NCBI GenBank assembly: GCA_027030245.1
Contig: JALVFE010000021.1
Location: 1-64,000, forward strand
Direction: 5' to 3'
Source of the DNA: Melioribacteraceae bacterium
GTDB taxonomy: Bacteria > Bacteroidota > Ignavibacteria > Ignavibacteriales > Melioribacteraceae
Length of the DNA: 64,000 nt
The notes below the pieces were generated by a model. It had not been told where the DNA came from. It saw only the letters and a program-made list of their open reading frames with translations, and searched no databases. Positions 1 through 64,000 of the stretch are shown here, one piece after another. Within the stretch, counting starts at the first letter, position 1; each line of letters opens with the position of its first letter. Both the position numbers and the translations under genes were made by a program.

Positions 1-101
1 TTTGCATCTAGTAAAGTCATTCCGGTTACTCCGGCTTCTTCAAGTTTTTGAATTACCAATTCCGCCCTGTCATGTCTCACATACGCTTTTATTTCTTTCA
101 T
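1..101 (-). CDS. PII-like regulatory protein, 3' part outside window (partial)
   Basis: Only the first 33 codons are inside the window; the gene runs off the left edge. The translation begins MKEIKAYVRHDRAELVIQKL and continues into an AGVTGMT segment, the typical first beta-strand and helix of PII (GlnB-fold) trimeric signalling proteins. A strong Shine-Dalgarno (AGGAGGG) lies about 8 bases upstream of the ATG. It is the last visible gene of the cus operon, after cusA and a 33-codon ORF. A PII subgroup (PII-NG) is known to be encoded beside heavy-metal RND pumps, so a role in sensing or tuning metal efflux is a reasonable inference. The effector-binding T-loop is not visible here. Confidence 0.75.
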   Translation of the reverse strand, partial: MKEIKAYVRHDRAELVIQKLEEAGVTGMTLLDA

Positions 102-129
102 TTCCGTTCCCTCCTAATTAATTATAGTT

Positions 130-231
130 TTAATCTTTGCAACAGCTTTTTCCGTCTTTTGCTTTTTGAACTTTTCGATAAAGTAATAATCCCAATAAAG
201 CCGAAAGTATTACGAGAATAACTATTTCCAT
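130..231 (-). CDS. 33-residue membrane microprotein with C-terminal Cys-Cys
   Basis: A short ORF directly downstream of cusA. The ATG shares one base with the cusA stop codon (TGATG), which suggests translational coupling. The product has one acidic residue, a hydrophobic helix (residues 3-17, IVILVILSALLGLLL), a basic stretch (YRKVQKAKDGK) and the tail SCCKD, then TAA. The layout predicts a single-pass protein with a cytoplasmic basic tail carrying a vicinal Cys pair that could bind Cu(I) or another soft metal. It is reminiscent in design of small FeoB-associated Cys-rich proteins, but I cannot assign it to a family. The overlap, reading direction and lack of other coding potential are the support for it being real. 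Confidence 0.6.
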   Translation of the reverse strand: MEIVILVILSALLGLLLYRKVQKAKDGKSCCKD

Positions 232-3200
232 CAGTTTACCTCATCCGTTTTGTCAGAACTATTGCCGTTTGAAGTTGAGTTAAATGCGGGAATAAGTTTT
301 TTCAATTCTCTTTTTTTGATGATGTAGAAAATTGCCGGGAATAATGTAAGCTCCATAATCATACTTGTAATTATTCCTCCAACCATCGGTGCAGCAATTC
401 TTTTCATAACATCTGATCCGATTCCCGTTCCGATTATGATTGGGAAAAGACCAAGCATGGTTGTCATCACCGTCATCATTTTCGGGCGGATTCGTTTTAC
501 TGCTCCTTCGAATATGGCTTCGCGTAAATCGGATAAGGATTTTAACGTTCCTTTTTTCTTGAATTTATCGTAAGCTATATCGAGATAGAGTAACATAACT
601 ACGCCGGTCTCGGCACTGACTCCAAGCAGGGCGATAATACCGACCCATACCGCAACGCTTATGTTAAAGTCCGCCAAATACAAATACCATACAGCGCCAA
701 CCATCGAAAAGGGAAGTGCGAGAAGTATAATTCCCGTTTTAATCCAAGATTTCGTATTGATGTAAAGAAGCAGGATTACGAGCAAGAGCGTAATCGGGAT
801 AACCATTGCCAGTCTTTTACTTGAGCGTTCCATGTATTCGTATTGTCCGCTCCAGATTAGTGAATAACCGGCGAGAATTTTTATTTTTTCCGAAATTATC
901 TTCTTGGCGTTTTTAACGTAAGTTCCAACGTCTATATCTTTCAAGTCGATGTATACCCATGCGTTGGGTCTTGCGTTTTCCGACTTAATTGCAGGCGGAC
1001 CTTTTTTAATATTCAAATCAGCAAGTTCGGACAAAAGCACATATCCACCGCCTCTTATTGGAACCCTAACGCGTTTTAATTCTTCGATGTTTTCCCTGTA
1101 ATCGCGTTGATATCTTAAATTAACGGGGTATCTCTCCAAACCTTCAACAGTTTTTGTTATATTCATTCCGCCGATTGCTGACATAATCACATCTTGAACA
1201 TCGTCTATGGTTAAACCGTATCTGGCAATGGCATCTCTCTTAATATCGAAGTCGATATAATTACCGCCGGCAGACCTTTCCGCATACGCCGAACGAGTTC
1301 CGGGAATTGTTTTGGCAACTTGTTCAATTTCTTTTCCGATTTTTTGCAGAACGTTTATGTCGGGACCCGCAATTTTAATTCCCACCGGAGTTTTAATCCC
1401 TGTTGCAAGCATATCTATTCTGGTCTTTATCGGCATTGTCCATGCGTTTGTAAGTCCGGGAAACTGAATGGCGGAATTAAGTTCTTCTACCAGACTTTCC
1501 GGTGTAACGCCCGGGCGCCATTGATCACGCGGTTTTAATTGAATTGTCGTTTCGATCATCGATAAAGGTGCCGGATCGGTTGCGGTTTCCGCTCGACCGA
1601 TTTTACCGAAAACAGATTCGACTTCGGGAAATGTTTTAATGATTCTGTCAGTTTGTTGTAATATTTCCTTTGCTTTTGTAATTGAAATACCCGGCAGTGT
1701 TGTAGGCATGTAAAGCAAATCGCCTTCGTATAACGGCGGCATAAATTCCGAACCCAATTTAGCATAAGGGAAATATGTTATTACCATTATGAGAAAAGCC
1801 ACAACCAACACCGCCCAGCGTTGTTTCATTACGAAGTCAACCACAGGATGATATATCTTTGTCAAAAATTTTGTAATCGGATTATTCTCTTCCGTTCTCA
1901 TTTTACCTCTGACAAAAAATCCCAGCAATACGGGAATTATCGTAACTGCTAATATTGCAGCAGCCGCCATCGAATAGGTCTTTGTATAAGCCAGCGGTTT
2001 AAACAAACGGCCTTCTTGTTGTTCCAAAGTGAATACGGGTAAAAAGGAAACAGTTATTACCAAAAGAGAATAGAATATCGAAGGTCCGACCTCTTTTGCC
2101 GATTCCAAAATAATTGCCCAGTGCGGTTTTTGTTTATCTTTAGGGCGAGTTTGCTCTTTCGCCAAATGTGTGTGCGCGTTTTCCACCATAACAATTGCGG
2201 CATCAACCATTGCCCCGATTGCGATCGCAATTCCGCCGAGTGACATTATATTGGCATTAATCCCTTGCATTTCCATAATTATGTAGGAAGCTAATACGGC
2301 AGTGGGCAATGTAAATATTGCCACTAATGAACTTCTAACGTGAAGCAGAAATATCATTATTATCAAGGCAACGATTATACTCTCTTCGGTTAACGTATTT
2401 TTTAAATTTGCAATTGCTGCATTAATCAAATCCGATCTATCGTATGAAGTGATTATTTCTACATCGTCGGGAAGGGAAGTTTTCAGCTCTTCGATTCTTT
2501 CCTTAACTCTATTGATTACATCCAACGCATTTTCACCGTAACGCATCACTATAATTCCGCCGACGGTTTCTCCCTCTCCGTTCCAATCCGCCAAACCGCG
2601 TCTTAATTCCGGTCCGATATCGATAGTTGCAACATTTTCCAAATATATCGGTGTTCCGGTCTTGGGATTGAATCTGATTACAATTTTTTTCAAATCATCA
2701 ATACTTTTTATATAGCCCAAACCTCTAACCATAAATTCCATTTCGCTTATTTCAAGTAGTCTACCGCCTACATCATTATTACTTCGCTTTATTGCCATTT
2801 TAACTTTACTTAACGGAATTCCGAAAGATGCAAGTTTGTTGGGATCGATATTTACTTGATATTGTTTGACGAAACCGCCAATACTTGCTACTTCCGAAAC
2901 TCCGGGTAATGCGGAAAGTTCATATCGCAGAAACCAATCTTGAATTGAACGCAGTTCTTGTAAATCACGTTTATCGGATTTTAGTACATATTGGTAAACC
3001 CAACCGAGTCCGGTAGCATCGGGTCCTAAAGTAGGAGCAACGCCTTCGGGCAAGTCTTTTTGCAGAGAGCTTAAATATTCGAGTACTCTACTGCGTGCCC
3101 AGTAAATGTCAGTTCCATCTTCAAAAATTATATATACCATCGAAAATCCGAAGAAGGAATATCCGCGAACAACTTTCGCAAAAGGTACGGAAAGCATTTT

Positions 3201-3443
3201 GGTTGTCATCGGATATGTAACTTGATCTTCAACTATTTGCGGACCTTGTCCAGGATATTCCGTGAAAATTATTACCTGAACGTCACTCAAATCCGGTTGC
3301 GCATCGACCGGAATGTTATTGAGCGCCCATATTCCACCGGCAATCAATGCTATGGTTAATATGATTACCATAAATTTATTGTTTATCGACCATTCAATTA
3401 ATTTTGCAATTAAACCGTCTTTTTGATTTTCAGTTGCTACCAT
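231..3443 (-). CDS. cusA: CusA-type Cu(I)/Ag(I) RND efflux pump, inner-membrane subunit
   Basis: A proton-driven heavy-metal RND transporter of 1070 residues, the usual family length. The first membrane helix is near residues 23-42; the fourth carries the proton-relay motif GAMVDAAIVMVENAH. Three methionines match the copper-binding triad of E. coli CusA (M573, M623, M672): they lie in LLYMPTT (about residue 578), LSMIETT (about 628) and RIDMLATGI (about 677). This points to Cu(I)/Ag(I) rather than Zn/Co/Cd. It exports metal from the periplasm or cytoplasm through CusB and CusC. It follows cusB after a 100-bp repeat-containing gap and is coupled at its 3' end to a 33-codon ORF. Confidence 0.93.
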   Translation of the reverse strand: MVATENQKDGLIAKLIEWSINNKFMVIILTIALIAGGIWALNNIPVDAQPDLSDVQVIIFTEYPGQGPQIVEDQVTYPMTTKMLSVPFAKVVRGYSFFGFSMVYIIFEDGTDIYWARSRVLEYLSSLQKDLPEGVAPTLGPDATGLGWVYQYVLKSDKRDLQELRSIQDWFLRYELSALPGVSEVASIGGFVKQYQVNIDPNKLASFGIPLSKVKMAIKRSNNDVGGRLLEISEMEFMVRGLGYIKSIDDLKKIVIRFNPKTGTPIYLENVATIDIGPELRRGLADWNGEGETVGGIIVMRYGENALDVINRVKERIEELKTSLPDDVEIITSYDRSDLINAAIANLKNTLTEESIIVALIIMIFLLHVRSSLVAIFTLPTAVLASYIIMEMQGINANIMSLGGIAIAIGAMVDAAIVMVENAHTHLAKEQTRPKDKQKPHWAIILESAKEVGPSIFYSLLVITVSFLPVFTLEQQEGRLFKPLAYTKTYSMAAAAILAVTIIPVLLGFFVRGKMRTEENNPITKFLTKIYHPVVDFVMKQRWAVLVVAFLIMVITYFPYAKLGSEFMPPLYEGDLLYMPTTLPGISITKAKEILQQTDRIIKTFPEVESVFGKIGRAETATDPAPLSMIETTIQLKPRDQWRPGVTPESLVEELNSAIQFPGLTNAWTMPIKTRIDMLATGIKTPVGIKIAGPDINVLQKIGKEIEQVAKTIPGTRSAYAERSAGGNYIDFDIKRDAIARYGLTIDDVQDVIMSAIGGMNITKTVEGLERYPVNLRYQRDYRENIEELKRVRVPIRGGGYVLLSELADLNIKKGPPAIKSENARPNAWVYIDLKDIDVGTYVKNAKKIISEKIKILAGYSLIWSGQYEYMERSSKRLAMVIPITLLLVILLLYINTKSWIKTGIILLALPFSMVGAVWYLYLADFNISVAVWVGIIALLGVSAETGVVMLLYLDIAYDKFKKKGTLKSLSDLREAIFEGAVKRIRPKMMTVMTTMLGLFPIIIGTGIGSDVMKRIAAPMVGGIITSMIMELTLFPAIFYIIKKRELKKLIPAFNSTSNGNSSDKTDEVN

Positions 3444-3457
3444 ATTTTTCTCCGTAA

Positions 3458-3545
3458 ATTACTTTGTGTTCTTTGTGACATTTCTTTGTGCTCTTTGTGG
3501 TTACTCTTATTTACCGCAAAGAACGCGAAGGTTGCACAAAGAACT
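3458..3545. repeat. CTTTGTG-type repeat between cusB and cusA
   Basis: The 100-bp gap between cusB and cusA is filled by repeated CTTTGTG units, ending CTCTTTGTGGTT, followed by inverted units (CGCAAAGAACGCG, GCACAAAGAAC). The same vocabulary (AACCACAGAGGACACAAAG and its complement) forms the ends of two elements at 39.6 and 40.6 kb. It is probably a decayed or minimal copy of that family, lodged inside the operon, and it can fold into a hairpin that may lower cusA expression relative to cusB. Confidence 0.55.
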
Positions 3546-5175
3546 ATTTGTATTCAAAACCATGCTCTTTTAAATTCTTTTTAGCTTCTTCAATTGTTAC
3601 TTCTTTAAGATACATGCCGCAAACCGGGCATCTGCCTTCTTTATCCGAAATTACATTCCAATCCATTGGGTCTTGGTAAACTTTTCCGTCACCGTTTTTA
3701 TCAATCGCTTCAACATCAATTATTCCTTTGCGTATAATGTTTTCGGTTTGGTTATCCGAAACGTTTTTTGCGGATTTGGTCTCATCCGTTTCCATATCCA
3801 TAGTTTCGTCTTTTTTCCGTTCGTTCATTTCATTTTTGGCTGAAGAAAATAATTTAACGGCTGCTCTCAGACTGCTTTCCGAATCGAGCATAAATTGTCC
3901 GGAAACCACAATCATATCGTTTTCTTTCAAACCGTTCAGAACTTGGTAATAACCTTGCGAATATTGACCTAGAGTAATTTCGACTGGTTTGAATTTACCG
4001 TCGCCGAGAGAAAGTATTACTATATTGGATTTACCCCTTCTGATAACAGCGGTCTCGGGAACAACGGGTAATTTTTCCAATTTATTACCGAAGATTTCGA
4101 CATTTGCAAACATCGAAGGTTTTAATTCGTTGTTCCGGTTATCAAGATTGATTCGAACTTTAACTGTTCTGGTTACCGGATCGACGGTTGGGTAGATAAA
4201 TGAAATTTTACCTTTGTAAACTTTACCCGGTTTGTAAGTAAAGTAAATGTTAGCATCGTTACCGGTTTTAATTTTGTCCAAATCTCTTTCATAAATATCC
4301 GCCATTAACCACAATGAGTTAAGGTTTGCAACCTTCATAATTTCTTTGCCGGCTTTAATTTTATCGCCGCGCAAAACATTCTTTGTAATTACGGTTCCGT
4401 TAAAAGGTGCATAAAGAGTAACGTATTTCTTTACCTTCTTTGTTTTGATCAGATTATCTATTTCTTCCTTACTTACATCAAACAGTTCCAATTTACGCTT
4501 AGCATTTTCCAAAACGGAAGAACCGGAATTATAATTCAGTGCAGTTAACAATTCTTGTTGAGCGGCAACAAGATCAGGCGAATATATATCAACTAACTTT
4601 TGACCTTTTTTAACTTTTTGACCGGTATAATTGACGTAAAGATTTTCAATCCATCCGTCGATTTTTGTAGTAACCGAATATTCTTTTGTTTCGTCTGTAT
4701 CCAGATATCCGTTTGTATAAATAACCGGCGATAAACTTTTGCTTTTAATAACATCCATTTTTACATTCATACTTTGCAATACCGAACCGTCAACGGTCAC
4801 AACACCGGACGCTCCGCCTTCGTCTTCGTAAACGGGCACTAAATCCATTCCCATTTTAGATTTGCCGGGTGCATCATAAATTTCGTTGGGGTTCATCGGT
4901 GCACGCCAGTATAGAATTTTACGTTCACCCGGTTTTTTCTTTTCTTTGCTGGTTGTGTTTTTAATGGGAGTTAATTTCATCCCGCAAATGGGGCAGTTTC
5001 CGGGTTCTTTTTCTATTATATCGGGATGCATTCCGCAAGAATACAGCGTCCCTTCTTCGTCTTCATGAATATGATTTTCTGTTCCGCCGTAAGGAGCGAT
5101 TAAATATATTGCTCCGCCGCCGATGATTATTCCGGCTAATAAAATCAGTATGTAGGATAATAATTTATTCTTCAT
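3544..5175 (-). CDS. cusB: CusB-type periplasmic adaptor with extra metal-binding domains
   Basis: Membrane-fusion protein linking CusA to CusC. After an N-terminal membrane anchor (LLSYILILLAGIIIGGGAIY) come two short heavy-metal-binding modules (CGMHPDIIEKEPGNCPICGM, then a YWRAPMNPNE..KMGMDLVPVYE block), the lipoyl/barrel-sandwich and beta-barrel core, and a C-terminal third module (DPMDWNVISDKEGRCPVCGM). The extra modules are frequent in Bacteroidota CusB proteins and probably pick up copper in the periplasm. I place the start at 5175: it has a GGAG ribosome-binding site five bases upstream and overlaps cusC by 11 bp. An in-frame ATG at 5202 would overlap by 38 bp and add a charged stretch before the anchor. 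Confidence 0.9.
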   Translation of the reverse strand: MKNKLLSYILILLAGIIIGGGAIYLIAPYGGTENHIHEDEEGTLYSCGMHPDIIEKEPGNCPICGMKLTPIKNTTSKEKKKPGERKILYWRAPMNPNEIYDAPGKSKMGMDLVPVYEDEGGASGVVTVDGSVLQSMNVKMDVIKSKSLSPVIYTNGYLDTDETKEYSVTTKIDGWIENLYVNYTGQKVKKGQKLVDIYSPDLVAAQQELLTALNYNSGSSVLENAKRKLELFDVSKEEIDNLIKTKKVKKYVTLYAPFNGTVITKNVLRGDKIKAGKEIMKVANLNSLWLMADIYERDLDKIKTGNDANIYFTYKPGKVYKGKISFIYPTVDPVTRTVKVRINLDNRNNELKPSMFANVEIFGNKLEKLPVVPETAVIRRGKSNIVILSLGDGKFKPVEITLGQYSQGYYQVLNGLKENDMIVVSGQFMLDSESSLRAAVKLFSSAKNEMNERKKDETMDMETDETKSAKNVSDNQTENIIRKGIIDVEAIDKNGDGKVYQDPMDWNVISDKEGRCPVCGMYLKEVTIEEAKKNLKEHGFEYK

Positions 5176-6475
5176 CGTTTGTCTCCGTTGAATTTTTCGC
5201 AATATTATTTATTTCTTCCCCTAACAAATATTCAAGGGTAAATAAGTTTTTGTAGTATTCGGTTCTTACTTTTGCCAGTTCCACATTAAAATTCAGAATA
5301 TCGTTTTCAGCTTTAATTACATTGGCGAAATCGATTTTACCGACCTTGTAATCGGCAATTGCCGCATCAAAAGCCTGATTGGCTTGCGGTAAAAGTTCTT
5401 TTGTAATTAGATTTTCCCGGTTATACATTTCCACGAGATTTGCATTAACCGTTCCGATTGATTTAGCCAAGTTTTGTAAAGCCGTGTTATACTGATCGTT
5501 GTAATACGAACCAAGATGAATAGCTCTGTTTACCTTCTCTGTTTTGTTTCCGCCGTAATTTATTGGAAGTGAAATTCCCACAATCACCGAAAAGAAATCG
5601 ACATAATCCGTTGAAGTTTTGGCGCTGTAATCCCTTTGAGAATATTGCAAAGCCAATTTGAAGTTAGGGTAGAATGAATACTCAGCCGCTTTTTTCAAAA
5701 GCTCTGCTTTCTTCGTAGCAATTTTTATACTTTTTAATAATGGACGGTTTTCTTTCGCCAACTCAATAAGATTTACTTTTCCGGTATCAAAAAATTTAAT
5801 CGGCTTAACTTCAGGAGTGTTTATGCCGGCATTGCTTTCTCTTAACAGTAAGGCATTAAGTTTGGAAAGAACACTTCTTTCTTTTGATTTTAAAGTTTCT
5901 ATTCTGTTTTTAACTTGAGTTATTTGGACTTCAATCTGAACCAAATTTTGCAGACTTGCATTCCCGACGTCAAACTTTTGTTTCACCACATCTGAAATTT
6001 GCCTAAGCAAATTTATGCTTTCATAGGCATAGCGGATATTTTCCCTTATGAATTGTAACGTGTAAAAAAGTCCGGCAACTTCTTTTCTGATTTTATTTTT
6101 CAGGTCAACTATATTTTCTTTCACGATTGCCGTATCGATTGCTTTTGCATCGGCGGAAGAACTTAAAGCACCTGGAAAGGGAATTGCCTGAGATAGACCG
6201 ACGATTTTTCCCGTCATGGGTTCTTTCGTAAACGAAAATGAATTTGTCGGCATATTCACCAACCCCAATGTTAATACAGGGTCAGGTAAATTCGTTCCTA
6301 TTTCAATATTCGATTTGGCAATTTTGTATTTGGATTCCAACATTTTAATTTCCGGACTTACCGAAACCGCAGTATTGATTAAGTCGTTTAATGTTTCTGT
6401 TTTTGTCTTACTGTTTTGCGCATTAACAATTGTTATAGTTATCATCAATAGCACAATCAGAATTTTTGAGTTCAT
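5165..6475 (-). CDS. cusC: CusC-type TolC-family outer-membrane channel
   Basis: Outer-membrane efflux protein of 436 residues with a cleavable signal peptide (ILIVLLMITITIVNAQ). The body has the two long helical-coil halves of the TolC family, each with the alternating helix/loop pattern, for example LNDLINTAVSVSPEIKMLE at the N-terminus and AFDAAIADYKVGKIDFANVI near the C-terminus. It forms the exit duct for the CusBA pump. It has a GAGGG ribosome-binding site and overlaps cusB by 11 bp, so the three pump subunits are one transcription unit in the order C-B-A. Confidence 0.88.
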   Translation of the reverse strand: MNSKILIVLLMITITIVNAQNSKTKTETLNDLINTAVSVSPEIKMLESKYKIAKSNIEIGTNLPDPVLTLGLVNMPTNSFSFTKEPMTGKIVGLSQAIPFPGALSSSADAKAIDTAIVKENIVDLKNKIRKEVAGLFYTLQFIRENIRYAYESINLLRQISDVVKQKFDVGNASLQNLVQIEVQITQVKNRIETLKSKERSVLSKLNALLLRESNAGINTPEVKPIKFFDTGKVNLIELAKENRPLLKSIKIATKKAELLKKAAEYSFYPNFKLALQYSQRDYSAKTSTDYVDFFSVIVGISLPINYGGNKTEKVNRAIHLGSYYNDQYNTALQNLAKSIGTVNANLVEMYNRENLITKELLPQANQAFDAAIADYKVGKIDFANVIKAENDILNFNVELAKVRTEYYKNLFTLEYLLGEEINNIAKNSTETNDEE

Positions 6476-6575
6476 TTTTCCCTCAAAGATTAATTGTTTG
6501 AAAAAATTATTTCTATATGGAATTAAAGCTGTAGGAATACCTGCAGCTAAAACGGGATTTTAAAAAAAGAAATGG

Positions 6576-7028
6576 CTAGTTCAGAAAGGACTGAACCATC
6601 TTAAAAATCGGGAGTTTCTCGTGTAAAACGAATGTGGTGGAAGTATCAAATATTATTTGTTCCGTTTTCTCTTTTTCTTCATTAGGATTAATTGTGGAAA
6701 TAACAATAAGATTCCAATCCGATTTAAATTTCGGTGTAACAACATAATCTTTAGAAGATGCGAAATCGTTGACCAAATTGCAATTGTCAGCAGTCAACTC
6801 CATATCGCAAGAGTTATTAGTTTGATCTGTTAATTCCGATTTGCAGCAATCGTTTTGCATGTGATGAAACAAAGTGCATGTATGCGATTCGGAATCCATC
6901 GCACAAGCGCCACCGCAGTTATTTACCGGCAAGGCTAACAAGAGCGGGGAAATAACAAAATAAAGCAACAACAAAAAGGCAATTGCTTTTTTTGTCTTGG
7001 GTAATATGTTTTGCGGTTGTTTCATCAA
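6576..7028 (-). CDS. Secreted Cys/His-rich small protein upstream of cusC
   Basis: A 150-residue protein with an N-terminal hydrophobic export segment (AIAFLLLLYFVISPLLLALP). A cluster of potential metal ligands follows: CGGACAMDSESHTC, then LFHHMQNDCC and SCDMELTADNC. The C-terminal half has no cysteines. Position 100 bp upstream of cusC and on the same strand suggests it opens the cus operon. A periplasmic copper-binding or copper-sensing role is plausible from composition and context only; I do not recognise a named family. The second Met (residue 2) could also be the start. Confidence 0.7.
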   Translation of the reverse strand: MMKQPQNILPKTKKAIAFLLLLYFVISPLLLALPVNNCGGACAMDSESHTCTLFHHMQNDCCKSELTDQTNNSCDMELTADNCNLVNDFASSKDYVVTPKFKSDWNLIVISTINPNEEKEKTEQIIFDTSTTFVLHEKLPIFKMVQSFLN

Positions 7029-7152
7029 TTTTTATTTTTTATGAAAATTCTTTCGAAAGATAGTATTTAATAGAAAAAGGAGCGTTATACAATTTTCAAA
7101 AAATGTTGCAGAATTTTATTATGAACCTTTTATAAATATAAAAAAATATCCG

Positions 7153-8100
7153 TCAAATAAAAGAAAAATATTTCAACATTATTATTCCGCCGCTTAAAGT
7201 AAGGATTGAGAAAAGAGTGGAAACCACAATTATATCTCCGGCTAATTTAGAATTGCTTCCCATGGCATCAGCCATAATGAAGGATGCGATTGCGGTAGGA
7301 CTGGCAAACAAGATAAAAAGTATTCCCAACTGAACCGAGTCAAAATGTAGCAAAATTCCCGTAGCGGTTGCAATGACCGGAAATAGTAAAATTTTATTGA
7401 ATGATGCAATAAATGATAGCTTGGATGCTTCTTTTAATTTCCCGAAATTTAGCGAAGCACCGATTCCAATTAACGCAAGCGGCAGAGCAATCTTAGCTAA
7501 GTATGTTAATGTTGTTGTTAAAACTTGTCCAAACCCGATATGAAAAATCGAAAAGGGTAATGCCAGCAAAGCTGCAATTATTAAAGGATTCCCGATAATA
7601 TCGGTTGTTAATTTCACAAAATTAAATTTTCCTTCGTTATTAAATGGCAAAGTAAGAAAAATAACGGCTAAAATGTTGTATAACGGCATAATAAATGCCA
7701 ACAGCAGTGATGCTTTCCCAAGTTGTTCTTCTCCGAGTAGGTTGCTAATTAATGCCAATCCGATTATAGCAAAATTGCTACGGAAACTTCCTTGAGCGAA
7801 AACGCCTTTTTCTGTAGGTTCGGGAGTTAAAAAATTTGCGAGTATCCAACTATATATAGAAAAAACGGTGACCAATAAAACCGAAACCAAGATAAGCTTT
7901 CCGTCAAATGCTTTGTTAATCGTAATTGTTCCGATTTTTAGAAAGATCAGTGCAGGTAGGGAAATTTTAAAAACAAAGTTTGACGATTGAGATACGAAAG
8001 CTTCGGTAACCAAGCCGGTTTTTTTAAGAATAATTCCTAAAACAATTAAGAGGAAAATTGGTGAGACTATATTTAATGTAAAGAGAATGAGTTCAATCAT
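7153..8100 (-). CDS. AEC-family (auxin efflux carrier-like) permease
   Basis: A 315-residue integral membrane protein with about ten predicted helices in two halves, matching the AEC/malonate-efflux family (length normally 300-320). Helix-breaking Asn/Pro pairs of the family are present (GSFRSNFAIIGLALISNLLG in the first half, FILFASPTAIASFIMADAMG in the second). Bacterial members carry small organic acids or amino acids, but the substrate cannot be read from the sequence. It sits alone between the cus and czc operons, with its own upstream gap of 124 bp, and need not be connected to metal resistance. Confidence 0.85.
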   Translation of the reverse strand: MIELILFTLNIVSPIFLLIVLGIILKKTGLVTEAFVSQSSNFVFKISLPALIFLKIGTITINKAFDGKLILVSVLLVTVFSIYSWILANFLTPEPTEKGVFAQGSFRSNFAIIGLALISNLLGEEQLGKASLLLAFIMPLYNILAVIFLTLPFNNEGKFNFVKLTTDIIGNPLIIAALLALPFSIFHIGFGQVLTTTLTYLAKIALPLALIGIGASLNFGKLKEASKLSFIASFNKILLFPVIATATGILLHFDSVQLGILFILFASPTAIASFIMADAMGSNSKLAGDIIVVSTLFSILTLSGGIIMLKYFSFI

Positions 8101-8204
8101 ATTGCAAATTTTTTAATTGCAGTACAAATATAGTCAGATTTCTTTAGAATAATGTGAGTGTCTTAAAATGACGAGAGAAAAAAGAATAAAATAAAAAGGA
8201 AAAA

Positions 8205-8235
8205 CCGGCAGCAATATTTAACATTATACTGCCGG
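8205..8235 (-). terminator. Rho-independent terminator of the czc operon
   Basis: CCGGCAG and CTGCCGG form a 7-bp stem with a 17-base loop, 35 bp past the czcB stop codon. Read on the minus strand the stem is followed by a T-rich run. Confidence 0.7.
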
Positions 8236-8269
8236 TACATGGCAAAATTAAAAAGATTTTTAACGACTA

Positions 8270-9418
8270 CTAAAAAATCAGATTGAACGCCCCTTCAATT
8301 ACAACTTCAGCGGTATCTTCAAATTGATTTGCATTTAGAATTTCAGTAAACCCGTTATTGACTCTTCCTACTTTTACTTGAAACTTATTAAAATTATAAA
8401 AATTATCTGTAGATGATTTTTTAACCAAAATAAAATAGTTGTTTTCCACGTTTACAATAGCATCGGAAGGAAGTGCATAAGATTCTTCTTCGTTCACTTG
8501 AATTTCAGCTTGTATGTACATTCCGGGGATAAAATGTAATTTGTCTTTTTCATTTTTCAGATGTCCGTGAACGTTAATTGTTCTATCGGTCACATCCACC
8601 GCTTTTCCGACAAGGAAAACTTCTGCTTTATATTGTTGTTTGTTATTGTCAGGCAATGAAAAAATAATTGTTTGTCCTTTATGAATTTTATTGATGTCTT
8701 TTTCAAATACTTTTAATTCTAAGTGAATATGTTCAGTGCTAACTATTTCAACAGCTACACTGTTAGGGTCCAAGTATTGACCTTTTGTGATATTAACTTT
8801 TGTAATGTTTCCCGAAATGGGACTTTTAACCGATACATAACTTCTAATGTTGGAATAATCGAGATGTTCGGGGACTATATTGATCAAACGCAATTCTTTA
8901 TCAAGCGCTTCCATTTGTGCAAGTATTGTTAGATATTCAGATTCCGCTTTTAGATATTTTTTCTTTGATGTTACATTATCTTTTAGTAAAATTTTTTGTC
9001 TTTCAAATTCGGATTTTAAGTAAGATAATTTTGCTTTTGCGGTTAAATAATTTTGTTGCATCTCAATATATTTAGGATTTTGCAAAACAAAAAGTACATC
9101 TCCTTTTCTAACTTTTTTGCCTTCCAAAAGGTTAACGTTTTTAACAGTTCCACCGTAGAAAACACTTACGGCGACTTTATATTCGGGCGGTACGTCAAGC
9201 ATTCCGGCAACCTGAATTCTTTCTGAAAATGTTTGCTTTGTTATCTTTCCTAATTTCATTCCGGAGGTATTAAATTGTTCTTTGGTAATCTTTATTAAAT
9301 TTTCTCCGCTTTCGGGAATATTTGAGTTCATTACCGTTTCATTAGAAGTTTGCTCACCGCAAGAAAATATAAATATTGTAAGCAAAACGATACTAAGTGT
9401 AATTTTGTGAAATTTCAT
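8270..9418 (-). CDS. czcB: CzcB-type RND periplasmic adaptor lipoprotein
   Basis: Membrane-fusion subunit for the adjacent CzcA-type pump. The N-terminus is a lipoprotein signal (IVLLTIFIFSCGEQ, lipobox Cys about residue 20), so it is anchored in the inner membrane by lipid. A barrel-sandwich and beta-barrel core with a long helical hairpin (MQQNYLTAKAKLSYLKSEFE) follows. Unlike CusB here it lacks Cys-rich metal modules. I chose the ATG at 9418, which has AAGGA about 8 bases upstream and leaves 10 bp after the preceding stop; an ATG at 9439 would overlap the pump gene and add seven charged residues before the signal. Confidence 0.88.
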   Translation of the reverse strand: MKFHKITLSIVLLTIFIFSCGEQTSNETVMNSNIPESGENLIKITKEQFNTSGMKLGKITKQTFSERIQVAGMLDVPPEYKVAVSVFYGGTVKNVNLLEGKKVRKGDVLFVLQNPKYIEMQQNYLTAKAKLSYLKSEFERQKILLKDNVTSKKKYLKAESEYLTILAQMEALDKELRLINIVPEHLDYSNIRSYVSVKSPISGNITKVNITKGQYLDPNSVAVEIVSTEHIHLELKVFEKDINKIHKGQTIIFSLPDNNKQQYKAEVFLVGKAVDVTDRTINVHGHLKNEKDKLHFIPGMYIQAEIQVNEEESYALPSDAIVNVENNYFILVKKSSTDNFYNFNKFQVKVGRVNNGFTEILNANQFEDTAEVVIEGAFNLIF

Positions 9419-9428
9419 TTTATTGTCC

Positions 9429-12400
9429 TTATAATTCATTTAAAACTAAGTAGTCCAATTCCAATACGGTTTGATTGTATTTGTTCAAGCTTTCCAAATA
9501 ATTCATTTCTATGGATATTGAATTATGTAAAAGCTGAAAATATTGAAAGAAGTCTATCTCACCGTTTTCAAAAGATTTGGTTGCACTTTTAATGATTTGT
9601 TCTGATAACAATTTACCCGTAGTTTTGTAATAATCAATTGATGTTTTATAACCGTTTAATTCGTGTAGTAGGGAATTGAGTTTCGCATTTAATTTTATTT
9701 CGTAACTCTTATAACTAAGCTCTGCAATTTTACGGTTTACTTTTGATGCTTGAATTTGCGAACTTTTTCCAAAAAATAAAATCGGTACCGATAAACCTAT
9801 TTCAAAGCCGAAATATGTTTTGGCATTCAAGGCGTTATTACTGCTTTTAAAAATTCCCAAGTTTATATCGGGCAACAAATCATTTTTGGCCAAAGAAACT
9901 TTTCTCTCTGCAATATTTTTTAACTTCTTAAAGTAAATAAGTCCCGCATTATTAGTTAAAGAAGGTAATTTCGGTATTAGCTGAGGAAGTTCATTTTCAT
10001 TGACTAAAAAATCATCTTTTGTTTGTAATAATGATTTCAGTTTGGCGTACGCAGCTTTAATTTTCTCTTTGGTCTTTAAGAGTTTGATTTCAATTTCATT
10101 TTTGTTCATAAGAGCGGTTAACTTTTCCAATTGGCTTGTTTCACCTAATTTATAACGTAAGTTTGTTGCTTCGGTGAATTTTGTTAAGAGACTGTCCAAA
10201 TAATTATATTTTTTTTCAATATTGTTTAAATACACAATTGAATAATATGTTTGTGATATATCTTTATCCAAAACTGTTTTCTTGATTTGGAATTTATGTT
10301 TCTCCGCACCTGCTATCTCATTTAACACATTATAGTGAGCATAGTAGTATGTAGGGAATTTCAACGTTTGATTTATCCCCCAAATTTTAAGCGGTACATT
10401 ATTTTCTCCCAAATTGCTTTCATCGTAATTGTAGTAGAAATCGGTTTTGGGAAAATCGAAAGAATTCCCAATTTCATAATCGGTTTTTTTAATCATCAAA
10501 CCGGAAGCTTTAATATCTCTATTATTTTCAAAAGCTATTTCAAGAGCTTTCTCCAATGTTAAATTTTTCGGTTGCGAGTTATTTACATTATCTTGACCTA
10601 AAATGAATGACGGGAAGAATAATATTAACAACCACAAAAATGTTTTTGGATTCATTTTGGGAAAAGTGAATTTTCTATCAAAATAGCAGTAGATAACAGG
10701 AAGTACGATCATTGTTAACAAAGTAGCGGAAATTAAACCGCCTATAACAACCGTAGCCAATGGTCTTTGGACTTCCGCCCCGGCAGAAGTTGAAACAGCC
10801 ATCGGTAAAAAGCCTAATGCGGCAGCCCCCGCAGTAAGTAGCACAGGTCGAAGTCTATCTTTCGTTCCCATAATAATTCTCTCTCTTATATCCGAAACAC
10901 CTTCGTTTTTTAATTCTTTGAAATGTTCTATTAATACAATTCCATTTAACACGGCTATTCCGAACAAAGCTATAAAACCTACTCCGGCGGAAATACTAAA
11001 GGGAAGTCCGCGTATAAACAAGAGTAACACACCGCCAACAGCTGCAAACGGGATTGCACTGAAAATCATCAAAGCATCTTTGAAGGAACCGAATGCAAAG
11101 TGCAGCATAACAAAAATCAAGAACAAGGAAATAGGAACGGCAATCATAAGTCTGGCAGACGCATTTTGTAAGTTTTCAAATTGACCGCCGTAAGAAATTG
11201 AATAACCGGGTGGCAAGTGAATTTTATCGTTAATAATTTTCTGTACATCTTCTACTACGGAACCTAAGTCACGGTTACGAACATTAACGCCGATAACAAT
11301 TCTCCTACGAGTTTCATCACGAGAAATTTTAGCCGGACTTTTAGTAAACTTTATTTCGGCGAACTCACTTAAAGGTAGGGATTGTCCGCTGGGTAATAGA
11401 ATAGTAGCTTTTTTCAAATCGTCAATGCTTTGTCTGTTTAAGCTATCGAACCGAACGACTAAATCGAATTGTTTTTCACCTTCGAAAATCGTTCCCGCTG
11501 TTGCTCCGGCAAAGCCCATTGTTATTATATTGTTAAGATCATTAACGTTTAATCCGTATTTGGCAATTTTCTTTCGATTATATAAAACAGACATTTGCGG
11601 TAAACCGGCTGTTTTTTCGACTGTAATATCGGAAGCACCTTCTACGTTTAGAATTGCAGCTTCAATTTCTTTTGCCTTTCTATATAAAATATCCAAATCT
11701 TCACCGAAAATTTTTATTGCTAAATCTGCTCTTACACCTGTTATTAATTCATTGAATCTCATTTCAATTGGTTGAGTAAATTCATAATCTATTCCCGGTA
11801 AAACGGATAAAGCTTCTTTTATTTTATCTGCAAGTTCATCTTTAGTTTTTGCAGATGTCCATTCGCTTTTAGGTTTAAGAGTAATAATCACATCGCTTTC
11901 TTCCATAGACATTGGGTCGGTTGGAACTTCAGCAGCACCTATTCTGCTTACAACATCTTTTACTTCGGGAAATTCTTTAATGATTTTTTCCATTTTTGTT
12001 AAAGTTTCAATCGTTTTGCTTAACGAAGTTCCGGTTTTCAAAACAGGTTGAATAACGAAGTCGCCTTCGTCCAATGTTGGAACGAACTCGGCGCCCATCT
12101 TTGTAAATATTACCGTAGTGGAAATTAAAAGTATTATTGAGGTTGCCAATACTTTCTTTTTGTTCTTTAGTGCCCAATCGATAGAAGGTTTATATAAATC
12201 CATAATAAAGTTCATAAATCGACGTGAAATTGTTTTTTTATTCGGATCGATAGGTTTTAGGAAAAGTGAAGAAATAACGGGAACATAAGTAAATCCTAAA
12301 ATCATTGTGCCGATTAATGCAAAAGTAAAAACGAGAGCCATAGGTTTGAACATTTTTCCTTCAACACCTGTTAAGGACAAAATTGGAATAAAAACGATTA

Positions 12401-13781
12401 TTATTATCAATTGTCCGAAAACTGCCGAGCGTGTCATTTTTATTGTGCTGTCATGCGAAATTTTATCTATCAGTTCTTGTTTTTCTTCACCGTGTAGTTT
12501 AAGTAATTCCGAACGTTTGGATGTAATTCGAAATGCTATAAATTCTACGATTATTACGGCACCGTCAATTATAATTCCGAAATCTATTGCCCCAAGGCTC
12601 ATAAGATTAGCGTCAACGCCGAAAATATACATCATTGATAAAGCAAATAATAAGCTCAATGGAATAACGGAAGCAATTACTAAACCTGATCGTAGGTTTC
12701 CGATTAATAATACAACGATAAAAATTACTATAAGGAAACCAAGAATTAAATTTTCCATAATTGTAAAAGTGGTTTTCCCGATTAAGTCGCTTCTATCGAG
12801 AAAGCCGTTGATTACAATACCTTCGGGTAAAGTTTTTTGAATTTCTTTGACTCGCTCTTTTACTCGTTCGATTGTGGCTTTGGAGTCTGCATCTTTAAGC
12901 ATCATTACTTGTCCGAGAACTTTTTCACCTTCACCGTTTGCCGTAATTGCTCCGAATCTGTTTGCATGACCGAATCTTACTTCTGCAACATCGCTAATAT
13001 AAATAGGGTGACCGTTTCTATTTGTTACAACAACATTTCCGATATCCTCAAGTGATTTTGCCAAACCTTCGCCTCTAATAAAATAGCTTTGGTTTGTTTT
13101 TTCTATGTAACTCCCGCCGGCTATACTGTTATTATTTTTTAATGCTGAAAATATTTCCGTGATGGAAATACCCATCGCCCTTAATCTTTCCGGATTTACA
13201 GCCACTTCGTATTGTTTTAAATAACCTCCCCAAGTATTTACTTCAACAACACCTTTTATTCCAGATAGTTGACGTTTTACAATCCAATCTTGTATAGTTC
13301 TCAAATCGGTTATCGAATATTTATCTTTGTGCGCCGAATCGGTATCAATTATATATTGATATATTTCACCTAAACCGGTTGAAATTGGACCCATTGAAGG
13401 AGTGCCGAAGCCGGCAGGAATTTTCTCTTGTGCGCTTTTAATTTTTTCCGCGATTAATTGACGCGGCAGATATGTGCCCATATCATCTTCGAACACAATA
13501 GTAACAACCGATAAACCGAATTTGGACACGGATCTGATTTCTATTACACCCGGTAAGTTTGCCATTTCAAGTTCGACAGGATAGGTTAGGTATTTTTCTA
13601 CGTCTTCAGTCGATAAATTTCTAGATGTTGTTATTACCTGCACTTGGTTATTTGTTACGTCAGGAACCGCACCGATTGGAATTCGTGTAATCGAATATAG
13701 GCCGAAAAAGACAATCGCTAATGTGAAAAGAATAATAATCAGCTTGTGAGTAAGACTATAGTTTACTAGTTTTTCTATCAT
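9429..13781 (-). CDS. czcA: CzcA-type heavy-metal RND pump fused to a TolC-like domain
   Basis: A 1450-residue fusion. Residues 1 to about 1035 are a complete HME-RND pump: helix 4 reads DFGIIIDGAVIIVEF, the Asp/Asp/Glu pattern of divalent-cation (Co/Zn/Cd/Ni) pumps, and the CusA methionine triad is absent. Next is a hydrophobic segment (FLWLLILFFPSFILGQ, about 1045-1060) resembling a retained signal peptide, then a TolC/CzcC-like helical domain of about 385 residues (from NLTLEKALEIAFENNRDIKA). A thirteenth membrane pass would put this domain on the periplasmic side. Such fusions are known in Bacteroidota. It is transcribed with czcB. Confidence 0.92.
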   Translation of the reverse strand: MIEKLVNYSLTHKLIIILFTLAIVFFGLYSITRIPIGAVPDVTNNQVQVITTSRNLSTEDVEKYLTYPVELEMANLPGVIEIRSVSKFGLSVVTIVFEDDMGTYLPRQLIAEKIKSAQEKIPAGFGTPSMGPISTGLGEIYQYIIDTDSAHKDKYSITDLRTIQDWIVKRQLSGIKGVVEVNTWGGYLKQYEVAVNPERLRAMGISITEIFSALKNNNSIAGGSYIEKTNQSYFIRGEGLAKSLEDIGNVVVTNRNGHPIYISDVAEVRFGHANRFGAITANGEGEKVLGQVMMLKDADSKATIERVKERVKEIQKTLPEGIVINGFLDRSDLIGKTTFTIMENLILGFLIVIFIVVLLIGNLRSGLVIASVIPLSLLFALSMMYIFGVDANLMSLGAIDFGIIIDGAVIIVEFIAFRITSKRSELLKLHGEEKQELIDKISHDSTIKMTRSAVFGQLIIIIVFIPILSLTGVEGKMFKPMALVFTFALIGTMILGFTYVPVISSLFLKPIDPNKKTISRRFMNFIMDLYKPSIDWALKNKKKVLATSIILLISTTVIFTKMGAEFVPTLDEGDFVIQPVLKTGTSLSKTIETLTKMEKIIKEFPEVKDVVSRIGAAEVPTDPMSMEESDVIITLKPKSEWTSAKTKDELADKIKEALSVLPGIDYEFTQPIEMRFNELITGVRADLAIKIFGEDLDILYRKAKEIEAAILNVEGASDITVEKTAGLPQMSVLYNRKKIAKYGLNVNDLNNIITMGFAGATAGTIFEGEKQFDLVVRFDSLNRQSIDDLKKATILLPSGQSLPLSEFAEIKFTKSPAKISRDETRRRIVIGVNVRNRDLGSVVEDVQKIINDKIHLPPGYSISYGGQFENLQNASARLMIAVPISLFLIFVMLHFAFGSFKDALMIFSAIPFAAVGGVLLLFIRGLPFSISAGVGFIALFGIAVLNGIVLIEHFKELKNEGVSDIRERIIMGTKDRLRPVLLTAGAAALGFLPMAVSTSAGAEVQRPLATVVIGGLISATLLTMIVLPVIYCYFDRKFTFPKMNPKTFLWLLILFFPSFILGQDNVNNSQPKNLTLEKALEIAFENNRDIKASGLMIKKTDYEIGNSFDFPKTDFYYNYDESNLGENNVPLKIWGINQTLKFPTYYYAHYNVLNEIAGAEKHKFQIKKTVLDKDISQTYYSIVYLNNIEKKYNYLDSLLTKFTEATNLRYKLGETSQLEKLTALMNKNEIEIKLLKTKEKIKAAYAKLKSLLQTKDDFLVNENELPQLIPKLPSLTNNAGLIYFKKLKNIAERKVSLAKNDLLPDINLGIFKSSNNALNAKTYFGFEIGLSVPILFFGKSSQIQASKVNRKIAELSYKSYEIKLNAKLNSLLHELNGYKTSIDYYKTTGKLLSEQIIKSATKSFENGEIDFFQYFQLLHNSISIEMNYLESLNKYNQTVLELDYLVLNEL

Positions 13782-13826
13782 TTTTAATTCCGTTATAATT
13801 TCACTTTGTAAATTTAGGTAAGGATA

Positions 13827-13866
13827 CTTAGGCGAGACTTAGAGAAATCTTAAAAAAATCTTAAAA
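13827..13866 (-). promoter_or_regulatory. Four direct repeats at 11-bp spacing upstream of czcA
   Basis: On the plus strand CTTAGGC, CTTAGAG, CTTAAAA and CTTAAAA start at 13827, 13838, 13849 and 13860, exactly 11 bp apart. They lie 46-85 bp upstream of the czcA start. OmpR/PhoB-family regulators typically bind direct repeats spaced by 11 bp, and such a regulator is encoded next door. A matching array precedes the regulator gene itself. Confidence 0.55.
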
Positions 13867-15228
13867 AATTATTTCCGCTTTCACTCCGTTATCGGAATGA
13901 TTATATAGTTTCACTTCAACATCCAATACTTCAGCGGCTTTTTTTACTATGGAAAGACCAAGTCCGCTGCCGGTAATATTTTTGTTTTTAAGAGCATCCG
14001 AACGGTAAAAGGGATTAAATACATTTTCAATATCCGATTCGGAAATACCTCTACCATAGTCAATTACTTCAATAATAACTTTATTGTTTTTAGATATTAC
14101 TTTTATTTTAACAGATCCGTTTTCGTAAGAATACTTCAATGCATTCGATACAATATTTTCTAAAATCATATCGGCATAATATGGATCGGTATAAATATCG
14201 GCTTTATTTTTATCTTCTATAGTTATTCTGATATTTTTATCTTCAATTAATTTTCTGTGTCTTGTGACTGCATTATCAATTAAAGAAATAGCCGGAAGTT
14301 TTTGTTTTCTGAGTTGTATGTTATTTTTATCGAACCTTGCCAAAAGTAACAGTTGGTCCACCCGGATTGACATATTATCTATTTCGGAAATACAATAATT
14401 AATTTTCTCTTTGTATTCTTCTTCTTTGCGCGGTTTTCTTACCAGCACTTCCAACGTACCTTTAATAACGGATAATGGAGTACGGAGTTCATGCGAGGCA
14501 TCGTTGGTAAATTGTTTTTCCCGTTCGAATGCTTTTTGTATTCTGTCCAATAATTCGTTAATTGATTTTGTAAGAGTAAAAAGTTCATCCTTAATTTCCG
14601 GCGGTTCAATACGTTCGTTCAAATTGTTTTGAGTAATACGATTAGTGGTTTCCGTAATGCTCATAATCGGTTTTATGCTTTTGCCGGCAAGGTAGCGTGT
14701 AACAAAAAATAACAAAACAAGAACGATGGGAAAGAGAACAAATAAAACCGTTCTTAGGTTTTTAACAACCAATATTGTTCCTTCTAACGAAACTGCTGTT
14801 AATAAATAACCCGTCTTTTCACCATTTTTGATTATAGGTATTTGTATTTGTCGGATAGCTTTTTCACTTAAGGTTGAATTAAAACATTCCATATTGGTTT
14901 TATCTTTACGGAACAGTAAAATCTGTTCTTTCAGATTTATGGATTTACCCATTACTTTGCCGTCCGGAGTAACCAATTGTAAAAAGAAGGGAATTACTTC
15001 TGCTTCTTTATGTTCTCTTTCTTCAGTAATGGCTTCGGCTTTGAAATATAAACTGTCGCTTTTTACAATCACGTCTTTAATATGCTTATTGGCTTCATAA
15101 ACCAAAGAAGAATCGAGGTTGGAGTAAACTGTTGTGGAAACAATAAAGTAAATTATTGTAAATACCACGGCAATTATCGATGCAGCAGCAGCTAAGTAAT
15201 AAAAAGCTATTCTATTTTTAAATGTCAT
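13861..15228 (-). CDS. Membrane sensor histidine kinase (CusS/CopS-like)
   Basis: A 455-residue kinase. Two membrane helices (about residues 10-32 and 160-180) enclose a periplasmic sensor domain; a HAMP linker follows. The dimerisation/phosphoacceptor box is DASHELRTPLSVIKG with His246. The ATPase domain shows the N box (ENIVSNALKYS), G1 (DYGRGIS) and G2 (GSGLGLSIVKKAAE). It probably phosphorylates the response regulator two bases upstream. The layout matches heavy-metal sensor kinases, and the genes on both sides are metal-efflux genes, so a periplasmic metal ion is the likely signal; no ligand site is evident. Confidence 0.9.
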   Translation of the reverse strand: MTFKNRIAFYYLAAAASIIAVVFTIIYFIVSTTVYSNLDSSLVYEANKHIKDVIVKSDSLYFKAEAITEEREHKEAEVIPFFLQLVTPDGKVMGKSINLKEQILLFRKDKTNMECFNSTLSEKAIRQIQIPIIKNGEKTGYLLTAVSLEGTILVVKNLRTVLFVLFPIVLVLLFFVTRYLAGKSIKPIMSITETTNRITQNNLNERIEPPEIKDELFTLTKSINELLDRIQKAFEREKQFTNDASHELRTPLSVIKGTLEVLVRKPRKEEEYKEKINYCISEIDNMSIRVDQLLLLARFDKNNIQLRKQKLPAISLIDNAVTRHRKLIEDKNIRITIEDKNKADIYTDPYYADMILENIVSNALKYSYENGSVKIKVISKNNKVIIEVIDYGRGISESDIENVFNPFYRSDALKNKNITGSGLGLSIVKKAAEVLDVEVKLYNHSDNGVKAEIIF

Positions 15229-15230
15229 GA

Positions 15231-15899
15231 TTAATCTTCCACGGCAATATAACCAACGCCACGAATTGTTTTAATATAAGCACCGGAATCTTTTAAACCG
15301 AGCTTGTTCCGTAAAGCATTAATATAAACATCAATTACACCGGTATTGTATTCAAAGTGAATATCCCAAACATTTTCAATTATTTGTGTTCTTCTGCAAA
15401 CTTTGCCTTTATTACGAATTAAATATTCCAGAAGAGAAAATTCTTTTTGTGTCAATACGATTTCTTCTCCGTTTTTTAACACTTGATGCGTTGTTAAATC
15501 CATTACAATATCGCCGAAAGTGAATCTATCATGTTCCCCCGATTTTGGTCTGAGCTGTACTCTAATCCTTTCCAAAAGTTCTTCAAAACTAAAGGGTTTT
15601 TTTATGTAATCGTTTGCGCCGGCTTGCAATCCGAAAATTGTATCTTGAACAGTATCCTTGGCTGTGAGGAAAATAATTGGAGTAAACTTATTTTCTTTTC
15701 TATACTCTCTACATACTTCTATACCGCTTAAACCTGGTAGCATCCAGTCAAGTAGTAAAATATCATAATCACCTGTAAGAGCCATTTCCAAACCCTGCTT
15801 ACCATCGAAAGCAATATCGACTGAATAAGCTTCTTCTTCCAATCCTTGTTTAACGAAATTGGCTATTCCCGCTTCATCTTCTATAATTAAAATTTTCAT
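15231..15899 (-). CDS. OmpR/PhoB-family response regulator (CusR/CopR-like)
   Basis: A 222-residue two-domain regulator. The receiver has the acidic pair near residues 7-8 (IIEDEAG), phospho-acceptor Asp51 (LLLDWMLPG), Thr in LTAKD and Lys in KKPFSFEEL. The C-terminal winged helix (from about residue 125) includes LTQKEFSLLEYLIRNKGKV and ends in TIRGVGYIAVED. It is encoded 2 bp before the kinase gene. Arrays of 11-bp repeats in front of this gene and of czcA suggest that it controls its own operon and the efflux pump. Confidence 0.92.
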   Translation of the reverse strand: MKILIIEDEAGIANFVKQGLEEEAYSVDIAFDGKQGLEMALTGDYDILLLDWMLPGLSGIEVCREYRKENKFTPIIFLTAKDTVQDTIFGLQAGANDYIKKPFSFEELLERIRVQLRPKSGEHDRFTFGDIVMDLTTHQVLKNGEEIVLTQKEFSLLEYLIRNKGKVCRRTQIIENVWDIHFEYNTGVIDVYINALRNKLGLKDSGAYIKTIRGVGYIAVED

Positions 15900-15921
15900 A
15901 AAACAAACCTAAGGTAAGAAT

Positions 15922-15961
15922 CTAAAGAATAACTAAATGATTTCTTAAAATTTGCTTAAAA
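15922..15961 (-). promoter_or_regulatory. 11-bp repeat array upstream of the response-regulator gene
   Basis: On the plus strand CTAAAGA, CTAAATG, CTTAAAA and CTTAAAA begin at 15922, 15933, 15944 and 15955, exactly 11 bp apart, 23-62 bp upstream of the regulator start. The last two units equal those upstream of czcA. This fits autoregulation by the OmpR-type protein. Confidence 0.5.
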
Positions 15962-16043
15962 TTTTCCGTATATAAAATAAAATTTTGATTGGTAACAAAA
16001 AAATGTGATGTGAAAATTAACGGATTTTAAAAGTAAAAGCAGA

Positions 16044-18269
16044 CTAGTAAATTTTTGTACGTTTCAATCTCAATGAATTGCTGATTACCGATACCGAACT
16101 CATCGACATTGCAAATGCTCCGATCATCGGATTAAGAAAACCAAACGCCGCAAAGGGAATACCTATTGAATTATAAACGAAAGCCCAAAACAAGTTTTGT
16201 TTTATTGTTTTGATAGTTTTTTGCGATAATTTTATTGCAGAAACCACACTCGTTAAATCACCTTTGATCAATGTAATGTCGGAGGATTCGATGGCAATAT
16301 CGGTTCCCGTACCGATTGCAATTCCGAGATCGGCTGCGGCAAGAGCGGGGGAGTCGTTTATGCCGTCGCCGACCATTGCAACAATTTCACCTCTACTTTG
16401 CAAGTTCTTTATTATTTGGGATTTGCCGCCAGGTAAAACTCCGGCGTAGTAATTATCTATTTCTATTGTTTTGGCTATGCTCTTTGCGGTAATTTCGTTA
16501 TCGCCGGTGACCATGAATATTTTAATCCCCAGTTCTTTTAATTTTTTGATTGCTTCGGGAGATGAAGATTTAACCGGATCGGCTATTCCAATTATACCGG
16601 CAAGTTGTCCGTTGATTCCGACGAATACAACGGATTTTCCGTCGGAGCTGATTTTTTCGTATAAATTTCTTTGCTTTTCGGTTTGAATGTTATTCTTATC
16701 GAGAAATGTTTTATTTCCGATTAACAATTCGTAGCCGTTAACTGCAGCGCGGATACCGTGACCCTCTATGTTTGTAAAGTCCGAAATAACACCGAAGTCT
16801 ATGTCTCTATCTTTACAATATCTTGTAATCGCTTCGGCTAGAGGATGCTCGGATCTGTTTTCCGCCGTGGCTAATAATTGCAGAAAAGTTTTACGGTCGA
16901 TGCCAAATATATGAACATCTGTAACAACCGGATTCCCTTCGGTAATTGTGCCGGTCTTATCGAACACTATTGCAGTAAGTTTGTGAGCTTTTTCAAGACT
17001 TTCACCGTTCTTTATTAATATTCCGTTTTGGGCTCCCAAACCGGTTCCAATCATTATTGCTGTGGGAGTTGCCAAGCCCATAGCGCAAGGGCATGCGATA
17101 ATTAATACTGCAACAAAATTAATTAATGCAATATTAAACGAAGATATTTCCGGAATAATCAACCAACCGATAAAAGTTAGAATTGAAATTCCAATAACAA
17201 CGGGAATAAAAACAGCAGCGACTTTATCCGCTATTTTTTGAATAGGAGCTTTACTGGCTTGAGCTTCTTCCACTAATTTAATTATTTGACCTAATACGGA
17301 GTTATTTCCCAAAGCGGTAACTTCGTAAACGAAAGTTCCGTTTTTATTAATGGTTCCGCCGATTACAGCGGAATTCATGCTTTTTTCCACAGGTAAACTT
17401 TCTCCTGTTAACATAGATTCGTCTACCGAAGAGTAACCTTCCAGAATTTTACCGTCAGCCGGAATTTTTTCTCCCGGTTTAACAATTATTCTATCACCGG
17501 TTTTCAAATCATTTAAATCAACTTTTTTTTCAATCCCGTTTTCGAGTACTGTTGCTTGTTTCGGTTTTAAGTCCAACAGTTTTTTTATTGCCGAATTTGT
17601 TTTGCTTTTAGCACGACTTTCCAAAACTTTGCCGAGTAGAATAAGTAAAATAATTACCGCTGCCGTATCGAAGTAAACATGTGAAACATTCGCACCGTTT
17701 ATCCAACCGGGAAAAAGTGTAATGATAGTGCTGTAAATAAATGCAGCTCCGGTACCGATTGCAACGAGAGAATCCATATTTACGGAAAAGTGTTTTAGGT
17801 TTGTCCAAAATGAAGAGTAAAATCTTTTACCGGGAATAAAAATTACCGGAGTGGTAAGTATGAGCAGAATTTTATTCGTATAATCATCGGAAAACGGCCA
17901 AAAGGTATTGAAGAAATCGAATCCTCTTAACATGCTGATAAGAAATACCGGTAGAGTTAAACTTAAAGCAAAGAGAAAATTATTTTTTAATTGTGCAAAA
18001 TGCTCATCCTGAAGCGAGTTGTCCTCGATGTTTTCAACAGTGTTGCTTTCAAAATTTCCTGTTTGTTTTGTATGCAACTTGTAACCGTATTTTTCTACAG
18101 CTTTTGCAGCTACGGACAAGTCAATTTCTTCATCACTTTCAATTGTTACTTTTTCCGTTGCCAAGTTAACTGAAACATTCTCAATACCTTCAATTTTTCT
18201 AAGCGATTTTTCCACCCGTGCTGCACAGCTTGCGCACGTCATTCCTTCAACCGGTAAATTATATTTCAT
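16044..18269 (-). CDS. copA: CopA, Cu(I)-translocating P1B-type ATPase
   Basis: A 741-residue copper ATPase that pumps Cu(I) out of the cytoplasm. One N-terminal HMA domain has MTCASC at residues 9-14. Eight membrane helices are predicted; the sixth carries Cys393-Pro-Cys395 ([12 protein letters not shown]). The phosphorylated residue is Asp437 ([10 protein letters not shown]); the TGES actuator motif and [20 protein letters not shown] hinge are present. The last helices retain the Cu signature residues (YNSIGIPFA, then [15 protein letters not shown]). It lies 27 bp downstream of a copZ-like chaperone gene on the same strand, so the chaperone and pump are co-transcribed. Confidence 0.95.
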
Positions 18270-18296
18270 ATTATTAATTAAATCTGTTAAAGAAAT

Positions 18297-18497
18297 TTAA
18301 TTCGCCACCTGGTAACCAGCTTCCGAAATAGCGTTAATTATTTGGTCTTCTGATATTTTGTTTTCGTCATATTCTACAACAGCAAAACCTATTTCCACTT
18401 CATAAGAATTTACACCTAAATCTTGCAACTCAATTTCAACCGCTTTTACACAGTGGTGACAAGTCATTCCGTTAATTTTGAATTCTTTTTTTACCAT
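18297..18497 (-). CDS. copZ: CopZ-like HMA copper chaperone
   Basis: A 66-residue single HMA domain with a ferredoxin-like fold and the metal loop MTCHHC at residues 10-15. The normal motif is MxCxxC; here His-His occupies the middle positions, as in some CopZ proteins. It delivers Cu(I) to CopA, whose gene follows. A strong GGAGG ribosome-binding site precedes the ATG. Confidence 0.9.
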   Translation of the reverse strand: MVKKEFKINGMTCHHCVKAVEIELQDLGVNSYEVEIGFAVVEYDENKISEDQIINAISEAGYQVAN

Positions 18498-18526
18498 TAT
18501 TTCCTCCTTTTTTTACAAACCTAAAA

Positions 18527-18601
18527 TAACATTTAAAATTCGGTTCGTGTTATATTATTCCAAAAAAATGTTATAATATTTTTTGATAAGTAAATAACAT
18601 T
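18527..18601. promoter_or_regulatory. Repeated ATAACATT sites between copZ and the cytochrome cluster
   Basis: In the 210-bp divergent gap, ATAACATT occurs at 18527-18534 and 18594-18601, its complement AATGTTAT at 18567-18574, and a one-base variant (GTGTTATA) at 18547-18554. They cluster just upstream of copZ. The regulator is unknown; the HMA-AraC protein encoded at 26.6-27.2 kb is one candidate. Confidence 0.4.
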
Positions 18602-18709
18602 GAATTGCTAAATTTTATTTTTGTAAAATTTTTTATGCTGATTTAAATGAATTTTATTCTTAACTTTGAATCCAACCATAAACAAATCAGTTAATATGTC
18701 TTTTTTTTG

Positions 18710-19588
18710 ATGACACGATTTCAGCATAAATTATATATATCTTTTTTCGTAACCGTTACGGTACTAGTAACCGCTCTGTTAATTTATATTGGATATGATT
18801 ATTATTCTTTACCTATTGAAGAGCGCTTTTTTTCACCTTTACACAATCAACTTAAACCCGGTGGTTTTATTGGGCACGGTATCGGCATTATCGGCTCTTT
18901 GTTAATGTTAGTTGGTGTAGTAATTTATATGTTGAGAAAACGTGTAAAATATTTTCATAAATTCGGGGTTCTTAAACATTGGCTTGAGTTTCATATCTTT
19001 TTATGTACTTTAGGACCCATTCTAATTATTTTTCATACTTCATTTAAATTCGGTGGAATTGTCTCAATTAGTTTTTGGAGCATGATTGCCGTATTTCTAA
19101 GCGGAATAGTAGGTAGGTTTATCTATGTTCGTATTCCCAGAACTATTGAAGGAGTGGAATTGGATTTAAGACAGATTCAACAAATGAATGATGAGTATTC
19201 AATAAAATTACGAAATTTTCATAATGTAGATGAAGACGTATTACTGGAAATAGAAAGTATAGCAAACAGAAGATATAAGGGAACTCTCACAGTCGGAAAC
19301 ATTTTCTTAATAATAATAAAAGATTTTTTCGACAGAAAGAAAAATATGAACCGGATTATTAAGAAATTAAAAAACTCGGGAGTGACAAAGAAGAAAATAA
19401 TAGAAATAAAAAAACTCACAAAGCAAAAAATGCTTTTAAATAATAGAATCGAATATTTACAAGTATTACAAAGTATTTTTAAGTTCTGGCACATTGTTCA
19501 TCTGCCATTTGCTTTAATTATGCTAATCATAATGATTGTTCACATCGGTGTTGCTATTATATTCGGCTACGTCTGGATTTTTAATTAA
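18710..19588 (+). CDS. Integral membrane b-type cytochrome-like protein
   Basis: A protein of about 292 residues with an N-terminal anchor and four more predicted helices, interrupted by a charged cytoplasmic domain (about 145-245). Conserved-looking histidines sit inside or at the ends of helices: FIGHGIGIIG, HWLEFHIF, ILIIFHTSF, and near the C-terminus FWHIVHLPFALIMLIIMIVHI. The pairs are spaced as expected for ligands of two stacked b haems. As first gene of the cluster with an Fe-S/FAD protein and two giant c cytochromes, it probably moves electrons between quinol and the periplasm. The ATG at 18710 is preferred; a TTG lies three bases upstream. I cannot name the family. Confidence 0.7.
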   Translation: MTRFQHKLYISFFVTVTVLVTALLIYIGYDYYSLPIEERFFSPLHNQLKPGGFIGHGIGIIGSLLMLVGVVIYMLRKRVKYFHKFGVLKHWLEFHIFLCTLGPILIIFHTSFKFGGIVSISFWSMIAVFLSGIVGRFIYVRIPRTIEGVELDLRQIQQMNDEYSIKLRNFHNVDEDVLLEIESIANRRYKGTLTVGNIFLIIIKDFFDRKKNMNRIIKKLKNSGVTKKKIIEIKKLTKQKMLLNNRIEYLQVLQSIFKFWHIVHLPFALIMLIIMIVHIGVAIIFGYVWIFN

Positions 19589-19707
19589 AATTCAGTAAAA
19601 ATTTGTTTGGCCGCTAAACTTTTAATGAAACTGCCGATTAATATACAATAATAAGACATGTTGTATCATATTAGACTTATAAATAGGACATAATATCCAT
19701 AAATGAA

Positions 19708-19726
19708 CGAAAAACGCAGTTTTTCG
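19708..19726. other. Short hairpin in the gap before the Fe-S/FAD gene
   Basis: CGAAAAAC and GTTTTTCG pair around a three-base loop. It lies 42 bp upstream of the next gene and has no clear T-run, so it may attenuate rather than end transcription. The 180-bp gap otherwise shows nothing. Confidence 0.3.
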
Positions 19727-19768
19727 ATGGCACTTTTCTTGTTTTACATTTATAAATAGATTATAAAA

Positions 19769-21097
19769 ATGGAAGTCTTTCTAGAAAACGTTATTATATA
19801 TACATTAATCGCTATAATTATTGTTGGTATACTCTATTTATACCTCAAGACGCATAAATACGAATCCAAACAAACCATTGAGAAAATAAAGCGTGCAAAA
19901 GAATACGGTTTTCACGAACCTGTTTCTCTCCATCCGGTGATAAACGAAGATATTTGTATAGGCAGCGGTGCCTGCGTTGTCGCTTGTCCCGAAAAAGACA
20001 TTTTAGGATTAGTAAACGGGAAAGGTAAATTGATAAACGCATCGCACTGCGTTGGACACGGCGCATGTTTCCATGCTTGTCCGGTTGAAGCAATAACGCT
20101 TGTTATGGGAACGGAAAAAAGAGGAGTTGAACTTCCGCATGTAAGTCAAGATTATGAAACAAACGTTAAAGGAATTTACATTGCCGGCGAATTGGGTGGT
20201 ATGGGATTAATTAAAAATGCCATTGAACAAGGTAAAAAAGCAATGGATAACATAGCCGGTACAATTTCAAAAGGCGGAAACATCGAATACGATGTTGTTA
20301 TTATCGGTGCTGGACCGTCCGGTATTGCAGCGACTTTACGAGCAGCCGAAAAGAAATTGAAATTTGTTACGATCGAGCAAGATAATTTGGGCGGTACGGT
20401 ATATTCATTTCCGAGATCGAAAGTGGTGATGACTTCTCCCGTGGAAATTCCGCTTTATGGTAAAATCAAACTGTATGAAACTTCCAAAACCGAACTCATA
20501 AAGCTTTGGGAAGAAATACTTGACAAAAACAAAATTAAAATAAAGGAAAACGAAAAAGTCAATGAAATTGTAAAGTATGAAAATTATTTCAAAGTAATTA
20601 CCAGCAAAAGCGAATATTTTTCTAAGAAAGTATTACTGGCAATAGGAAGACGGGGAACGCCAAGAAAATTAGGAGTGCCCGGAGAAAATTCGGAAAAGGT
20701 TTATTACAGGCTTTTGGAACCTGAACAAATACACAATAAGAAAATTTTAGTTGTTGGCGGCGGGGATTCCGCGGTTGAATCGGCATTACTGTTGGCTGAA
20801 GAAGGCAACGAAGTAACTTTATCTTACCGCTCCGATTCTTTCAAAAGGATAAAACCGAAAAATCTTAAAAAAATTGAAGATGCCATTAAACTCAAATATG
20901 TAAACGTTCTTTATAATTCAACAGTGAAAGAAATTTTGGAAGATAAAGTTATTATTGACTTTCATAACGGAACATCATTGGAATTGGAAAACGATTTGGT
21001 ATATGTTTTTATCGGTGGGGAATTACCCAATAAGTTTTTGGAAAAAATCGGAATCAAGATAACCAAAAAATTCGGAGAGGCAATATTAAAACATTGA
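19769..21097 (+). CDS. Membrane-anchored Fe-S / FAD pyridine-nucleotide oxidoreductase
   Basis: A 442-residue protein. An N-terminal helix (IIYTLIAIIIVGILYLYL) anchors it. A ferredoxin-like segment follows with CIGSGACVVACP and CVGHGACFHACP; both lack the usual second Cys (Ser and His stand there). From about residue 175 a flavoprotein fold begins (VVIIGAGPSGIAATLRAAE) with a second nucleotide-binding GxGxxG-type site (ILVVGGGDSAVESALLLAEE), as in thioredoxin-reductase-like enzymes. It could pass electrons between NAD(P)H and the membrane cytochrome. It overlaps the following cytochrome gene by 4 bp. Confidence 0.82.
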   Translation: MEVFLENVIIYTLIAIIIVGILYLYLKTHKYESKQTIEKIKRAKEYGFHEPVSLHPVINEDICIGSGACVVACPEKDILGLVNGKGKLINASHCVGHGACFHACPVEAITLVMGTEKRGVELPHVSQDYETNVKGIYIAGELGGMGLIKNAIEQGKKAMDNIAGTISKGGNIEYDVVIIGAGPSGIAATLRAAEKKLKFVTIEQDNLGGTVYSFPRSKVVMTSPVEIPLYGKIKLYETSKTELIKLWEEILDKNKIKIKENEKVNEIVKYENYFKVITSKSEYFSKKVLLAIGRRGTPRKLGVPGENSEKVYYRLLEPEQIHNKKILVVGGGDSAVESALLLAEEGNEVTLSYRSDSFKRIKPKNLKKIEDAIKLKYVNVLYNSTVKEILEDKVIIDFHNGTSLELENDLVYVFIGGELPNKFLEKIGIKITKKFGEAILKH

Positions 21098-22677
21098 ACC
21101 GGATTCTTTTAATAACAGCAACGGCAATAATAATGCTCGGCAATATATATGCGCAAATATCTCCCGGCGAACTTTCTAAAGCCCACGCCGATTTGGAAGG
21201 TATAAGCAATTGTACGAAATGCCACACATTGGGCAAAAGTTTGGATAATGCAAAATGCCTTGATTGCCATAAAGAAATTGCCGGATTAATCAATCTCAAC
21301 CGCGGTTATCATTCCAATAAAAAAGTGAAAAACGAAAATTGCTGGAAATGTCACGGCGACCACTTCGGAAGAAATTTTCAAATTATAAGATTCGACGAAA
21401 ACAAATTTAATCACAATGAAGCTTTATACGAATTAGCCGGTAAACATAAAGAGCTTGAATGCAACAAATGCCATAAGAAGGATTTTATTTCTGATAGCAA
21501 ACTAAAACAAAAGGCAAAAACATTTTTAGGATTAACCGGAGAATGCGCGGATTGCCACGAAGACGTTCACCGGAATACGTTAGGTAAAGATTGCGCAAGT
21601 TGCCATAACGAAGAAAAATTCAAACCGGCGGTAAAATTCAATCACGATGAAGCAAAATTCAAATTGACCGGCGCGCACAAAAATGTAGGATGTGAAAAAT
21701 GCCACGCAATAGAAAATATTGACGGTAAAGAATTTCAAAGGTTCACGGATATTGAATTTTCGTCTTGTAAATCATGTCATACCGATGTTCACAAAGGGAA
21801 GTTCGGCAAAAAGTGCGCTTCGTGTCACACTACAAAATCTTTTACGGATGTAAAAAATCTAAAATCATTTAATCATAGTAAAACAGCATTTCCGTTGATT
21901 GGAAAACACAAAAGGGTAAAATGCAGTTCGTGTCATAAAGGCAGTTTGAGTTTCAAACCGAAATTTAAGTATTGTTACAATTGCCATTCGGATTTTCACG
22001 ATGGCGAATTTGAAAACAGCGGAATTTTAAGGGATTGCAAAGAATGCCATAACGAAAACGGATTTTCACCATCGTTATTTTCTATGGAAAGGCATGCGGA
22101 ACTGAAATTCAAACTTACCGGCGCGCATACGGCAATACCTTGCACGGATTGTCATTACCAAGGGAATAAGTGGAAGTTCAGGATAAGCGGTGATAATTGT
22201 ATCGAGTGCCATGAAGATTTTCATTCATCCGTTCGTAACTCAAAATTCTTTACCGGTATTAATTGTGAAAGCTGCCACTCGACCGGCTCTTGGCAAAGTG
22301 TAACATTCGATCATAACAAAACAAACTTTGAGCTTTTGGGCAAACATAAAGAGGAAAAGTGCGAATCGTGCCATTTTAAATCAGAGGAAGGAAAGATAGT
22401 TCAACATTTTAATGATTTAGAAACAAACTGCTCCGGCTGCCACGAAGATATACATGCCGGGCAATTCAATGAAGGCGATTCAGAAACTTGTACAACCTGT
22501 CATACCTTTGATAATTGGGAACCGACTCTTTTTGATCATAACAATACCGGATTTGCGTTGGAAGGAGCACACGCTAAGGTTGAATGTAATCAGTGTCACT
22601 ATGCTGTATCAAAAGGAAAGGTGCAATACATTCTTTACAAATTAGAGAGGACGAGATGCATCGATTGTCATTCTTAA
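21094..22677 (+). CDS. Multihaem c-type cytochrome with 20 CXXCH motifs
   Basis: A 527-residue exported protein (signal MNRILLITATAIIMLGNIYAQ). I count 20 CXXCH haem-attachment motifs, roughly one per 26 residues, in a repeating pattern of FNH..KFKLTGAH followed by C..CH, like the doubled-CXXCH/cytochrome c3 families. Extra histidines in the GAHxxxxC blocks are likely distal ligands. The start is TTG, overlapping the previous stop as TTGA; the next Met would cut into the signal peptide. It is an electron wire in the periplasm between the membrane proteins and the barrel. Confidence 0.92.
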   Translation: MNRILLITATAIIMLGNIYAQISPGELSKAHADLEGISNCTKCHTLGKSLDNAKCLDCHKEIAGLINLNRGYHSNKKVKNENCWKCHGDHFGRNFQIIRFDENKFNHNEALYELAGKHKELECNKCHKKDFISDSKLKQKAKTFLGLTGECADCHEDVHRNTLGKDCASCHNEEKFKPAVKFNHDEAKFKLTGAHKNVGCEKCHAIENIDGKEFQRFTDIEFSSCKSCHTDVHKGKFGKKCASCHTTKSFTDVKNLKSFNHSKTAFPLIGKHKRVKCSSCHKGSLSFKPKFKYCYNCHSDFHDGEFENSGILRDCKECHNENGFSPSLFSMERHAELKFKLTGAHTAIPCTDCHYQGNKWKFRISGDNCIECHEDFHSSVRNSKFFTGINCESCHSTGSWQSVTFDHNKTNFELLGKHKEEKCESCHFKSEEGKIVQHFNDLETNCSGCHEDIHAGQFNEGDSETCTTCHTFDNWEPTLFDHNNTGFALEGAHAKVECNQCHYAVSKGKVQYILYKLERTRCIDCHS

Positions 22678-25034
22678 TTTTGTTTTTGTTATACGGACTT
22701 GTTTTTGCCCAGTCGCCGCACGGTGATAATTTTAACTACGAATGCTCGGAATGCCACACTACAGATACATGGAAAATAAATCTTAAAAAGCTCAATTTCG
22801 ATCATAGTAAAACAGGTTTCGAATTAGCCGGGCAACATGCAAATCTCGATTGCCAAACTTGTCATACTTCGTTAGACTTTGTAACAACCAAAAACAAATG
22901 TTTCGATTGCCATAACGATGTTCATCAAAATACGTTGGATAAAAATTGCCAGCTTTGTCATAACTCCAAAAGTTGGCTTGTGGAAAACATTAACGAGATT
23001 CATAACAGAAGCAGATTTCCTTTATTGGGTGCGCATATCACAGCCGACTGCCAACAATGTCATAAAACTATTAATAATTTAATTTTTAAGGAATTAGGTG
23101 TTGAGTGTATTGATTGTCATTTACAAGATTATAACAGTACGCAAAACCCAAATCATGTTTTGGCAAATTTTTCCAAAGACTGCGTTGAGTGTCATTCGAC
23201 AAACGATAAACAGTGGAGGCAAGGAACCTTCAACCATGATTTTTTCCCGTTAACGTTGGGGCATAAAATCAGCAATTGTTTTGAATGTCACAATACACAG
23301 AGTTTTACTGGGCTGGATCAAACTTGCTATACGTGTCATCAAAGTGATTTCAGTAATACTAAAGACCCCAATCACGTAAGCTCCGGATTTTCAAAAGATT
23401 GCGTTCAATGCCACACAACAAACCCGGGCTGGAAACCGGCGAATTTTAAAATACATGATCAATTTTTTGTATTAGACGGAGCTCACAAAAAAATTGAAAA
23501 CAGTTGTGCACAATGTCATTCCAACGGATACACAAATACACCTAAAGAATGTATCGGTTGTCACGAATCGAATTATAATTCAACAACAAATCCCGATCAT
23601 AAATCGACCGGATTCGGAACTGATTGCGAATCTTGTCATTCAACAGTAGGGTGGACACCGGCGACATTTGACCACGATAATCAATTTTTCCCTATTTATT
23701 CCGGTAAACACAATAACGAATGGGATAACTGTTCGGATTGCCATACGAATCAAAGCGATTACTCGGTTTTCTCTTGTATAACGTGTCATGAACATTCCCA
23801 ATCCAAAATGGACGACGAACATAAAGAAGTGCAAGGTTACGCTTACGAAAGTCAAGCATGTTTAACTTGTCACCCGCAAGGTGATAAAGAAGGTGCGATT
23901 GATCATTCGAAAACTGCATTCCCGTTAACGGGTTTGCATGTAACTGCGGATTGTGCACAATGTCATGCAAACGGTTATTCCGGAACACCGACGGAATGTT
24001 ATGCATGTCATGAAGACAAATACACTAATACTGCGGAACCGAAACACGGAGAAGCGGGATTATCGCATCAATGCGAAACTTGTCATACAACTTCCGTATG
24101 GAAACCTTCGACATTCGATCATAACACTACGGGATTTGAATTAATCGGAGGGCATTCGTTACCGCAATGTTCGAGTTGCCACAAAGGCAGTACGGAAAAC
24201 ACATCGCCATTGTGTTACAGTTGTCATCAAGATCAGTATGCGAATGCTGAAAATCATGTATCACAGAATTATCCAACGACTTGTGAACAATGTCATAACA
24301 CGACAGATTGGAAGGATGCTGATTTCGATCACGCAAATACCAATTTCCCGTTAACCGGAGCACATGTAAACACCGATTGCGCTCAATGCCATACGAACGG
24401 ATACAGCGGAACTCCGACTGATTGCAATTCGTGTCACAATGCCGATTTTAAACAAACGACAAATCCTGATCATCAGAATTTAGGTTTATCTACAAACTGC
24501 GAGACATGTCACACAACCAATCCGGGCTGGAAACCTGCAGAATTTCCGGTACACAATGATTATTACGTTTTGGAAGGAGCGCATGCATCGATATCGAACG
24601 ATTGTGCAACGTGTCATAACGGGGATTACAACAATACACCGAACACATGTTACGGATGTCATCAATCAGATTATGAAAGCACAAACGATCCGCCGCATCA
24701 ATCGAACGGATTTTCAACCGATTGCGAATCGTGTCATACCCAAACGGCATGGAAACCTTCAACGTTCGATCACGATAATCAATATTTCCCGATATATTCG
24801 GGCAAACACAAGAATAAGTGGGATAACTGTTCGGATTGCCATACGAATCAAAGCGATTACTCGGTTTTCTCTTGTATAACGTGTCATGAACATTCCCAAT
24901 CCAAAATGGATGACAAACATAAAGATGTTTCCGGATATGTTTATGACAGTAATGCTTGTTATGATTGTCACCCGAACGGTAAAGAAGACGGTGGAGTTCC
25001 CAATCCTTTACACATAAAAAGGATGAGATACTGA
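22656..25034 (+). CDS. Giant multihaem c-type cytochrome with 31 CXXCH motifs
   Basis: A 792-residue exported cytochrome (signal MHRLSFLILFLLYGLVFAQ). I count 31 CXXCH motifs. The repeat pattern FDHxxTxFxLxGxHxxxxCxxCH is as in the preceding gene, so the two are related by descent. Residues about 350-385 and 716-751 are encoded by identical DNA, marking an internal duplication of 366 codons. I chose ATG 22656, which has AGAGG upstream and overlaps the previous gene by 22 bp; an open frame extends to 22593 but has no signal sequence. The gene ends TGATG, coupled to the barrel gene. It probably carries electrons to or across the outer membrane. Confidence 0.92.
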   Translation: MHRLSFLILFLLYGLVFAQSPHGDNFNYECSECHTTDTWKINLKKLNFDHSKTGFELAGQHANLDCQTCHTSLDFVTTKNKCFDCHNDVHQNTLDKNCQLCHNSKSWLVENINEIHNRSRFPLLGAHITADCQQCHKTINNLIFKELGVECIDCHLQDYNSTQNPNHVLANFSKDCVECHSTNDKQWRQGTFNHDFFPLTLGHKISNCFECHNTQSFTGLDQTCYTCHQSDFSNTKDPNHVSSGFSKDCVQCHTTNPGWKPANFKIHDQFFVLDGAHKKIENSCAQCHSNGYTNTPKECIGCHESNYNSTTNPDHKSTGFGTDCESCHSTVGWTPATFDHDNQFFPIYSGKHNNEWDNCSDCHTNQSDYSVFSCITCHEHSQSKMDDEHKEVQGYAYESQACLTCHPQGDKEGAIDHSKTAFPLTGLHVTADCAQCHANGYSGTPTECYACHEDKYTNTAEPKHGEAGLSHQCETCHTTSVWKPSTFDHNTTGFELIGGHSLPQCSSCHKGSTENTSPLCYSCHQDQYANAENHVSQNYPTTCEQCHNTTDWKDADFDHANTNFPLTGAHVNTDCAQCHTNGYSGTPTDCNSCHNADFKQTTNPDHQNLGLSTNCETCHTTNPGWKPAEFPVHNDYYVLEGAHASISNDCATCHNGDYNNTPNTCYGCHQSDYESTNDPPHQSNGFSTDCESCHTQTAWKPSTFDHDNQYFPIYSGKHKNKWDNCSDCHTNQSDYSVFSCITCHEHSQSKMDDKHKDVSGYVYDSNACYDCHPNGKEDGGVPNPLHIKRMRY
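23721..23812 (+). repeat. Copy 1 of an exact 92-bp intragenic direct repeat
   Basis: Identical to 24819-24910, offset 1098 bp (366 codons, in frame). It encodes WDNCSDCHTNQSDYSVFSC and the next haem motif. Third-position identity over 92 bp implies recent duplication or gene conversion. Confidence 0.9.
24819..24910 (+). repeat. Copy 2 of an exact 92-bp intragenic direct repeat
   Basis: Identical to 23721-23812; the flanking sequence is similar but diverged, so the exact stretch sits inside an older tandem duplication. Confidence 0.9.
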
Positions 25035-26641
25035 TGAAAAAACTTATTTTACTTTGTCTGTTTATCGGTATTTCTCTGCATGGACAAAGTTCGGAAAAAA
25101 TCAAAATAGAAGGGAAGATCAGTTACATATCTTCGCAATATTACTACATTGCTTTCCCAAAATCGGATGGTATTAAAAAAGGCGATACCCTGTATATTAA
25201 AGTCCGGAAAAAACTGATACCTAAATTTATTGTGGAGAGAACATCTTCGCATTCATGCGCCGCAAAGTTGCTGGGACGAAAAGTAAAAAAAGGCAGAACT
25301 GTTTTTGCTTTCGTAACTCCAAAAATAAAATCTGTTCCTGAAACCAAAGAGAAAAAATTATTTGCGAATAATCCAAGGGAAGAGGAAAATTCAAAACACA
25401 AACACTCAAAAGCAAAGAAATTAATTAGTAGAAGAAAAAGCATTGGCGGGAAATACAGTCTATCCGGATATTCCAACTTTTCGAACATTGCCGGACAAAC
25501 CGATTATCAATACTGGCGTCATTCATTTTCATATTACAACAACAGAATTTCCGGAAGTAATTTTTCGTTTTCTTCTTACATAACGTTTAGATACAGAAGC
25601 GACAAGTGGAATTATGTAAGCAGTCATATCGGCGAAGCTCTGAAGGTTTATGATTTATCGTTAACTTATAGATTCGACAGCATAACAAAACTGGTAGCCG
25701 GAAGGAAAATCAACCGGTATCTCTCGAGTTTGGGAGCCGTAGACGGAGTACAGTTCGAAACGATTCGTAAAGGATTCAGACTTGGCGGCGTTCTGGGTTC
25801 GCGACCAAATAATTCGGATTACGGTTACAACTTCAAATTATTGGAAATGGGCGTTTATGTCAGCCGGGACGATTCGGTCGGAACGGGAAAGATGACCAAT
25901 ACTTTATCGATTCTTCAACAAATGAACGATTACACTACAGACAGAAGATTTTTATATTTCCAGCATTCAAGTAATTTTATCAAACACGTTTATTTTTTCT
26001 TTTCAACGGAGATTGATTTTTTCAAACATTATCACGGAAACACTTCACACGATCCTTATTTGACTAATATATTTGTTTCTCTCCGTGTTTCTCCGGCAAA
26101 GTGGATAAGTTTAACAACATCGTACGACGCAAGAAAGAATATAATTTATTACGAAACGTATAAAAGCTTTATTGACAGATTGATAAACAATGCAATGCGT
26201 CAAGGATTCAGAGTGCGGGTTAATTTACGACCGGTGAAGTATGTTTTCGCATCGGTATATTCCGGATACAGATTCCGTAAAGACGACAAAAGACCTTCGA
26301 AAAATCTTGGTGTATCGATTACTCATTCGAAAATTCCGTTTCTTAACTTATCGGCAAATTTGAATTATTTCAATATTTCATCAAATTATATTAGCGGGGT
26401 AATATACGGCGTCAGAATTTCCAAAAATTTATTCCGCGGAACGGTTACGCTTACAACCGGTTACAAAAATATTAATTATGATTTTCTGAATTCTCAATCG
26501 AAATTGGTAAAAGATGCTTTCTTATTCGATTTGTCATTGCAATTGGCAAGGAAATTATCTCTCTCTTTAAGTTACGAAGGCACTTTCGAACATAAAGATT
26601 CTTATTCGAATTTATATTTTAACATAACGCAGAGGTTTTAA
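25034..26641 (+). CDS. Outer-membrane beta-barrel protein of the cytochrome cluster
   Basis: A 535-residue protein with a signal peptide (LILLCLFIGISLHGQ). Residues about 20-105 form a small beta-rich domain (GIKKGDTLYIKVRKK); a Lys-rich linker follows; from about 145 to the end, alternating polar/aromatic strands occur (for example LSGYSNFSNIAG, ISLTTSYDARKN) and the protein finishes with Phe (YFNITQRF), the usual last residue of outer-membrane barrels. No CXXCH motif. Its start overlaps the 31-haem cytochrome stop (TGATG). By analogy with porin-cytochrome conduits it may hold a cytochrome in the outer membrane, but it does not resemble MtrB/PioB at the level I can see. Confidence 0.75.
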   Translation: MKKLILLCLFIGISLHGQSSEKIKIEGKISYISSQYYYIAFPKSDGIKKGDTLYIKVRKKLIPKFIVERTSSHSCAAKLLGRKVKKGRTVFAFVTPKIKSVPETKEKKLFANNPREEENSKHKHSKAKKLISRRKSIGGKYSLSGYSNFSNIAGQTDYQYWRHSFSYYNNRISGSNFSFSSYITFRYRSDKWNYVSSHIGEALKVYDLSLTYRFDSITKLVAGRKINRYLSSLGAVDGVQFETIRKGFRLGGVLGSRPNNSDYGYNFKLLEMGVYVSRDDSVGTGKMTNTLSILQQMNDYTTDRRFLYFQHSSNFIKHVYFFFSTEIDFFKHYHGNTSHDPYLTNIFVSLRVSPAKWISLTTSYDARKNIIYYETYKSFIDRLINNAMRQGFRVRVNLRPVKYVFASVYSGYRFRKDDKRPSKNLGVSITHSKIPFLNLSANLNYFNISSNYISGVIYGVRISKNLFRGTVTLTTGYKNINYDFLNSQSKLVKDAFLFDLSLQLARKLSLSLSYEGTFEHKDSYSNLYFNITQRF

Positions 26642-27216
26642 GTAACGGCGTCTATCGATTTGCGTGGAATTTGCACATTCTTTTTGAACTCGCTGGCGGT
26701 TAATCCCGTAACCTGTTTGAATTGTCTCGATAAATGTTGAACCGAGCTGTAGCCGAGTCTGTAAGCAATTTCGCTGAGAGTCAGTTCGCCGTATTTTAAC
26801 AGCTCTTTTGCCTTTTCGATTTTTTGCAGAATTATGTAATGCTCGATTGTTATTCCTTCTGTTTTCGAGAACAAAGAACTTAAATAATTATAATCTTTAT
26901 TAAACGTTTTGCTGATGTGTTTTGAAAAATTTAATTTTTCCAGGTCTTCATCTTTGTATTGTTGAATTAAGCTTATGATTTCGGTTTTAATCGAGTCTAT
27001 TAATTTGGCTTTCGAATCTTCAATTAATTCAAAACCTTCTTTCAGCAAAACTTCTTTGATTTTAGCATAATCGGGGAGATTATCTTTATGCCGTATTTTG
27101 GCATGACCCAATTCAACATGGAGAACTTCGTAACCGAGTTTTTCAAGCTCTTCGCGCACAACTTTAACGCAGCGCGGGCAAACCATATTTTTAATGTGAA
27201 TAACGGTATCGGGCAT
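26638..27216 (-). CDS. HMA domain-AraC regulator fusion
   Basis: A 192-residue protein. Residues 1-68 are a heavy-metal-associated domain with MVCPRC as metal loop; residues about 85-185 form two helix-turn-helix units of the AraC type (LTLSEIAYRLGYSSVQHLSRQFKQVTGLTASEFKK). Fusing a Cu-chaperone-like domain to a DNA-binding domain suggests a transcription factor that reads cytoplasmic copper directly. Similar short fusions occur in Bacteroidota near copper genes. It converges on the barrel gene, with stops overlapping by 4 bp. Targets are unknown; the copZ-copA promoter is the obvious candidate. Confidence 0.82.
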   Translation of the reverse strand: MPDTVIHIKNMVCPRCVKVVREELEKLGYEVLHVELGHAKIRHKDNLPDYAKIKEVLLKEGFELIEDSKAKLIDSIKTEIISLIQQYKDEDLEKLNFSKHISKTFNKDYNYLSSLFSKTEGITIEHYIILQKIEKAKELLKYGELTLSEIAYRLGYSSVQHLSRQFKQVTGLTASEFKKNVQIPRKSIDAVT

Positions 27217-27295
27217 TTTTACTAATGTTTTATTTATAAAATAAAAAATTTATCGTTATTTTGAAATAAACAAGTAACAGTTTTGGGAGCTTTTC

Positions 27296-27943
27296 ATGAA
27301 AATAATAACGATGTTTTGGGTATTGTTTATATCTCTTTTTGTTTTCGGATGCAGCAGTACATCACCATTGTTGAAACCTGAGGAGTCAGGATTGAACCAA
27401 CGCGCGCCGGAAAGCTTTACGGTTGTTTTTGTTACTACAAAAGGTGATATAGAAATTAATGTGCGTAGAGATTATTCGCCGCTCGGCGTAGACCGGTTCT
27501 ATTATTTGGCAAAAAATCATTACTATGACGGGAACAGATTTTTCAGGGTAGTTCCGGGATTTGTTGTTCAGTGGGGAATAAACGGTAATCCCGAAATAAA
27601 TAAAGTTTGGGAGAATAAAGGTATCCCGGATGAGCCGGTAAAACTCAGTAATAAGAAAGGTACAATGGCTTTTGCGCGAGGCGGACCCAATACACGATCG
27701 AACCAATTGTTTATTAATCTAAATGATAATTTAAGATTGGATACAACGAATTTTATGGGCGTAAAAGGATTTCCGGCTTTCGGAATAGTTGTAAAGGGAA
27801 TGGATGTAGTGGAATCGATTTATCCGGGTTACAAAGAATTGCCGGATCAAGATTCGATTCAAACTAAAGGGAATGTTTATTTGGATAAAAATTTTCCCGA
27901 ACTTGATTATATTATAACAACAAAAATATTGAACGAAAAATAA
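27296..27943 (+). CDS. Cyclophilin-type peptidyl-prolyl isomerase lipoprotein
   Basis: A 215-residue cyclophilin. The N-terminus is a lipoprotein signal (LFISLFVFGCSSTSP). The cyclophilin core starts near residue 45 (VVFVTTKGDIEINVRRDYSPLGVDRFYYLAKNHYYDG) and keeps the catalytic segment FFRVVPGFVVQWG (Arg-Phe-Gln pattern) and the GTMAFARGGPNTRSNQLFIN block. It catalyses cis/trans isomerisation of prolyl bonds during folding of envelope proteins. A TPR protein gene follows after 27 bp and is probably co-transcribed. Confidence 0.92.
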   Translation: MKIITMFWVLFISLFVFGCSSTSPLLKPEESGLNQRAPESFTVVFVTTKGDIEINVRRDYSPLGVDRFYYLAKNHYYDGNRFFRVVPGFVVQWGINGNPEINKVWENKGIPDEPVKLSNKKGTMAFARGGPNTRSNQLFINLNDNLRLDTTNFMGVKGFPAFGIVVKGMDVVESIYPGYKELPDQDSIQTKGNVYLDKNFPELDYIITTKILNEK

Positions 27944-27970
27944 TCCGAAAATTTTAACGAAAGGGAAATA

Positions 27971-28591
27971 ATGAAAATAAAATTGGTTTATCTCTACATT
28001 GCTTTGTTTGCAGCTGTTCTGATTGCTTTGGTTATTTACGATAGTCAAAGTACAAACGACACAACCGGAGCTGTTGCCCCGCCGGATATCGAAAAAAAGG
28101 AAATGCCGCAAGACGAAATACATAAAGGGCTTCAGAATCCTGTATCCGAACAACCTTCCAAGGCAAATGTATTGGAAACGGTGAAGCAAAGGATGAAAAA
28201 GTTAGAAGAAGAAATCCGGAATAATCCGGAAGATACGGTTAGAATTAGGGAATATGCTAATTTTCTGCTTGCCGCACACAAACCGGATAAAGCTTTGAAA
28301 TACTACAAAATGATTTTGGCTAAAAATCCAAACAGAATTGACATACTTCTTTCCGTTACGTCCATTTATTTTAACAAAGGCGATTATAAAAACGCGGAGG
28401 AAACAACGCGTAAAATTCTAAAGGAGGATAAAAACAATTTGGAAGGGAAATATAATTTGGGCGTAATTTACGCAGTAACAGGAAGGAAAGAAGAAGCAAG
28501 TAAAATATGGAATGGGATTATCGAAAAGCATCCCGGTACTAATGTTGCGGGTATGGCTAAAAGCGCTCTGGCAAAATTAAATGAAAAGTAG
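27971..28591 (+). CDS. Membrane-anchored TPR protein
   Basis: A 206-residue protein with an N-terminal membrane helix (LVYLYIALFAAVLIALVIY), a Pro/Glu-rich linker, and three TPR-like helical pairs (about 75-200; ANFLLAAHKPDKALKYYKMI, SIYFNKGDYKNAEETTRKIL, GVIYAVTGRKEEASKIWNGI). TPRs mediate protein binding; no catalytic domain is present. The gene has a GGGAAAT ribosome-binding region and follows the cyclophilin gene, so it may be an envelope assembly partner. Confidence 0.85.
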   Translation: MKIKLVYLYIALFAAVLIALVIYDSQSTNDTTGAVAPPDIEKKEMPQDEIHKGLQNPVSEQPSKANVLETVKQRMKKLEEEIRNNPEDTVRIREYANFLLAAHKPDKALKYYKMILAKNPNRIDILLSVTSIYFNKGDYKNAEETTRKILKEDKNNLEGKYNLGVIYAVTGRKEEASKIWNGIIEKHPGTNVAGMAKSALAKLNEK

Positions 28592-28725
28592 ATAGATAAA
28601 AATTGTAGGGAAGAAAATTTACGTACCTTAAGTCTTACATCTCACGTCTTGCGTCTCGCGTTTTATGTTTGGTCATTCGTCATTTGTCAATTATTACTGG
28701 TCATTGGTCATTTGGGATTTCTTTT

Positions 28726-28803
28726 CCTGTCATCCCGAACTTGTTTCGGGATCTAAAATGAACACGAAATTTGAATTAGATGCTGAAATAAATTCAGCAT
28801 GAC
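28726..28803. repeat. 78-bp double-hairpin repeat, copy 1
   Basis: Identical to 29314-29391. It contains two stems: ATCCCGAA / TTTCGGGAT and ATGCTGAA / TTCAGCAT. Confidence 0.9.
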
Positions 28804-29313
28804 GGCAAGAAGAACCTGTCATCCCGTCCGCCGTCGGCGGATTGAACAGAACCTGTCATCCCGAACTCGTTTCGGGATCTAAAAAGGACGCTCGATTTAT
28901 ACCCTCAAACGCCGTAGGCGTGAAACATTTATAGAACAATGATTCTAACACAAAACCCAAACTCCGTAGGAGTGGCACATTTTGTCATTGGGAATTTGGA
29001 ATTTGTTATTTGGGATTTAAAATGTTACCCCTACAGGGTTTTAACGTTAAAGGGGGTTATGTTTATTATAAATATTTCACCCCGATGGGGTTCGGTCGGG
29101 TTTTTAATGTTGGAAAATTAGCCACGAATTCGCGAATGAAAAATAATTTTTGGGACACAAGGTTTTCGTCCCCAACGTCTCAAGTCTCGCGTCTTGCGTT
29201 TAACGTCTAACGTCTCACGTTTGGTTATTCGTCATTTGTCATCGGTCATTTGTCATTTGGGATTTGGAATTTGTTATTTGGAATTTTTTTCTCTCATCCC
29301 GTCCGCCCAAGAA

Positions 29314-29391
29314 CCTGTCATCCCGAACTTGTTTCGGGATCTAAAATGAACACGAAATTTGAATTAGATGCTGAAATAAATTCAGCATGAC
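29314..29391. repeat. 78-bp double-hairpin repeat, copy 2
   Basis: Exact second copy in the same orientation, 588 bp from the first. Confidence 0.9.
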
Positions 29392-29573
29392 ATGTTTTTA
29401 AGATAGTATGTCATTCATCCCGAACTGGTTTCGGGATCTAAGATGAACAATTGATTAACCGCTAATTCGCAAATAAGAAGTTATTCTTGGAACACAAAGG
29501 TTGCTTTCTCTTACGTTTTACTTCTTCCGTCTTACATTTGAAATTTTACTAAATAGTGGTAAACCAAAAAAAA

Positions 29574-29592
29574 TGCCGGATAAAATCCGGCA
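29574..29592 (-). terminator. Rho-independent terminator of grx-groES
   Basis: TGCCGGAT-AAA-ATCCGGCA, an 8-bp stem, lies 31 bp past the groES stop. On the minus strand it is followed by a run of eight T. Confidence 0.85.
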
Positions 29593-29622
29593 CTCGTAAA
29601 ATATTGAAACTCGTTTCGGTAA

Positions 29623-29895
29623 TTAGTCTTCCAAAATAGCAAGAATATCACTTCTCTGAATAATTTTATAGTCTTTACCGTCCAAAGTGATATCTTCGCC
29701 GCCGTATTTACCGAATAAAATTTTATCTCCTTCTTTGATATATTCTTTAAGATCCTCGTCGGTACCTACGGCAATTACTTTTCCCATTGTGGGTTTTTCT
29801 TTTGCGGTATCGGGAATGATAATGCCCGATGCGGTTTTGGTTTCTTCTTCCAATAGTTCAACAAGTACACGATCGTCCATTGGTTTTACTTTCAT
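29623..29895 (-). CDS. groES: GroES (Hsp10) co-chaperonin
   Basis: A 90-residue Hsp10. The start MKVKPMDDRVLVELLEEE, the mobile loop (TKTASGIIIPDTAKEKP, with the Ile-Ile-Ile-type motif that docks on GroEL) and the GDKILFGKYGG roof segment are all present. It caps GroEL during ATP-driven folding. Unusually no groEL follows; a terminator comes instead, so groEL must be elsewhere. The gene is 10 bp downstream of a glutaredoxin-like gene. No CIRCE inverted repeat was seen upstream. Confidence 0.95.
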   Translation of the reverse strand: MKVKPMDDRVLVELLEEETKTASGIIIPDTAKEKPTMGKVIAVGTDEDLKEYIKEGDKILFGKYGGEDITLDGKDYKIIQRSDILAILED

Positions 29896-29905
29896 ATTAT
29901 CTCCT

Positions 29906-30157
29906 CTAATTTTTTATGTTTAACATTCTATTGATTTTGGGTTTATCAAACCCGACAATTGGGCGGTTGTTTATTAAAATTACCGGAACACCGGATGAAC
30001 CAGTTCTTCTTTGCATATCCATAGCCGCCTTATGATCCCTGGATACGTCGATTTCTTTAAACCTTATCTTTTTTTCTCTGAAATACCTTTTAGCCGCATT
30101 ACAAAAACTGCAAGTTGGCGTTGTGAATATTATTACTTTAGGTTGTGCTGCGTTCAT
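29906..30157 (-). CDS. Glutaredoxin-like protein (NrdH/YruB type)
   Basis: An 83-residue thioredoxin-fold protein with the redox pair CSFC in TPTCSFCNAAKRYFREK (residues 14-30), the cis-Pro site SSGVPVILIN and the C-terminal VGFDKPKINRML segment. It reduces disulfides or acts in redox sensing. It is translated just before groES, with which it shares a terminator. Confidence 0.9.
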   Translation of the reverse strand: MNAAQPKVIIFTTPTCSFCNAAKRYFREKKIRFKEIDVSRDHKAAMDMQRRTGSSGVPVILINNRPIVGFDKPKINRMLNIKN

Positions 30158-30298
30158 ATCATCTCCGTAAATTTATTTAATCCAATACGATGATTTTTTA
30201 GCTAAAAGGTTTCGAAAAAAAATCTAAAAAACACTTGCAAAAGTAACTAATTTTTATGAAAAATAACTAAATTAGAAATTCAATTAAAAAAAAATAAT

Positions 30299-31489
30299 AT
30301 GAAAAATACAATACTCCTTTTTGCCATTTTTGTCTTACTTTTTTTAACTCTTTCTTGTTCCAAGGAAAACACAGAAATGAAAAAAATTACCGGATTTTTA
30401 GATTCAGTAAAAACGGAATTTGCTCCGGATAAGAGAGTTTCCATTTTTCATTTTACGCTCAAAAATAAAAATCTGAAAGTGGAAACAAACCATCCCGAAG
30501 CAATTGAAAAAATCAAATCGTTTATTAAAAAGAATAAGCTGAAACTCGAAACGGAATTCAAACTTTTACCTGCTAAAGATTTAGACGGTAAAACATGGGG
30601 CGTGGTAAATGTTTCGGTTGCTAATATTCGCAGTAAACCCAAACATTCTGCCGAACTTGCAACCCAAGCGCTTTTAGGTACAGTTGTCAGAGTTTTTAAA
30701 AAACATGACGGTTGGTTCCTTGTTCAAACTCCCGATGATTATATTTCATGGGTTGACGACGAAGGAATAATTCTCTTTACCGAAATACAAAAAAATAATT
30801 TCCTTTCCCAAAAGAAAATTATTTATAATGGCGATTACGGTTTTGCATATTCAAAACCCGATAAGAAATCGTTCAGGGTTTCCGACCTTGTAACCGGAAA
30901 TATTCTTGAGTTTGATGGCAAAGTTAAAAATTTTGTAAAAGTTAAATATCCGGACGGTAGGGAAGGCTATGTACCAGAAAAAGAAACTTCTGTGTTTTCC
31001 GATTGGCTGAAAAAAATTAACGCAACTCAACAATCTATCGTGGAAACAGCAAAACGTTTTCACGGAATCCCGTATTTGTGGGGCGGGACTTCCGCGAAAG
31101 CATTTGATTGCAGCGGATTTACTAAAACCGTATATTTTATGAACGGAATAATTTTACCGCGGGACGCTTCACAGCAAGCTTTGGTAGGGGATTTTGTGGA
31201 CGACAAAATTAATCTTGATAAATTTCAACCCGGCGATTTGGTGTTCTTCGGAAAAAAAGCAAAAAACGGAAACAAAGCTAAAGTTACGCATGTCGGGATT
31301 TATATCGGTAACGGTAAATATATTCACGAAGCGGGAAAAGTTAAAATCAACAGTTTTGTGAAATCGGATCCGGATTTTAACCAATACCGGTTTAACGCAT
31401 TTCTGTGGACGCAACGGATTCTCGGTTCCGAAGGGAAAAACGGAGTGAAGTTAATAAAAACCAATAATTATTATAGAGTAGTAAAATGA
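30299..31489 (+). CDS. NlpC/P60 murein endopeptidase lipoprotein with SH3b domains
   Basis: A 396-residue exported enzyme. The N-terminus is a lipoprotein signal (FVLLFLTLSCSKEN). Two SH3b-like domains occupy about residues 95-240 (GVVNVSVANIRSKPKHSAEL; LVQTPDDYISWVDDEG). The C-terminal NlpC/P60 domain has Cys271 (AFDCSGFTKTVYF), His331 (VTHVGIYIG) and a third polar residue in YIHEAG. Such enzymes (YkfC) cleave gamma-D-Glu-diamino acid bonds in muropeptides. It overlaps the following dipeptide epimerase gene by 4 bp; together they can degrade L-Ala-D-Glu-DAP peptides. Confidence 0.9.
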   Translation: MKNTILLFAIFVLLFLTLSCSKENTEMKKITGFLDSVKTEFAPDKRVSIFHFTLKNKNLKVETNHPEAIEKIKSFIKKNKLKLETEFKLLPAKDLDGKTWGVVNVSVANIRSKPKHSAELATQALLGTVVRVFKKHDGWFLVQTPDDYISWVDDEGIILFTEIQKNNFLSQKKIIYNGDYGFAYSKPDKKSFRVSDLVTGNILEFDGKVKNFVKVKYPDGREGYVPEKETSVFSDWLKKINATQQSIVETAKRFHGIPYLWGGTSAKAFDCSGFTKTVYFMNGIILPRDASQQALVGDFVDDKINLDKFQPGDLVFFGKKAKNGNKAKVTHVGIYIGNGKYIHEAGKVKINSFVKSDPDFNQYRFNAFLWTQRILGSEGKNGVKLIKTNNYYRVVK

Positions 31490-32643
31490 AACAAAACAGA
31501 AGGGATTTTATTAAAAACAGCGGAATACTTTTAAGCGGTGCTCTCGCCGCTACATCTGTTCCCAACAAATTATTTTCAAAAAATTTTGAACAAAACAAGA
31601 ATAAAACCATGAATTTTTATTTTAAACCTTATACTTTACAATTAAAGCATGTTTTTACAATTGCAACTAATTCCAGAACTACAACGCCGGTAGTGATAAC
31701 TAAAATAGAATACGATGGCATAATCGGTTATGGCGAAGCATCAATGCCACCGTATTTGGGTGAATCACATGAAACCGCGACTAAATTCTTAAGTAAAGTA
31801 AATCTTTCGCAATTTAAAGATCCGTTTGAACTGGAAGATATTTTGTCGTACGTTGATTCTATCGATAAAGGGAATCCTGCAGCTAAAGCTTCCGTGGATA
31901 TTGCCCTTCACGATCTTGTTGGAAAACTTATTGGTCAACCCTGGTATAAAATCTGGGGATATGATAAAGAAAAAACTCCCTACACAACTTTTACAATCGG
32001 TATAGATAAACCGGATGTGGTAAAACAAAAGGTAAAAGAAGCTGCCGGGTTTAAGATTTTAAAAGTAAAGCTCGGAAGGGGAAACGATAAAGAAATGATT
32101 GAAACGGTTCGTTCGGTTACGGATGTGCCGCTGACTGTAGATGTAAATCAAGGTTGGAAAGACAAACATTATGCTTTGGAAATGGCGAATTGGTTAAAAG
32201 AGCAAAATGTGGAATTTGTTGAACAACCAATGCCGAAAGACCAAATTGACGATATTGCTTGGCTTACAGAGAACAGTCCGTTGCCCATTATTGCCGATGA
32301 AGCTCTTCAACGCATACCCGATGTTATTAAAGCTTACGGTGTTTATTCGGGAATTAACATAAAATTAATGAAGTGCACTGGATTAAGGGAAGGACATAAA
32401 ATGCTTAATCTTGCCAAATCACTTGGAATGAAAGTAATGATTGGATGCATGACCGAAACATCGTGTGCCATTTCGGCGGCTTCGCAACTTTCTCCGATGG
32501 TGGATTGGGCTGATTTGGACGGGAACTTGTTGAGTAGTAACGATCCTTTTGAAGGGACGAAAGTGGTTGACGGAAAAATTACACTTACGGATTATCCGGG
32601 AATAGGACTAAAACCGGATGACAAAGTTTTCGATAAAATTTAA
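31486..32643 (+). CDS. L-Ala-D/L-Glu (dipeptide) epimerase, enolase superfamily
   Basis: A 385-residue enzyme with a twin-arginine signal (NRRDFIKNSGILLSGALAA), implying folded export. The enolase-superfamily barrel has the Lys-x-Lys acid/base site (ILKVKLGRG), metal ligands Asp (LTVDVNQGW), Glu (VEFVEQPM) and Asp (PIIADEAL), the opposite-face Lys (NIKLMKC) and the DLDGNLL motif that recognises the dipeptide ammonium group in Ala-Glu epimerases. It converts L-Ala-D-Glu to L-Ala-L-Glu, which peptidases can then split. Partner of the preceding NlpC/P60 hydrolase. Confidence 0.9.
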   Translation: MKQNRRDFIKNSGILLSGALAATSVPNKLFSKNFEQNKNKTMNFYFKPYTLQLKHVFTIATNSRTTTPVVITKIEYDGIIGYGEASMPPYLGESHETATKFLSKVNLSQFKDPFELEDILSYVDSIDKGNPAAKASVDIALHDLVGKLIGQPWYKIWGYDKEKTPYTTFTIGIDKPDVVKQKVKEAAGFKILKVKLGRGNDKEMIETVRSVTDVPLTVDVNQGWKDKHYALEMANWLKEQNVEFVEQPMPKDQIDDIAWLTENSPLPIIADEALQRIPDVIKAYGVYSGINIKLMKCTGLREGHKMLNLAKSLGMKVMIGCMTETSCAISAASQLSPMVDWADLDGNLLSSNDPFEGTKVVDGKITLTDYPGIGLKPDDKVFDKI

Positions 32644-32844
32644 TCTGTTCACCGGCAATATAAACTTCGAAATACAACCAAAACATTCGTGGAATATGTG
32701 ATTTTAATCACATAGATTGTGATAAAATATTTGTTCATTTGAAATGGAATATTTTATCTAACCTAATAAAATTAATTCGATTAAATTATCTTATAAAATA
32801 CTTTAGAGGTTTTCTTTAATACATTGTAATATAAAGAGTTATCG

Positions 32845-35712
32845 ATGCTCAAGCATAGCATTATCACAAATTTTATTAATAAAGAAATTAATTTTCCGTC
32901 AATTATAATTGATGAGAGTTTTAATATATTTACATATAACAACGCTGCAATTGAGTTATTTCCAGATATAGAAACCAATAAAAATCTTACCGTATTACAA
33001 AAGCCGACAAATTTCCCCGGAATTTTTGATTCAACGGAATTGCTTCGCTTATCTGAATCGATAAGTATTTACATTTGTAAACAAGTAAAAATTCATGAAA
33101 CTCCACTTCAATTGGTTGTATCAAGATTTATTGATGATTCGGAACAATTTTATCAAATTTTTATTATCAATGAAGATTTAACCAAAGAAATTGAAATTCC
33201 GGTGTTTGCCACATTATCTTTTAAGGATTTACCAATCTACGATGAAGTTAAAAGTCTTCTCGATGTAACGATTTCAAATTTTCCGTTTACTATCGTCGGT
33301 GAAAAAGAATTTAAGAGAAGAATAGAACAATATTACCTTCCGTTTTGGGTTAAGAATTCCGAAAACGAGATTACTTTAAGTAATTCAAAATTTGCGGAAA
33401 AATTTAAATTATCCCAAGAAAAACTTACTAACCGGGAAGAATCTGAAATTTTGCCTATCGGATTAGGCTTATTTTATGAAAGAATTGCTCAAATAATTAA
33501 AACGGTTTCTCTTCCGGTTTTCATAATTAGACATAATTTTTTCCGAGAAAGTGACGCAAATCAAAATATTTGGCTGCTACAATATCCTATTTTGGGACAA
33601 GAAAATAAAACTTTAGGAATAATATCGGTAGAATGTGAAATTTCTGTTACCGAAAAAGAAATTGACTGTTCAAAAAGGAAATCCGACGTTTATTCAAAAA
33701 CTGAAAATAAAAGTTTCTCTTTAACAATTGATATGCTGGAACACTTGATAAAAATATTGCCCGAACCCGTTTACGTGTATGATTCGGAAACGTTGAAAAT
33801 TATAGAAGCTAATCCCAAAGCTGCGGAATTATACGGTTATGAAATTGAAGAACTGAAATCGCTTACGGTCGCGGATTTATATGCTCCGGAAAATGTTCAA
33901 ATTTTACTCGAAGCGGCAAAAGCGGAATTTAATGCAAAAGAAAAAATCGGACCCGTAAAACATCAGAAAAAAGACGGCTCGCTCTTCGATGTGGAGATTC
34001 TGAATTCCGATATTCTTTTCAAAGATAAAAAAGCACAAGTAAATGTAATTCAACCCTTAAAACAAATTGAAGAAGCAGAAAGTGAAATAAAGAAGATTGA
34101 CCGGAGAATTTTTAACGATTTGGATGAACTCGTTATTTTCACGGACGTTAACGGATTTATCACTTATGCTAACGAAGCCGTTGCAAATAAATTGAATTAT
34201 GAAAAAAGATATTTGGATAACCGTCCGTTTTACAGTTTGATCGATGAAAAAGATTGGCAATGGCTTAGAGATATTTTTGCTCAAGCGGAAAACAAAAGGG
34301 AACGATTTTCGTTTGAAACAAACATTAAAACTTCCGATGGAAAACTTTTCGAAGCTCGTTTGGACGGGATACCGGTCGGTTTAAGCGAAGAAGAATACTA
34401 TGCGTTCGTTATTAAACTAAATAAATCTGAAACGAAGGTTACCGAAAAAGAAATTACGGAAACAAAGGTTGTTGAAAACGGAAATCAGTTAAACATTAAA
34501 TTTTTGTCTCAATTATTTCACGAAATTCTAACTCCCGTAAATGTGATATTAGGCTTTACGAATGAAATTATCGAAGGATTGGAAAATCCGACCGAAGAAC
34601 AAAAAGAATCGGCGGAAATTATTTGGCAGAATCAGAAAATCCTTCTGCAAATTATGGATGCCGCCGGACAATATGCATTGTTGGAAACCGGTAACTTGAA
34701 GCTCGAGCCGAAAAAATTAACCGTAGCAAAATTACTGGATGATTTAACGCGCAACCTTTTTCAATATTTTGAAGAAAATAAGTGTAAAGTAGAGATAAGA
34801 AAAAACATCGGCGAACTGACTGCGGATGTTAAAAGACTGAATTTAATTTTATCGACGGTGGTAAAACTAGCGGTTTCCGTTAGCAATTCCGGTAAATTAT
34901 TTATCGATGCCGAACCTGATAACGGCAATATTATTTTTAATTTTACGGATAATCCGGATTTTGCATCGGATAGTTTTTTGCGGAAATTACAAGCCGTGTT
35001 TATTCAAAATGAATTTACCGGTGTGCAGAATTACGGGCTTTCAGGCATAGTTATAAAATTGGTGAAAAAATTAGTTTTATTGTTTAACGCCGGATTTAAA
35101 ATTATTGAAGAACAGGGGAAACCCAAAAGTTTTGCCGTTGTTATTCCGCAGAAATTTGAATACAAGCAAATAACTAAAATAGATCAATCAACCGGACCGG
35201 AAACTAAAACAGCTGAATTACAAAAAGATACTGTCTCAGGCGGTACGGAAAAAATAATATCGCAATCTGAAAATGTTTTAGCCGCCGAACCTTCCGCAAG
35301 CTCCGTAACAACAGGAAAAACTAAAGATCTCGAAGGAATAAAACCGGAAGAATTAAGCTGCTTTTATTTTGAAGACCAACTTGACACACGGCTTTTATTC
35401 AAGGCGCAAATGAAAGATCTGAAAAAAATAGAATTTGCCGAAAGTCTGGAAAAAGCATTACCCGTGTTGGTTAAAAACAAATTTGATTTCATTTTAATGG
35501 ATATCCGTCTTCAGGGTGATTTTAACGGAATTGATGCATTAAAGATAGTTAAAAGCTTGCCCGGTTACGAAAATGTTCCGGTTATTGCGGTTACCGCTTA
35601 CAAAGAAGAAGGAGACAGAGAGAAATTCCTTAAACTTGGATTCAGCGATTACATTCCGAAACCGTTTTTACGCGGCGAAGTAATTGAAATATTAAAAAAA
35701 CTTTTCGCTTAA
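32845..35712 (+). CDS. PAS / histidine-kinase-like / receiver hybrid protein
   Basis: A 955-residue cytoplasmic signalling protein with no membrane segment. Several PAS-like domains fill residues 1 to about 530 (clearest: LPEPVYVYDSETLKIIEANP near 310 and VIFTDVNGFITYANEAVANK near 430). A dimerisation box follows (SQLFHEILTPVNVILGF, His about 557). The ATPase domain is degenerate: instead of GxGLGL there is NYGLSGIVIK, and the N box is poor. The C-terminal receiver is intact: acidic FEDQLD, Asp in FILMDIRLQG, AVTAYK and PKPF. It may act as a phospho-transfer or scaffold protein rather than an active kinase. Confidence 0.82.
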   Translation: MLKHSIITNFINKEINFPSIIIDESFNIFTYNNAAIELFPDIETNKNLTVLQKPTNFPGIFDSTELLRLSESISIYICKQVKIHETPLQLVVSRFIDDSEQFYQIFIINEDLTKEIEIPVFATLSFKDLPIYDEVKSLLDVTISNFPFTIVGEKEFKRRIEQYYLPFWVKNSENEITLSNSKFAEKFKLSQEKLTNREESEILPIGLGLFYERIAQIIKTVSLPVFIIRHNFFRESDANQNIWLLQYPILGQENKTLGIISVECEISVTEKEIDCSKRKSDVYSKTENKSFSLTIDMLEHLIKILPEPVYVYDSETLKIIEANPKAAELYGYEIEELKSLTVADLYAPENVQILLEAAKAEFNAKEKIGPVKHQKKDGSLFDVEILNSDILFKDKKAQVNVIQPLKQIEEAESEIKKIDRRIFNDLDELVIFTDVNGFITYANEAVANKLNYEKRYLDNRPFYSLIDEKDWQWLRDIFAQAENKRERFSFETNIKTSDGKLFEARLDGIPVGLSEEEYYAFVIKLNKSETKVTEKEITETKVVENGNQLNIKFLSQLFHEILTPVNVILGFTNEIIEGLENPTEEQKESAEIIWQNQKILLQIMDAAGQYALLETGNLKLEPKKLTVAKLLDDLTRNLFQYFEENKCKVEIRKNIGELTADVKRLNLILSTVVKLAVSVSNSGKLFIDAEPDNGNIIFNFTDNPDFASDSFLRKLQAVFIQNEFTGVQNYGLSGIVIKLVKKLVLLFNAGFKIIEEQGKPKSFAVVIPQKFEYKQITKIDQSTGPETKTAELQKDTVSGGTEKIISQSENVLAAEPSASSVTTGKTKDLEGIKPEELSCFYFEDQLDTRLLFKAQMKDLKKIEFAESLEKALPVLVKNKFDFILMDIRLQGDFNGIDALKIVKSLPGYENVPVIAVTAYKEEGDREKFLKLGFSDYIPKPFLRGEVIEILKKLFA

Positions 35713-36153
35713 CTTAACAAAAACAATCAATCCGGATTAAACTCCGCAACTTGCCGTTTCCCCGGCGAATCCCAATTAACAAACGAAACCTTTCTTTTTT
35801 TACCAGGTTGTAATAATTTTTATGTGTTTTCCCCCTTGCAAAAGAAAATACAATTTTTTAAATTTACCATACATTTGTATGGTATTTTAACGGAATCAAA
35901 GTTTTGCTTTTCTTTCGTGACTCACGTGCCGAAGGTGTAAGGAAACCGGGGAATGAGAAGGGAAAAGTATGAAAAAGATATAAGGAATTCCGGTAGGTTT
36001 TGTTTTAATATTTTTGTGTAAAATTTGTAAATTAAAAGTCGAAAGAAATTATAATAATTAAAAAAAATTTTGACAAACAAATTATCAAAAAAAATTATGT
36101 TTCAGTAAAATTTTATCCAAAAAATATTTGGATTGTAAAAAAGGGAAGTGAGT
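35713..36153. other. 440-bp AT-rich gap before the restriction-modification genes
   Basis: No ORF of note. It holds a near-perfect palindrome (listed separately), a GC-richer stretch around 35750-35800, and a strongly A/T-rich run (36000-36130) leading to the restriction gene. The drop in GC at about 35.99 kb may mark the edge of acquired DNA. Confidence 0.5.
35865..35884. promoter_or_regulatory. 9-bp inverted repeat, possible operator
   Basis: TACCATACATTTGTATGGTA, two 9-bp arms around TT. It stands 270 bp upstream of the restriction gene, rather far for a simple operator; the bound protein, if any, is unknown. Confidence 0.35.
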
Positions 36154-36870
36154 ATGAACAAAGAAGAAATAGAAAAATGGGAAAATCATTATTTGAATCG
36201 AATTGAGTATGATTTAAAACAAGATTTAGATAAAATGTTAAAAGGACTAAAATCAAAAGATAAACTAAAAAAAGATTGGTTTCATATTTTTAACAGTGCA
36301 GATAAAAAAAGACAAAATTCGGATTTTGCACGCGGAGCCGAACGTATTTATTATTGGCTGTTTAATCAATTTGGAACTCCCAATTCTTCACCTATTGGTT
36401 CCGATATGATGTTTGAATTATATAATGCTTTTATCCACATAGATGTAAAAACGGCAAAAATCGATAATACTTCGGATTACAAAGGGAAAATTCCGGTAGG
36501 AGAAAATCAAACGAATTATAAACCGGCGGGTTTTGATTTTACGGTAAATCTGCCGACTAAATATTCTTATAAAAACAAAATTTGTTTAACTTATTTCATA
36601 AATATAATTTATGATATAACCGAAAACAACGTTGAGATAAAAGCCATTGTTTTGCTCTCTGTTCCGAATGGCGAACTGGCGGATGTTTACGGTGAAAAAA
36701 TTGTTGAAGCCGGAAAAACCGGATACAAAGGCAAAGGTTTTAGATACAAGTATAGTGAGAATCCTTATTTTGAACTGTTAAAAGATAAACCTTCGCGAGT
36801 AAGAATTTTATACGTTGATAACGATATTAAAGACAATATCGAAGAATTGTTGGGATTGAAAAATGCATAA
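36154..36870 (+). CDS. Putative type II restriction endonuclease (PD-(D/E)XK)
   Basis: A 238-residue protein with no signal or membrane segment. A nuclease-like motif is present: PIGSDMMFEL (Asp about 82) followed by FIHIDVKTA (Asp-x-Lys, about 96-98). It overlaps the downstream DNA methyltransferase gene by 8 bp, the arrangement of many type II systems, and both genes are markedly richer in A/T codons (Lys, Asn, Ile) than neighbours. I take the ATG at 36154 with AGGGA upstream; a GTG lies 6 bases earlier. The recognition sequence cannot be predicted. Confidence 0.75.
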   Translation: MNKEEIEKWENHYLNRIEYDLKQDLDKMLKGLKSKDKLKKDWFHIFNSADKKRQNSDFARGAERIYYWLFNQFGTPNSSPIGSDMMFELYNAFIHIDVKTAKIDNTSDYKGKIPVGENQTNYKPAGFDFTVNLPTKYSYKNKICLTYFINIIYDITENNVEIKAIVLLSVPNGELADVYGEKIVEAGKTGYKGKGFRYKYSENPYFELLKDKPSRVRILYVDNDIKDNIEELLGLKNA

Positions 36871-38791
36871 AATTATACAAGCCGACATATATCGCGGGTT
36901 AACTTATTTGCAAGAAAATTCGATTGATGTCGCTATAACATCGCCACCTTATTGGGCACAACGGAACTATGGCTTTGACGAACAAATTGGCAATGAAAAA
37001 ACTTATATGGAATTTATTTCCCGTCTTGTTTATTTGTTTGATATTTTAAAAAGTAAACTATCCGATAAAGGCGTTTTCTTTCTTAATATTGGAGATAAAT
37101 ACTTAAAAAAATATGGCAAAACACCACTCGGATTGATTCCTTATAAATTAGCATATTTTATGAAAAAAAACGGTTGGATTATCAACGATATAATAATTTG
37201 GCATAAACCCAACCACATGCCTTCGAGTGTTAAAAACAGATTTGTAAATTCATACGAACCGGTTTTCGTTTTATCGAAAAACACAAATAATTATTTTACC
37301 GATTTTTTAAAATTGAATCCGGATTATTCGAACATTATCGATATAAATTTACAACCTACGCCTTACAAACACGTTGCGGTTTATCCTGAAAAACTTGTCT
37401 CAACACTTCTTGATTTTACCCGTATTAAAAAAGATTATACCGTTCTCGATCCTTTTGCCGGAAGCGGAACAACATTGAAGGTTATTGAAGATAGGAACAA
37501 TTCGATTTTTGCCGAATACAAGGCAAACGGTATAATGATAGAATATAATAAAGATTATGTCGAAATTATTAAGAAAAGATGCAAAACGGATAATATTAAA
37601 ATTATAAAATTAAATTACATTAATTACAAATATCCTAATTTGATTGAAGATAAATTTGAAGAATTAATTTGCAAAAGAAATATGCTAACCAACGTTTCCC
37701 TTCAAACGTTAAATATTTATGAAAAAAGAACTGATTTTTGTAATGCTCTGGCTACGATGTCGGATAAGAATTTTATTGACGAATTCCCCAAAAACGGAAT
37801 AATATTTATCGGCTTGAAAAATTATACAATCGAGGATATTTACAATATTTCATTATTGAAAAATTGGATTATCCGCAACAAGTTGGTTGTCAGGGGTAAA
37901 AAATGGTATCCTATTTTCATGCTGGTTCACGATAATAAAACGTTCAGATATACCTTTAATTATGAAAAATTATCATTAAGTCACAAAACTAAAAAAAGTG
38001 AAACATATCATAACCGCAATTTTATTGGATACAAAGTTGAAAATAATATTCAAAAAAATAAACGGAAAGGAAAAATTACGGAAGTTTTGGAAAGTTATGA
38101 AAACGGATTGCCTAAATATGTTAAAGTTTTATGGGAAGACAAATTGTTAACAAAAGAATTTGTTATTAATGATATTGAAGAAGTTAACCGGAATATAAAA
38201 TTAATTCGTTCTAACGGATATGTTTCTGTTAAAGAATTAAGGGATTTTATAAGCATCGAAAATATTATAGAAGAAGGAAATACAAATGTTCCGGTTATCA
38301 CAAAAAGCGTAACAACAAAAAACTATAATGGAAAATTTAATAATATGGAACGGAAAAACTGGGGAGCATCGCCCGGTGCCCGGAGTTCCGTTGAAGAAGA
38401 ATTTTTTGCGGTTCAGCGGTTGTATAATGTTGACCAAAGTATAATTGCGGATTACTTGAATTATTTGCGTAAAGAAAGGAAACTTTCTAAAAAAGCATTT
38501 ACCGAATTATTTCCCCAAGAATACAAACATACGGTTGGACATTGGTTGCGTAAAGATTTCGGCGGTTCTATCCCGGTAAAGGAAGATTGGGATTTGCTGG
38601 AAGAACATTTTGAAATTGACAAAAATATTAAAAATTATGCATGTAAAACCGGATTAAGACTGCAAACCGTGTCTAAAACAAAATACAAAATACCCGATGA
38701 CGTGATTGATAAAAAAATGATTAATAAATTGGAAATGCTAAGTAATAATGGAACCCCACAACGTATTTCAACTGCCCGCCTGGAAGCCTGA
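36863..38791 (+). CDS. Beta-class DNA methyltransferase (probably N4-cytosine) with long C-terminal extension
   Basis: A 642-residue modification enzyme. The catalytic motif TSPPYWAQRNYG (about residue 27) precedes the AdoMet motif DPFAGSGTT (about 196), the beta order. SPPYW followed by R.Y is typical of N4-cytosine enzymes. The catalytic part ends near residue 235; the remaining 400 residues are unusual. They include an SH3-like stretch (GKITEVLESYENGLPKYVKV) and a helical part (SIIADYLNYLRKERKLSKKA, HTVGHWLRKDFGG) seen in some other N4C methyltransferases, probably for target recognition. It protects host DNA from the overlapping upstream nuclease. Confidence 0.85.
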   Translation: MHKIIQADIYRGLTYLQENSIDVAITSPPYWAQRNYGFDEQIGNEKTYMEFISRLVYLFDILKSKLSDKGVFFLNIGDKYLKKYGKTPLGLIPYKLAYFMKKNGWIINDIIIWHKPNHMPSSVKNRFVNSYEPVFVLSKNTNNYFTDFLKLNPDYSNIIDINLQPTPYKHVAVYPEKLVSTLLDFTRIKKDYTVLDPFAGSGTTLKVIEDRNNSIFAEYKANGIMIEYNKDYVEIIKKRCKTDNIKIIKLNYINYKYPNLIEDKFEELICKRNMLTNVSLQTLNIYEKRTDFCNALATMSDKNFIDEFPKNGIIFIGLKNYTIEDIYNISLLKNWIIRNKLVVRGKKWYPIFMLVHDNKTFRYTFNYEKLSLSHKTKKSETYHNRNFIGYKVENNIQKNKRKGKITEVLESYENGLPKYVKVLWEDKLLTKEFVINDIEEVNRNIKLIRSNGYVSVKELRDFISIENIIEEGNTNVPVITKSVTTKNYNGKFNNMERKNWGASPGARSSVEEEFFAVQRLYNVDQSIIADYLNYLRKERKLSKKAFTELFPQEYKHTVGHWLRKDFGGSIPVKEDWDLLEEHFEIDKNIKNYACKTGLRLQTVSKTKYKIPDDVIDKKMINKLEMLSNNGTPQRISTARLEA

Positions 38792-38963
38792 ATAAGTTAT
38801 GATTGCAAAATACAAAAATGAATTTAGAATGTAATGAACGAATGAATAAATTTTCCCCTTCACGTTCAAATTCTTTGCGGGCTTTGCGTGAAACAAACAT
38901 CCGGCAACGTTAAAAGTTTCTTCATCCCTTGAGTTGAACTCACAATTTCTTGAAGGAAGTCTT

Positions 38964-39584
38964 ATGAAAACACAACTAACCAAAACACAGCAAAAAATAC
39001 TCGATTTTATAATTGATAAGAAAGCGGAAGCCAAAGTTCCCACGCTTGCCGAAATTGCCGAACATTTCGGTTACCGTAACCGTTCCACTGTGCGGCAGCA
39101 TTTACAGGCGATTGAAAAGAAGGGATACATAAAACGTAATCCGAAAATTGCGCGGGGAATTGAATTGCTGACGGAAGATAAGTTTTTTATTCCGCGTCCC
39201 GTTCTCGGTGAAGTGGCTGCCGGTAATCCGCTTACAATTTATCCCGATGCAATCGATACGATCGAACTGCCAACAATTGCGCGCATGCCGCGGGATTCGT
39301 TCCTCCTTAAAGTAAAAGGTGACAGTCTGAAAGATGCTTACATCTTTACCGGCGACGTGGTAATTGTTAATCCCAACCTTCAACCTAAAAACGGACATTT
39401 CGTGGTTGCCGTGCTGGACGATGCGGCTGTGGTTAAGCGGTTTTACAAAAAGAAAAACAAGATCGAATTACGTTCGGAAAACCCGGAATACGAACCGATC
39501 ATAATTGAAAAAGATTATGACGGGTTTAAGCTGGTCGGTGTGGTAATCGGCGTTTACAGAAGCATGGAAAGAAAAGTGGGGTGA
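38964..39584 (+). CDS. lexA: LexA SOS repressor
   Basis: A 206-residue repressor-protease. The N-terminal winged helix is LTKTQQKILDFI...TLAEIAEHFGYRNRSTVRQHLQA. The cleavage site is Ala86-Gly87 (GEVAAGNP), nucleophile Ser121 (KGDSLKDAY) and general base Lys158 (AVVKRFYK). RecA filaments trigger self-cleavage and relieve repression of repair genes, such as perhaps the dinB-dnaE pair at 52.7 kb. ATG 38964 has AAGGAAG upstream; a TTG 30 bases earlier would add an unsupported tail. Confidence 0.95.
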   Translation: MKTQLTKTQQKILDFIIDKKAEAKVPTLAEIAEHFGYRNRSTVRQHLQAIEKKGYIKRNPKIARGIELLTEDKFFIPRPVLGEVAAGNPLTIYPDAIDTIELPTIARMPRDSFLLKVKGDSLKDAYIFTGDVVIVNPNLQPKNGHFVVAVLDDAAVVKRFYKKKNKIELRSENPEYEPIIIEKDYDGFKLVGVVIGVYRSMERKVG

Positions 39585-39593
39585 GGAAACTTT

Positions 39594-40050
39594 AACCACA
39601 GAGGACACAAAGAAATATTTACAAAGATAAAAGAGCAAAGAATATGAACGAAAATGAATTATCAAAAATAGTGATTGGGTATGCAATTAAAGTTCATAAA
39701 AGTTTAGGACCGGGATTGTTAGAATCTGCTTACGAGGAATGTTTATTTTATGAATTAAATAAAAATGGATTGTATGTGGAAAGACAAAAACCAATACCTT
39801 TAATATATGAAGAAGTTAAATTAGATGTTGGATATAGAATCGACTTAATGGTTGAAAACAAGTTAATCTTAGAGCTAAAGTCAGTGGATGCATTAAATGA
39901 GGTCCATCTGGCTCAAATTCTTACATATTTAAAATTATCTAATTGCAAGTTAGGATTATTAATAAATTTCAATGTAAAATATCTTATAAGATGGAATCAA
40001 AAGAGTTATCCTTTGAGTTCTTCGTGAAAAACTTAGTGAACTTTGTGGTT
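39594..40050 (+). mobile_element. GxxExxY-gene unit bounded by AACCACA...TGTGGTT ends
   Basis: A 457-bp unit whose left end reads AACCACAGAGGACACAAAG and right end CTTTGTGGTT, imperfect inverted repeats. It contains one gene (GxxExxY family). A shortened version with both ends but no gene lies at 40560-40675. I see no transposase inside and no clear target duplication, so mobilisation would need an external enzyme. Confidence 0.5.
39644..40027 (+). CDS. GxxExxY-family protein with probable 3' frameshift
   Basis: A 127-residue protein named for its GLLESAY motif (GPGLLESAYEECLFYEL). The family has a PD-(D/E)XK nuclease-like core; the pattern here is YRIDLMVENKLILELKSV with Asp and Glu-Leu-Lys. 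The function is unknown. The C-terminus is odd: the frame reads IRWNQKSYPLSSS, but the family ending KDGIKRVIL-stop lies in the +1 frame at 39990-40016. One extra base near 39986-39989 explains this. The protein may still fold, since only the last residues change. It sits inside a repeat-bounded unit. Confidence 0.75.
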   Translation: MNENELSKIVIGYAIKVHKSLGPGLLESAYEECLFYELNKNGLYVERQKPIPLIYEEVKLDVGYRIDLMVENKLILELKSVDALNEVHLAQILTYLKLSNCKLGLLINFNVKYLIRWNQKSYPLSSS

Positions 40051-40077
40051 TCATAAACCAAAACAGGAGAATATAAA

Positions 40078-40545
40078 ATGTCAAAAAGAAAAACATGGAA
40101 AGAAAAACTGCACGACAGTAAAGACCTTCCCAAAGTTGTTAAACTTACCGGTAAGCAAGCGGAGAAGTGGGGAGAGGGCAGAATGGCAATTCCTTCGCCT
40201 TTGGAAGTGGACGAAATAATGAGGAAAGTTCCCAAAGGTAAATTGATTACAATCAATATTATCCGGCAAAAAATAGCGGAAAAGCACGGGGCGACAATAG
40301 GCTGCCCGATAACAACGGGAATTTTTGCATGGATTGCGGCTCACGCTGCCGAAGAAGAAAAAGCGGAAGGGAAAAAAAGAATTACTCCTTGGTGGCGAAC
40401 CTTAAAAGAAGGCGGCGTGCTTAATCCCAAATATCCCGGCGGGGTTCAGAAACAAATGGAATTGCTTGAAGCTGAAGGACACACCGTTGTTCCGAAAGGG
40501 AAGAAGAACTTTAAAGTCCTTGATTATGAAAAGAAGTTGGTTTGA
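40078..40545 (+). CDS. MGMT-family DNA-binding protein (alkyltransferase-like)
   Basis: A 155-residue protein related to the DNA-binding half of O6-alkylguanine transferases (PLEVDEIMRKVPKGKLITIN, GATIGCPITTGIFAWIAAHA). It lacks the PCHRV active site, so it is not a suicide alkyltransferase of the usual type; Cys in IGCPIT could be structural. It may recognise alkylated bases and hand them to another repair path, as alkyltransferase-like proteins do. A true Ogt is encoded 650 bp downstream. Confidence 0.75.
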   Translation: MSKRKTWKEKLHDSKDLPKVVKLTGKQAEKWGEGRMAIPSPLEVDEIMRKVPKGKLITINIIRQKIAEKHGATIGCPITTGIFAWIAAHAAEEEKAEGKKRITPWWRTLKEGGVLNPKYPGGVQKQMELLEAEGHTVVPKGKKNFKVLDYEKKLV

Positions 40546-40559
40546 GCGTATTTCATCGT

Positions 40560-40675
40560 AACCACAGAGGACACAAAGAAATACTCACAAAGATCACAGA
40601 GGGAAGATAATAGATATTAAAACTAAAGGGTTATCCTTTGAGTTCTTTGTGAAAAACTTAGAGGTCTTTGTGGTT
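40560..40675 (+). mobile_element. Internally deleted copy of the AACCACA/TGTGGTT unit
   Basis: 116 bp. Its first 35 bases match the left end of 39594-40050 and its last 45 match the right end, including the tail of the GxxExxY frame (GTTATCCTTTGAGTTC). The gene is missing. This is the relation between a full element and a MITE-like derivative. Confidence 0.55.
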
Positions 40676-40719
40676 AAATCAAATTTTATTATCTTTATTT
40701 AAAAAGAAGGGAAATTTAT

Positions 40720-40944
40720 ATGTCTTATAAGGTTAACATCATTATTGAAAAAGACAAAAACGGATATTATGCTTACGTCCCCGAGCTCGAGGGTTGCCAA
40801 TCACAAGGCGATACTTTCGATGAAACACTCGAAAACATTAAAGAAGCAATAGAATTATATATTGAAACGTTAAGCGATGATGAGAAAAAAGAGATAGAAT
40901 CAAAAGAGATTATTACAACAATTTACGAGACAAAAGTTGCCTAA
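40720..40944 (+). CDS. hicB: HicB-type antitoxin
   Basis: A 74-residue HicB_like protein: NIIIEKDKNGYYAYVPELEG, then CQSQGDTFDETLENIKEAIE, the degenerate RNase H-like fold of the family. No separate DNA-binding domain, so autoregulation may rest on the complex or be absent. It neutralises the HicA toxin encoded in the overlapping downstream frame. Confidence 0.9.
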   Translation: MSYKVNIIIEKDKNGYYAYVPELEGCQSQGDTFDETLENIKEAIELYIETLSDDEKKEIESKEIITTIYETKVA

Positions 40945-41131
40945 AAACCCCAGATGGACAGCTAAAGATGCCGAGAAGGAATTATTGTCCAACGGCTTCG
41001 AAATACTCAGAACAAAAGGCAGTCACAAAATTTACATTAAGAATAATATCCGCATAGTTTTACCTTTTCACAGTGGAAAAATACTCCATCCTAAAATTGT
41101 TAAGCAAGTAATTAAGGCAATTAAAAAATAA
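40937..41131 (+). CDS. hicA: HicA-type mRNA interferase toxin
   Basis: A 64-residue toxin with a dsRNA-binding-like fold. The catalytic His lies in RTKGSHKIYIK; the family end PFHSGKILHPKIVKQVIK is complete. The start is a TTG 8 bp inside hicB, which keeps the N-terminus MPKNPRWTAKDAEKELL expected for HicA. It cleaves mRNA when HicB is lost. Antitoxin-first order is the less common one for hic loci. Confidence 0.88.
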   Translation: MPKNPRWTAKDAEKELLSNGFEILRTKGSHKIYIKNNIRIVLPFHSGKILHPKIVKQVIKAIKK

Positions 41132-41186
41132 TAATTATATTTAATTTAATATCGATAATCCAAATTCTTACTTTTAGAAAGTTAGT

Positions 41187-41681
41187 GTGAATAATTATGT
41201 ATCATATCTCCAAACCCCAATAGGGCAAATAAAAATAACCGCCAACGATAAAGCCGTTACGTCGGTGCATTTTGTAGAAAAGGGGGGAAAAATAAAATTC
41301 GAAAAACCAAATACGGTTACGCGCCAGTGTAAAAAACAACTGAAAGAATATTTTGCCGGAAGAAGAAAGAAGTTCGAACTCCCGTTAGAACTTGATGGAA
41401 CAGAATTTCAAAAACAAGTATGGAAAGAGCTGCTAAACATTCCCTTCGGTAAAACCGCTTCTTACGGTGAAATCGCAAAACGGATAAAAAATGAAAAAGC
41501 CGTGCGTGCCGTAGGCGGAGCCAACAATAAAAACAAAATCGCAATTATTATTCCGTGTCATCGCGTTATAGGAGCCGACGGAAAGCTAACGGGTTATGCC
41601 GGTGGAATGTGGCGTAAAGAATGGCTGTTAAAACACGAAGCGGAGTATTCCGGAAAAGAAATGCGGATGGAGATGTTTTAA
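41187..41681 (+). CDS. ogt: Methylated-DNA-protein-cysteine methyltransferase
   Basis: A 164-residue suicide repair protein that takes the O6-alkyl group from guanine onto Cys124 in IIPCHRVIGADGKLTGYAGG. The helix-turn-helix/Arg finger (PFGKTASYGEIAKRI, AVRAVGGANNKN) is complete. The start is GTG (MNNYVSYLQTPIGQ), as homologues begin with a Y.SP.G segment at this distance. Not obviously in an operon. Confidence 0.92.
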   Translation: MNNYVSYLQTPIGQIKITANDKAVTSVHFVEKGGKIKFEKPNTVTRQCKKQLKEYFAGRRKKFELPLELDGTEFQKQVWKELLNIPFGKTASYGEIAKRIKNEKAVRAVGGANNKNKIAIIIPCHRVIGADGKLTGYAGGMWRKEWLLKHEAEYSGKEMRMEMF

Positions 41682-41870
41682 ACATTTAGCTGTGCTGTCA
41701 TGTGCTTCGCTTTGCCCGGCGTCATTTATAGTTATTAAAAAATAGAAAGTGAAAGAAAAAGTTAATTTTGTAATTACAATTAAATGACATCGAACGAAGT
41801 GAGATAATTGACTATCAATGTGATTATAGTGGCATTACTTAACTTTCTCAATTAATTATACGGTGTTTTT

Positions 41871-42290
41871 ATGTATTACCAAACCGAAATAACATTAAAA
41901 GCGCGTCCGCGCGGCTTTCATTTAATTACCGGTGAAATATTAAGTCAAGTGCCGGAAATTAAAAAGATAAGAACCGGACTCGTTAACATCTTTATTAAAC
42001 ATACTTCGGCTTCGCTTACCATTAACGAAAACGTTTCCCCGGATGTGCGAACGGATATGGAAAATCACTTTAACGTAATGGTGCCGGAAAATGCTCCGTA
42101 TTACGAGCACACTCTTGAAGGACCGGATGATATGCCCGCACATATTAAAGCTTCTTTACTGGGCGCTTCGCTAACCGTGCCGGTCTCGAACGGACGGTTG
42201 AACCTTGGTACATGGCAAGGTATATATCTTTGCGAACACCGCGATTACGGCGGGGCAAGAAAGATTGTGGTAACGGTAATAGGCGAGTAA
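41871..42290 (+). CDS. YjbQ-family protein (UPF0047; thiamine-phosphate synthase-like)
   Basis: A 139-residue protein of the YjbQ/UPF0047 family. Conserved parts: GLVNIFIKHTSASLTINENVSPDVRTD (His and Glu near the putative site), MPAHIKASLLGASLTVPV, and LGTWQGIYLCEHRDYGGARK. Members can show weak thiamine-phosphate synthase activity, but the true role is unsettled. It stands alone between ogt and sthA. Confidence 0.88.
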   Translation: MYYQTEITLKARPRGFHLITGEILSQVPEIKKIRTGLVNIFIKHTSASLTINENVSPDVRTDMENHFNVMVPENAPYYEHTLEGPDDMPAHIKASLLGASLTVPVSNGRLNLGTWQGIYLCEHRDYGGARKIVVTVIGE

Positions 42291-42406
42291 CGCTGTTTAC
42301 TCGTTAAATTTTACCGGGAAAAGAATCCGGCTGAATAATTTTTTATAAATAATCATACCTGTTATCTTTATATTTAAGCTTGTGATTTAATTAAATAAAG
42401 AGAGAA

Positions 42407-43780
42407 ATGATAAAAGAAAAATACGACGTAATAGTAATAGGCAGCGGACCCGGAGGCGAAGGCGCTGCGATGAAAGCGGTAAAATCCGGTAAAAAGGTGG
42501 CAATTTGCGATTATTTCAAAAACATCGGAGGAAATTGCACGCATCGCGGAACAATCCCGAGCAAAGCGTTAAGGCATGCAACCGAAGTTTTGGAAGCCAG
42601 AGGATTTACCGGAAATATTTATTATCCCGATTTGTTAAAAGAAGCGGATTTGGTTATACAACAACAAATGAAACTGCGCCGCGGCTTCTACGAACGTAAT
42701 TGGGTTGATATATTAGACGGGCACGCGAAATTTATCGATGCCAATACGGTTGAAGTTACAAACCCGAACGGGCACAGCGAAAAATATAAAGCGGATTATT
42801 TTGTGATTGCTACGGGCTCTCGTCCGTATCATCCGGAGGATGTTGATTTTTCCCACCCGCGAATTGTGGATAGCGATTCCATTCTCGATATTCAAGATCA
42901 TCCGCGTTCCATTACAATTTACGGCGCCGGAGTTATCGGATGCGAATATGCATCCATTTTCAGAGGCTTAAAGACCAAAGTGAACCTTATAAACTCCCGC
43001 TCTCGCTTGCTAACGTTTTTAGACGATGAAATCATTGATGCGTTGGCTTATCACTTGCGTGAAAACGGAGTGCTGATACGGCATAACGAAGAATACGAAA
43101 AGGTTGTACCCGATAACGAAGGGGTAACAATTTATTTAAAATCGAACAAAAAGATACGTACCGAATATTTGTTTTGGGCACAAGGCAGAACGGGTAATTC
43201 CCAAAATATGGGATTGGAAGAATTGGGAATTAACATCAACTATAAAGGCTCGATAGAAATAAACGAAAACCACCAAACTGCGGTTCCGCATATTTATGCG
43301 GTTGGCGATGTTGTAGGATTTCCAAGTCTGGCAAGCGCTTCGTACGACCAAGGACGTTTTGCCGCTTCGCATATTGTAACCGGTAAGTCGGAATATCACC
43401 TTGTTGAACATATTCCAACGGGAATTTACACATTGCCGGAAATAAGCTCTGTAGGATTAACGGAAAGGGAATTAACCGAAAAAAGAATACCGTACGAAGT
43501 CGGAAGATCGTTCTTTAAGCATTTAGCGCGTGCACAGATTACGGGACATACAACCGGAGTGTTAAAAATACTTTTCCACCGCGAAACACTTGAAATACTT
43601 GGCATACATTGTTTTGGCAATAGCGCTTCGGAAATTATTCATATCGGTCAAGCCATAATGTCTCAGAAAAACGGCGGGAATAATCTGATGTATTTTGTCA
43701 ATACTACCTTTAATTATCCCACAATGGCCGAAGCTTACCGCGTTGCCGCTCTTAACGGATTGAATAGGGTGGAGGTATAG
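42407..43780 (+). CDS. sthA: Soluble pyridine nucleotide transhydrogenase
   Basis: A 457-residue flavoprotein that equilibrates NADPH + NAD+ with NADP+ + NADH. FAD-binding [21 protein letters not shown] at the N-terminus, the family-specific [15 protein letters not shown] in place of a redox disulfide (only one Cys), the NAD site [17 protein letters not shown], and [21 protein letters not shown]. Very close to proteobacterial SthA throughout, which suggests transfer. The last 38 bp are duplicated 1426 bp downstream, beyond an intervening ATPase gene. Confidence 0.95.
43734..43771 (+). repeat. sthA tail, copy 1 of a 38-bp direct repeat
   Basis: The sequence starting CTTACCGCGTTGCCGCT recurs at 45160-45197 with two mismatches. 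Here it encodes [11 protein letters not shown] of SthA. Confidence 0.85.
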
Positions 43781-43794
43781 ATAACGGCAATAGT

Positions 43795-43849
43795 ATGTCC
43801 TTGTTTTTAAGGACATAAAACTATATATTTGTCCTTGCAAATAAGGATG
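43795..43849 (+). promoter_or_regulatory. Tandem TGTCCTT-N6-AAGGACA palindromes before the DUF4143 gene
   Basis: ATGTCCTT-GTTTTT-AAGGACAT (43795-43816) and TGTCCTT-GCAAAT-AAGGATG (43830-43849), centres 34 bp apart (about three helical turns), ending five bases before the start codon. Likely operator, or signals the DUF4143 element carries with it. Confidence 0.5.
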
Positions 43850-43853
43850 AAAT

Positions 43854-45134
43854 ATGAAAAAAGAAATATTCAAAGTATTAATCTCGGATTTTGTGGAAAA
43901 AAAACTGCCGCAAATTTACGAAAGGGATATATCGGTTCCGCTCAATTCTAACAAAATAATATCCATTATAGGTGCCCGCCGTGTAGGTAAAACGTATTTT
44001 CTTTTTTCGCTTATTCAAAAACTAAGAGAAAAAAAAGAAAACAACAGAATAGTTTACATAAATTTTGAGGATGATCGGCTTTTCCCGCTTACATTGCCCG
44101 ATATGAACTCTTTTGTGGAAGCTTATTATGAATTGTATCCGCAAAACAAATTTAAGACGGTTTATTTCTTTTTCGACGAAATTCAGATAGTTGAAAAATG
44201 GGAGATGTTTGTTAGAAGAATTTACGACGGCGAGAAATGTAAAATATTCATTACAGGGTCATCATCAAAATTATTAAGCAAGGAAGTTGCAACATCTTTA
44301 CGCGGCAGAACCATTACTTACGAAATTTTTCCCTATAGCTTTAAAGAATATCTTTCATTAAAAGGTGTTTCGTATGATTATTATTCTTCTTCAAATAGAG
44401 CTAAAATAGTTAATCTTTACAAAAAATATTTTCGCTGGTCTGCTTATCCCGAATTGATTACCCAAAATGAAATCGAAAAAAATAAAATTGTAAACGAATA
44501 TCTTAATTTAATCATATACAAAGATATTGTTGAAAGATATAATATCTCTAATCTTTTTTTGGTAAAGTATTTAATCAATTTTTTTCTTTCTAATACTGCA
44601 AATTTAATGAGCATAACAAAAATTTATAACGACATCAAGTCACAAGGAATAAAGGTTTCCAAAGACAGTATTTTTCAATATTTAGAATACCTTGAAGACG
44701 CGTTTGTGCTTTTTTCGGTTAAGATATCTTCAAAAAATCTTAGGGAAATTCAAAGGAACCCGCGCAAAATTTATTGTATCGACAACGCGCTTACGGATGC
44801 CGTAAGTATTGAAAATAATTTGGGACGTAAGTTTGAAAATTTGGTTTTCCTCGAATTGAGACGGAGGGGTTTGGAAATTTCTTATTTTAAAAAAGCGACT
44901 GAAGTTGATTTTATTTTCCGGGAAAACAAAAAAATACGTTTGGTTAATGCCGCTTACTCGATGTTTGATAAAGCAACCAGAGAAAGAGAAATAAAATCGC
45001 TCATTGAAGGAATGGAATATTTTAATATTAAAGATTCTTATCTTATTACTGACAATTACGAAGAAAAAATAATCATCGGAAAGAATACGGTAAATATACT
45101 TCCATTTTGGAAATGGACTTTAGTTGAGAATTGA
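43854..45134 (+). CDS. DUF4143 AAA-type ATPase
   Basis: A 426-residue ATPase. Walker A is GARRVGKTYF (about residues 42-51); Walker B is VYFFFDEIQ with the sensor motif KIFITGSSSKLL. The DUF4143 C-terminal domain (from about 200) ends in a PD-(D/E)XK-like segment (GRKFENLVFLELRRRG, KKATEVDFIFREN). The family is widespread in many copies per genome, with unknown function. The gene lies between two copies of the sthA tail, as if inserted there. Confidence 0.85.
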   Translation: MKKEIFKVLISDFVEKKLPQIYERDISVPLNSNKIISIIGARRVGKTYFLFSLIQKLREKKENNRIVYINFEDDRLFPLTLPDMNSFVEAYYELYPQNKFKTVYFFFDEIQIVEKWEMFVRRIYDGEKCKIFITGSSSKLLSKEVATSLRGRTITYEIFPYSFKEYLSLKGVSYDYYSSSNRAKIVNLYKKYFRWSAYPELITQNEIEKNKIVNEYLNLIIYKDIVERYNISNLFLVKYLINFFLSNTANLMSITKIYNDIKSQGIKVSKDSIFQYLEYLEDAFVLFSVKISSKNLREIQRNPRKIYCIDNALTDAVSIENNLGRKFENLVFLELRRRGLEISYFKKATEVDFIFRENKKIRLVNAAYSMFDKATREREIKSLIEGMEYFNIKDSYLITDNYEEKIIIGKNTVNILPFWKWTLVEN

Positions 45135-45159
45135 GATGATGATAATTGAATTACTAAGA

Positions 45160-45197
45160 CTTACCGCGTTGCCGCTTTTAACGGGTTGAATAGGGTG
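45160..45197 (+). repeat. sthA tail, copy 2
   Basis: 36 of 38 bases match the sthA 3' end; not in a reading frame of its own, and it abuts the start of the next gene. Confidence 0.85.
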
Positions 45198-45198
45198 A

Positions 45199-46377
45199 AT
45201 GTGTGAAAACAAATATTATAAAGTTATGAAAAGAAAAATTAATGCAAAAGTAGTAATGCTAGAGCATTCGAAAGCGAAAGTAGAGTTATATTCTAATTAT
45301 TTAGCTACATATCTTAACATTCTTAGTCGAACCCCTTATGTTGATATAATTCATATTTATGATTTAATGTGTGGCGAAGGAGTTTATGCCGATGGCTCTA
45401 AAGGGAGTCCCGTTGTAACTATAGAAAAAATAAAAGAACATTATTTTAGTAATAATAAAAGTTGTCCTAATATTAATGTTTGGTTTAATGATAAAGGCAG
45501 GTCGGAAATTGAAGAAGGTAGATATAAAATTGAGCGAGTTGAGGAAATATGTTCCAAAATATTTAAACCGAACAATGTTAATATTAAGTATACAAAAAGA
45601 GATTATATAGAAATTTATCATGAAGTAGTTGAAGAGGTTTCTGCTTTTTCGAGGATAGAAAGGGCTTTAATATTTCTTGACCCCTATGGTTATAAAGAAA
45701 TTAAACCAGAGCATTTGAAAGAATTTTTAGACAATGGAAAAACGGAATTAATTTTATTTCTCCCAATTTCACATATGTATAGGTTTGCTAAGATATCTTT
45801 AAGTGAAAATACTTTTGTAGGTGGGGCTTCATTGCGTGATTTTCTCACGGCTTTAATTCCATATAACAATTTATTAAATAATGTAAATTCACCAACCAAC
45901 TTTATCTATTATTTGAAAGATGCATTTAAGAACTATTTAAAAGAATATAGTATTTTTGTTGATAAATTTACAATACAAAGAGATAGCCAAAATGTTTATT
46001 GTTTATTCTTTTTTACTCCAAATGCATTGGGTTTTGAAAAAATGCTTGAGGCCAAATGGAAGTTAGACGAAGCTCGGGGTAAAGGATTTCGATTAAACTC
46101 TGGGCAAGAACCTTTGTTTAGTGAGTTAGAAATATCTAATTATCCAGAAAAATTGAAAAAATTTATTAAATCTGGTATAACAAAAACTAATCCTGATTTA
46201 TATATATTTGGATTAAATGAGGGTTTTTTACCAAAACATACAACGGAGATATTAAGAAAATGGCAAAGAAATAATCCTAAATTTAAAGTTTATTTAGAGA
46301 ATGGGAACGAAGCAAGAAGGAATGCTTTTTATCTTTCATACAAACCAAAAAAAATTGTCAAATTTTTATTTGAATAG
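45199..46377 (+). CDS. tcmP: TcmP, three-Cys-motif partner protein (methyltransferase-like)
   Basis: A 392-residue protein of the TcmP family, named for its pairing with three-Cys-motif proteins such as the next gene. A methyltransferase-like fold is suggested by IIHIYDLMCGEGVYADGSKG (nucleotide/AdoMet loop, about 50-70) and ERALIFLDPYGY (Asp-Pro-Tyr, about 155-165). The C-terminal third is charged and helical. The start may be the ATG at 45226 (MKRKINAK) rather than 45199; neither has a Shine-Dalgarno. A/T-rich codon use suggests recent arrival. Substrate and role are unknown. Confidence 0.72.
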   Translation: MCENKYYKVMKRKINAKVVMLEHSKAKVELYSNYLATYLNILSRTPYVDIIHIYDLMCGEGVYADGSKGSPVVTIEKIKEHYFSNNKSCPNINVWFNDKGRSEIEEGRYKIERVEEICSKIFKPNNVNIKYTKRDYIEIYHEVVEEVSAFSRIERALIFLDPYGYKEIKPEHLKEFLDNGKTELILFLPISHMYRFAKISLSENTFVGGASLRDFLTALIPYNNLLNNVNSPTNFIYYLKDAFKNYLKEYSIFVDKFTIQRDSQNVYCLFFFTPNALGFEKMLEAKWKLDEARGKGFRLNSGQEPLFSELEISNYPEKLKKFIKSGITKTNPDLYIFGLNEGFLPKHTTEILRKWQRNNPKFKVYLENGNEARRNAFYLSYKPKKIVKFLFE

Positions 46378-46385
46378 GTGCGGAA

Positions 46386-47135
46386 ATGAACAAATCCAAA
46401 ATAGAATGGACTGAAGAAACTTGGAATCCAACCACGGGCTGCACGAAAGTAAGTGCCGGTTGCAAAAATTGTTATGCGGAAGTAATGGCAAAACGACTGC
46501 AAGCAATGGGCGCGCCGGGTTACGAAAACGGGTTTGAATTTTCCATTATGCCGGAAAGATTGGAACAACCGCTGAAAAAGAAAAAACCCACAAAATATTT
46601 TGTTAATTCCATGAGCGATTTATTTCACGAGGAAATGCCCGAAGAATTTTTGGATGCTATATTCGAAATTATCGACAGAACCCCGTGGCATATTTATCAG
46701 ATACTTACTAAGCGCGAAAACAGAATGGCGGAATATTTTACTAATAAAACAATACCGCCTAATGTTTGGCTGGGCGTTACGGTGGAAAATAAAAAATCCG
46801 GTTTACCGAGAATTGATAAACTCAGAATTCAAAAAGCAACAATTAAATTTTTATCGATCGAACCGTTATTGGAAGATTTGGGGAAAATTAATCTTAAAGG
46901 AATTCACTGGGTGATTGTCGGCGGAGAAAGCGGTCCGAAAGCCCGACAGATGAAACCCGAATGGGCAATTAACATAAAACAGCAATGCGCAAAACAAAAC
47001 GTTGCATTCTTTTTTAAGCAATGGGGTGCTTGGGGAGCCGATGGAATAAAAAGAAACAAAAAATTAAATGGTAGAAAATTGCTTGGCAAAGAATGGAACG
47101 AATACCCCAATTATAAATTGCAAATCGCTCTGTAG
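46386..47135 (+). CDS. DUF5131 / phage Gp37-Gp68 family three-Cys-motif protein
   Basis: A 249-residue protein. The N-terminal SKIEWTEETWNPTTGC continues TKVSAGCKNC: three cysteines in a C-x7-C-x2-C pattern resembling a radical-SAM Fe-S site. Later segments fit the family: LTKRENRM, NVWLGVTVENKK, FLSIEPLLEDLG, HWVIVGGESGPKARQM and FFFKQWG. Phages carry members. It lies 8 bp after tcmP, its known partner family. The two may modify a common nucleic acid or protein target. The stop codon lies in a REP-like palindrome. Confidence 0.85.
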   Translation: MNKSKIEWTEETWNPTTGCTKVSAGCKNCYAEVMAKRLQAMGAPGYENGFEFSIMPERLEQPLKKKKPTKYFVNSMSDLFHEEMPEEFLDAIFEIIDRTPWHIYQILTKRENRMAEYFTNKTIPPNVWLGVTVENKKSGLPRIDKLRIQKATIKFLSIEPLLEDLGKINLKGIHWVIVGGESGPKARQMKPEWAINIKQQCAKQNVAFFFKQWGAWGADGIKRNKKLNGRKLLGKEWNEYPNYKLQIAL

Positions 47136-47157
47136 GGAACAGCCATGGCTGTTCCTT
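47132..47157. repeat. REP-like palindrome left of the transposase
   Basis: 26 bp containing the perfect palindrome GGAACAGCCATGGCTGTTCC; exact second copy at 47714-47739, right of the transposase gene. Confidence 0.9.
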
Positions 47158-47176
47158 CAAGTTAATTGAAATAACA

Positions 47177-47701
47177 ATGAAGCAACATCCCCCAAAAATT
47201 CCACACCGGAAGAAAAACCGGTTGCCTGAATACGATTATTCACAGCCCGGTTATTATTTTGTAACAATTTGCACAAAAGATAAAAGAAATCTTTTGGGTA
47301 AAATTGTAGACGGCGAAATGGAATTGAATGAGCCCGGAAAGATTGTTGACAAATATTGAAAGGAAATCCCGGTGCATTTCCCGTTTGCGGAAATAGATGA
47401 ATACGTTATTATGCCCAATCACATCCACGGAATAATTATTATTGATTATAAAAACGTAGGGGACGAAAATTTTCGTCCCCTACAGCATAATACAAATTTA
47501 TCAAATATAATTAAAGGATTTAAAATTGGCGTAACAAAATGGTGTAATGCAAATAATTATAAAAATTTTCGATGGCAGCGTTCGTTCTATGATAGAATAA
47601 TACGAAATGAAAAAGAATTATATAATATCAGAAAATATATACGGCAAAATCCGCTCAAATGGGATTTAGAAAAAAATAATGTTGAAAATTTGTTTATATA
47701 A
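47177..47701 (+). pseudogene. REP-associated tyrosine transposase (IS200/Y1-like), in-frame nonsense
   Basis: A 174-codon frame of the RAYT (Y1 HUH-type) family interrupted by TGA at 47357-47359. The frame before and after is continuous: ...GKIVDKY-stop-KEIPVHFP; homologues have Trp there, so TGG to TGA is the simplest cause. The catalytic parts are kept: MPNHIHGIII (the His-x-His metal site) and YIRQNPLKW (nucleophile Tyr). A 28-bp palindrome is embedded in the coding sequence, and two REP-like palindromes flank the gene. A free-standing product from 47372 would lack the N-terminal strand. Confidence 0.82.
47456..47483. repeat. 28-bp perfect palindrome inside the transposase gene
   Basis: Starts GTAGGGGACGAAAA and reads the same on both strands; it encodes NVGDENFRPLQ in frame, a poorly conserved insertion point of the family. 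Confidence 0.85.
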
Positions 47702-47713
47702 TAAACGATTACC

Positions 47714-47739
47714 GTAGGGAACAGCCATGGCTGTTCCTT
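47714..47739. repeat. REP-like palindrome right of the transposase
   Basis: Identical 26 bp to the left copy, 13 bp past the stop codon. Confidence 0.9.
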
Positions 47740-47754
47740 GCTACTAAGCACAAT

Positions 47755-47798
47755 GTAATACTTGTTTGTTATGTATTACTTTTATATATTTGTAATAC
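47755..47798 (+). promoter_or_regulatory. Operator-like GTAATAC half-sites before abrB-pin
   Basis: GTAATAC (47755), GTATTAC (47773) and GTAATAC (47792), 18-19 bp apart in alternating orientation, 19 bp before the antitoxin start. This fits autoregulation by the AbrB-type protein. Confidence 0.5.
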
Positions 47799-47816
47799 AA
47801 TAATAAGGAGTATGAC

Positions 47817-48047
47817 ATGGAAGTATCGGTTGTAACAACGAAAGGGCAAGTAGTAATTCCCGCCCGCTTACGAAGAAAATACGGGATTAAAATAGGCACA
47901 AAAATACGGTTTGAAGAAAAAGACGGTGAAATTATTATGTTGCCGCTAACGGAAGAAATAATTGATAAAAACATAGGGTTCCTTGGAACCCAAGGCAAAT
48001 TGCTGAAGAAGTTAATGACCGAAAAAAAAGCGGAAAGTAAATTATGA
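47817..48047 (+). CDS. AbrB/MazE-type antitoxin
   Basis: A 76-residue swapped-hairpin DNA-binding protein: SVVTTKGQVVIPARLRRKYG and KIRFEEKDGEIIMLP are the family core. The C-terminal tail binds the toxin. A GGAG ribosome-binding site is present. Its stop overlaps the PIN toxin start by 4 bp. Confidence 0.9.
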   Translation: MEVSVVTTKGQVVIPARLRRKYGIKIGTKIRFEEKDGEIIMLPLTEEIIDKNIGFLGTQGKLLKKLMTEKKAESKL

Positions 48048-48451
48048 AAAGATCACCCAAATATGTTCTCGATTCGTACTCGCTTATTTCTTATATGGAA
48101 GGGGAAAAAGGCGCGGAAAAGGTTGCCGGTATTATTAAGCAAGGATTGATAAATAAAGCAGAGATACTTATGAGCGTTGTTAATTGGGGGAAAATTTATT
48201 ATATAATTTTACGCGAACAAGGAAAAGAAACCGCGTCTTTATATCTTAAAACTATAGACCGCTACCCGATTAAAATTATTGAAGTTAATAAATCGTTAAC
48301 ATTAGAAGCTGCTAATTTTAAAGCGTTTCACAAAATGTCTTATGCCGATGCTTTTGCCGCCGCTTTAGCAAAAGTGCAAAAAGCAAAACTGGTTACGGGA
48401 GATAAAGAATTTAAATCTTTGGAGAAGAATATAAAAATTGTTTGGATTTAA
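48044..48451 (+). CDS. PIN-domain toxin (VapC-like RNase)
   Basis: A 135-residue PIN nuclease. Acidic residues: Asp in YVLDSYSLISYMEGE, Glu in LMSVVNWGKIYY region (weak), Asp in KMSYADAFAAALA and Asp in LVTGDKEFKSL. It probably cleaves tRNA or rRNA when freed from the AbrB-type antitoxin. The second acidic position is Asn-Trp-Gly here rather than the usual Asn-x-x-Glu, so activity may be altered. Confidence 0.88.
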   Translation: MKRSPKYVLDSYSLISYMEGEKGAEKVAGIIKQGLINKAEILMSVVNWGKIYYIILREQGKETASLYLKTIDRYPIKIIEVNKSLTLEAANFKAFHKMSYADAFAAALAKVQKAKLVTGDKEFKSLEKNIKIVWI

Positions 48452-48585
48452 AATATTTTCAGCACTACCATTTCGGAAATTACAAAAACAAATCTTTGTA
48501 AATCATAATAAACCCGTGTTATCCGCATTCTATTAATAATACATGAAGATTCTGAAACTCAACATCCGGAGGGTGAGGTTTAGTT

Positions 48586-48864
48586 TTACATAAAAGAAAC
48601 GTGAACGGATTTTTTCCCTAATGCATTAGCGATTTTCTGGAGCATATCCAAAGAGATGTTTTGTTTTCCATTTTCTATACGCGATATTACGGACTGAGTG
48701 GTTTTAAGTTTTTTTGCCAGTTCCTTTTGAGAAAGCCCGGCTTTTTCACGCTCGTTAGCAATTTGAATAGCAAGTTCTAACCGTATTTTTGCAGCGGAGT
48801 ATTTTTTATCGAAATCTTTTATTTGTTTGCGCAATTTTTTTTCTAGTTTATCTAAATCATTCAT
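48586..48864 (-). CDS. higA: XRE-family antitoxin (HigA-like)
   Basis: A 92-residue protein with an N-terminal helix and an XRE helix-turn-helix (GLSQKELAKKLKTTQSVISRIENGKQNISLDMLQKIANALG). I chose ATG 48864 (MNDLDKLEKK); a TTG lies two codons upstream. It overlaps by 8 bp the end of a toxin gene of which only the 3' part survives, so it may be an orphan antitoxin. Confidence 0.82.
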   Translation of the reverse strand: MNDLDKLEKKLRKQIKDFDKKYSAAKIRLELAIQIANEREKAGLSQKELAKKLKTTQSVISRIENGKQNISLDMLQKIANALGKKSVHVSFM

Positions 48865-49069
48865 TTTCAATCTCCTTTTTTCTTTTTATTGCAATTTCCA
48901 ATTCTTTCTTAGGCGTTTTTTGAGATTTTTTCACAAATCCATGTAGAATAATTATTATCTTATTCCTTTTATAACAATGAAAAAATCTGACAATAATATG
49001 TTTTCCTTTAACCCGTAATTCAAACAGATTTTTTACTCCTATATTTGTAAAATGAGTATAGCGAATATG
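48857..49069 (-). pseudogene. HigB/Gp49-type toxin, 5'-truncated remnant
   Basis: The minus strand reads FTNIGVKNLFELRVKGKH, then a FFH..RNKIIIILHGFVKKS segment and TPKKELEIAIKRKKEIENE-stop, the C-terminal half of RelE/HigB-like phage Gp49 toxins. Upstream the frame closes with TAG at 49070-49072 and no ATG, GTG or TTG start lies in the proper place, so the N-terminal half is gone. Order and 8-bp overlap with higA are as in intact loci. Confidence 0.7.
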
Positions 49070-49074
49070 CTATA
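49057..49074. promoter_or_regulatory. TATAGC-N6-GCTATA palindrome
   Basis: 6-bp arms around GAATAT, 22 bp before the DUF72 gene start and at the broken end of higB. It could be an operator or promoter remnant of the toxin-antitoxin locus. Confidence 0.35.
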
Positions 49075-49095
49075 TTTTGTCAAGGTCAAAATTTT

Positions 49096-49968
49096 ATGAA
49101 AACACCAAAACTTTGCATAGGAACTGCCGGTTGGTCTTACGATGATTGGGTCGGGAGGTTTTACCCGGCATCGCAATCCAAAGAAATGAGTTGGCTGAAG
49201 TTTTACTCCCGTTACTTTAACGTTGTTGAAGTAAATTCTTCGTATTACACTTATCTTGCGCCGCGCGTTGTGGAAAGCTGGTTGCGCCAAACGGAAGAGA
49301 CGGAAGATTTTCTGTTCACCGTAAAGTTGCATATGGATTTTACTCACAGAAAACAATACGGAAAAGAACAGATAGAATCCGTAAAACGGAACTTGGACAT
49401 TCTAAAAAATTCCGGACGCCTTGGCGGAATATTGATGCAATTTCCGTATTCGTTCGATTTTAACGAAGCTAATCTCGATTATTTGGTAAACCTGGTAAAT
49501 ATTTTCGGGGAATACGATAAATTTATTGAAGTACGGCATAAATCGTGGCAAAGTAAAAGAGCCAAAACAATCACATTTTGCACAATCGATCAACCGCAGA
49601 TTGGGGAAGCAATGGGATTTAATCCGAAAGTGGGCAACGGAATGATTTACGCCCGTTTCCACGGAAGGAATACCGAAGCGTGGAGACGGTCGCTTGCCAA
49701 TTTCGGGAAAAAGCAAACCTACGAAGAACGAAGCGCTCGATATGAATATCTTTACTCGCCGGGCGAACTTATTGAAATAAGCGAGAGGATAAAAGAATTT
49801 TATGATAAAGTAAAAAAAATATTTGTAATTATGAATAACCATCCGCACGGAGACGCCGTTGCAAATGCATTTGAATTGATGCATTACCTGAAAGACCGCA
49901 CAAAAATTAAAATGCCCGGCACAATTGTTAATGCTTATCCGAGATTGAGAGAATTTGTGTTGAAATGA
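49096..49968 (+). CDS. DUF72 (YecE-like) protein
   Basis: A 290-residue TIM-barrel-like protein of the DUF72/YecE family. Conserved parts: CIGTAGWSYDDWVGRFYP at the start, FYSRYFNVVEVNSSYY, RLGGILMQFPYSF, EVRHKSW, YARFHGRN and FVIMNNHPHGDAVANA. Related to endonuclease-like barrels but with unknown activity. The ATG follows an AT-rich leader without a Shine-Dalgarno; the upstream toxin remnant is divergent. Confidence 0.9.
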   Translation: MKTPKLCIGTAGWSYDDWVGRFYPASQSKEMSWLKFYSRYFNVVEVNSSYYTYLAPRVVESWLRQTEETEDFLFTVKLHMDFTHRKQYGKEQIESVKRNLDILKNSGRLGGILMQFPYSFDFNEANLDYLVNLVNIFGEYDKFIEVRHKSWQSKRAKTITFCTIDQPQIGEAMGFNPKVGNGMIYARFHGRNTEAWRRSLANFGKKQTYEERSARYEYLYSPGELIEISERIKEFYDKVKKIFVIMNNHPHGDAVANAFELMHYLKDRTKIKMPGTIVNAYPRLREFVLK

Positions 49969-50038
49969 GGGTGTGTGTGATAATTGTTGCAATTTATATT
50001 GATTATTGTTAAATTAATTAAAATATTTAGGATGTTGC

Positions 50039-50326
50039 ATGGAAAGTAAAAAGAAAACCCGGAAGGCGAAAAAAGAAATTAGTCCACTAGAGATAATTTC
50101 AAAAGGTATATATGATAATGGAAAAGTTGAATTAACAGGGAAAAAACTGCCTAAACGTAAAATGAATGTTATTGTGATTTTAAGAGAAGATAAAGCGATT
50201 AAGAAAAAAGATAAAAAAAAGGCGGTGGATAATTTCATTAAGAAGTGGAGCGGGGTAATTAGAGATCCCAAAATTGGATATGTTATGGAGAAAAAAATGA
50301 AATATTTGTTGGAAAAGTATAAATGA
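50039..50326 (+). CDS. Probable antitoxin of a PIN toxin
   Basis: A 95-residue Lys-rich protein. The core YDNGKVELTGKKLPKRKMNVIVIL resembles small beta-strand antitoxins that precede PIN toxins. Its stop overlaps the start of a PIN gene by 4 bp (ATGA). That toxin is frameshifted, so the antitoxin may now be without a partner. Confidence 0.65.
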   Translation: MESKKKTRKAKKEISPLEIISKGIYDNGKVELTGKKLPKRKMNVIVILREDKAIKKKDKKKAVDNFIKKWSGVIRDPKIGYVMEKKMKYLLEKYK

Positions 50327-50735
50327 AAGTGCTTTTAGACACAAACGTAATACTCGATGTTTTATTGGAACGGAAACCATATCTTTCAGCATCATCTAAA
50401 ATTTTTCTCTTTCCGCTCAGAAAAATATACAGTTATTCGTCACAGCCACCATAGTCACTGATCTTTACTATATAGTATCCAAACTTCTGTCGAAAAAGAA
50501 AGCGCGTGATTTTTTAGTTAACTTATTAGACGTTGTAGATATTTGCGGTGTTGAAAAAAGAATTATTATGGATGCCATAAAATCCAATTTTAGCGACTTT
50601 GAATATGCCGTGCAATATTTTGCTGCAAAAGAGGAAAATATCGAGAGGATTGTTACCGGAAATAAAGAAGATTTTAGGTTTTCTACTATAAAGATTTTAA
50701 CCCCTGCCGAGTTTGTTAAAGAAATCACCTTATAA
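50323..50735 (+). pseudogene. PIN-domain toxin, frameshifted
   Basis: The first frame gives MKVLLDTNVILDVLLERKPY...SSKIF and then stops at 50458. The PIN protein continues in another frame: SLSAQKNIQLFVTATIVTDL, YYIVSKLLSKKKARDFLV, to KILTPAEFVKEITL-stop. Loss of one T from the T-run at 50402-50406 (five instead of six) joins them. The Asp of LLDTN and the C-terminal acidic site (NKEDFRF) are in different frames, so no active toxin is made. Confidence 0.88.
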
Positions 50736-50967
50736 TAAGCTTTGTGTTACTTCGTTTCAAATTAATTTTGTTCGAAAAAATTTCTTTCATCTTTAAAATC
50801 ATTTTTATAAATTAATATTTAACAACTGTTATTTTAAAAGAATAACTTAATACAGCCGAACTTATTATCATCATAACATATACAAAAGCAATAGTGATGT
50901 AGTTAAGTTAAAATAATTTTTCTCTAATACCGGTTTATTTATCAAATTAATTTAACGGAGGTTGCCC

Positions 50968-51225
50968 ATGAAAATTGCAAGAATGAACCCGTACGAAGGG
51001 GAATCGAAAACCAAAGCTTTCTTCGATCTTGAAACCGAAGAGGGAATAGTAATTAAAGGCTTCACTTTGGTTGAAGGTCCTAACGGACTGTTTGTGAGCG
51101 TTCCCAGTGAAAAGGGAAAAGACGACAAATACTACGACAGAGTTCTACTGCCGAAGGAAGTAAGAACAAAACTGAATGACATAGCGGTTGAAAAATATAA
51201 CTCAATGAGCGCTCAAACGGCGTAA
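50968..51225 (+). CDS. spoVG: SpoVG-family nucleic-acid-binding protein
   Basis: An 85-residue SpoVG homologue: KIARMNPYEGESKTKAFFDL, IVIKGFTLVEGPNGLFVSVP and YYDRVLLPKEVRTKL are the family core. SpoVG proteins bind DNA or RNA and act as global regulators. ATG 50968 has a clear GGAGG upstream; a TTG two codons earlier is unlikely. A hairpin terminator follows. Confidence 0.88.
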   Translation: MKIARMNPYEGESKTKAFFDLETEEGIVIKGFTLVEGPNGLFVSVPSEKGKDDKYYDRVLLPKEVRTKLNDIAVEKYNSMSAQTA

Positions 51226-51230
51226 TAATT

Positions 51231-51270
51231 AAGCGGTGCAACCTGTTTTAATAACAGGCGGCATCGCTTT
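51231..51270. terminator. Bidirectional terminator between spoVG and abiEii
   Basis: Nested stems AAGCGGTGC / GCATCGCTT and CCTGTT / AACAGG, between two convergent genes. Confidence 0.75.
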
Positions 51271-51279
51271 GGAATTATA

Positions 51280-51963
51280 TTATTCCGCTTCGTTTAATTT
51301 TCTTAAAATTTCTTCTTTTAATAATGAAAATTGATTCCGGATGTAAAATTCTCTTTCTTTACCGTCTAATACCGAGCCCAAGGTAACTTTGAAATCACGA
51401 GATTTAAAATTTTGTATAATTCTTAACATTTCTTTAAGCTCTTTTTTGTTGGCGGATAATTCAATCCCTCTCATTATAAGGAATTGAATATCGAAAGCGT
51501 CTCTAATAATTTTTCTGGAAAGCAAAGCTGCCGTTTTGTTTTTCATCATTTGATCAAGGGTTAGAGCTTTTACTTGAACTTGTTTGTTAGTAAACTTTGA
51601 AAATGCAATTTTCCGTTCCCACTCAAAATTAGTTTGATTTTTTCGTATTTCAAGTTTTAAACTTCGTTTAACGCCGGAAGCACGGAATTGAAATAAAAGC
51701 GTATTCCGTTTATTTGCAAAATCCAACATTAAGTATTTTTCAGATAAAATATTTTTTACCTTTTGGAATATAATTTTGGAATCACTCGAAGCGCTTAGCC
51801 AAAAATCCAAATCAGTTGAAAATCTATTAAGATTATGACACAATCTAAGCATTGTTCCGCCGCCAAAATAAAGTTGATCTAAAACTTTGATACTGTTTAA
51901 TACTTCTAAAGTTTCAATTTCAAATATTTCTAAATCTTGTAAGTCTTGCATAAGTTTTCCCAA
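51280..51963 (-). CDS. AbiEii/AbiGii-type nucleotidyltransferase toxin
   Basis: A 227-residue nucleotidyltransferase: LYFGGGTMLRLCHNLNRFSTDLDFW carries the GG(T/S)-x8-20-DLD signature with the catalytic Asp pair (about 47-49), and DQMMKNKTAALLSRKIIRDAFDIQF is the family follow-up. AbiEii toxins add nucleotides to tRNA and stop growth, giving phage abortive infection. The start overlaps the antitoxin gene by 34 bp. Confidence 0.9.
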   Translation of the reverse strand: MGKLMQDLQDLEIFEIETLEVLNSIKVLDQLYFGGGTMLRLCHNLNRFSTDLDFWLSASSDSKIIFQKVKNILSEKYLMLDFANKRNTLLFQFRASGVKRSLKLEIRKNQTNFEWERKIAFSKFTNKQVQVKALTLDQMMKNKTAALLSRKIIRDAFDIQFLIMRGIELSANKKELKEMLRIIQNFKSRDFKVTLGSVLDGKEREFYIRNQFSLLKEEILRKLNEAE

Positions 51964-52523
51964 AATAAAATTGTTCGTTTATTTGTATTTTCTAAATAAG
52001 CCGAGATAGAATCTTTTTTTATTTTATTAAAATCAATTGCTTCAAAATCACAATTGTATCTTCTAAAAGAGCTTAAATAAACCGCATCGGCCAAAGCTTT
52101 TTCAGGTGTTGCAATAAAAAATGAGTCTTTTAACTCGAATCCTTTGTAAAATTCTTTTTTTACTTTGGTAAAAGTAAACTCAACATTGTTTACAATTACG
52201 TCTTTGCTTCTTTTTAATGCGATTGATTCAATAAAGTTTCTTTGTTGTTGGGTTGTGATTTCATAATAACTCAGTGCGGTAGTAAGAGAAATATAAGACG
52301 GCGTTTGAATCAAATTAGCAATTTGGAAAAGTTCTTCTTCCTTAAGTAAAGCAAATTTGGTTGTTGTAATGTATAAATCTTTTTTTACTCTAATTAAAAG
52401 TCCTTTTTTTACATAACGCGCAGCCGTAACTTTGGCGGATTCTTTGCTTACTGAAAGCAAAGTTGCTACATCGTTAGTATTTAATAATAATTTATCAACC
52501 TTATTTATTTTCTCGAAGTTCAT
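51930..52523 (-). CDS. AbiEi-type antitoxin
   Basis: A 197-residue protein with an N-terminal winged helix (LLLNTNDVATLLSVSKESAKVTAARYVKKGLLIRVKKDLYI) and a C-terminal domain with SYISLTTALSYYEI and TPEKALADAVYLSSFRRYN, as in AbiEi-like regulators. It represses the operon and offsets the AbiEii toxin (type IV system). Confidence 0.88.
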   Translation of the reverse strand: MNFEKINKVDKLLLNTNDVATLLSVSKESAKVTAARYVKKGLLIRVKKDLYITTTKFALLKEEELFQIANLIQTPSYISLTTALSYYEITTQQQRNFIESIALKRSKDVIVNNVEFTFTKVKKEFYKGFELKDSFFIATPEKALADAVYLSSFRRYNCDFEAIDFNKIKKDSISAYLENTNKRTILFWENLCKTYKI

Positions 52524-52659
52524 TTAATAAATATAGATAATTAACACTAATGTTAATTTAGTGTATTTGGTGAAAAATAGCAAAAAAAGTAAATGTTATT
52601 GATATCTATTTCCCGGACCCATTTTCATTTGAAAAAACTTTTTAACTGCACCGGGTTTA

Positions 52660-52674
52660 TAAACTTTAAGTTTA
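52660..52674 (+). promoter_or_regulatory. TAAACTTTAAGTTTA palindrome before dinB
   Basis: A perfect 15-bp palindrome, 36 bp upstream of dinB. It could be a repressor site; it does not equal any palindrome in front of lexA, so I do not call it an SOS box. Confidence 0.35.
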
Positions 52675-52710
52675 GCAAATTTTTAACCTTTAAACTTTCA
52701 ATTATCTGTC

Positions 52711-53856
52711 ATGCGCACAATATTTCATCTCGATCTCGATTCCTTTTTTGTTTCGGTTGAGAGAATACTTAATCCGGAACTTAACGGGAAACCTGTAATT
52801 GTTGGAGCAGACCCCAAACACGGAAGGGGAGTAGTGGCGGCATGTTCGTACGAAGCAAGGGAATGCGGACTTCATTCCGCAATGCCGATCAAGCAGGCAT
52901 ATAAACTTTGTCCGCACGGTATTTATCTGCATGGACACCATGAAGAATACAGCCGTTTTTCGAAAGCCGTTAAACGGTTGCTGGAACATTACGCTCCGCA
53001 AATAGAACAAGCTTCGATTGACGAATTTTATATGGATTTTACCGGAACGGAACGGATTTACGGCTCGATGTTTGCATTTGCCAAAAAATTGCAGAATGAA
53101 ATTGAGCAAAAACTTTCGCTCCCATGTTCAATCGGGATAGGAAGTAATAAAACCATAGCCAAGATTTGCTCCGATTACGCAAAGCCGAAAGGAGTAACTT
53201 ACGTTATGCCCGGAATGGAAAAAGATTTTCTTGCCCCTTTGCCCGTCGAAGTAATACCAGGCGTTGGCAAAGTTATGCTGAAAGCTTTACACGAAAGGGG
53301 ATTCTACACCGTGGGCGACGTGGCTAAAACTTCCGAAGATTATTTCGGAGCGGCATTCGGTAAATACGGAATTGCTTTGTGGCATAAGGCTAACGGCGAG
53401 GGAAGCGAGTATCTTTCACCGCCGCAAGAAAGAAAAAGCATTTCCAAAGAAAGAACTTATGCAAAAGACGAAATAAGCAAAGAGAAAATAGAAGCAACCT
53501 TATTCAAGCTTACGGCGGAAGTTTCCCAACTTTTACGAAATAAAAATTTACTCGCGGCAACAATCGGGATTAAACTCCGCTATTCCGATTTTGTTACGGT
53601 AACAAGGGAAAAAACGGTTAAGCCTACCGACGATGATAAAATTATTTTTGAAACGGCATTACGGTTGTTCCGCAAAGCATTTAACCGCCGCGTAAGCGTT
53701 AGGCTAATTGGAGTGCGGCTTACCAATTTCAGCGGCTTTTCGGAACAAACAATTTTATTCGAGGATAAAAACACATTGCGGGAAAAAATGTTCCGCGCCA
53801 TTACGCAAATACGCAATAAGTTCGGGTATTCTTCAATAAAATTGGGGAATTCCTGA
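52711..53856 (+). CDS. dinB: DNA polymerase IV (Y-family)
   Basis: A 381-residue translesion polymerase. Palm residues Asp8 (HLDLDSFFVSVE), Asp104 and Glu105 (QASIDEFYMDFTG) are intact, as is the steric/finger segment SYEARECGLHSAMP and the helix-hairpin-helix IPGVGKVMLKALHERG. The little finger ends normally, but a canonical clamp-binding tail is not evident (ends SIKLGNS). A DnaE-like gene follows after 75 bp, recalling the dinB/imuB-dnaE2 mutasome cassettes under LexA. Confidence 0.93.
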   Translation: MRTIFHLDLDSFFVSVERILNPELNGKPVIVGADPKHGRGVVAACSYEARECGLHSAMPIKQAYKLCPHGIYLHGHHEEYSRFSKAVKRLLEHYAPQIEQASIDEFYMDFTGTERIYGSMFAFAKKLQNEIEQKLSLPCSIGIGSNKTIAKICSDYAKPKGVTYVMPGMEKDFLAPLPVEVIPGVGKVMLKALHERGFYTVGDVAKTSEDYFGAAFGKYGIALWHKANGEGSEYLSPPQERKSISKERTYAKDEISKEKIEATLFKLTAEVSQLLRNKNLLAATIGIKLRYSDFVTVTREKTVKPTDDDKIIFETALRLFRKAFNRRVSVRLIGVRLTNFSGFSEQTILFEDKNTLREKMFRAITQIRNKFGYSSIKLGNS

Positions 53857-53931
53857 GTATACACAATCTCATCTTTACAAATCAAACAAAATAAAAATTC
53901 AACTTAAACTAAAATGTGAAAATCTCCGGAT

Positions 53932-55551
53932 ATGTTTACGCTCCACGCCCATTCCAATTTTTCCATGTTGGAAGGCACGATTCCCATTAGCGAATTGATA
54001 ACGTTCGCAAAGAAAAGCGGAAGCAGCTACGTAGCCTTAACCGATACGAACAGTATGGCGGGATTAATACAATTTGCAAAAGAGGCGGAAGAACTAAACA
54101 TAAAACCGGTTCTCGGAACTTTGATTAACGATCCAGCCGAGGAAAATATGACGGCAATTTTTTTGGCGAAAAACAACAGCGGATATTCCGAGTTATGCAA
54201 AATTATAACGCGGAGAAAATTGGATGAAAGTTTTTCTTTGCCGGAAACTGTGCGGAACGTTTCGGGTAACTTGTTTGTGCTTACTTCTTCCATGGAACTT
54301 TTAAAGAAGATACCGTTTCCCCCGCAGATACGTGCGCAATTGTTTGTTGAGTTGTTCGTAACTGCAAACAGCAAAAGCGAAACACGGAAACTTTACGAGT
54401 TCGCAAAAAAGAAAAAACTTAAAATAGTAGCTACGCATCCGGCATATTTTTTACGGAAAGAAGATTTTATTCTTCACAAGGTTGTAGCGGCAATCCGTTA
54501 TAACACAACCATGGAGAATCTGAACGAAACCGATGTGACGGACGAAGAATTTTATCTTAAAACACCGGAAGAATTGGAACGGATATGGAAAACTTTACCG
54601 GAAGCAATGTGGAATGCTGACTACATCGCTTCGCAGTGCAAAGTGGATTTGGAGTTCGGTAAGTATAAATTTCCGGCATATAAATTACCCGATGGCGAAA
54701 CTTCCTTTTCTTATCTTGTTAAAATTGCTTTTCGCGGATTGGAAGAACGGTATAAACCCATATCCGAGATGGCAATCAAACGGTTGCAATACGAATTGGA
54801 AGTAATCGGCGAATTGAATTTTGCGGATTATTTCTTAATCGTTTGGGATATATTGCGTGAAGCCAAGCGGAGAAACATGCTAACGGTCGGTCGCGGTTCG
54901 GCGGCAGACAGTCTGGTTTCTTATTGCCTTGGAATTACGGAAGTCGATCCCATAAAACACAATTTATATTTCGAAAGGTTTTTAAACAGAGGACGGGCTA
55001 ACCCGCCGGATATCGACATCGACTTCTCGTGGAAGGAACGGGATGAAATTATTAAATATGTTTTTGAAAAATATGGTTACGATCACGTTGCGATGATTTC
55101 CACGACCGTTACCTTCCGTGCGCGCTCGGCTTTCCGGGAAGTGGCTAAAACCTTCGGAATTCCCGATCCGGAAATTTCAAAATTCAGCAAATTTATTCCG
55201 TGGACAAGCGCAAAAAATTTACCGGACTTGCGGAAAAAATTTCCCGAAGCGCGATCCCTTGATTTTAACGGTGAACCATGGCAATCGATTGTAAAACTTG
55301 CCGCGCGTATTTCCGGCTTTCCCAGACACAGAAGTATTCATCCCGGCGGAATTATAATTACGCCTAAGCCGATTACAAATTATGTGGCGTTAGAGTTTGC
55401 GAAAAACAAAGGGCTCGGCTTAATAATTACCCAACCGGATATGTATCCCATCGAAGATTTGGGATTAATCAAAATAGATTTGCTTAGTCAAAGGTCTTTA
55501 GGCGTTCTGCGGGATACATTGAATATGATTGAAAATAAACAAATCACGTAA
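53932..55551 (+). CDS. Short DnaE-like (C-family) polymerase, C-terminally truncated
   Basis: A 539-residue protein matching the first half of DnaE/DnaE2. The PHP domain (FTLHAHSNFSMLEGTI, VALTDTNSMAGL) and palm are present: GRGSAADSLVSYCLGITEVDP, PPDIDIDFSW (two Asp), HRSIHPGGIII and IKIDLLSQRSLGVL (third Asp). It stops 15 residues later, so fingers, HhH, OB fold and clamp-binding parts are absent; the 220 bp that follow contain no continuation. Either a 3' deletion or a natural short form serving with the adjacent DinB. Confidence 0.85.
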   Translation: MFTLHAHSNFSMLEGTIPISELITFAKKSGSSYVALTDTNSMAGLIQFAKEAEELNIKPVLGTLINDPAEENMTAIFLAKNNSGYSELCKIITRRKLDESFSLPETVRNVSGNLFVLTSSMELLKKIPFPPQIRAQLFVELFVTANSKSETRKLYEFAKKKKLKIVATHPAYFLRKEDFILHKVVAAIRYNTTMENLNETDVTDEEFYLKTPEELERIWKTLPEAMWNADYIASQCKVDLEFGKYKFPAYKLPDGETSFSYLVKIAFRGLEERYKPISEMAIKRLQYELEVIGELNFADYFLIVWDILREAKRRNMLTVGRGSAADSLVSYCLGITEVDPIKHNLYFERFLNRGRANPPDIDIDFSWKERDEIIKYVFEKYGYDHVAMISTTVTFRARSAFREVAKTFGIPDPEISKFSKFIPWTSAKNLPDLRKKFPEARSLDFNGEPWQSIVKLAARISGFPRHRSIHPGGIIITPKPITNYVALEFAKNKGLGLIITQPDMYPIEDLGLIKIDLLSQRSLGVLRDTLNMIENKQIT

Positions 55552-55660
55552 ATGTAATAATTTTTGTAATTTAACAGATAAGACAAGAAGCATTCTTAAA
55601 TTTAAGAGAACTTGAAGTCTTATTTCCAAGAAGTAAGAGATAAAAGGCGCATATATCTTT

Positions 55661-55729
55661 TTTATGGCATAAACTAATCAAAAACGGACTTTTTTGACCG
55701 AAAACTTTTGGCTTAATATTTGCCATAAA
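55661..55729 (+). promoter_or_regulatory. Inverted repeat upstream of the PFOR gene
   Basis: TTTATGGCA (55661-55669) and TGCCATAAA (55721-55729), 51 bp apart, the second 47 bp before the start. Possible looped operator. Confidence 0.35.
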
Positions 55730-55775
55730 AGATTAGGTGGAATAAATGTATTCAATCATCAATGGAGTAGAATAG

Positions 55776-58700
55776 ATGGAACAAAGAAAAATAACAATCG
55801 ATGGAAATGAGGCGGCAGCCAAAATTGCTTATCAGTTAAGTGAAGTTATTGCAATTTATCCGATTACTCCGTCATCCGGAATGGGTGAAATGTCGGATGC
55901 TTGGTCTGCGTCCGGAAAGAAAAACATTTGGGGTACCGTTCCCTCGGTAACCGAAATGCAAAGTGAAGGCGGGGCTTCAGGTGCAATTCACGGATCGGTG
56001 CAAGGCGGTGCTTTAGCTACTACATTTACGGCATCTCAAGGTTTGTTGCTCATGATTCCCAATATGTATAAGATTGCGGGCGAATTAACCCCCGCGGTTT
56101 TCCATGTTTCCGCTCGGTCTCTTGCAGCTCAAGCTTTATCGATATTCGGCGACCACAGCGACGTGATGCAAGTAAGACAAACCGGATTCGGATTAATGGC
56201 TTCGGGTTCGGTACAAGAAGTGCAAGACCTGGCAGCTATTACTCATAAATCCAGTATCGAATCGAGGATCCCGTTCGTTCACTTTTTCGATGGTTTCAGA
56301 ACTTCGCACGAAGTTCAAAAAATCGACGAGCTTACAACAGAGGAACTCAAAAAATTAATTGATAACAAATTTGTTCACGAACATCGGAAAAGGGCAATGA
56401 ATCCCGATAATCCGTTTATACGCGGCACTTCTCAAAATCCCGATGTTTATTTCCAAGGGCGCGAAACGGTGAATAAATATTATCTGGCAGCTCCCGATAT
56501 CGTTCAAAACGCAATGGATAAATTCGCGGAGATTACCGGTCGTCAATATCATTTGTTCGATTATTACGGTGCACCGGATGCAAAACGCGTAATCGTTATT
56601 ATGGGTTCTGGCGGTGAAACAGTGGAAGAAACGGTGAAATATTTAAGTGAAAATATGGAAGAAAAGGTCGGTCTTATTAAAGTAAGACTCTATCGTCCTT
56701 TCTCTGCCAAACATCTTTTTGCGGCTTTACCCAAAACCGTTGAAGCCATTGCCGTTCTCGACAGAACAAAAGAGCCCGGAGCAATGGGCGAACCTCTTTA
56801 TTTGGATGTTGTTACCGCATTCTCCGAAGCGATGAACAGCGATAATAAACCGTTCGAAAAAATGCCGAAAATCGTTGGAGGCCGTTACGGTTTGTCTTCA
56901 AAAGAATTTACTCCGGCAATGGTCAAAGCCGTATTCGATAACCTTAAAAAAGAAGAACCTAAAAATCATTTTACGGTTGGAATCTACGACGATGTGACTA
57001 ACACAAGTCTCGAATTCGACAAAAATTTCATAATCGAAGATAAAAATGCTACAAAATGTATGTTCTTCGGATTAGGTTCGGACGGAACCGTTGGTGCAAA
57101 TAAAAACTCGATTAAAATTATTGGCGAAGAAACAGATAATTTCGCGCAAGGATATTTTGTTTACGATTCTAAAAAATCCGGTTCCTCCACAATTTCGCAT
57201 TTGCGCTTCGGAAAAAATCCTATTCATTCAACTTATCTTATTCAAGAAGCCGATTTTGTAGCATGTCATCAATTTACTTTGATGGAAAGATTCGACGTTT
57301 TGGAAAAAATAAAAGACGGCGGGACGTTTTTGTTGAATTCGCCGTACAAAACGGAAGAAGTTTGGGATAAACTTCCGAAGAAGGTTCAAGACCAGATTAT
57401 CAATAAGAATTTGGAATTTTATGTAATTGATGCTTACGATGTTGCAAAGAAAACAGGAATGGGCGTAAGAATAAATACAATAATGCAGACTTGCTTCTTC
57501 GCTATTTCCGGTATCTTGCCGAAAGATGAAGCAATACAAAAAATTAAAGATGCAATTCAAAAAACATACGGTAAGAAAGGCGAAAGCATTGTTCAGAAAA
57601 ACTTTGCCGCTGTTGACGAGACTCTGGCGCATCTGAACAAAATCGATTACCCGAAAGAAGTTACAAGCCAAATCGAACTTCCGCCTGTTGTTTCGCCTAA
57701 AGCTCCGGAATTTGTAAGGGAAGTTGAAGCGATGATGATTGCAGGTAAAGGCGATGAAATTCCGGTAAGTAAATTGCCTGCAGACGGAACCTATCCTTCA
57801 GCTACTGCAAAATGGGAAAAACGTAATATTGCTTTGGAAGTTCCGGTTTGGGAAGAAGATATATGTATTCAATGTAACAAATGCGTTATCGCTTGTCCTC
57901 ATGCCGCAATAAGGGCAAAAGTATACGATATGGAATATACCAAAAATGCTCCGGAAACATTTAAATGGACCGAAGCAAGAGGTAAAGAAGACAAAGGTAA
58001 AGCTTACACAATTCAAGTTGCGGTCGAAGATTGCACGGGCTGTCAGCTTTGTGTTGAAGTTTGTCCCGCAAAAGATAAAAAAGAAGTTAAGCGCAAAGCA
58101 ATTAATATGGCTCCGCAAATTCCTCTCAGAGAAAAAGAAAGAGAGAATTTTGAGTTCTTCCTTGAATTGCCGGAATATGACAGAACCAAACTTAAAATCG
58201 ATTCTGTTGCCGGAAGTCAATTGCTTGAACCATTATTCGAATTTTCCGGTGCTTGCCCGGGTTGCGGAGAAACGCCTTACGTTAAATTAGTTTCGCAATT
58301 ATTCGGAGACAGAGCGGTAATTGCTAACGCTACTGGTTGTTCGTCAATTTACGGCGGTAACTTGCCAACAACTCCTTGGGCTGTTAACAAAGAAGGAAGA
58401 GGTCCGGCGTGGAATAACTCTTTGTTCGAAGATAATGCCGAATTCGGTTTGGGATTGAGACTGGCAATTGACAGGGAAACCCAGTATGCGAGAGAGTTGT
58501 TGACTCAACTTAAAGACGATGTTGGAACGGAATTAGCGGAAGCTATTTTAACGGCTCCGCAAAAAACCGAGATAGAAATTAAAGAGCAAAGAGAAAGAGT
58601 AGCGAAATTAAAAGACATACTTGAAAAACTGGATAAATCCGAAGCTAAAGAATTGCTTACCGTTATTGATTATTTGGTAACGCGTTCAGTTTGGATAATT

Positions 58701-59366
58701 GGCGGCGACGGTTGGGCTTACGATATCGGTTACGGCGGTTTGGACCATGTATTGGCTTCGGGTAAAAATGTTAATATACTTGTATTGGATACCGAAGTTT
58801 ATTCAAATACCGGCGGACAACAATCGAAAGCAACGTCACTCGGTGCTGTTGCTAAATTTGCCGCAGCGGGCAAACCGATACCGAAAAAAGACCTGGCAAG
58901 AATGGCGATGAGTTACGGGAATGTTTACGTTGCACAAGTTGCAATGGGAGCCAACGATCTACAAACCGTAAGAGCATTTATTGAAGCCGAAAGATACGAC
59001 GGACCTTCCATAATAATTGCGTACAGCCATTGTATTGCTTTCGGAATGGATATGTCCAAAGGTTTCGAACATCAGAAACTTGCGGTTGAATCGGGTTATT
59101 GGCCTATGTTCAGATACAATCCGTTAAATATTTACCAAGGTAAAAATCCGTTGAAACTCGATTACAAAGGTCCGAAAATACCGTTGAAAGATTATGTATA
59201 TCGTGAAACCAGATTTAAAATGCTGACCAAATCTCATCCGGAAAGGGCAAAGAAACTTCTGGATGACGCGCAAGAACATGTTAAAGAAGTCTGGAAGATA
59301 TACAGTCATATGGCTGCAATGGATTATTCGCATTTCGTAGAAAATATAAAAGAAGAAGAAAAATAA
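55776..59366 (+). CDS. nifJ: Pyruvate:ferredoxin (flavodoxin) oxidoreductase
   Basis: A single-chain 1196-residue PFOR, the usual length. Order: pyrimidine/domain I (IAIYPITPSSGMGEMSDAWS), domain II, gamma domain (CMFFGLGSDGTVGANKNSIK), a 2[4Fe-4S] insert (CIQCNKCVIACP about 698; CTGCQLCVEVCP about 753), fourth-cluster cysteines (SGACPGCGETPY) and the thiamine-diphosphate site (GDGWAYDIGYGGLDHVLA to YSNTGGQ). It interconverts pyruvate + CoA with acetyl-CoA + CO2 and reduced ferredoxin, and can fix CO2 in reverse. A terminator follows, then a DHOD-like gene. Confidence 0.96.
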   Translation: MEQRKITIDGNEAAAKIAYQLSEVIAIYPITPSSGMGEMSDAWSASGKKNIWGTVPSVTEMQSEGGASGAIHGSVQGGALATTFTASQGLLLMIPNMYKIAGELTPAVFHVSARSLAAQALSIFGDHSDVMQVRQTGFGLMASGSVQEVQDLAAITHKSSIESRIPFVHFFDGFRTSHEVQKIDELTTEELKKLIDNKFVHEHRKRAMNPDNPFIRGTSQNPDVYFQGRETVNKYYLAAPDIVQNAMDKFAEITGRQYHLFDYYGAPDAKRVIVIMGSGGETVEETVKYLSENMEEKVGLIKVRLYRPFSAKHLFAALPKTVEAIAVLDRTKEPGAMGEPLYLDVVTAFSEAMNSDNKPFEKMPKIVGGRYGLSSKEFTPAMVKAVFDNLKKEEPKNHFTVGIYDDVTNTSLEFDKNFIIEDKNATKCMFFGLGSDGTVGANKNSIKIIGEETDNFAQGYFVYDSKKSGSSTISHLRFGKNPIHSTYLIQEADFVACHQFTLMERFDVLEKIKDGGTFLLNSPYKTEEVWDKLPKKVQDQIINKNLEFYVIDAYDVAKKTGMGVRINTIMQTCFFAISGILPKDEAIQKIKDAIQKTYGKKGESIVQKNFAAVDETLAHLNKIDYPKEVTSQIELPPVVSPKAPEFVREVEAMMIAGKGDEIPVSKLPADGTYPSATAKWEKRNIALEVPVWEEDICIQCNKCVIACPHAAIRAKVYDMEYTKNAPETFKWTEARGKEDKGKAYTIQVAVEDCTGCQLCVEVCPAKDKKEVKRKAINMAPQIPLREKERENFEFFLELPEYDRTKLKIDSVAGSQLLEPLFEFSGACPGCGETPYVKLVSQLFGDRAVIANATGCSSIYGGNLPTTPWAVNKEGRGPAWNNSLFEDNAEFGLGLRLAIDRETQYARELLTQLKDDVGTELAEAILTAPQKTEIEIKEQRERVAKLKDILEKLDKSEAKELLTVIDYLVTRSVWIIGGDGWAYDIGYGGLDHVLASGKNVNILVLDTEVYSNTGGQQSKATSLGAVAKFAAAGKPIPKKDLARMAMSYGNVYVAQVAMGANDLQTVRAFIEAERYDGPSIIIAYSHCIAFGMDMSKGFEHQKLAVESGYWPMFRYNPLNIYQGKNPLKLDYKGPKIPLKDYVYRETRFKMLTKSHPERAKKLLDDAQEHVKEVWKIYSHMAAMDYSHFVENIKEEEK

Positions 59367-59370
59367 TTTA

Positions 59371-59390
59371 AGGCGGCTTAATCGCCGCCT
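59371..59390 (+). terminator. Hairpin after the PFOR gene
   Basis: AGGCGGC and GCCGCCT form a 7-bp stem with a six-base loop, followed by ATTAAATTTT. It may be a partial terminator, since the next gene is only 55 bp from the PFOR stop. Confidence 0.6.
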
Positions 59391-59421
59391 GATTAAATTT
59401 TGAAATAAATGAGGAGTTAAA

Positions 59422-60420
59422 ATGGATTTATCAACTACATACATGGGTTTGAAACTTAAAAATCCGATTGTTCCTTCGGCTTCGCCTTTATCCGAAAAGG
59501 TAGATACCGTTAAAGCGATGGAAGACGCCGGAGCGGCGGCGGTAGTAGTTTATTCATTATTCGAAGAACAAATTACCCACGAAACGGGTGAATTGGATCA
59601 TTATCTCAGTTTTCATGCGGAAAGCCATGCCGAAGCTACCAATTATTTTCCCGAGCCGGAAGAATTTAACTTGGGACCTTACGAATATCTCGATCATATC
59701 GCTAATTTGAAGAAAGCTGTCGATATTCCAATAATCGGAAGCTTGAACGGCGTTAGCAGCGGCGGTTGGGCAAGATATGCTAAAAACATTCAAGATGCCG
59801 GCGCCGATGCAATCGAATTGAATGTTTATTATATCCCGACGAACCCAAATATTACCGGTTCCGAAATCGAAAATATGTATATTGATACTTTGAAAGCAGT
59901 AAAAGAAAACGTAACTATTCCGGTTGCAATTAAGCTTAGCCCGTTTTTTACGTCAATGTCGAACATGGCTAAAAAACTGGATCATGCCGGAGCAAACGCT
60001 CTGGTTCTGTTTAACAGATTTTATCAACCCGATTTTGATTTGGAAGAGCTTGAAGTGGTTCCCAACTTGGAATTAAGCAGTAATTGGGAAATGAGATTAC
60101 CGCTGAGATGGATAGCAATTTTATACGGACAAATTAAAGCAAGTTTAGCTGCCACCAGCGGAATTCATAATCATTTGGATGTTCTGAAGATAATGATGGC
60201 CGGCGGAGACGTTGCAATGATGGCTTCGGAATTGTTGAAAAACGGTATAGGCAGAATTACAGAAATTCTGAAAGATATGGAACGCTGGATGGAAGAACAC
60301 GAATATGATTCGATCGATTTGATGAAGGGAAGTATGAGCCAAAAATCCGTTAACGAACCAGCTGCTTTCGAAAGGGCAAATTACATGAAATTACTTCAAA
60401 GTTATGAACCTAACTTTTAA
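59422..60420 (+). CDS. Dihydroorotate-dehydrogenase-like flavoprotein
   Basis: A 332-residue FMN barrel of the DHOD superfamily: [20 protein letters not shown] at the N-terminus, [33 protein letters not shown]-like strand, VAIKLSPFF and [12 protein letters not shown]-type phosphate site. The catalytic base region differs from true PyrD, and proteins of this type are commonly linked to nifJ in Bacteroidota/Chlorobi. The reaction is unknown; it may supply or use electrons with PFOR or ferredoxin. Confidence 0.82.
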
Positions 60421-60442
60421 GTAAAAAGTTGTTTCCTAATTT

Positions 60443-60489
60443 AACCGCCTTTCCGTTTATTTTTTAATATTCTGAAGGGCGGTTTTTTT
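60443..60489 (+). terminator. Rho-independent terminator after the DHOD-like gene
   Basis: AACCGCCTTTC and GAAGGGCGGTT form an 11-bp stem with one mismatch, followed by seven T. Confidence 0.85.
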
Positions 60490-60526
60490 GTATTGTTAAA
60501 AATTAAACAATCAGCAACCAATCCAT

Positions 60527-63241
60527 TTATGAAATAAATTTTGTTTCGCTCTGCGGGGTGCGGCAATCCATATCCGTTCCACGGGAACGGTGATCAATTA
60601 TTTCCGCGCTTACACCAACGGTTCTACCCAAAAGAAAAATTATAAATCCAATATTTTGCAAATCGCTTTCGCTCAGCTTTCCGGCTTTATATGAGTTCCA
60701 CATTAGTTTCAGCGAAATTACTGCGATTACGGCATCGATGTTTACGCAATAAACATTCGGTGAAACCCCTACTTCGTAGAGCGAATGTACAAGTTCATGA
60801 TAAAAATCCCAAAACAAATTATTAATTCCGTGGGAAATTAAATATTTGCGGATAAAATCTTCACGCGGATCGATGTTTACACGTTTCCCTTTGAAAACGG
60901 GATGATTGATACACGGAATTCTTTTGTAATTTAATTCACCTTTTAACTTTGCATTATTTTTATATTCCAAATAATCTACGGCAACTTTTTTGGATATTTC
61001 CTTCAAATTAATTTTATCGTTTGTCAAATTGGGGTCTTTAATTTTAACATCTTTGAAAGAATCAAGTAAAAATTCGATTGCTTCGTAACCGCTGCCGCCG
61101 TGAGCGAGCCCGGTATTGCTTAAATATCCCACAAAGGCAGTGGAAATATGATTCCTTGCGCTTACGCTCTCCTTTGCTCCTTTCGCGCTTAAAGTTCCGG
61201 GACCGTTAGTTAAGGTTAATGCCAACAAAGCTTTGAATTCCACTAAAGCATCTTCATTTGGTTCTTCGTTGAATAAAGCAACGTAAGCGGTTTTTGTAAA
61301 CGACGATTGTAACAAAGCAAAATCCTTTTGCTCAAAAAGTTTTTTGAGATAGGAATTAGAAAAAAGGTAATTGGAACTTAGAACCGCCGATTTTGCAATT
61401 ATAGTAATGTATTCAATCAACTCGATGGCGGTTTGTTTGGTAATCTTTTTCAAAACAAGTGACTTATAAGAAAAATCGAGCAGTATTGCAGCAAATAAAA
61501 ATGCGGTTTGATTTTTAACTTTGTTTTTACTGTTATACCTGACGGCAAAATCCAGAATATTACTTTTCTTAAAACATGCTTCTATTTCCGAGGTTAAGAA
61601 ATTCACAACTTCCGGTTTTTCTTTGTCTTTAGTATCGAACATATTGTTTGCCGCAGCTTCCAATTGGTCATAGTCTATTTCGGAATATAAATCTCTCAAT
61701 TGAATTTCAGAAAAAAGAGTTATAAGTTTTCCGGTATAATCTTGAATCACGCTTAACTCATTCATTGATCCCTTTAGAGAAATTGCTGCAATAAGAGCTT
61801 CGTTGGGAATTGCACCGTTTTGTTTTGCGGTTTGAATTGCGTGTATTTCTTGTTCGTCGGGTTTTGCAAAATAATTAAGAATGAAATTCACGAATTTTAA
61901 TTTTTCTTTTTCGGGATGCATTTTAGTAAGACTGAAAAGTATATTGCTTTCATAAGGAAATTCAATTAATTCGATTATGGGCATACCGTGAAGTTCGGCA
62001 ACAAAAGTAGAACGGTTAATTCTGGAAGCGCCGGATTTGTTTCGCATGTTCTCTCTCAGATATGTAGCTCCCACTTGCTTATTAATCGCTTCGATTTCTT
62101 TATTGTACGGCGGTAATGCTTCAACTACGGGTATCTGTAAAGTAAGAGGTAAGTTTAAGTTAAAATCATTGGAAAACCAAGGTTTTAAGCCTAAATTACC
62201 GACCGGTTCGAAATCCGGTTTTTCTCCGATTTTATCGAACACCGCTTTTACCGCCAAAGGAATATGCTGTATTGAAGCAACCCTTACACCTTTAGTGCTA
62301 ACCTTTTCGGGCTCATCCGGATTAAATACGGGCACGCCGAAATAATCGTCGAACCATTTTTCTTTAGCCAAAGCGTCGTCTCCTTCGCCGGCAAGTGCTC
62401 CGGCATGACCGCAAGCTCTTGTTAAATTCGATTTCCATCGTCCCGTAACGCACGCAATAATGGGTTTATCGAATTTCAATTTACCGGATTCAATCATTTC
62501 CAAAGCTTGTTGTTCGTAATATCCGCCGGGTTCAACGTATAACGTAACCGCTTTTGTTCTTTCGTCGTTTTGCGCCGCATAAAGAAATTCCGGAACGGCA
62601 AATTGAATTATTACGTCTTTACCCGAACTTATGATTGTGGAAGTTCCGAAACCGGCAGTCTTTAAATATTCTGCTATGGTGGTGCTAAAATTTCCCGAGT
62701 TACTATGAATTGCAATTGAACCTTTGAGCAAAGTTTCTTCCGGTCTGTCGCCCCCAAGAGCGCCGCCGATTCTCACATGGTTCCATGAATCGGCTACACC
62801 TAAACAGTTTGCGCCGAACACATCTATTTCATTGGCTTGAGCGATTGCCCGTATCAATCGTTGATCTTTCACGCTTAATTTTTCTGTGATGATAATTATT
62901 TTTTTCAAATTTTCTGAATTGTAATGGCATAATTCAGTTACGGCGTGAAAAACGGCATCCGGCGGAAGGTAAATAACGCTTGTATCGAAATAATGATTTT
63001 TAACCACTTCGGCTAAACGGCTGTAAACGGGAATGTCTCCGGCTTTGGTTTCCAATTTGCCTTTTCTTCCGTATTGAACTCCCGCAACAATATTTCCGCC
63101 GCTGTATTCATGAGAAACGGGTGTAACATTTCTGCTTTCGTTTCCCAAAATATTCATTACAACAACTTTAGAATCTTTTGTAGCTATTTCGTCGAGGGAA
63201 TTTATTCCCACAAAATAATTAAAAGGTTTTTCGGGTTGCAT
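60527..63241 (-). CDS. aclA: ATP-citrate-lyase-type large subunit, long form
   Basis: A 904-residue protein. Residues 1 to about 370 are succinyl-CoA-synthetase-alpha-like: CoA-binding fold and phospho-His279 in CGHAGALAG. Residues about 650-904 are citrate-synthase-like: LAHGGSGYEA, the catalytic His780 (CINHPVFKGKR), Asp836 (VNIDAVIAV) and LLGRTVGVSAEIIDHRSRG. A 270-residue segment between them is longer than in the usual 610-residue AclA. It should cleave citrate to acetyl-CoA and oxaloacetate with ATP and CoA, with the beta subunit upstream. Gap to that gene is 12 bp. Confidence 0.85.
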   Translation of the reverse strand: MQPEKPFNYFVGINSLDEIATKDSKVVVMNILGNESRNVTPVSHEYSGGNIVAGVQYGRKGKLETKAGDIPVYSRLAEVVKNHYFDTSVIYLPPDAVFHAVTELCHYNSENLKKIIIITEKLSVKDQRLIRAIAQANEIDVFGANCLGVADSWNHVRIGGALGGDRPEETLLKGSIAIHSNSGNFSTTIAEYLKTAGFGTSTIISSGKDVIIQFAVPEFLYAAQNDERTKAVTLYVEPGGYYEQQALEMIESGKLKFDKPIIACVTGRWKSNLTRACGHAGALAGEGDDALAKEKWFDDYFGVPVFNPDEPEKVSTKGVRVASIQHIPLAVKAVFDKIGEKPDFEPVGNLGLKPWFSNDFNLNLPLTLQIPVVEALPPYNKEIEAINKQVGATYLRENMRNKSGASRINRSTFVAELHGMPIIELIEFPYESNILFSLTKMHPEKEKLKFVNFILNYFAKPDEQEIHAIQTAKQNGAIPNEALIAAISLKGSMNELSVIQDYTGKLITLFSEIQLRDLYSEIDYDQLEAAANNMFDTKDKEKPEVVNFLTSEIEACFKKSNILDFAVRYNSKNKVKNQTAFLFAAILLDFSYKSLVLKKITKQTAIELIEYITIIAKSAVLSSNYLFSNSYLKKLFEQKDFALLQSSFTKTAYVALFNEEPNEDALVEFKALLALTLTNGPGTLSAKGAKESVSARNHISTAFVGYLSNTGLAHGGSGYEAIEFLLDSFKDVKIKDPNLTNDKINLKEISKKVAVDYLEYKNNAKLKGELNYKRIPCINHPVFKGKRVNIDPREDFIRKYLISHGINNLFWDFYHELVHSLYEVGVSPNVYCVNIDAVIAVISLKLMWNSYKAGKLSESDLQNIGFIIFLLGRTVGVSAEIIDHRSRGTDMDCRTPQSETKFIS

Positions 63242-63253
63242 ATTCTTCCTCTG

Positions 63254-64000
63254 TTAAGCTTTAACTGTTTGATTTTTTATTTCGTCCATCCAATCGTCAA
63301 TATCTTTGGCATATTGAACCACTTCAACCATTGAACTGTCGTATCCGAAAAATTTATACGAAATACTTAAACTGTCTAAAATATCACGGGCATAACCCAT
63401 TCCTCTTATCAGGTTTGGTCCGCCGCGACCAACAACCACGTAAATATTGGGTTTGCCGTTTTGTGCAACGTATTCTTTCAAAGCATCGAACATTGCTTTG
63501 AACGTAACGAAAATATCAGTGTTGTTTGCCTTCCCTCCGATTATTAAAAGAACGTTGCTTTGTTTTAACCAATGCTTATAAACTATTTTTGCAATTTCGT
63601 ACATTTTGTCGTAAGGCGGATTTCCTCCAAAATCGCTGGAAATGGTTGCTTTTTTACCGAGTGTTTCCGTAGCCGCACTGTTAGCACCTCCGCCGAACAT
63701 GAAAGCGGTAACCGTTCCGTAGGGATTAATTACAACAACATCGCTCTGACCTCGGTAAGTTCTAAGCTGATTTATTTCCTCTTCAAACTGACTCATATCG
63801 GTTTGAAAAATTTCCATCGGTAAATTAAGTCTCTGCCACTGATGGTTATCCCGGTCGAACTGGGCTTTAAAATCGCACGCATACGTAATTAGTTTCCCTT
63901 TCTCGTTTTTTAACCGGATAGGATTAATCTCGAGCATCATAAAGCCGAAATCGTTGTAAAGGTTCCATAGTTTCGGTAAGTGCTGGGCTAATGGTGATAT
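63254..64000 (-). CDS. aclB: ATP-citrate-lyase-type beta subunit (5' end outside window)
   Basis: The frame is open to the right edge, past the internal Met at 63940: upstream codons read ISPLAQHLPKLWNLYNDFGF before MMLEINPIRL, so the start lies beyond 64000. It matches the ATP-grasp end (LEINP) and the succinyl-CoA-synthetase-beta/citrate-binding domain (VVINPYGTVTAFMFGGGAN, VLLIIGGKANNTDIFVTFKA, IYVVVGRGGPNLIRGM). It binds citrate and forms citryl phosphate for the large subunit encoded 12 bp downstream. Confidence 0.85.
   Translation of the reverse strand: MSPLAQHLPKLWNLYNDFGFMMLEINPIRLKNEKGKLITYACDFKAQFDRDNHQWQRLNLPMEIFQTDMSQFEEEINQLRTYRGQSDVVVINPYGTVTAFMFGGGANSAATETLGKKATISSDFGGNPPYDKMYEIAKIVYKHWLKQSNVLLIIGGKANNTDIFVTFKAMFDALKEYVAQNGKPNIYVVVGRGGPNLIRGMGYARDILDSLSISYKFFGYDSSMVEVVQYAKDIDDWMDEIKNQTVKA

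Follow-up and report, generated by a model that had tools for sequence, protein, structure and literature searches.

Five adjoining genes in a 64,000-nt stretch of DNA from a Melioribacteraceae bacterium (hereafter the window) raise the question of whether they encode a conduit that carries electrons across the whole cell envelope and, if so, whether this conduit is of a type of its own. We therefore followed the genes from their layout in the window to their distribution among relatives, their predicted proteins and the known systems that they resemble.

Layout of the locus

The five genes, named here g1 to g5, occupy positions 18710-26641, as had been claimed by a sequence-only reading of this DNA, and all lie on the plus strand. 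g1 (18710..19588) encodes a predicted inner-membrane dihaem b-type cytochrome, of the kind described as the inner-membrane protein (IMP) of porin-cytochrome complex 3 (PCC3), and g2 (19769..21097) an N-terminally anchored protein with two three-Cys Fer4 motifs and a YpdA/TrxR-like FAD-NAD(P) domain. Two secreted c-type cytochromes follow, g3 (21094..22677), of the c7/c3 type with 20 haems and presumed to span the periplasm, and g4 (22656..25034), with 31 haems and presumed to thread the barrel and extend outside the cell. The last gene, g5 (25034..26641), encodes a predicted outer-membrane beta-barrel, whose strands number about 22 and are preceded by an N-terminal periplasmic beta domain. The haem numbers of the earlier reading were exact, the CXXCH motif being counted 20 times in g3 and 31 times in g4, and no CXXCH was found outside g3 and g4 in window ORFs of at least 60 aa. 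At the DNA level, the CXXCH pattern occurs 287 times in the whole source genome versus 196 times for a reversed control, and 51 occurrences are in the g3-g4 locus.

The tight coupling claimed for the genes held for three of the junctions. That is, g2 and g3 overlap by 4 bases, g4 and g5 by 1 base, and g3 and g4 by 22 bases on the assumption that g4 begins at ATG 22656, downstream of GAGAGGACGAG, which is most likely the start rather than the listed GTG 22593. The g1-g2 junction, however, is a 180-base gap without coupling. In five relatives (L041, L042, L047, L049 and L050) this gap is filled by a gene for a TPR protein, whose homologue in the window is a candidate accessory gene encoding a TM-anchored TPR protein (27971..28591, plus strand) with a weak CcmH/CycH TPR match. 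A second accessory candidate, a cyclophilin-type peptidyl-prolyl isomerase (27296..27943, plus strand), is found at the same place in the close relative L031 only.

The surroundings of the locus contain genes for metal handling. A gene for an AraC-type regulator on the minus strand (26638-27216), whose N-terminal stretch is like a heavy-metal-associated (HMA) domain (MVCPRC), overlaps the end of g5 by 4 bases. An apparent copper/metal efflux set (8270-18497, minus strand) comprises a CopA-type ATPase (16044-18269), a small HMA protein (18297-18497), two-component genes (13861-15899) and RND pump genes (8270-13781). A functional link between the conduit and these copper genes was considered and rejected, because this neighbourhood is shared with L031 only.

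Conservation and distribution of the five genes

We searched relatives for the same five-gene arrangement and found all five genes in 77 of the 113 loci carrying g2, most of the other loci being cut by contig ends. The genes occur in two orders, g1-g2-g3-g4-g5 and, in a divergent subtype, g1-g3-g4-g5-g2. In the host family, the barrel is present in 35 of 79 genomes, a g4-like cytochrome always precedes it where flanking sequence exists, and the five genes stand in the same order in all those of twenty longer loci that are not cut by contig ends. A scan of GTDB with g2 gave at least 552 relatives, the best 80 of which are from Bacteroidota or unassigned and mostly have the five genes. In an even draw of 396 genomes from the phylum, the barrel was found in 31, g2 in 39 and both in 30; that is, a phylum search seeded with the barrel recovered g2 in 30 of 31 barrel genomes, the exception matching a barrel fragment only. 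The presence of g2 in all complete loci is partly by construction, many loci having been found through g2.

Among the 77 complete loci, the protein distances of the five genes correlate with r of 0.68-0.91 (0.75 for g4-g5 and 0.91 for g2-g5), the maximum over 200 permutations being at most 0.29. As far as sequences can tell, these covarying distances show joint inheritance, although vertical descent alone would also raise the correlation. These data bear on the reading in which g5 is an ordinary porin gene that happens to adjoin unrelated cytochromes. A chance neighbour is conceivable for a barrel without a family match, but barrel and cytochromes stay together across family, order and phylum and in two gene orders, and the g4-g5 and g2-g5 correlations point the same way; such conservation contradicts a chance association, which we regard as extremely improbable. 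The earlier expectation that the barrel would prove to be conserved with the cytochromes was thus confirmed. Judged by gene order and distances, the five genes are one co-inherited unit across much of Bacteroidota.

Cultured carriers include Maribellus luteus (L074), Hanstruepera marina (L108), Emticicia aquatica (L110), Phaeodactylibacter xiamenensis (L117), Lacihabitans (L123) and Emticicia oligotrophica (L133). In the last of these, the whole conduit is encoded on the 100-kb plasmid pEMTOL02, with a gene for a 1028-aa CcsA-type cytochrome c assembly protein directly upstream. A search of plasmids with g5 returned Emticicia alone.

The inner-membrane cytochrome and flavoprotein

No significant Pfam match was obtained for g1. 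Its hydrophobic segments are consistent with five helices, and the motif WX3HX13H occurs twice (W91/H95/H109 and W260/H264/H278), together with SGXXG at S131 (S131-G132-x-x-G135). These residues are invariant in all 19 aligned homologues, and all of the motifs are present in 98 of 107 g1 ORFs. The two His pairs, each 14 residues apart and predicted in helices 3 and 5, have the haem-holding geometry of a dihaem b cytochrome.

In g2, a single hydrophobic anchor precedes the Fe-S, FAD and NAD(P) domains (Pfam Fer4_10, 6.7e-11; Pyr_redox_3, 3.5e-49). The flavoprotein domain is nearest to the bacillithiol reductase YpdA/Bdr, but g2 is not a disulfide reductase, since all six of its cysteines sit in the Fer4 motifs. 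The FAD motif TNVKGIYIAGE, which is C-terminal in the usual members, stands ahead of GxGxxG in g2. When this segment was moved to the end, the new end aligned with the C-terminal motif of YpdA, and search scores rose slightly, from 108.4 to 112.9 and from 103.3 to 105.0 bits. This suggests a circular permutation of the flavoprotein domain. Ser/His substitutions in the Fer4 motifs, invariant in the g2 alignment, were considered as a signature and given no weight, only 67 of 113 g2 ORFs in the wider set matching both patterns.

The same re-ordered flavoprotein domain is found in an 851-aa protein encoded elsewhere in the source genome (L134 4421-6976; C21:390420-392975), where it is fused to a membrane polyferredoxin (NapH-like) domain. 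Taken together, g1 and g2 resemble a split ferric-reductase/NOX unit. Small clusters without a barrel but with the same inner-membrane logic are present on plasmids of Bradyrhizobium (L131) and Methylophaga (L132); they combine a short multihaem cytochrome with a 2Fe-2S protein and either a membrane protein like g1 or an 'iron reductase'.

Two cytochromes, one of fixed and one of variable length

Both g3 and g4 are c7/c3-type cytochromes, in which Pfam Cytochrome_C7 is found in 6-8 stretches. These stretches, the spacing of the modules and module duplicates at the DNA level show that triheme domains are repeated as in c7-type polymers, and the g3 profile matches the GSU1996 chain 3ov0 (4.8e-7). 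The DmsE/MtrA family model matches g3 weakly (3.7e-12, far below cut-off) and g4 weakly as well, the g4 core having 10 haems. No lipoprotein signal or surface anchor was recognised in either protein. The source genome encodes cytochrome c assembly proteins, and a further region with a multihaem cytochrome gene, containing about 11 CXXCH motifs, lies at C16:313825-315483.

Of the complete g3 genes, 75 encode 20 haems and 20 encode 23 (a few genomes being counted twice), with near-constant spacing among relatives. Apart from those in CXXCH, g3 has exactly 20 His residues with at least 90% conservation, that is one per haem, and exactly 10 extra His are conserved in the 10-haem core of g4, again one per haem (10/10). 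All of these haems can therefore be bis-His. Bis-His ligation is the usual state of electron-transfer haems. No haem among them is marked as a likely catalytic centre, and with one extra conserved His for each haem the two parts look like wires rather than enzymes. They have about 25 residues per haem.

In the window, g4 consists of a constant N-terminal core of 10 haems (22656-23414) followed by seven three-haem modules. The haem spacing of the core (36,16,16,34,19,25,32,16,25) is nearly constant, and among the 74 distinct complete g4s with this core, 72 carry 10+3n haems, 64 of them by CXXCH alone and eight when a CX3CH or CX4CH motif standing where a haem site is expected is included. In the two that do not fit (L068 and L127), a second fragment comes after the gene, which looks frame-broken. 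The count left out some g4s with altered core spacing, and these are not all 10+3n as they stand (e.g. 38 haems in L135, 21 in L088 and 29 in L089). A minimal 10-haem g4 (n=0), proposed from L135, L137 and L138, was rejected, the haem spacing differing from that of the core. Under the 10+3n rule, g4 ranges from 13 to 82 haems, and members of the genus g8 have g4s with 34, 40 and 46.

In several loci, modules within one g4 gene are 95-100% identical in DNA, indicating that g4 changes its length by module duplication, recently in places. Tandem Repeats Finder reported no array within the window, where the g4 modules have diverged. The single cytochrome with 82 CXXCH motifs is encoded by the cultured isolate Phaeodactylibacter xiamenensis KD52 (L117 13188-19307); two of its blocks, haems 26-34 and 41-49, are 100% identical in DNA, and mis-assembly is possible. 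In a Saprospiraceae MAG (L095 14507-21320), an open frame with at least 90 CXXCH motifs continues beyond the end of the sequence analysed there.

Haem counts of up to 82 are far above what is needed to cross a membrane. They could suit a charge store, in which the bis-His haems would form a periplasmic or surface capacitor buffering redox swings and the barrel would merely export or anchor g4, and such roles have already been proposed for proteins of this kind. A capacitor does not need g5, however, whereas a through-conduit requires both a barrel and a transmembrane b cytochrome, and these two are co-inherited with g3 and g4. As a replacement for the conduit, charge storage thus seems improbable, though the two are compatible rather than exclusive.

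The outer-membrane barrel

No match to g5 was found in Pfam or NCBIfam (MtrB_PioB included) at E<=1, nor by sequence in the PDB, so that the earlier remark that the barrel is unlike MtrB was borne out at the sequence level. An AlphaFold2 model built from 18 sequences has a mean pLDDT of 82. It starts with a small beta domain (residues 23-94), which a disordered linker connects to 22 strands; these occupy residues 137 to 534, reach the C terminus and were counted from the DSSP line of this model. For the first 16 haems of g4, by comparison, AlphaFold2 gave a pLDDT of 38. Foldseek placed g5 among generic large barrels (ushers and TonB-dependent receptors, e.g. FimD, PfeA and FecA) with low TM-scores, which support the class of fold only, and MtrB was absent among the 50 matches listed.

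Comparison with known systems

The closest counterpart is PCC3, a porin-cytochrome complex predicted in Proteobacteria, Fe(II) oxidisers among them (He et al. 2017, PMC5566968), and, as of 2025, still functionally untested (PMC12442390). Its IMP has five helices, about 300 aa, two WX3HX13H motifs and SGXXG, and its haem numbers have a median of 21 for the periplasmic cytochrome and of 34, up to 85, for the extracellular one, in addition to a barrel (PMC5566968). The present set has the same parts: g1 is a five-helix IMP with the same motifs (19/19 aligned, 98/107 ORFs), a periplasmic cytochrome of about 21 haems (g3, 20/23) is paired with a large and variable extracellular one (g4, 13-82) at their presumed locations, and a non-MtrB outer-membrane barrel adjoins them.

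There are differences as well. PCC3 comprises four genes (porin, two cytochromes and IMP) with no flavoprotein described, whereas g2 is added here; an additional subunit does not by itself exclude membership. PCC3 porins are predicted to have up to 42 transmembrane regions as opposed to about 22 strands in g5, and PCC3 has been reported from Alpha-, Beta- and Gammaproteobacteria, whereas the present set is found in Bacteroidota. The extracellular PCC3 cytochromes of Gallionellaceae have 10-18, 26, 28, 29, 33 and 35 haems, numbers that do not follow the 10+3n of g4 (PMC10734462). A tblastn search of plasmids found small Fe-S/IMP/short-cytochrome clusters only, and no PCC3. We therefore describe the set as a PCC3-like variant rather than a proven member, because the match is one of composition and g1 motifs, the barrel and cytochromes having been compared by description.

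Other systems share single traits with the set. MtrCAB and MtoAB likewise pass the outer membrane by a barrel with a multihaem cytochrome, but g5 has no MtrB_PioB match, the haems number 20 + 31 instead of 10 + 10, and the present set has an inner-membrane module of its own in place of CymA. The Geobacter 'nanowire' c7 polymers GSU1996 (12 haems) and GSU2210 (27 haems; PMC10138318) also string three-haem domains head to tail in one chain, as the match of g3 to 3ov0 illustrates. They are described as stand-alone periplasmic proteins, whereas g3 and g4 are in an operon with a barrel and an inner-membrane module; moreover, GSU1996 has one His-Met haem per domain, whereas a conserved extra His accompanies every haem in g3 and in the core of g4.

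In the same phylum, large cytochromes by a barrel are known from two sets of uncharacterised clusters, the Bacteroidetes_1 bioanode cluster, with a predicted barrel and six cytochromes among seven genes (PMC8258643), and OmbB-like clusters of Ignavibacteria with 40- and 33-motif cytochromes (PMC7399161). The former is described with another gene content, and neither a 10+3n rule nor a distribution nor an inner-membrane flavoprotein has been reported for either. Across the openly licensed literature, cytochromes of Bacteroidota and Ignavibacteria by barrels are mentioned, but the present five-gene set was not found as a system. The suggestion that this might be a distinct conduit type holds insofar as the set is not a characterised complex in the searchable papers; its composition and g1 motifs match the predicted PCC3 class, which makes it a variant of that class and not a class of its own. 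What is new is the Bacteroidota lineage, the flavoprotein g2, the 22-strand barrel and the 10+3n rule.

Proposed electron path

We consider it probable that the five genes encode an envelope-spanning, PCC3-like porin-cytochrome electron conduit in a Bacteroidota form. For its operation, we infer the contacts between partners, the loading of cofactors, the residence of a cytochrome in the barrel, the topology, the direction and the acceptor. Cytoplasmic NAD(P)H (or ferredoxin) would supply electrons to g2 through its FAD and Fe-S clusters; these electrons would then traverse the inner membrane over the two b haems of g1 and the periplasm along the 20-haem g3. From there they would pass to the 10-haem core of g4, which would sit inside the g5 barrel, and then through the three-haem modules to an extracellular acceptor. 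Candidate acceptors are minerals containing Fe(III) or Mn(IV), humics, electrodes and other cells. The reach of g4 would be set by module duplication.

The contrast between a fixed g3 (20/23 haems) and a g4 free to vary by threes (13-82) fits a fixed gap on one side and open space on the other. The 12 haems of GSU1996 cover 12 nm (PMC10138318), and at this scale g3 would measure about 20 nm, near the width of the periplasm, and g4 from 13 to 82 nm.

The membrane potential speaks for outward flow, and so does the finding that Ignavibacteria rich in large multihaem cytochromes were abundant on poised anodes (PMC7399161). Some points count against this picture. Neither cytochrome has a recognised signal or anchor for the cell surface, as noted above. 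Many carriers are aerobic (Emticicia, Phaeodactylibacter) and have no obvious need for metal respiration. Direct oxidation of NAD(P)H would leave out the quinone pool, so that this step would yield no conserved energy; for the similar IMP of PCC3, a quinone link has been proposed (PMC5566968). The source genome encodes haem-copper oxidases, so oxygen respiration is likely available to the source organism too.

The same conduit could also run inward, taking up extracellular electrons, e.g. from Fe(II) oxidation, and delivering them to quinone, NAD(P)+ or ferredoxin. PCC3 is found in Fe(II) oxidisers, with a role in oxidation proposed (PMC5566968). Multihaem conduits can work both ways, and the oxidases of the source genome and the several cultured aerobes among the carriers would agree with uptake. 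However, transfer from a high-potential donor of the Fe(II) type to NAD(P)+ would be strongly uphill and opposed by the membrane potential, and neither Melioribacteraceae nor most carriers are known to be lithotrophs. We consider inward flow unlikely and prefer the outward conduit.

Significance

In its boldest form, which we put forward tentatively, the conduit would be a length-adjustable single-chain wire of about 80 nm at most (1 nm per haem, as in GSU1996), running through a 22-strand barrel and fed with NAD(P)H by a split ferric-reductase-like unit, and would be an overlooked electron outlet or means of exchange in many aerobic and anaerobic Bacteroidota. The natural g4 series, from 13 to 82 haems by whole modules, offers a ready set for relating conduction to wire length, and g2 as a constant companion gives a concrete prediction for the electron source that is absent from the PCC3 model. 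If the conduit reading is true, extracellular electron transfer would be encoded by a standard set of five genes in Bacteroidota, a phylum not usually searched for it, including in the cultivable aerobes Emticicia, Phaeodactylibacter, Hanstruepera and Maribellus.
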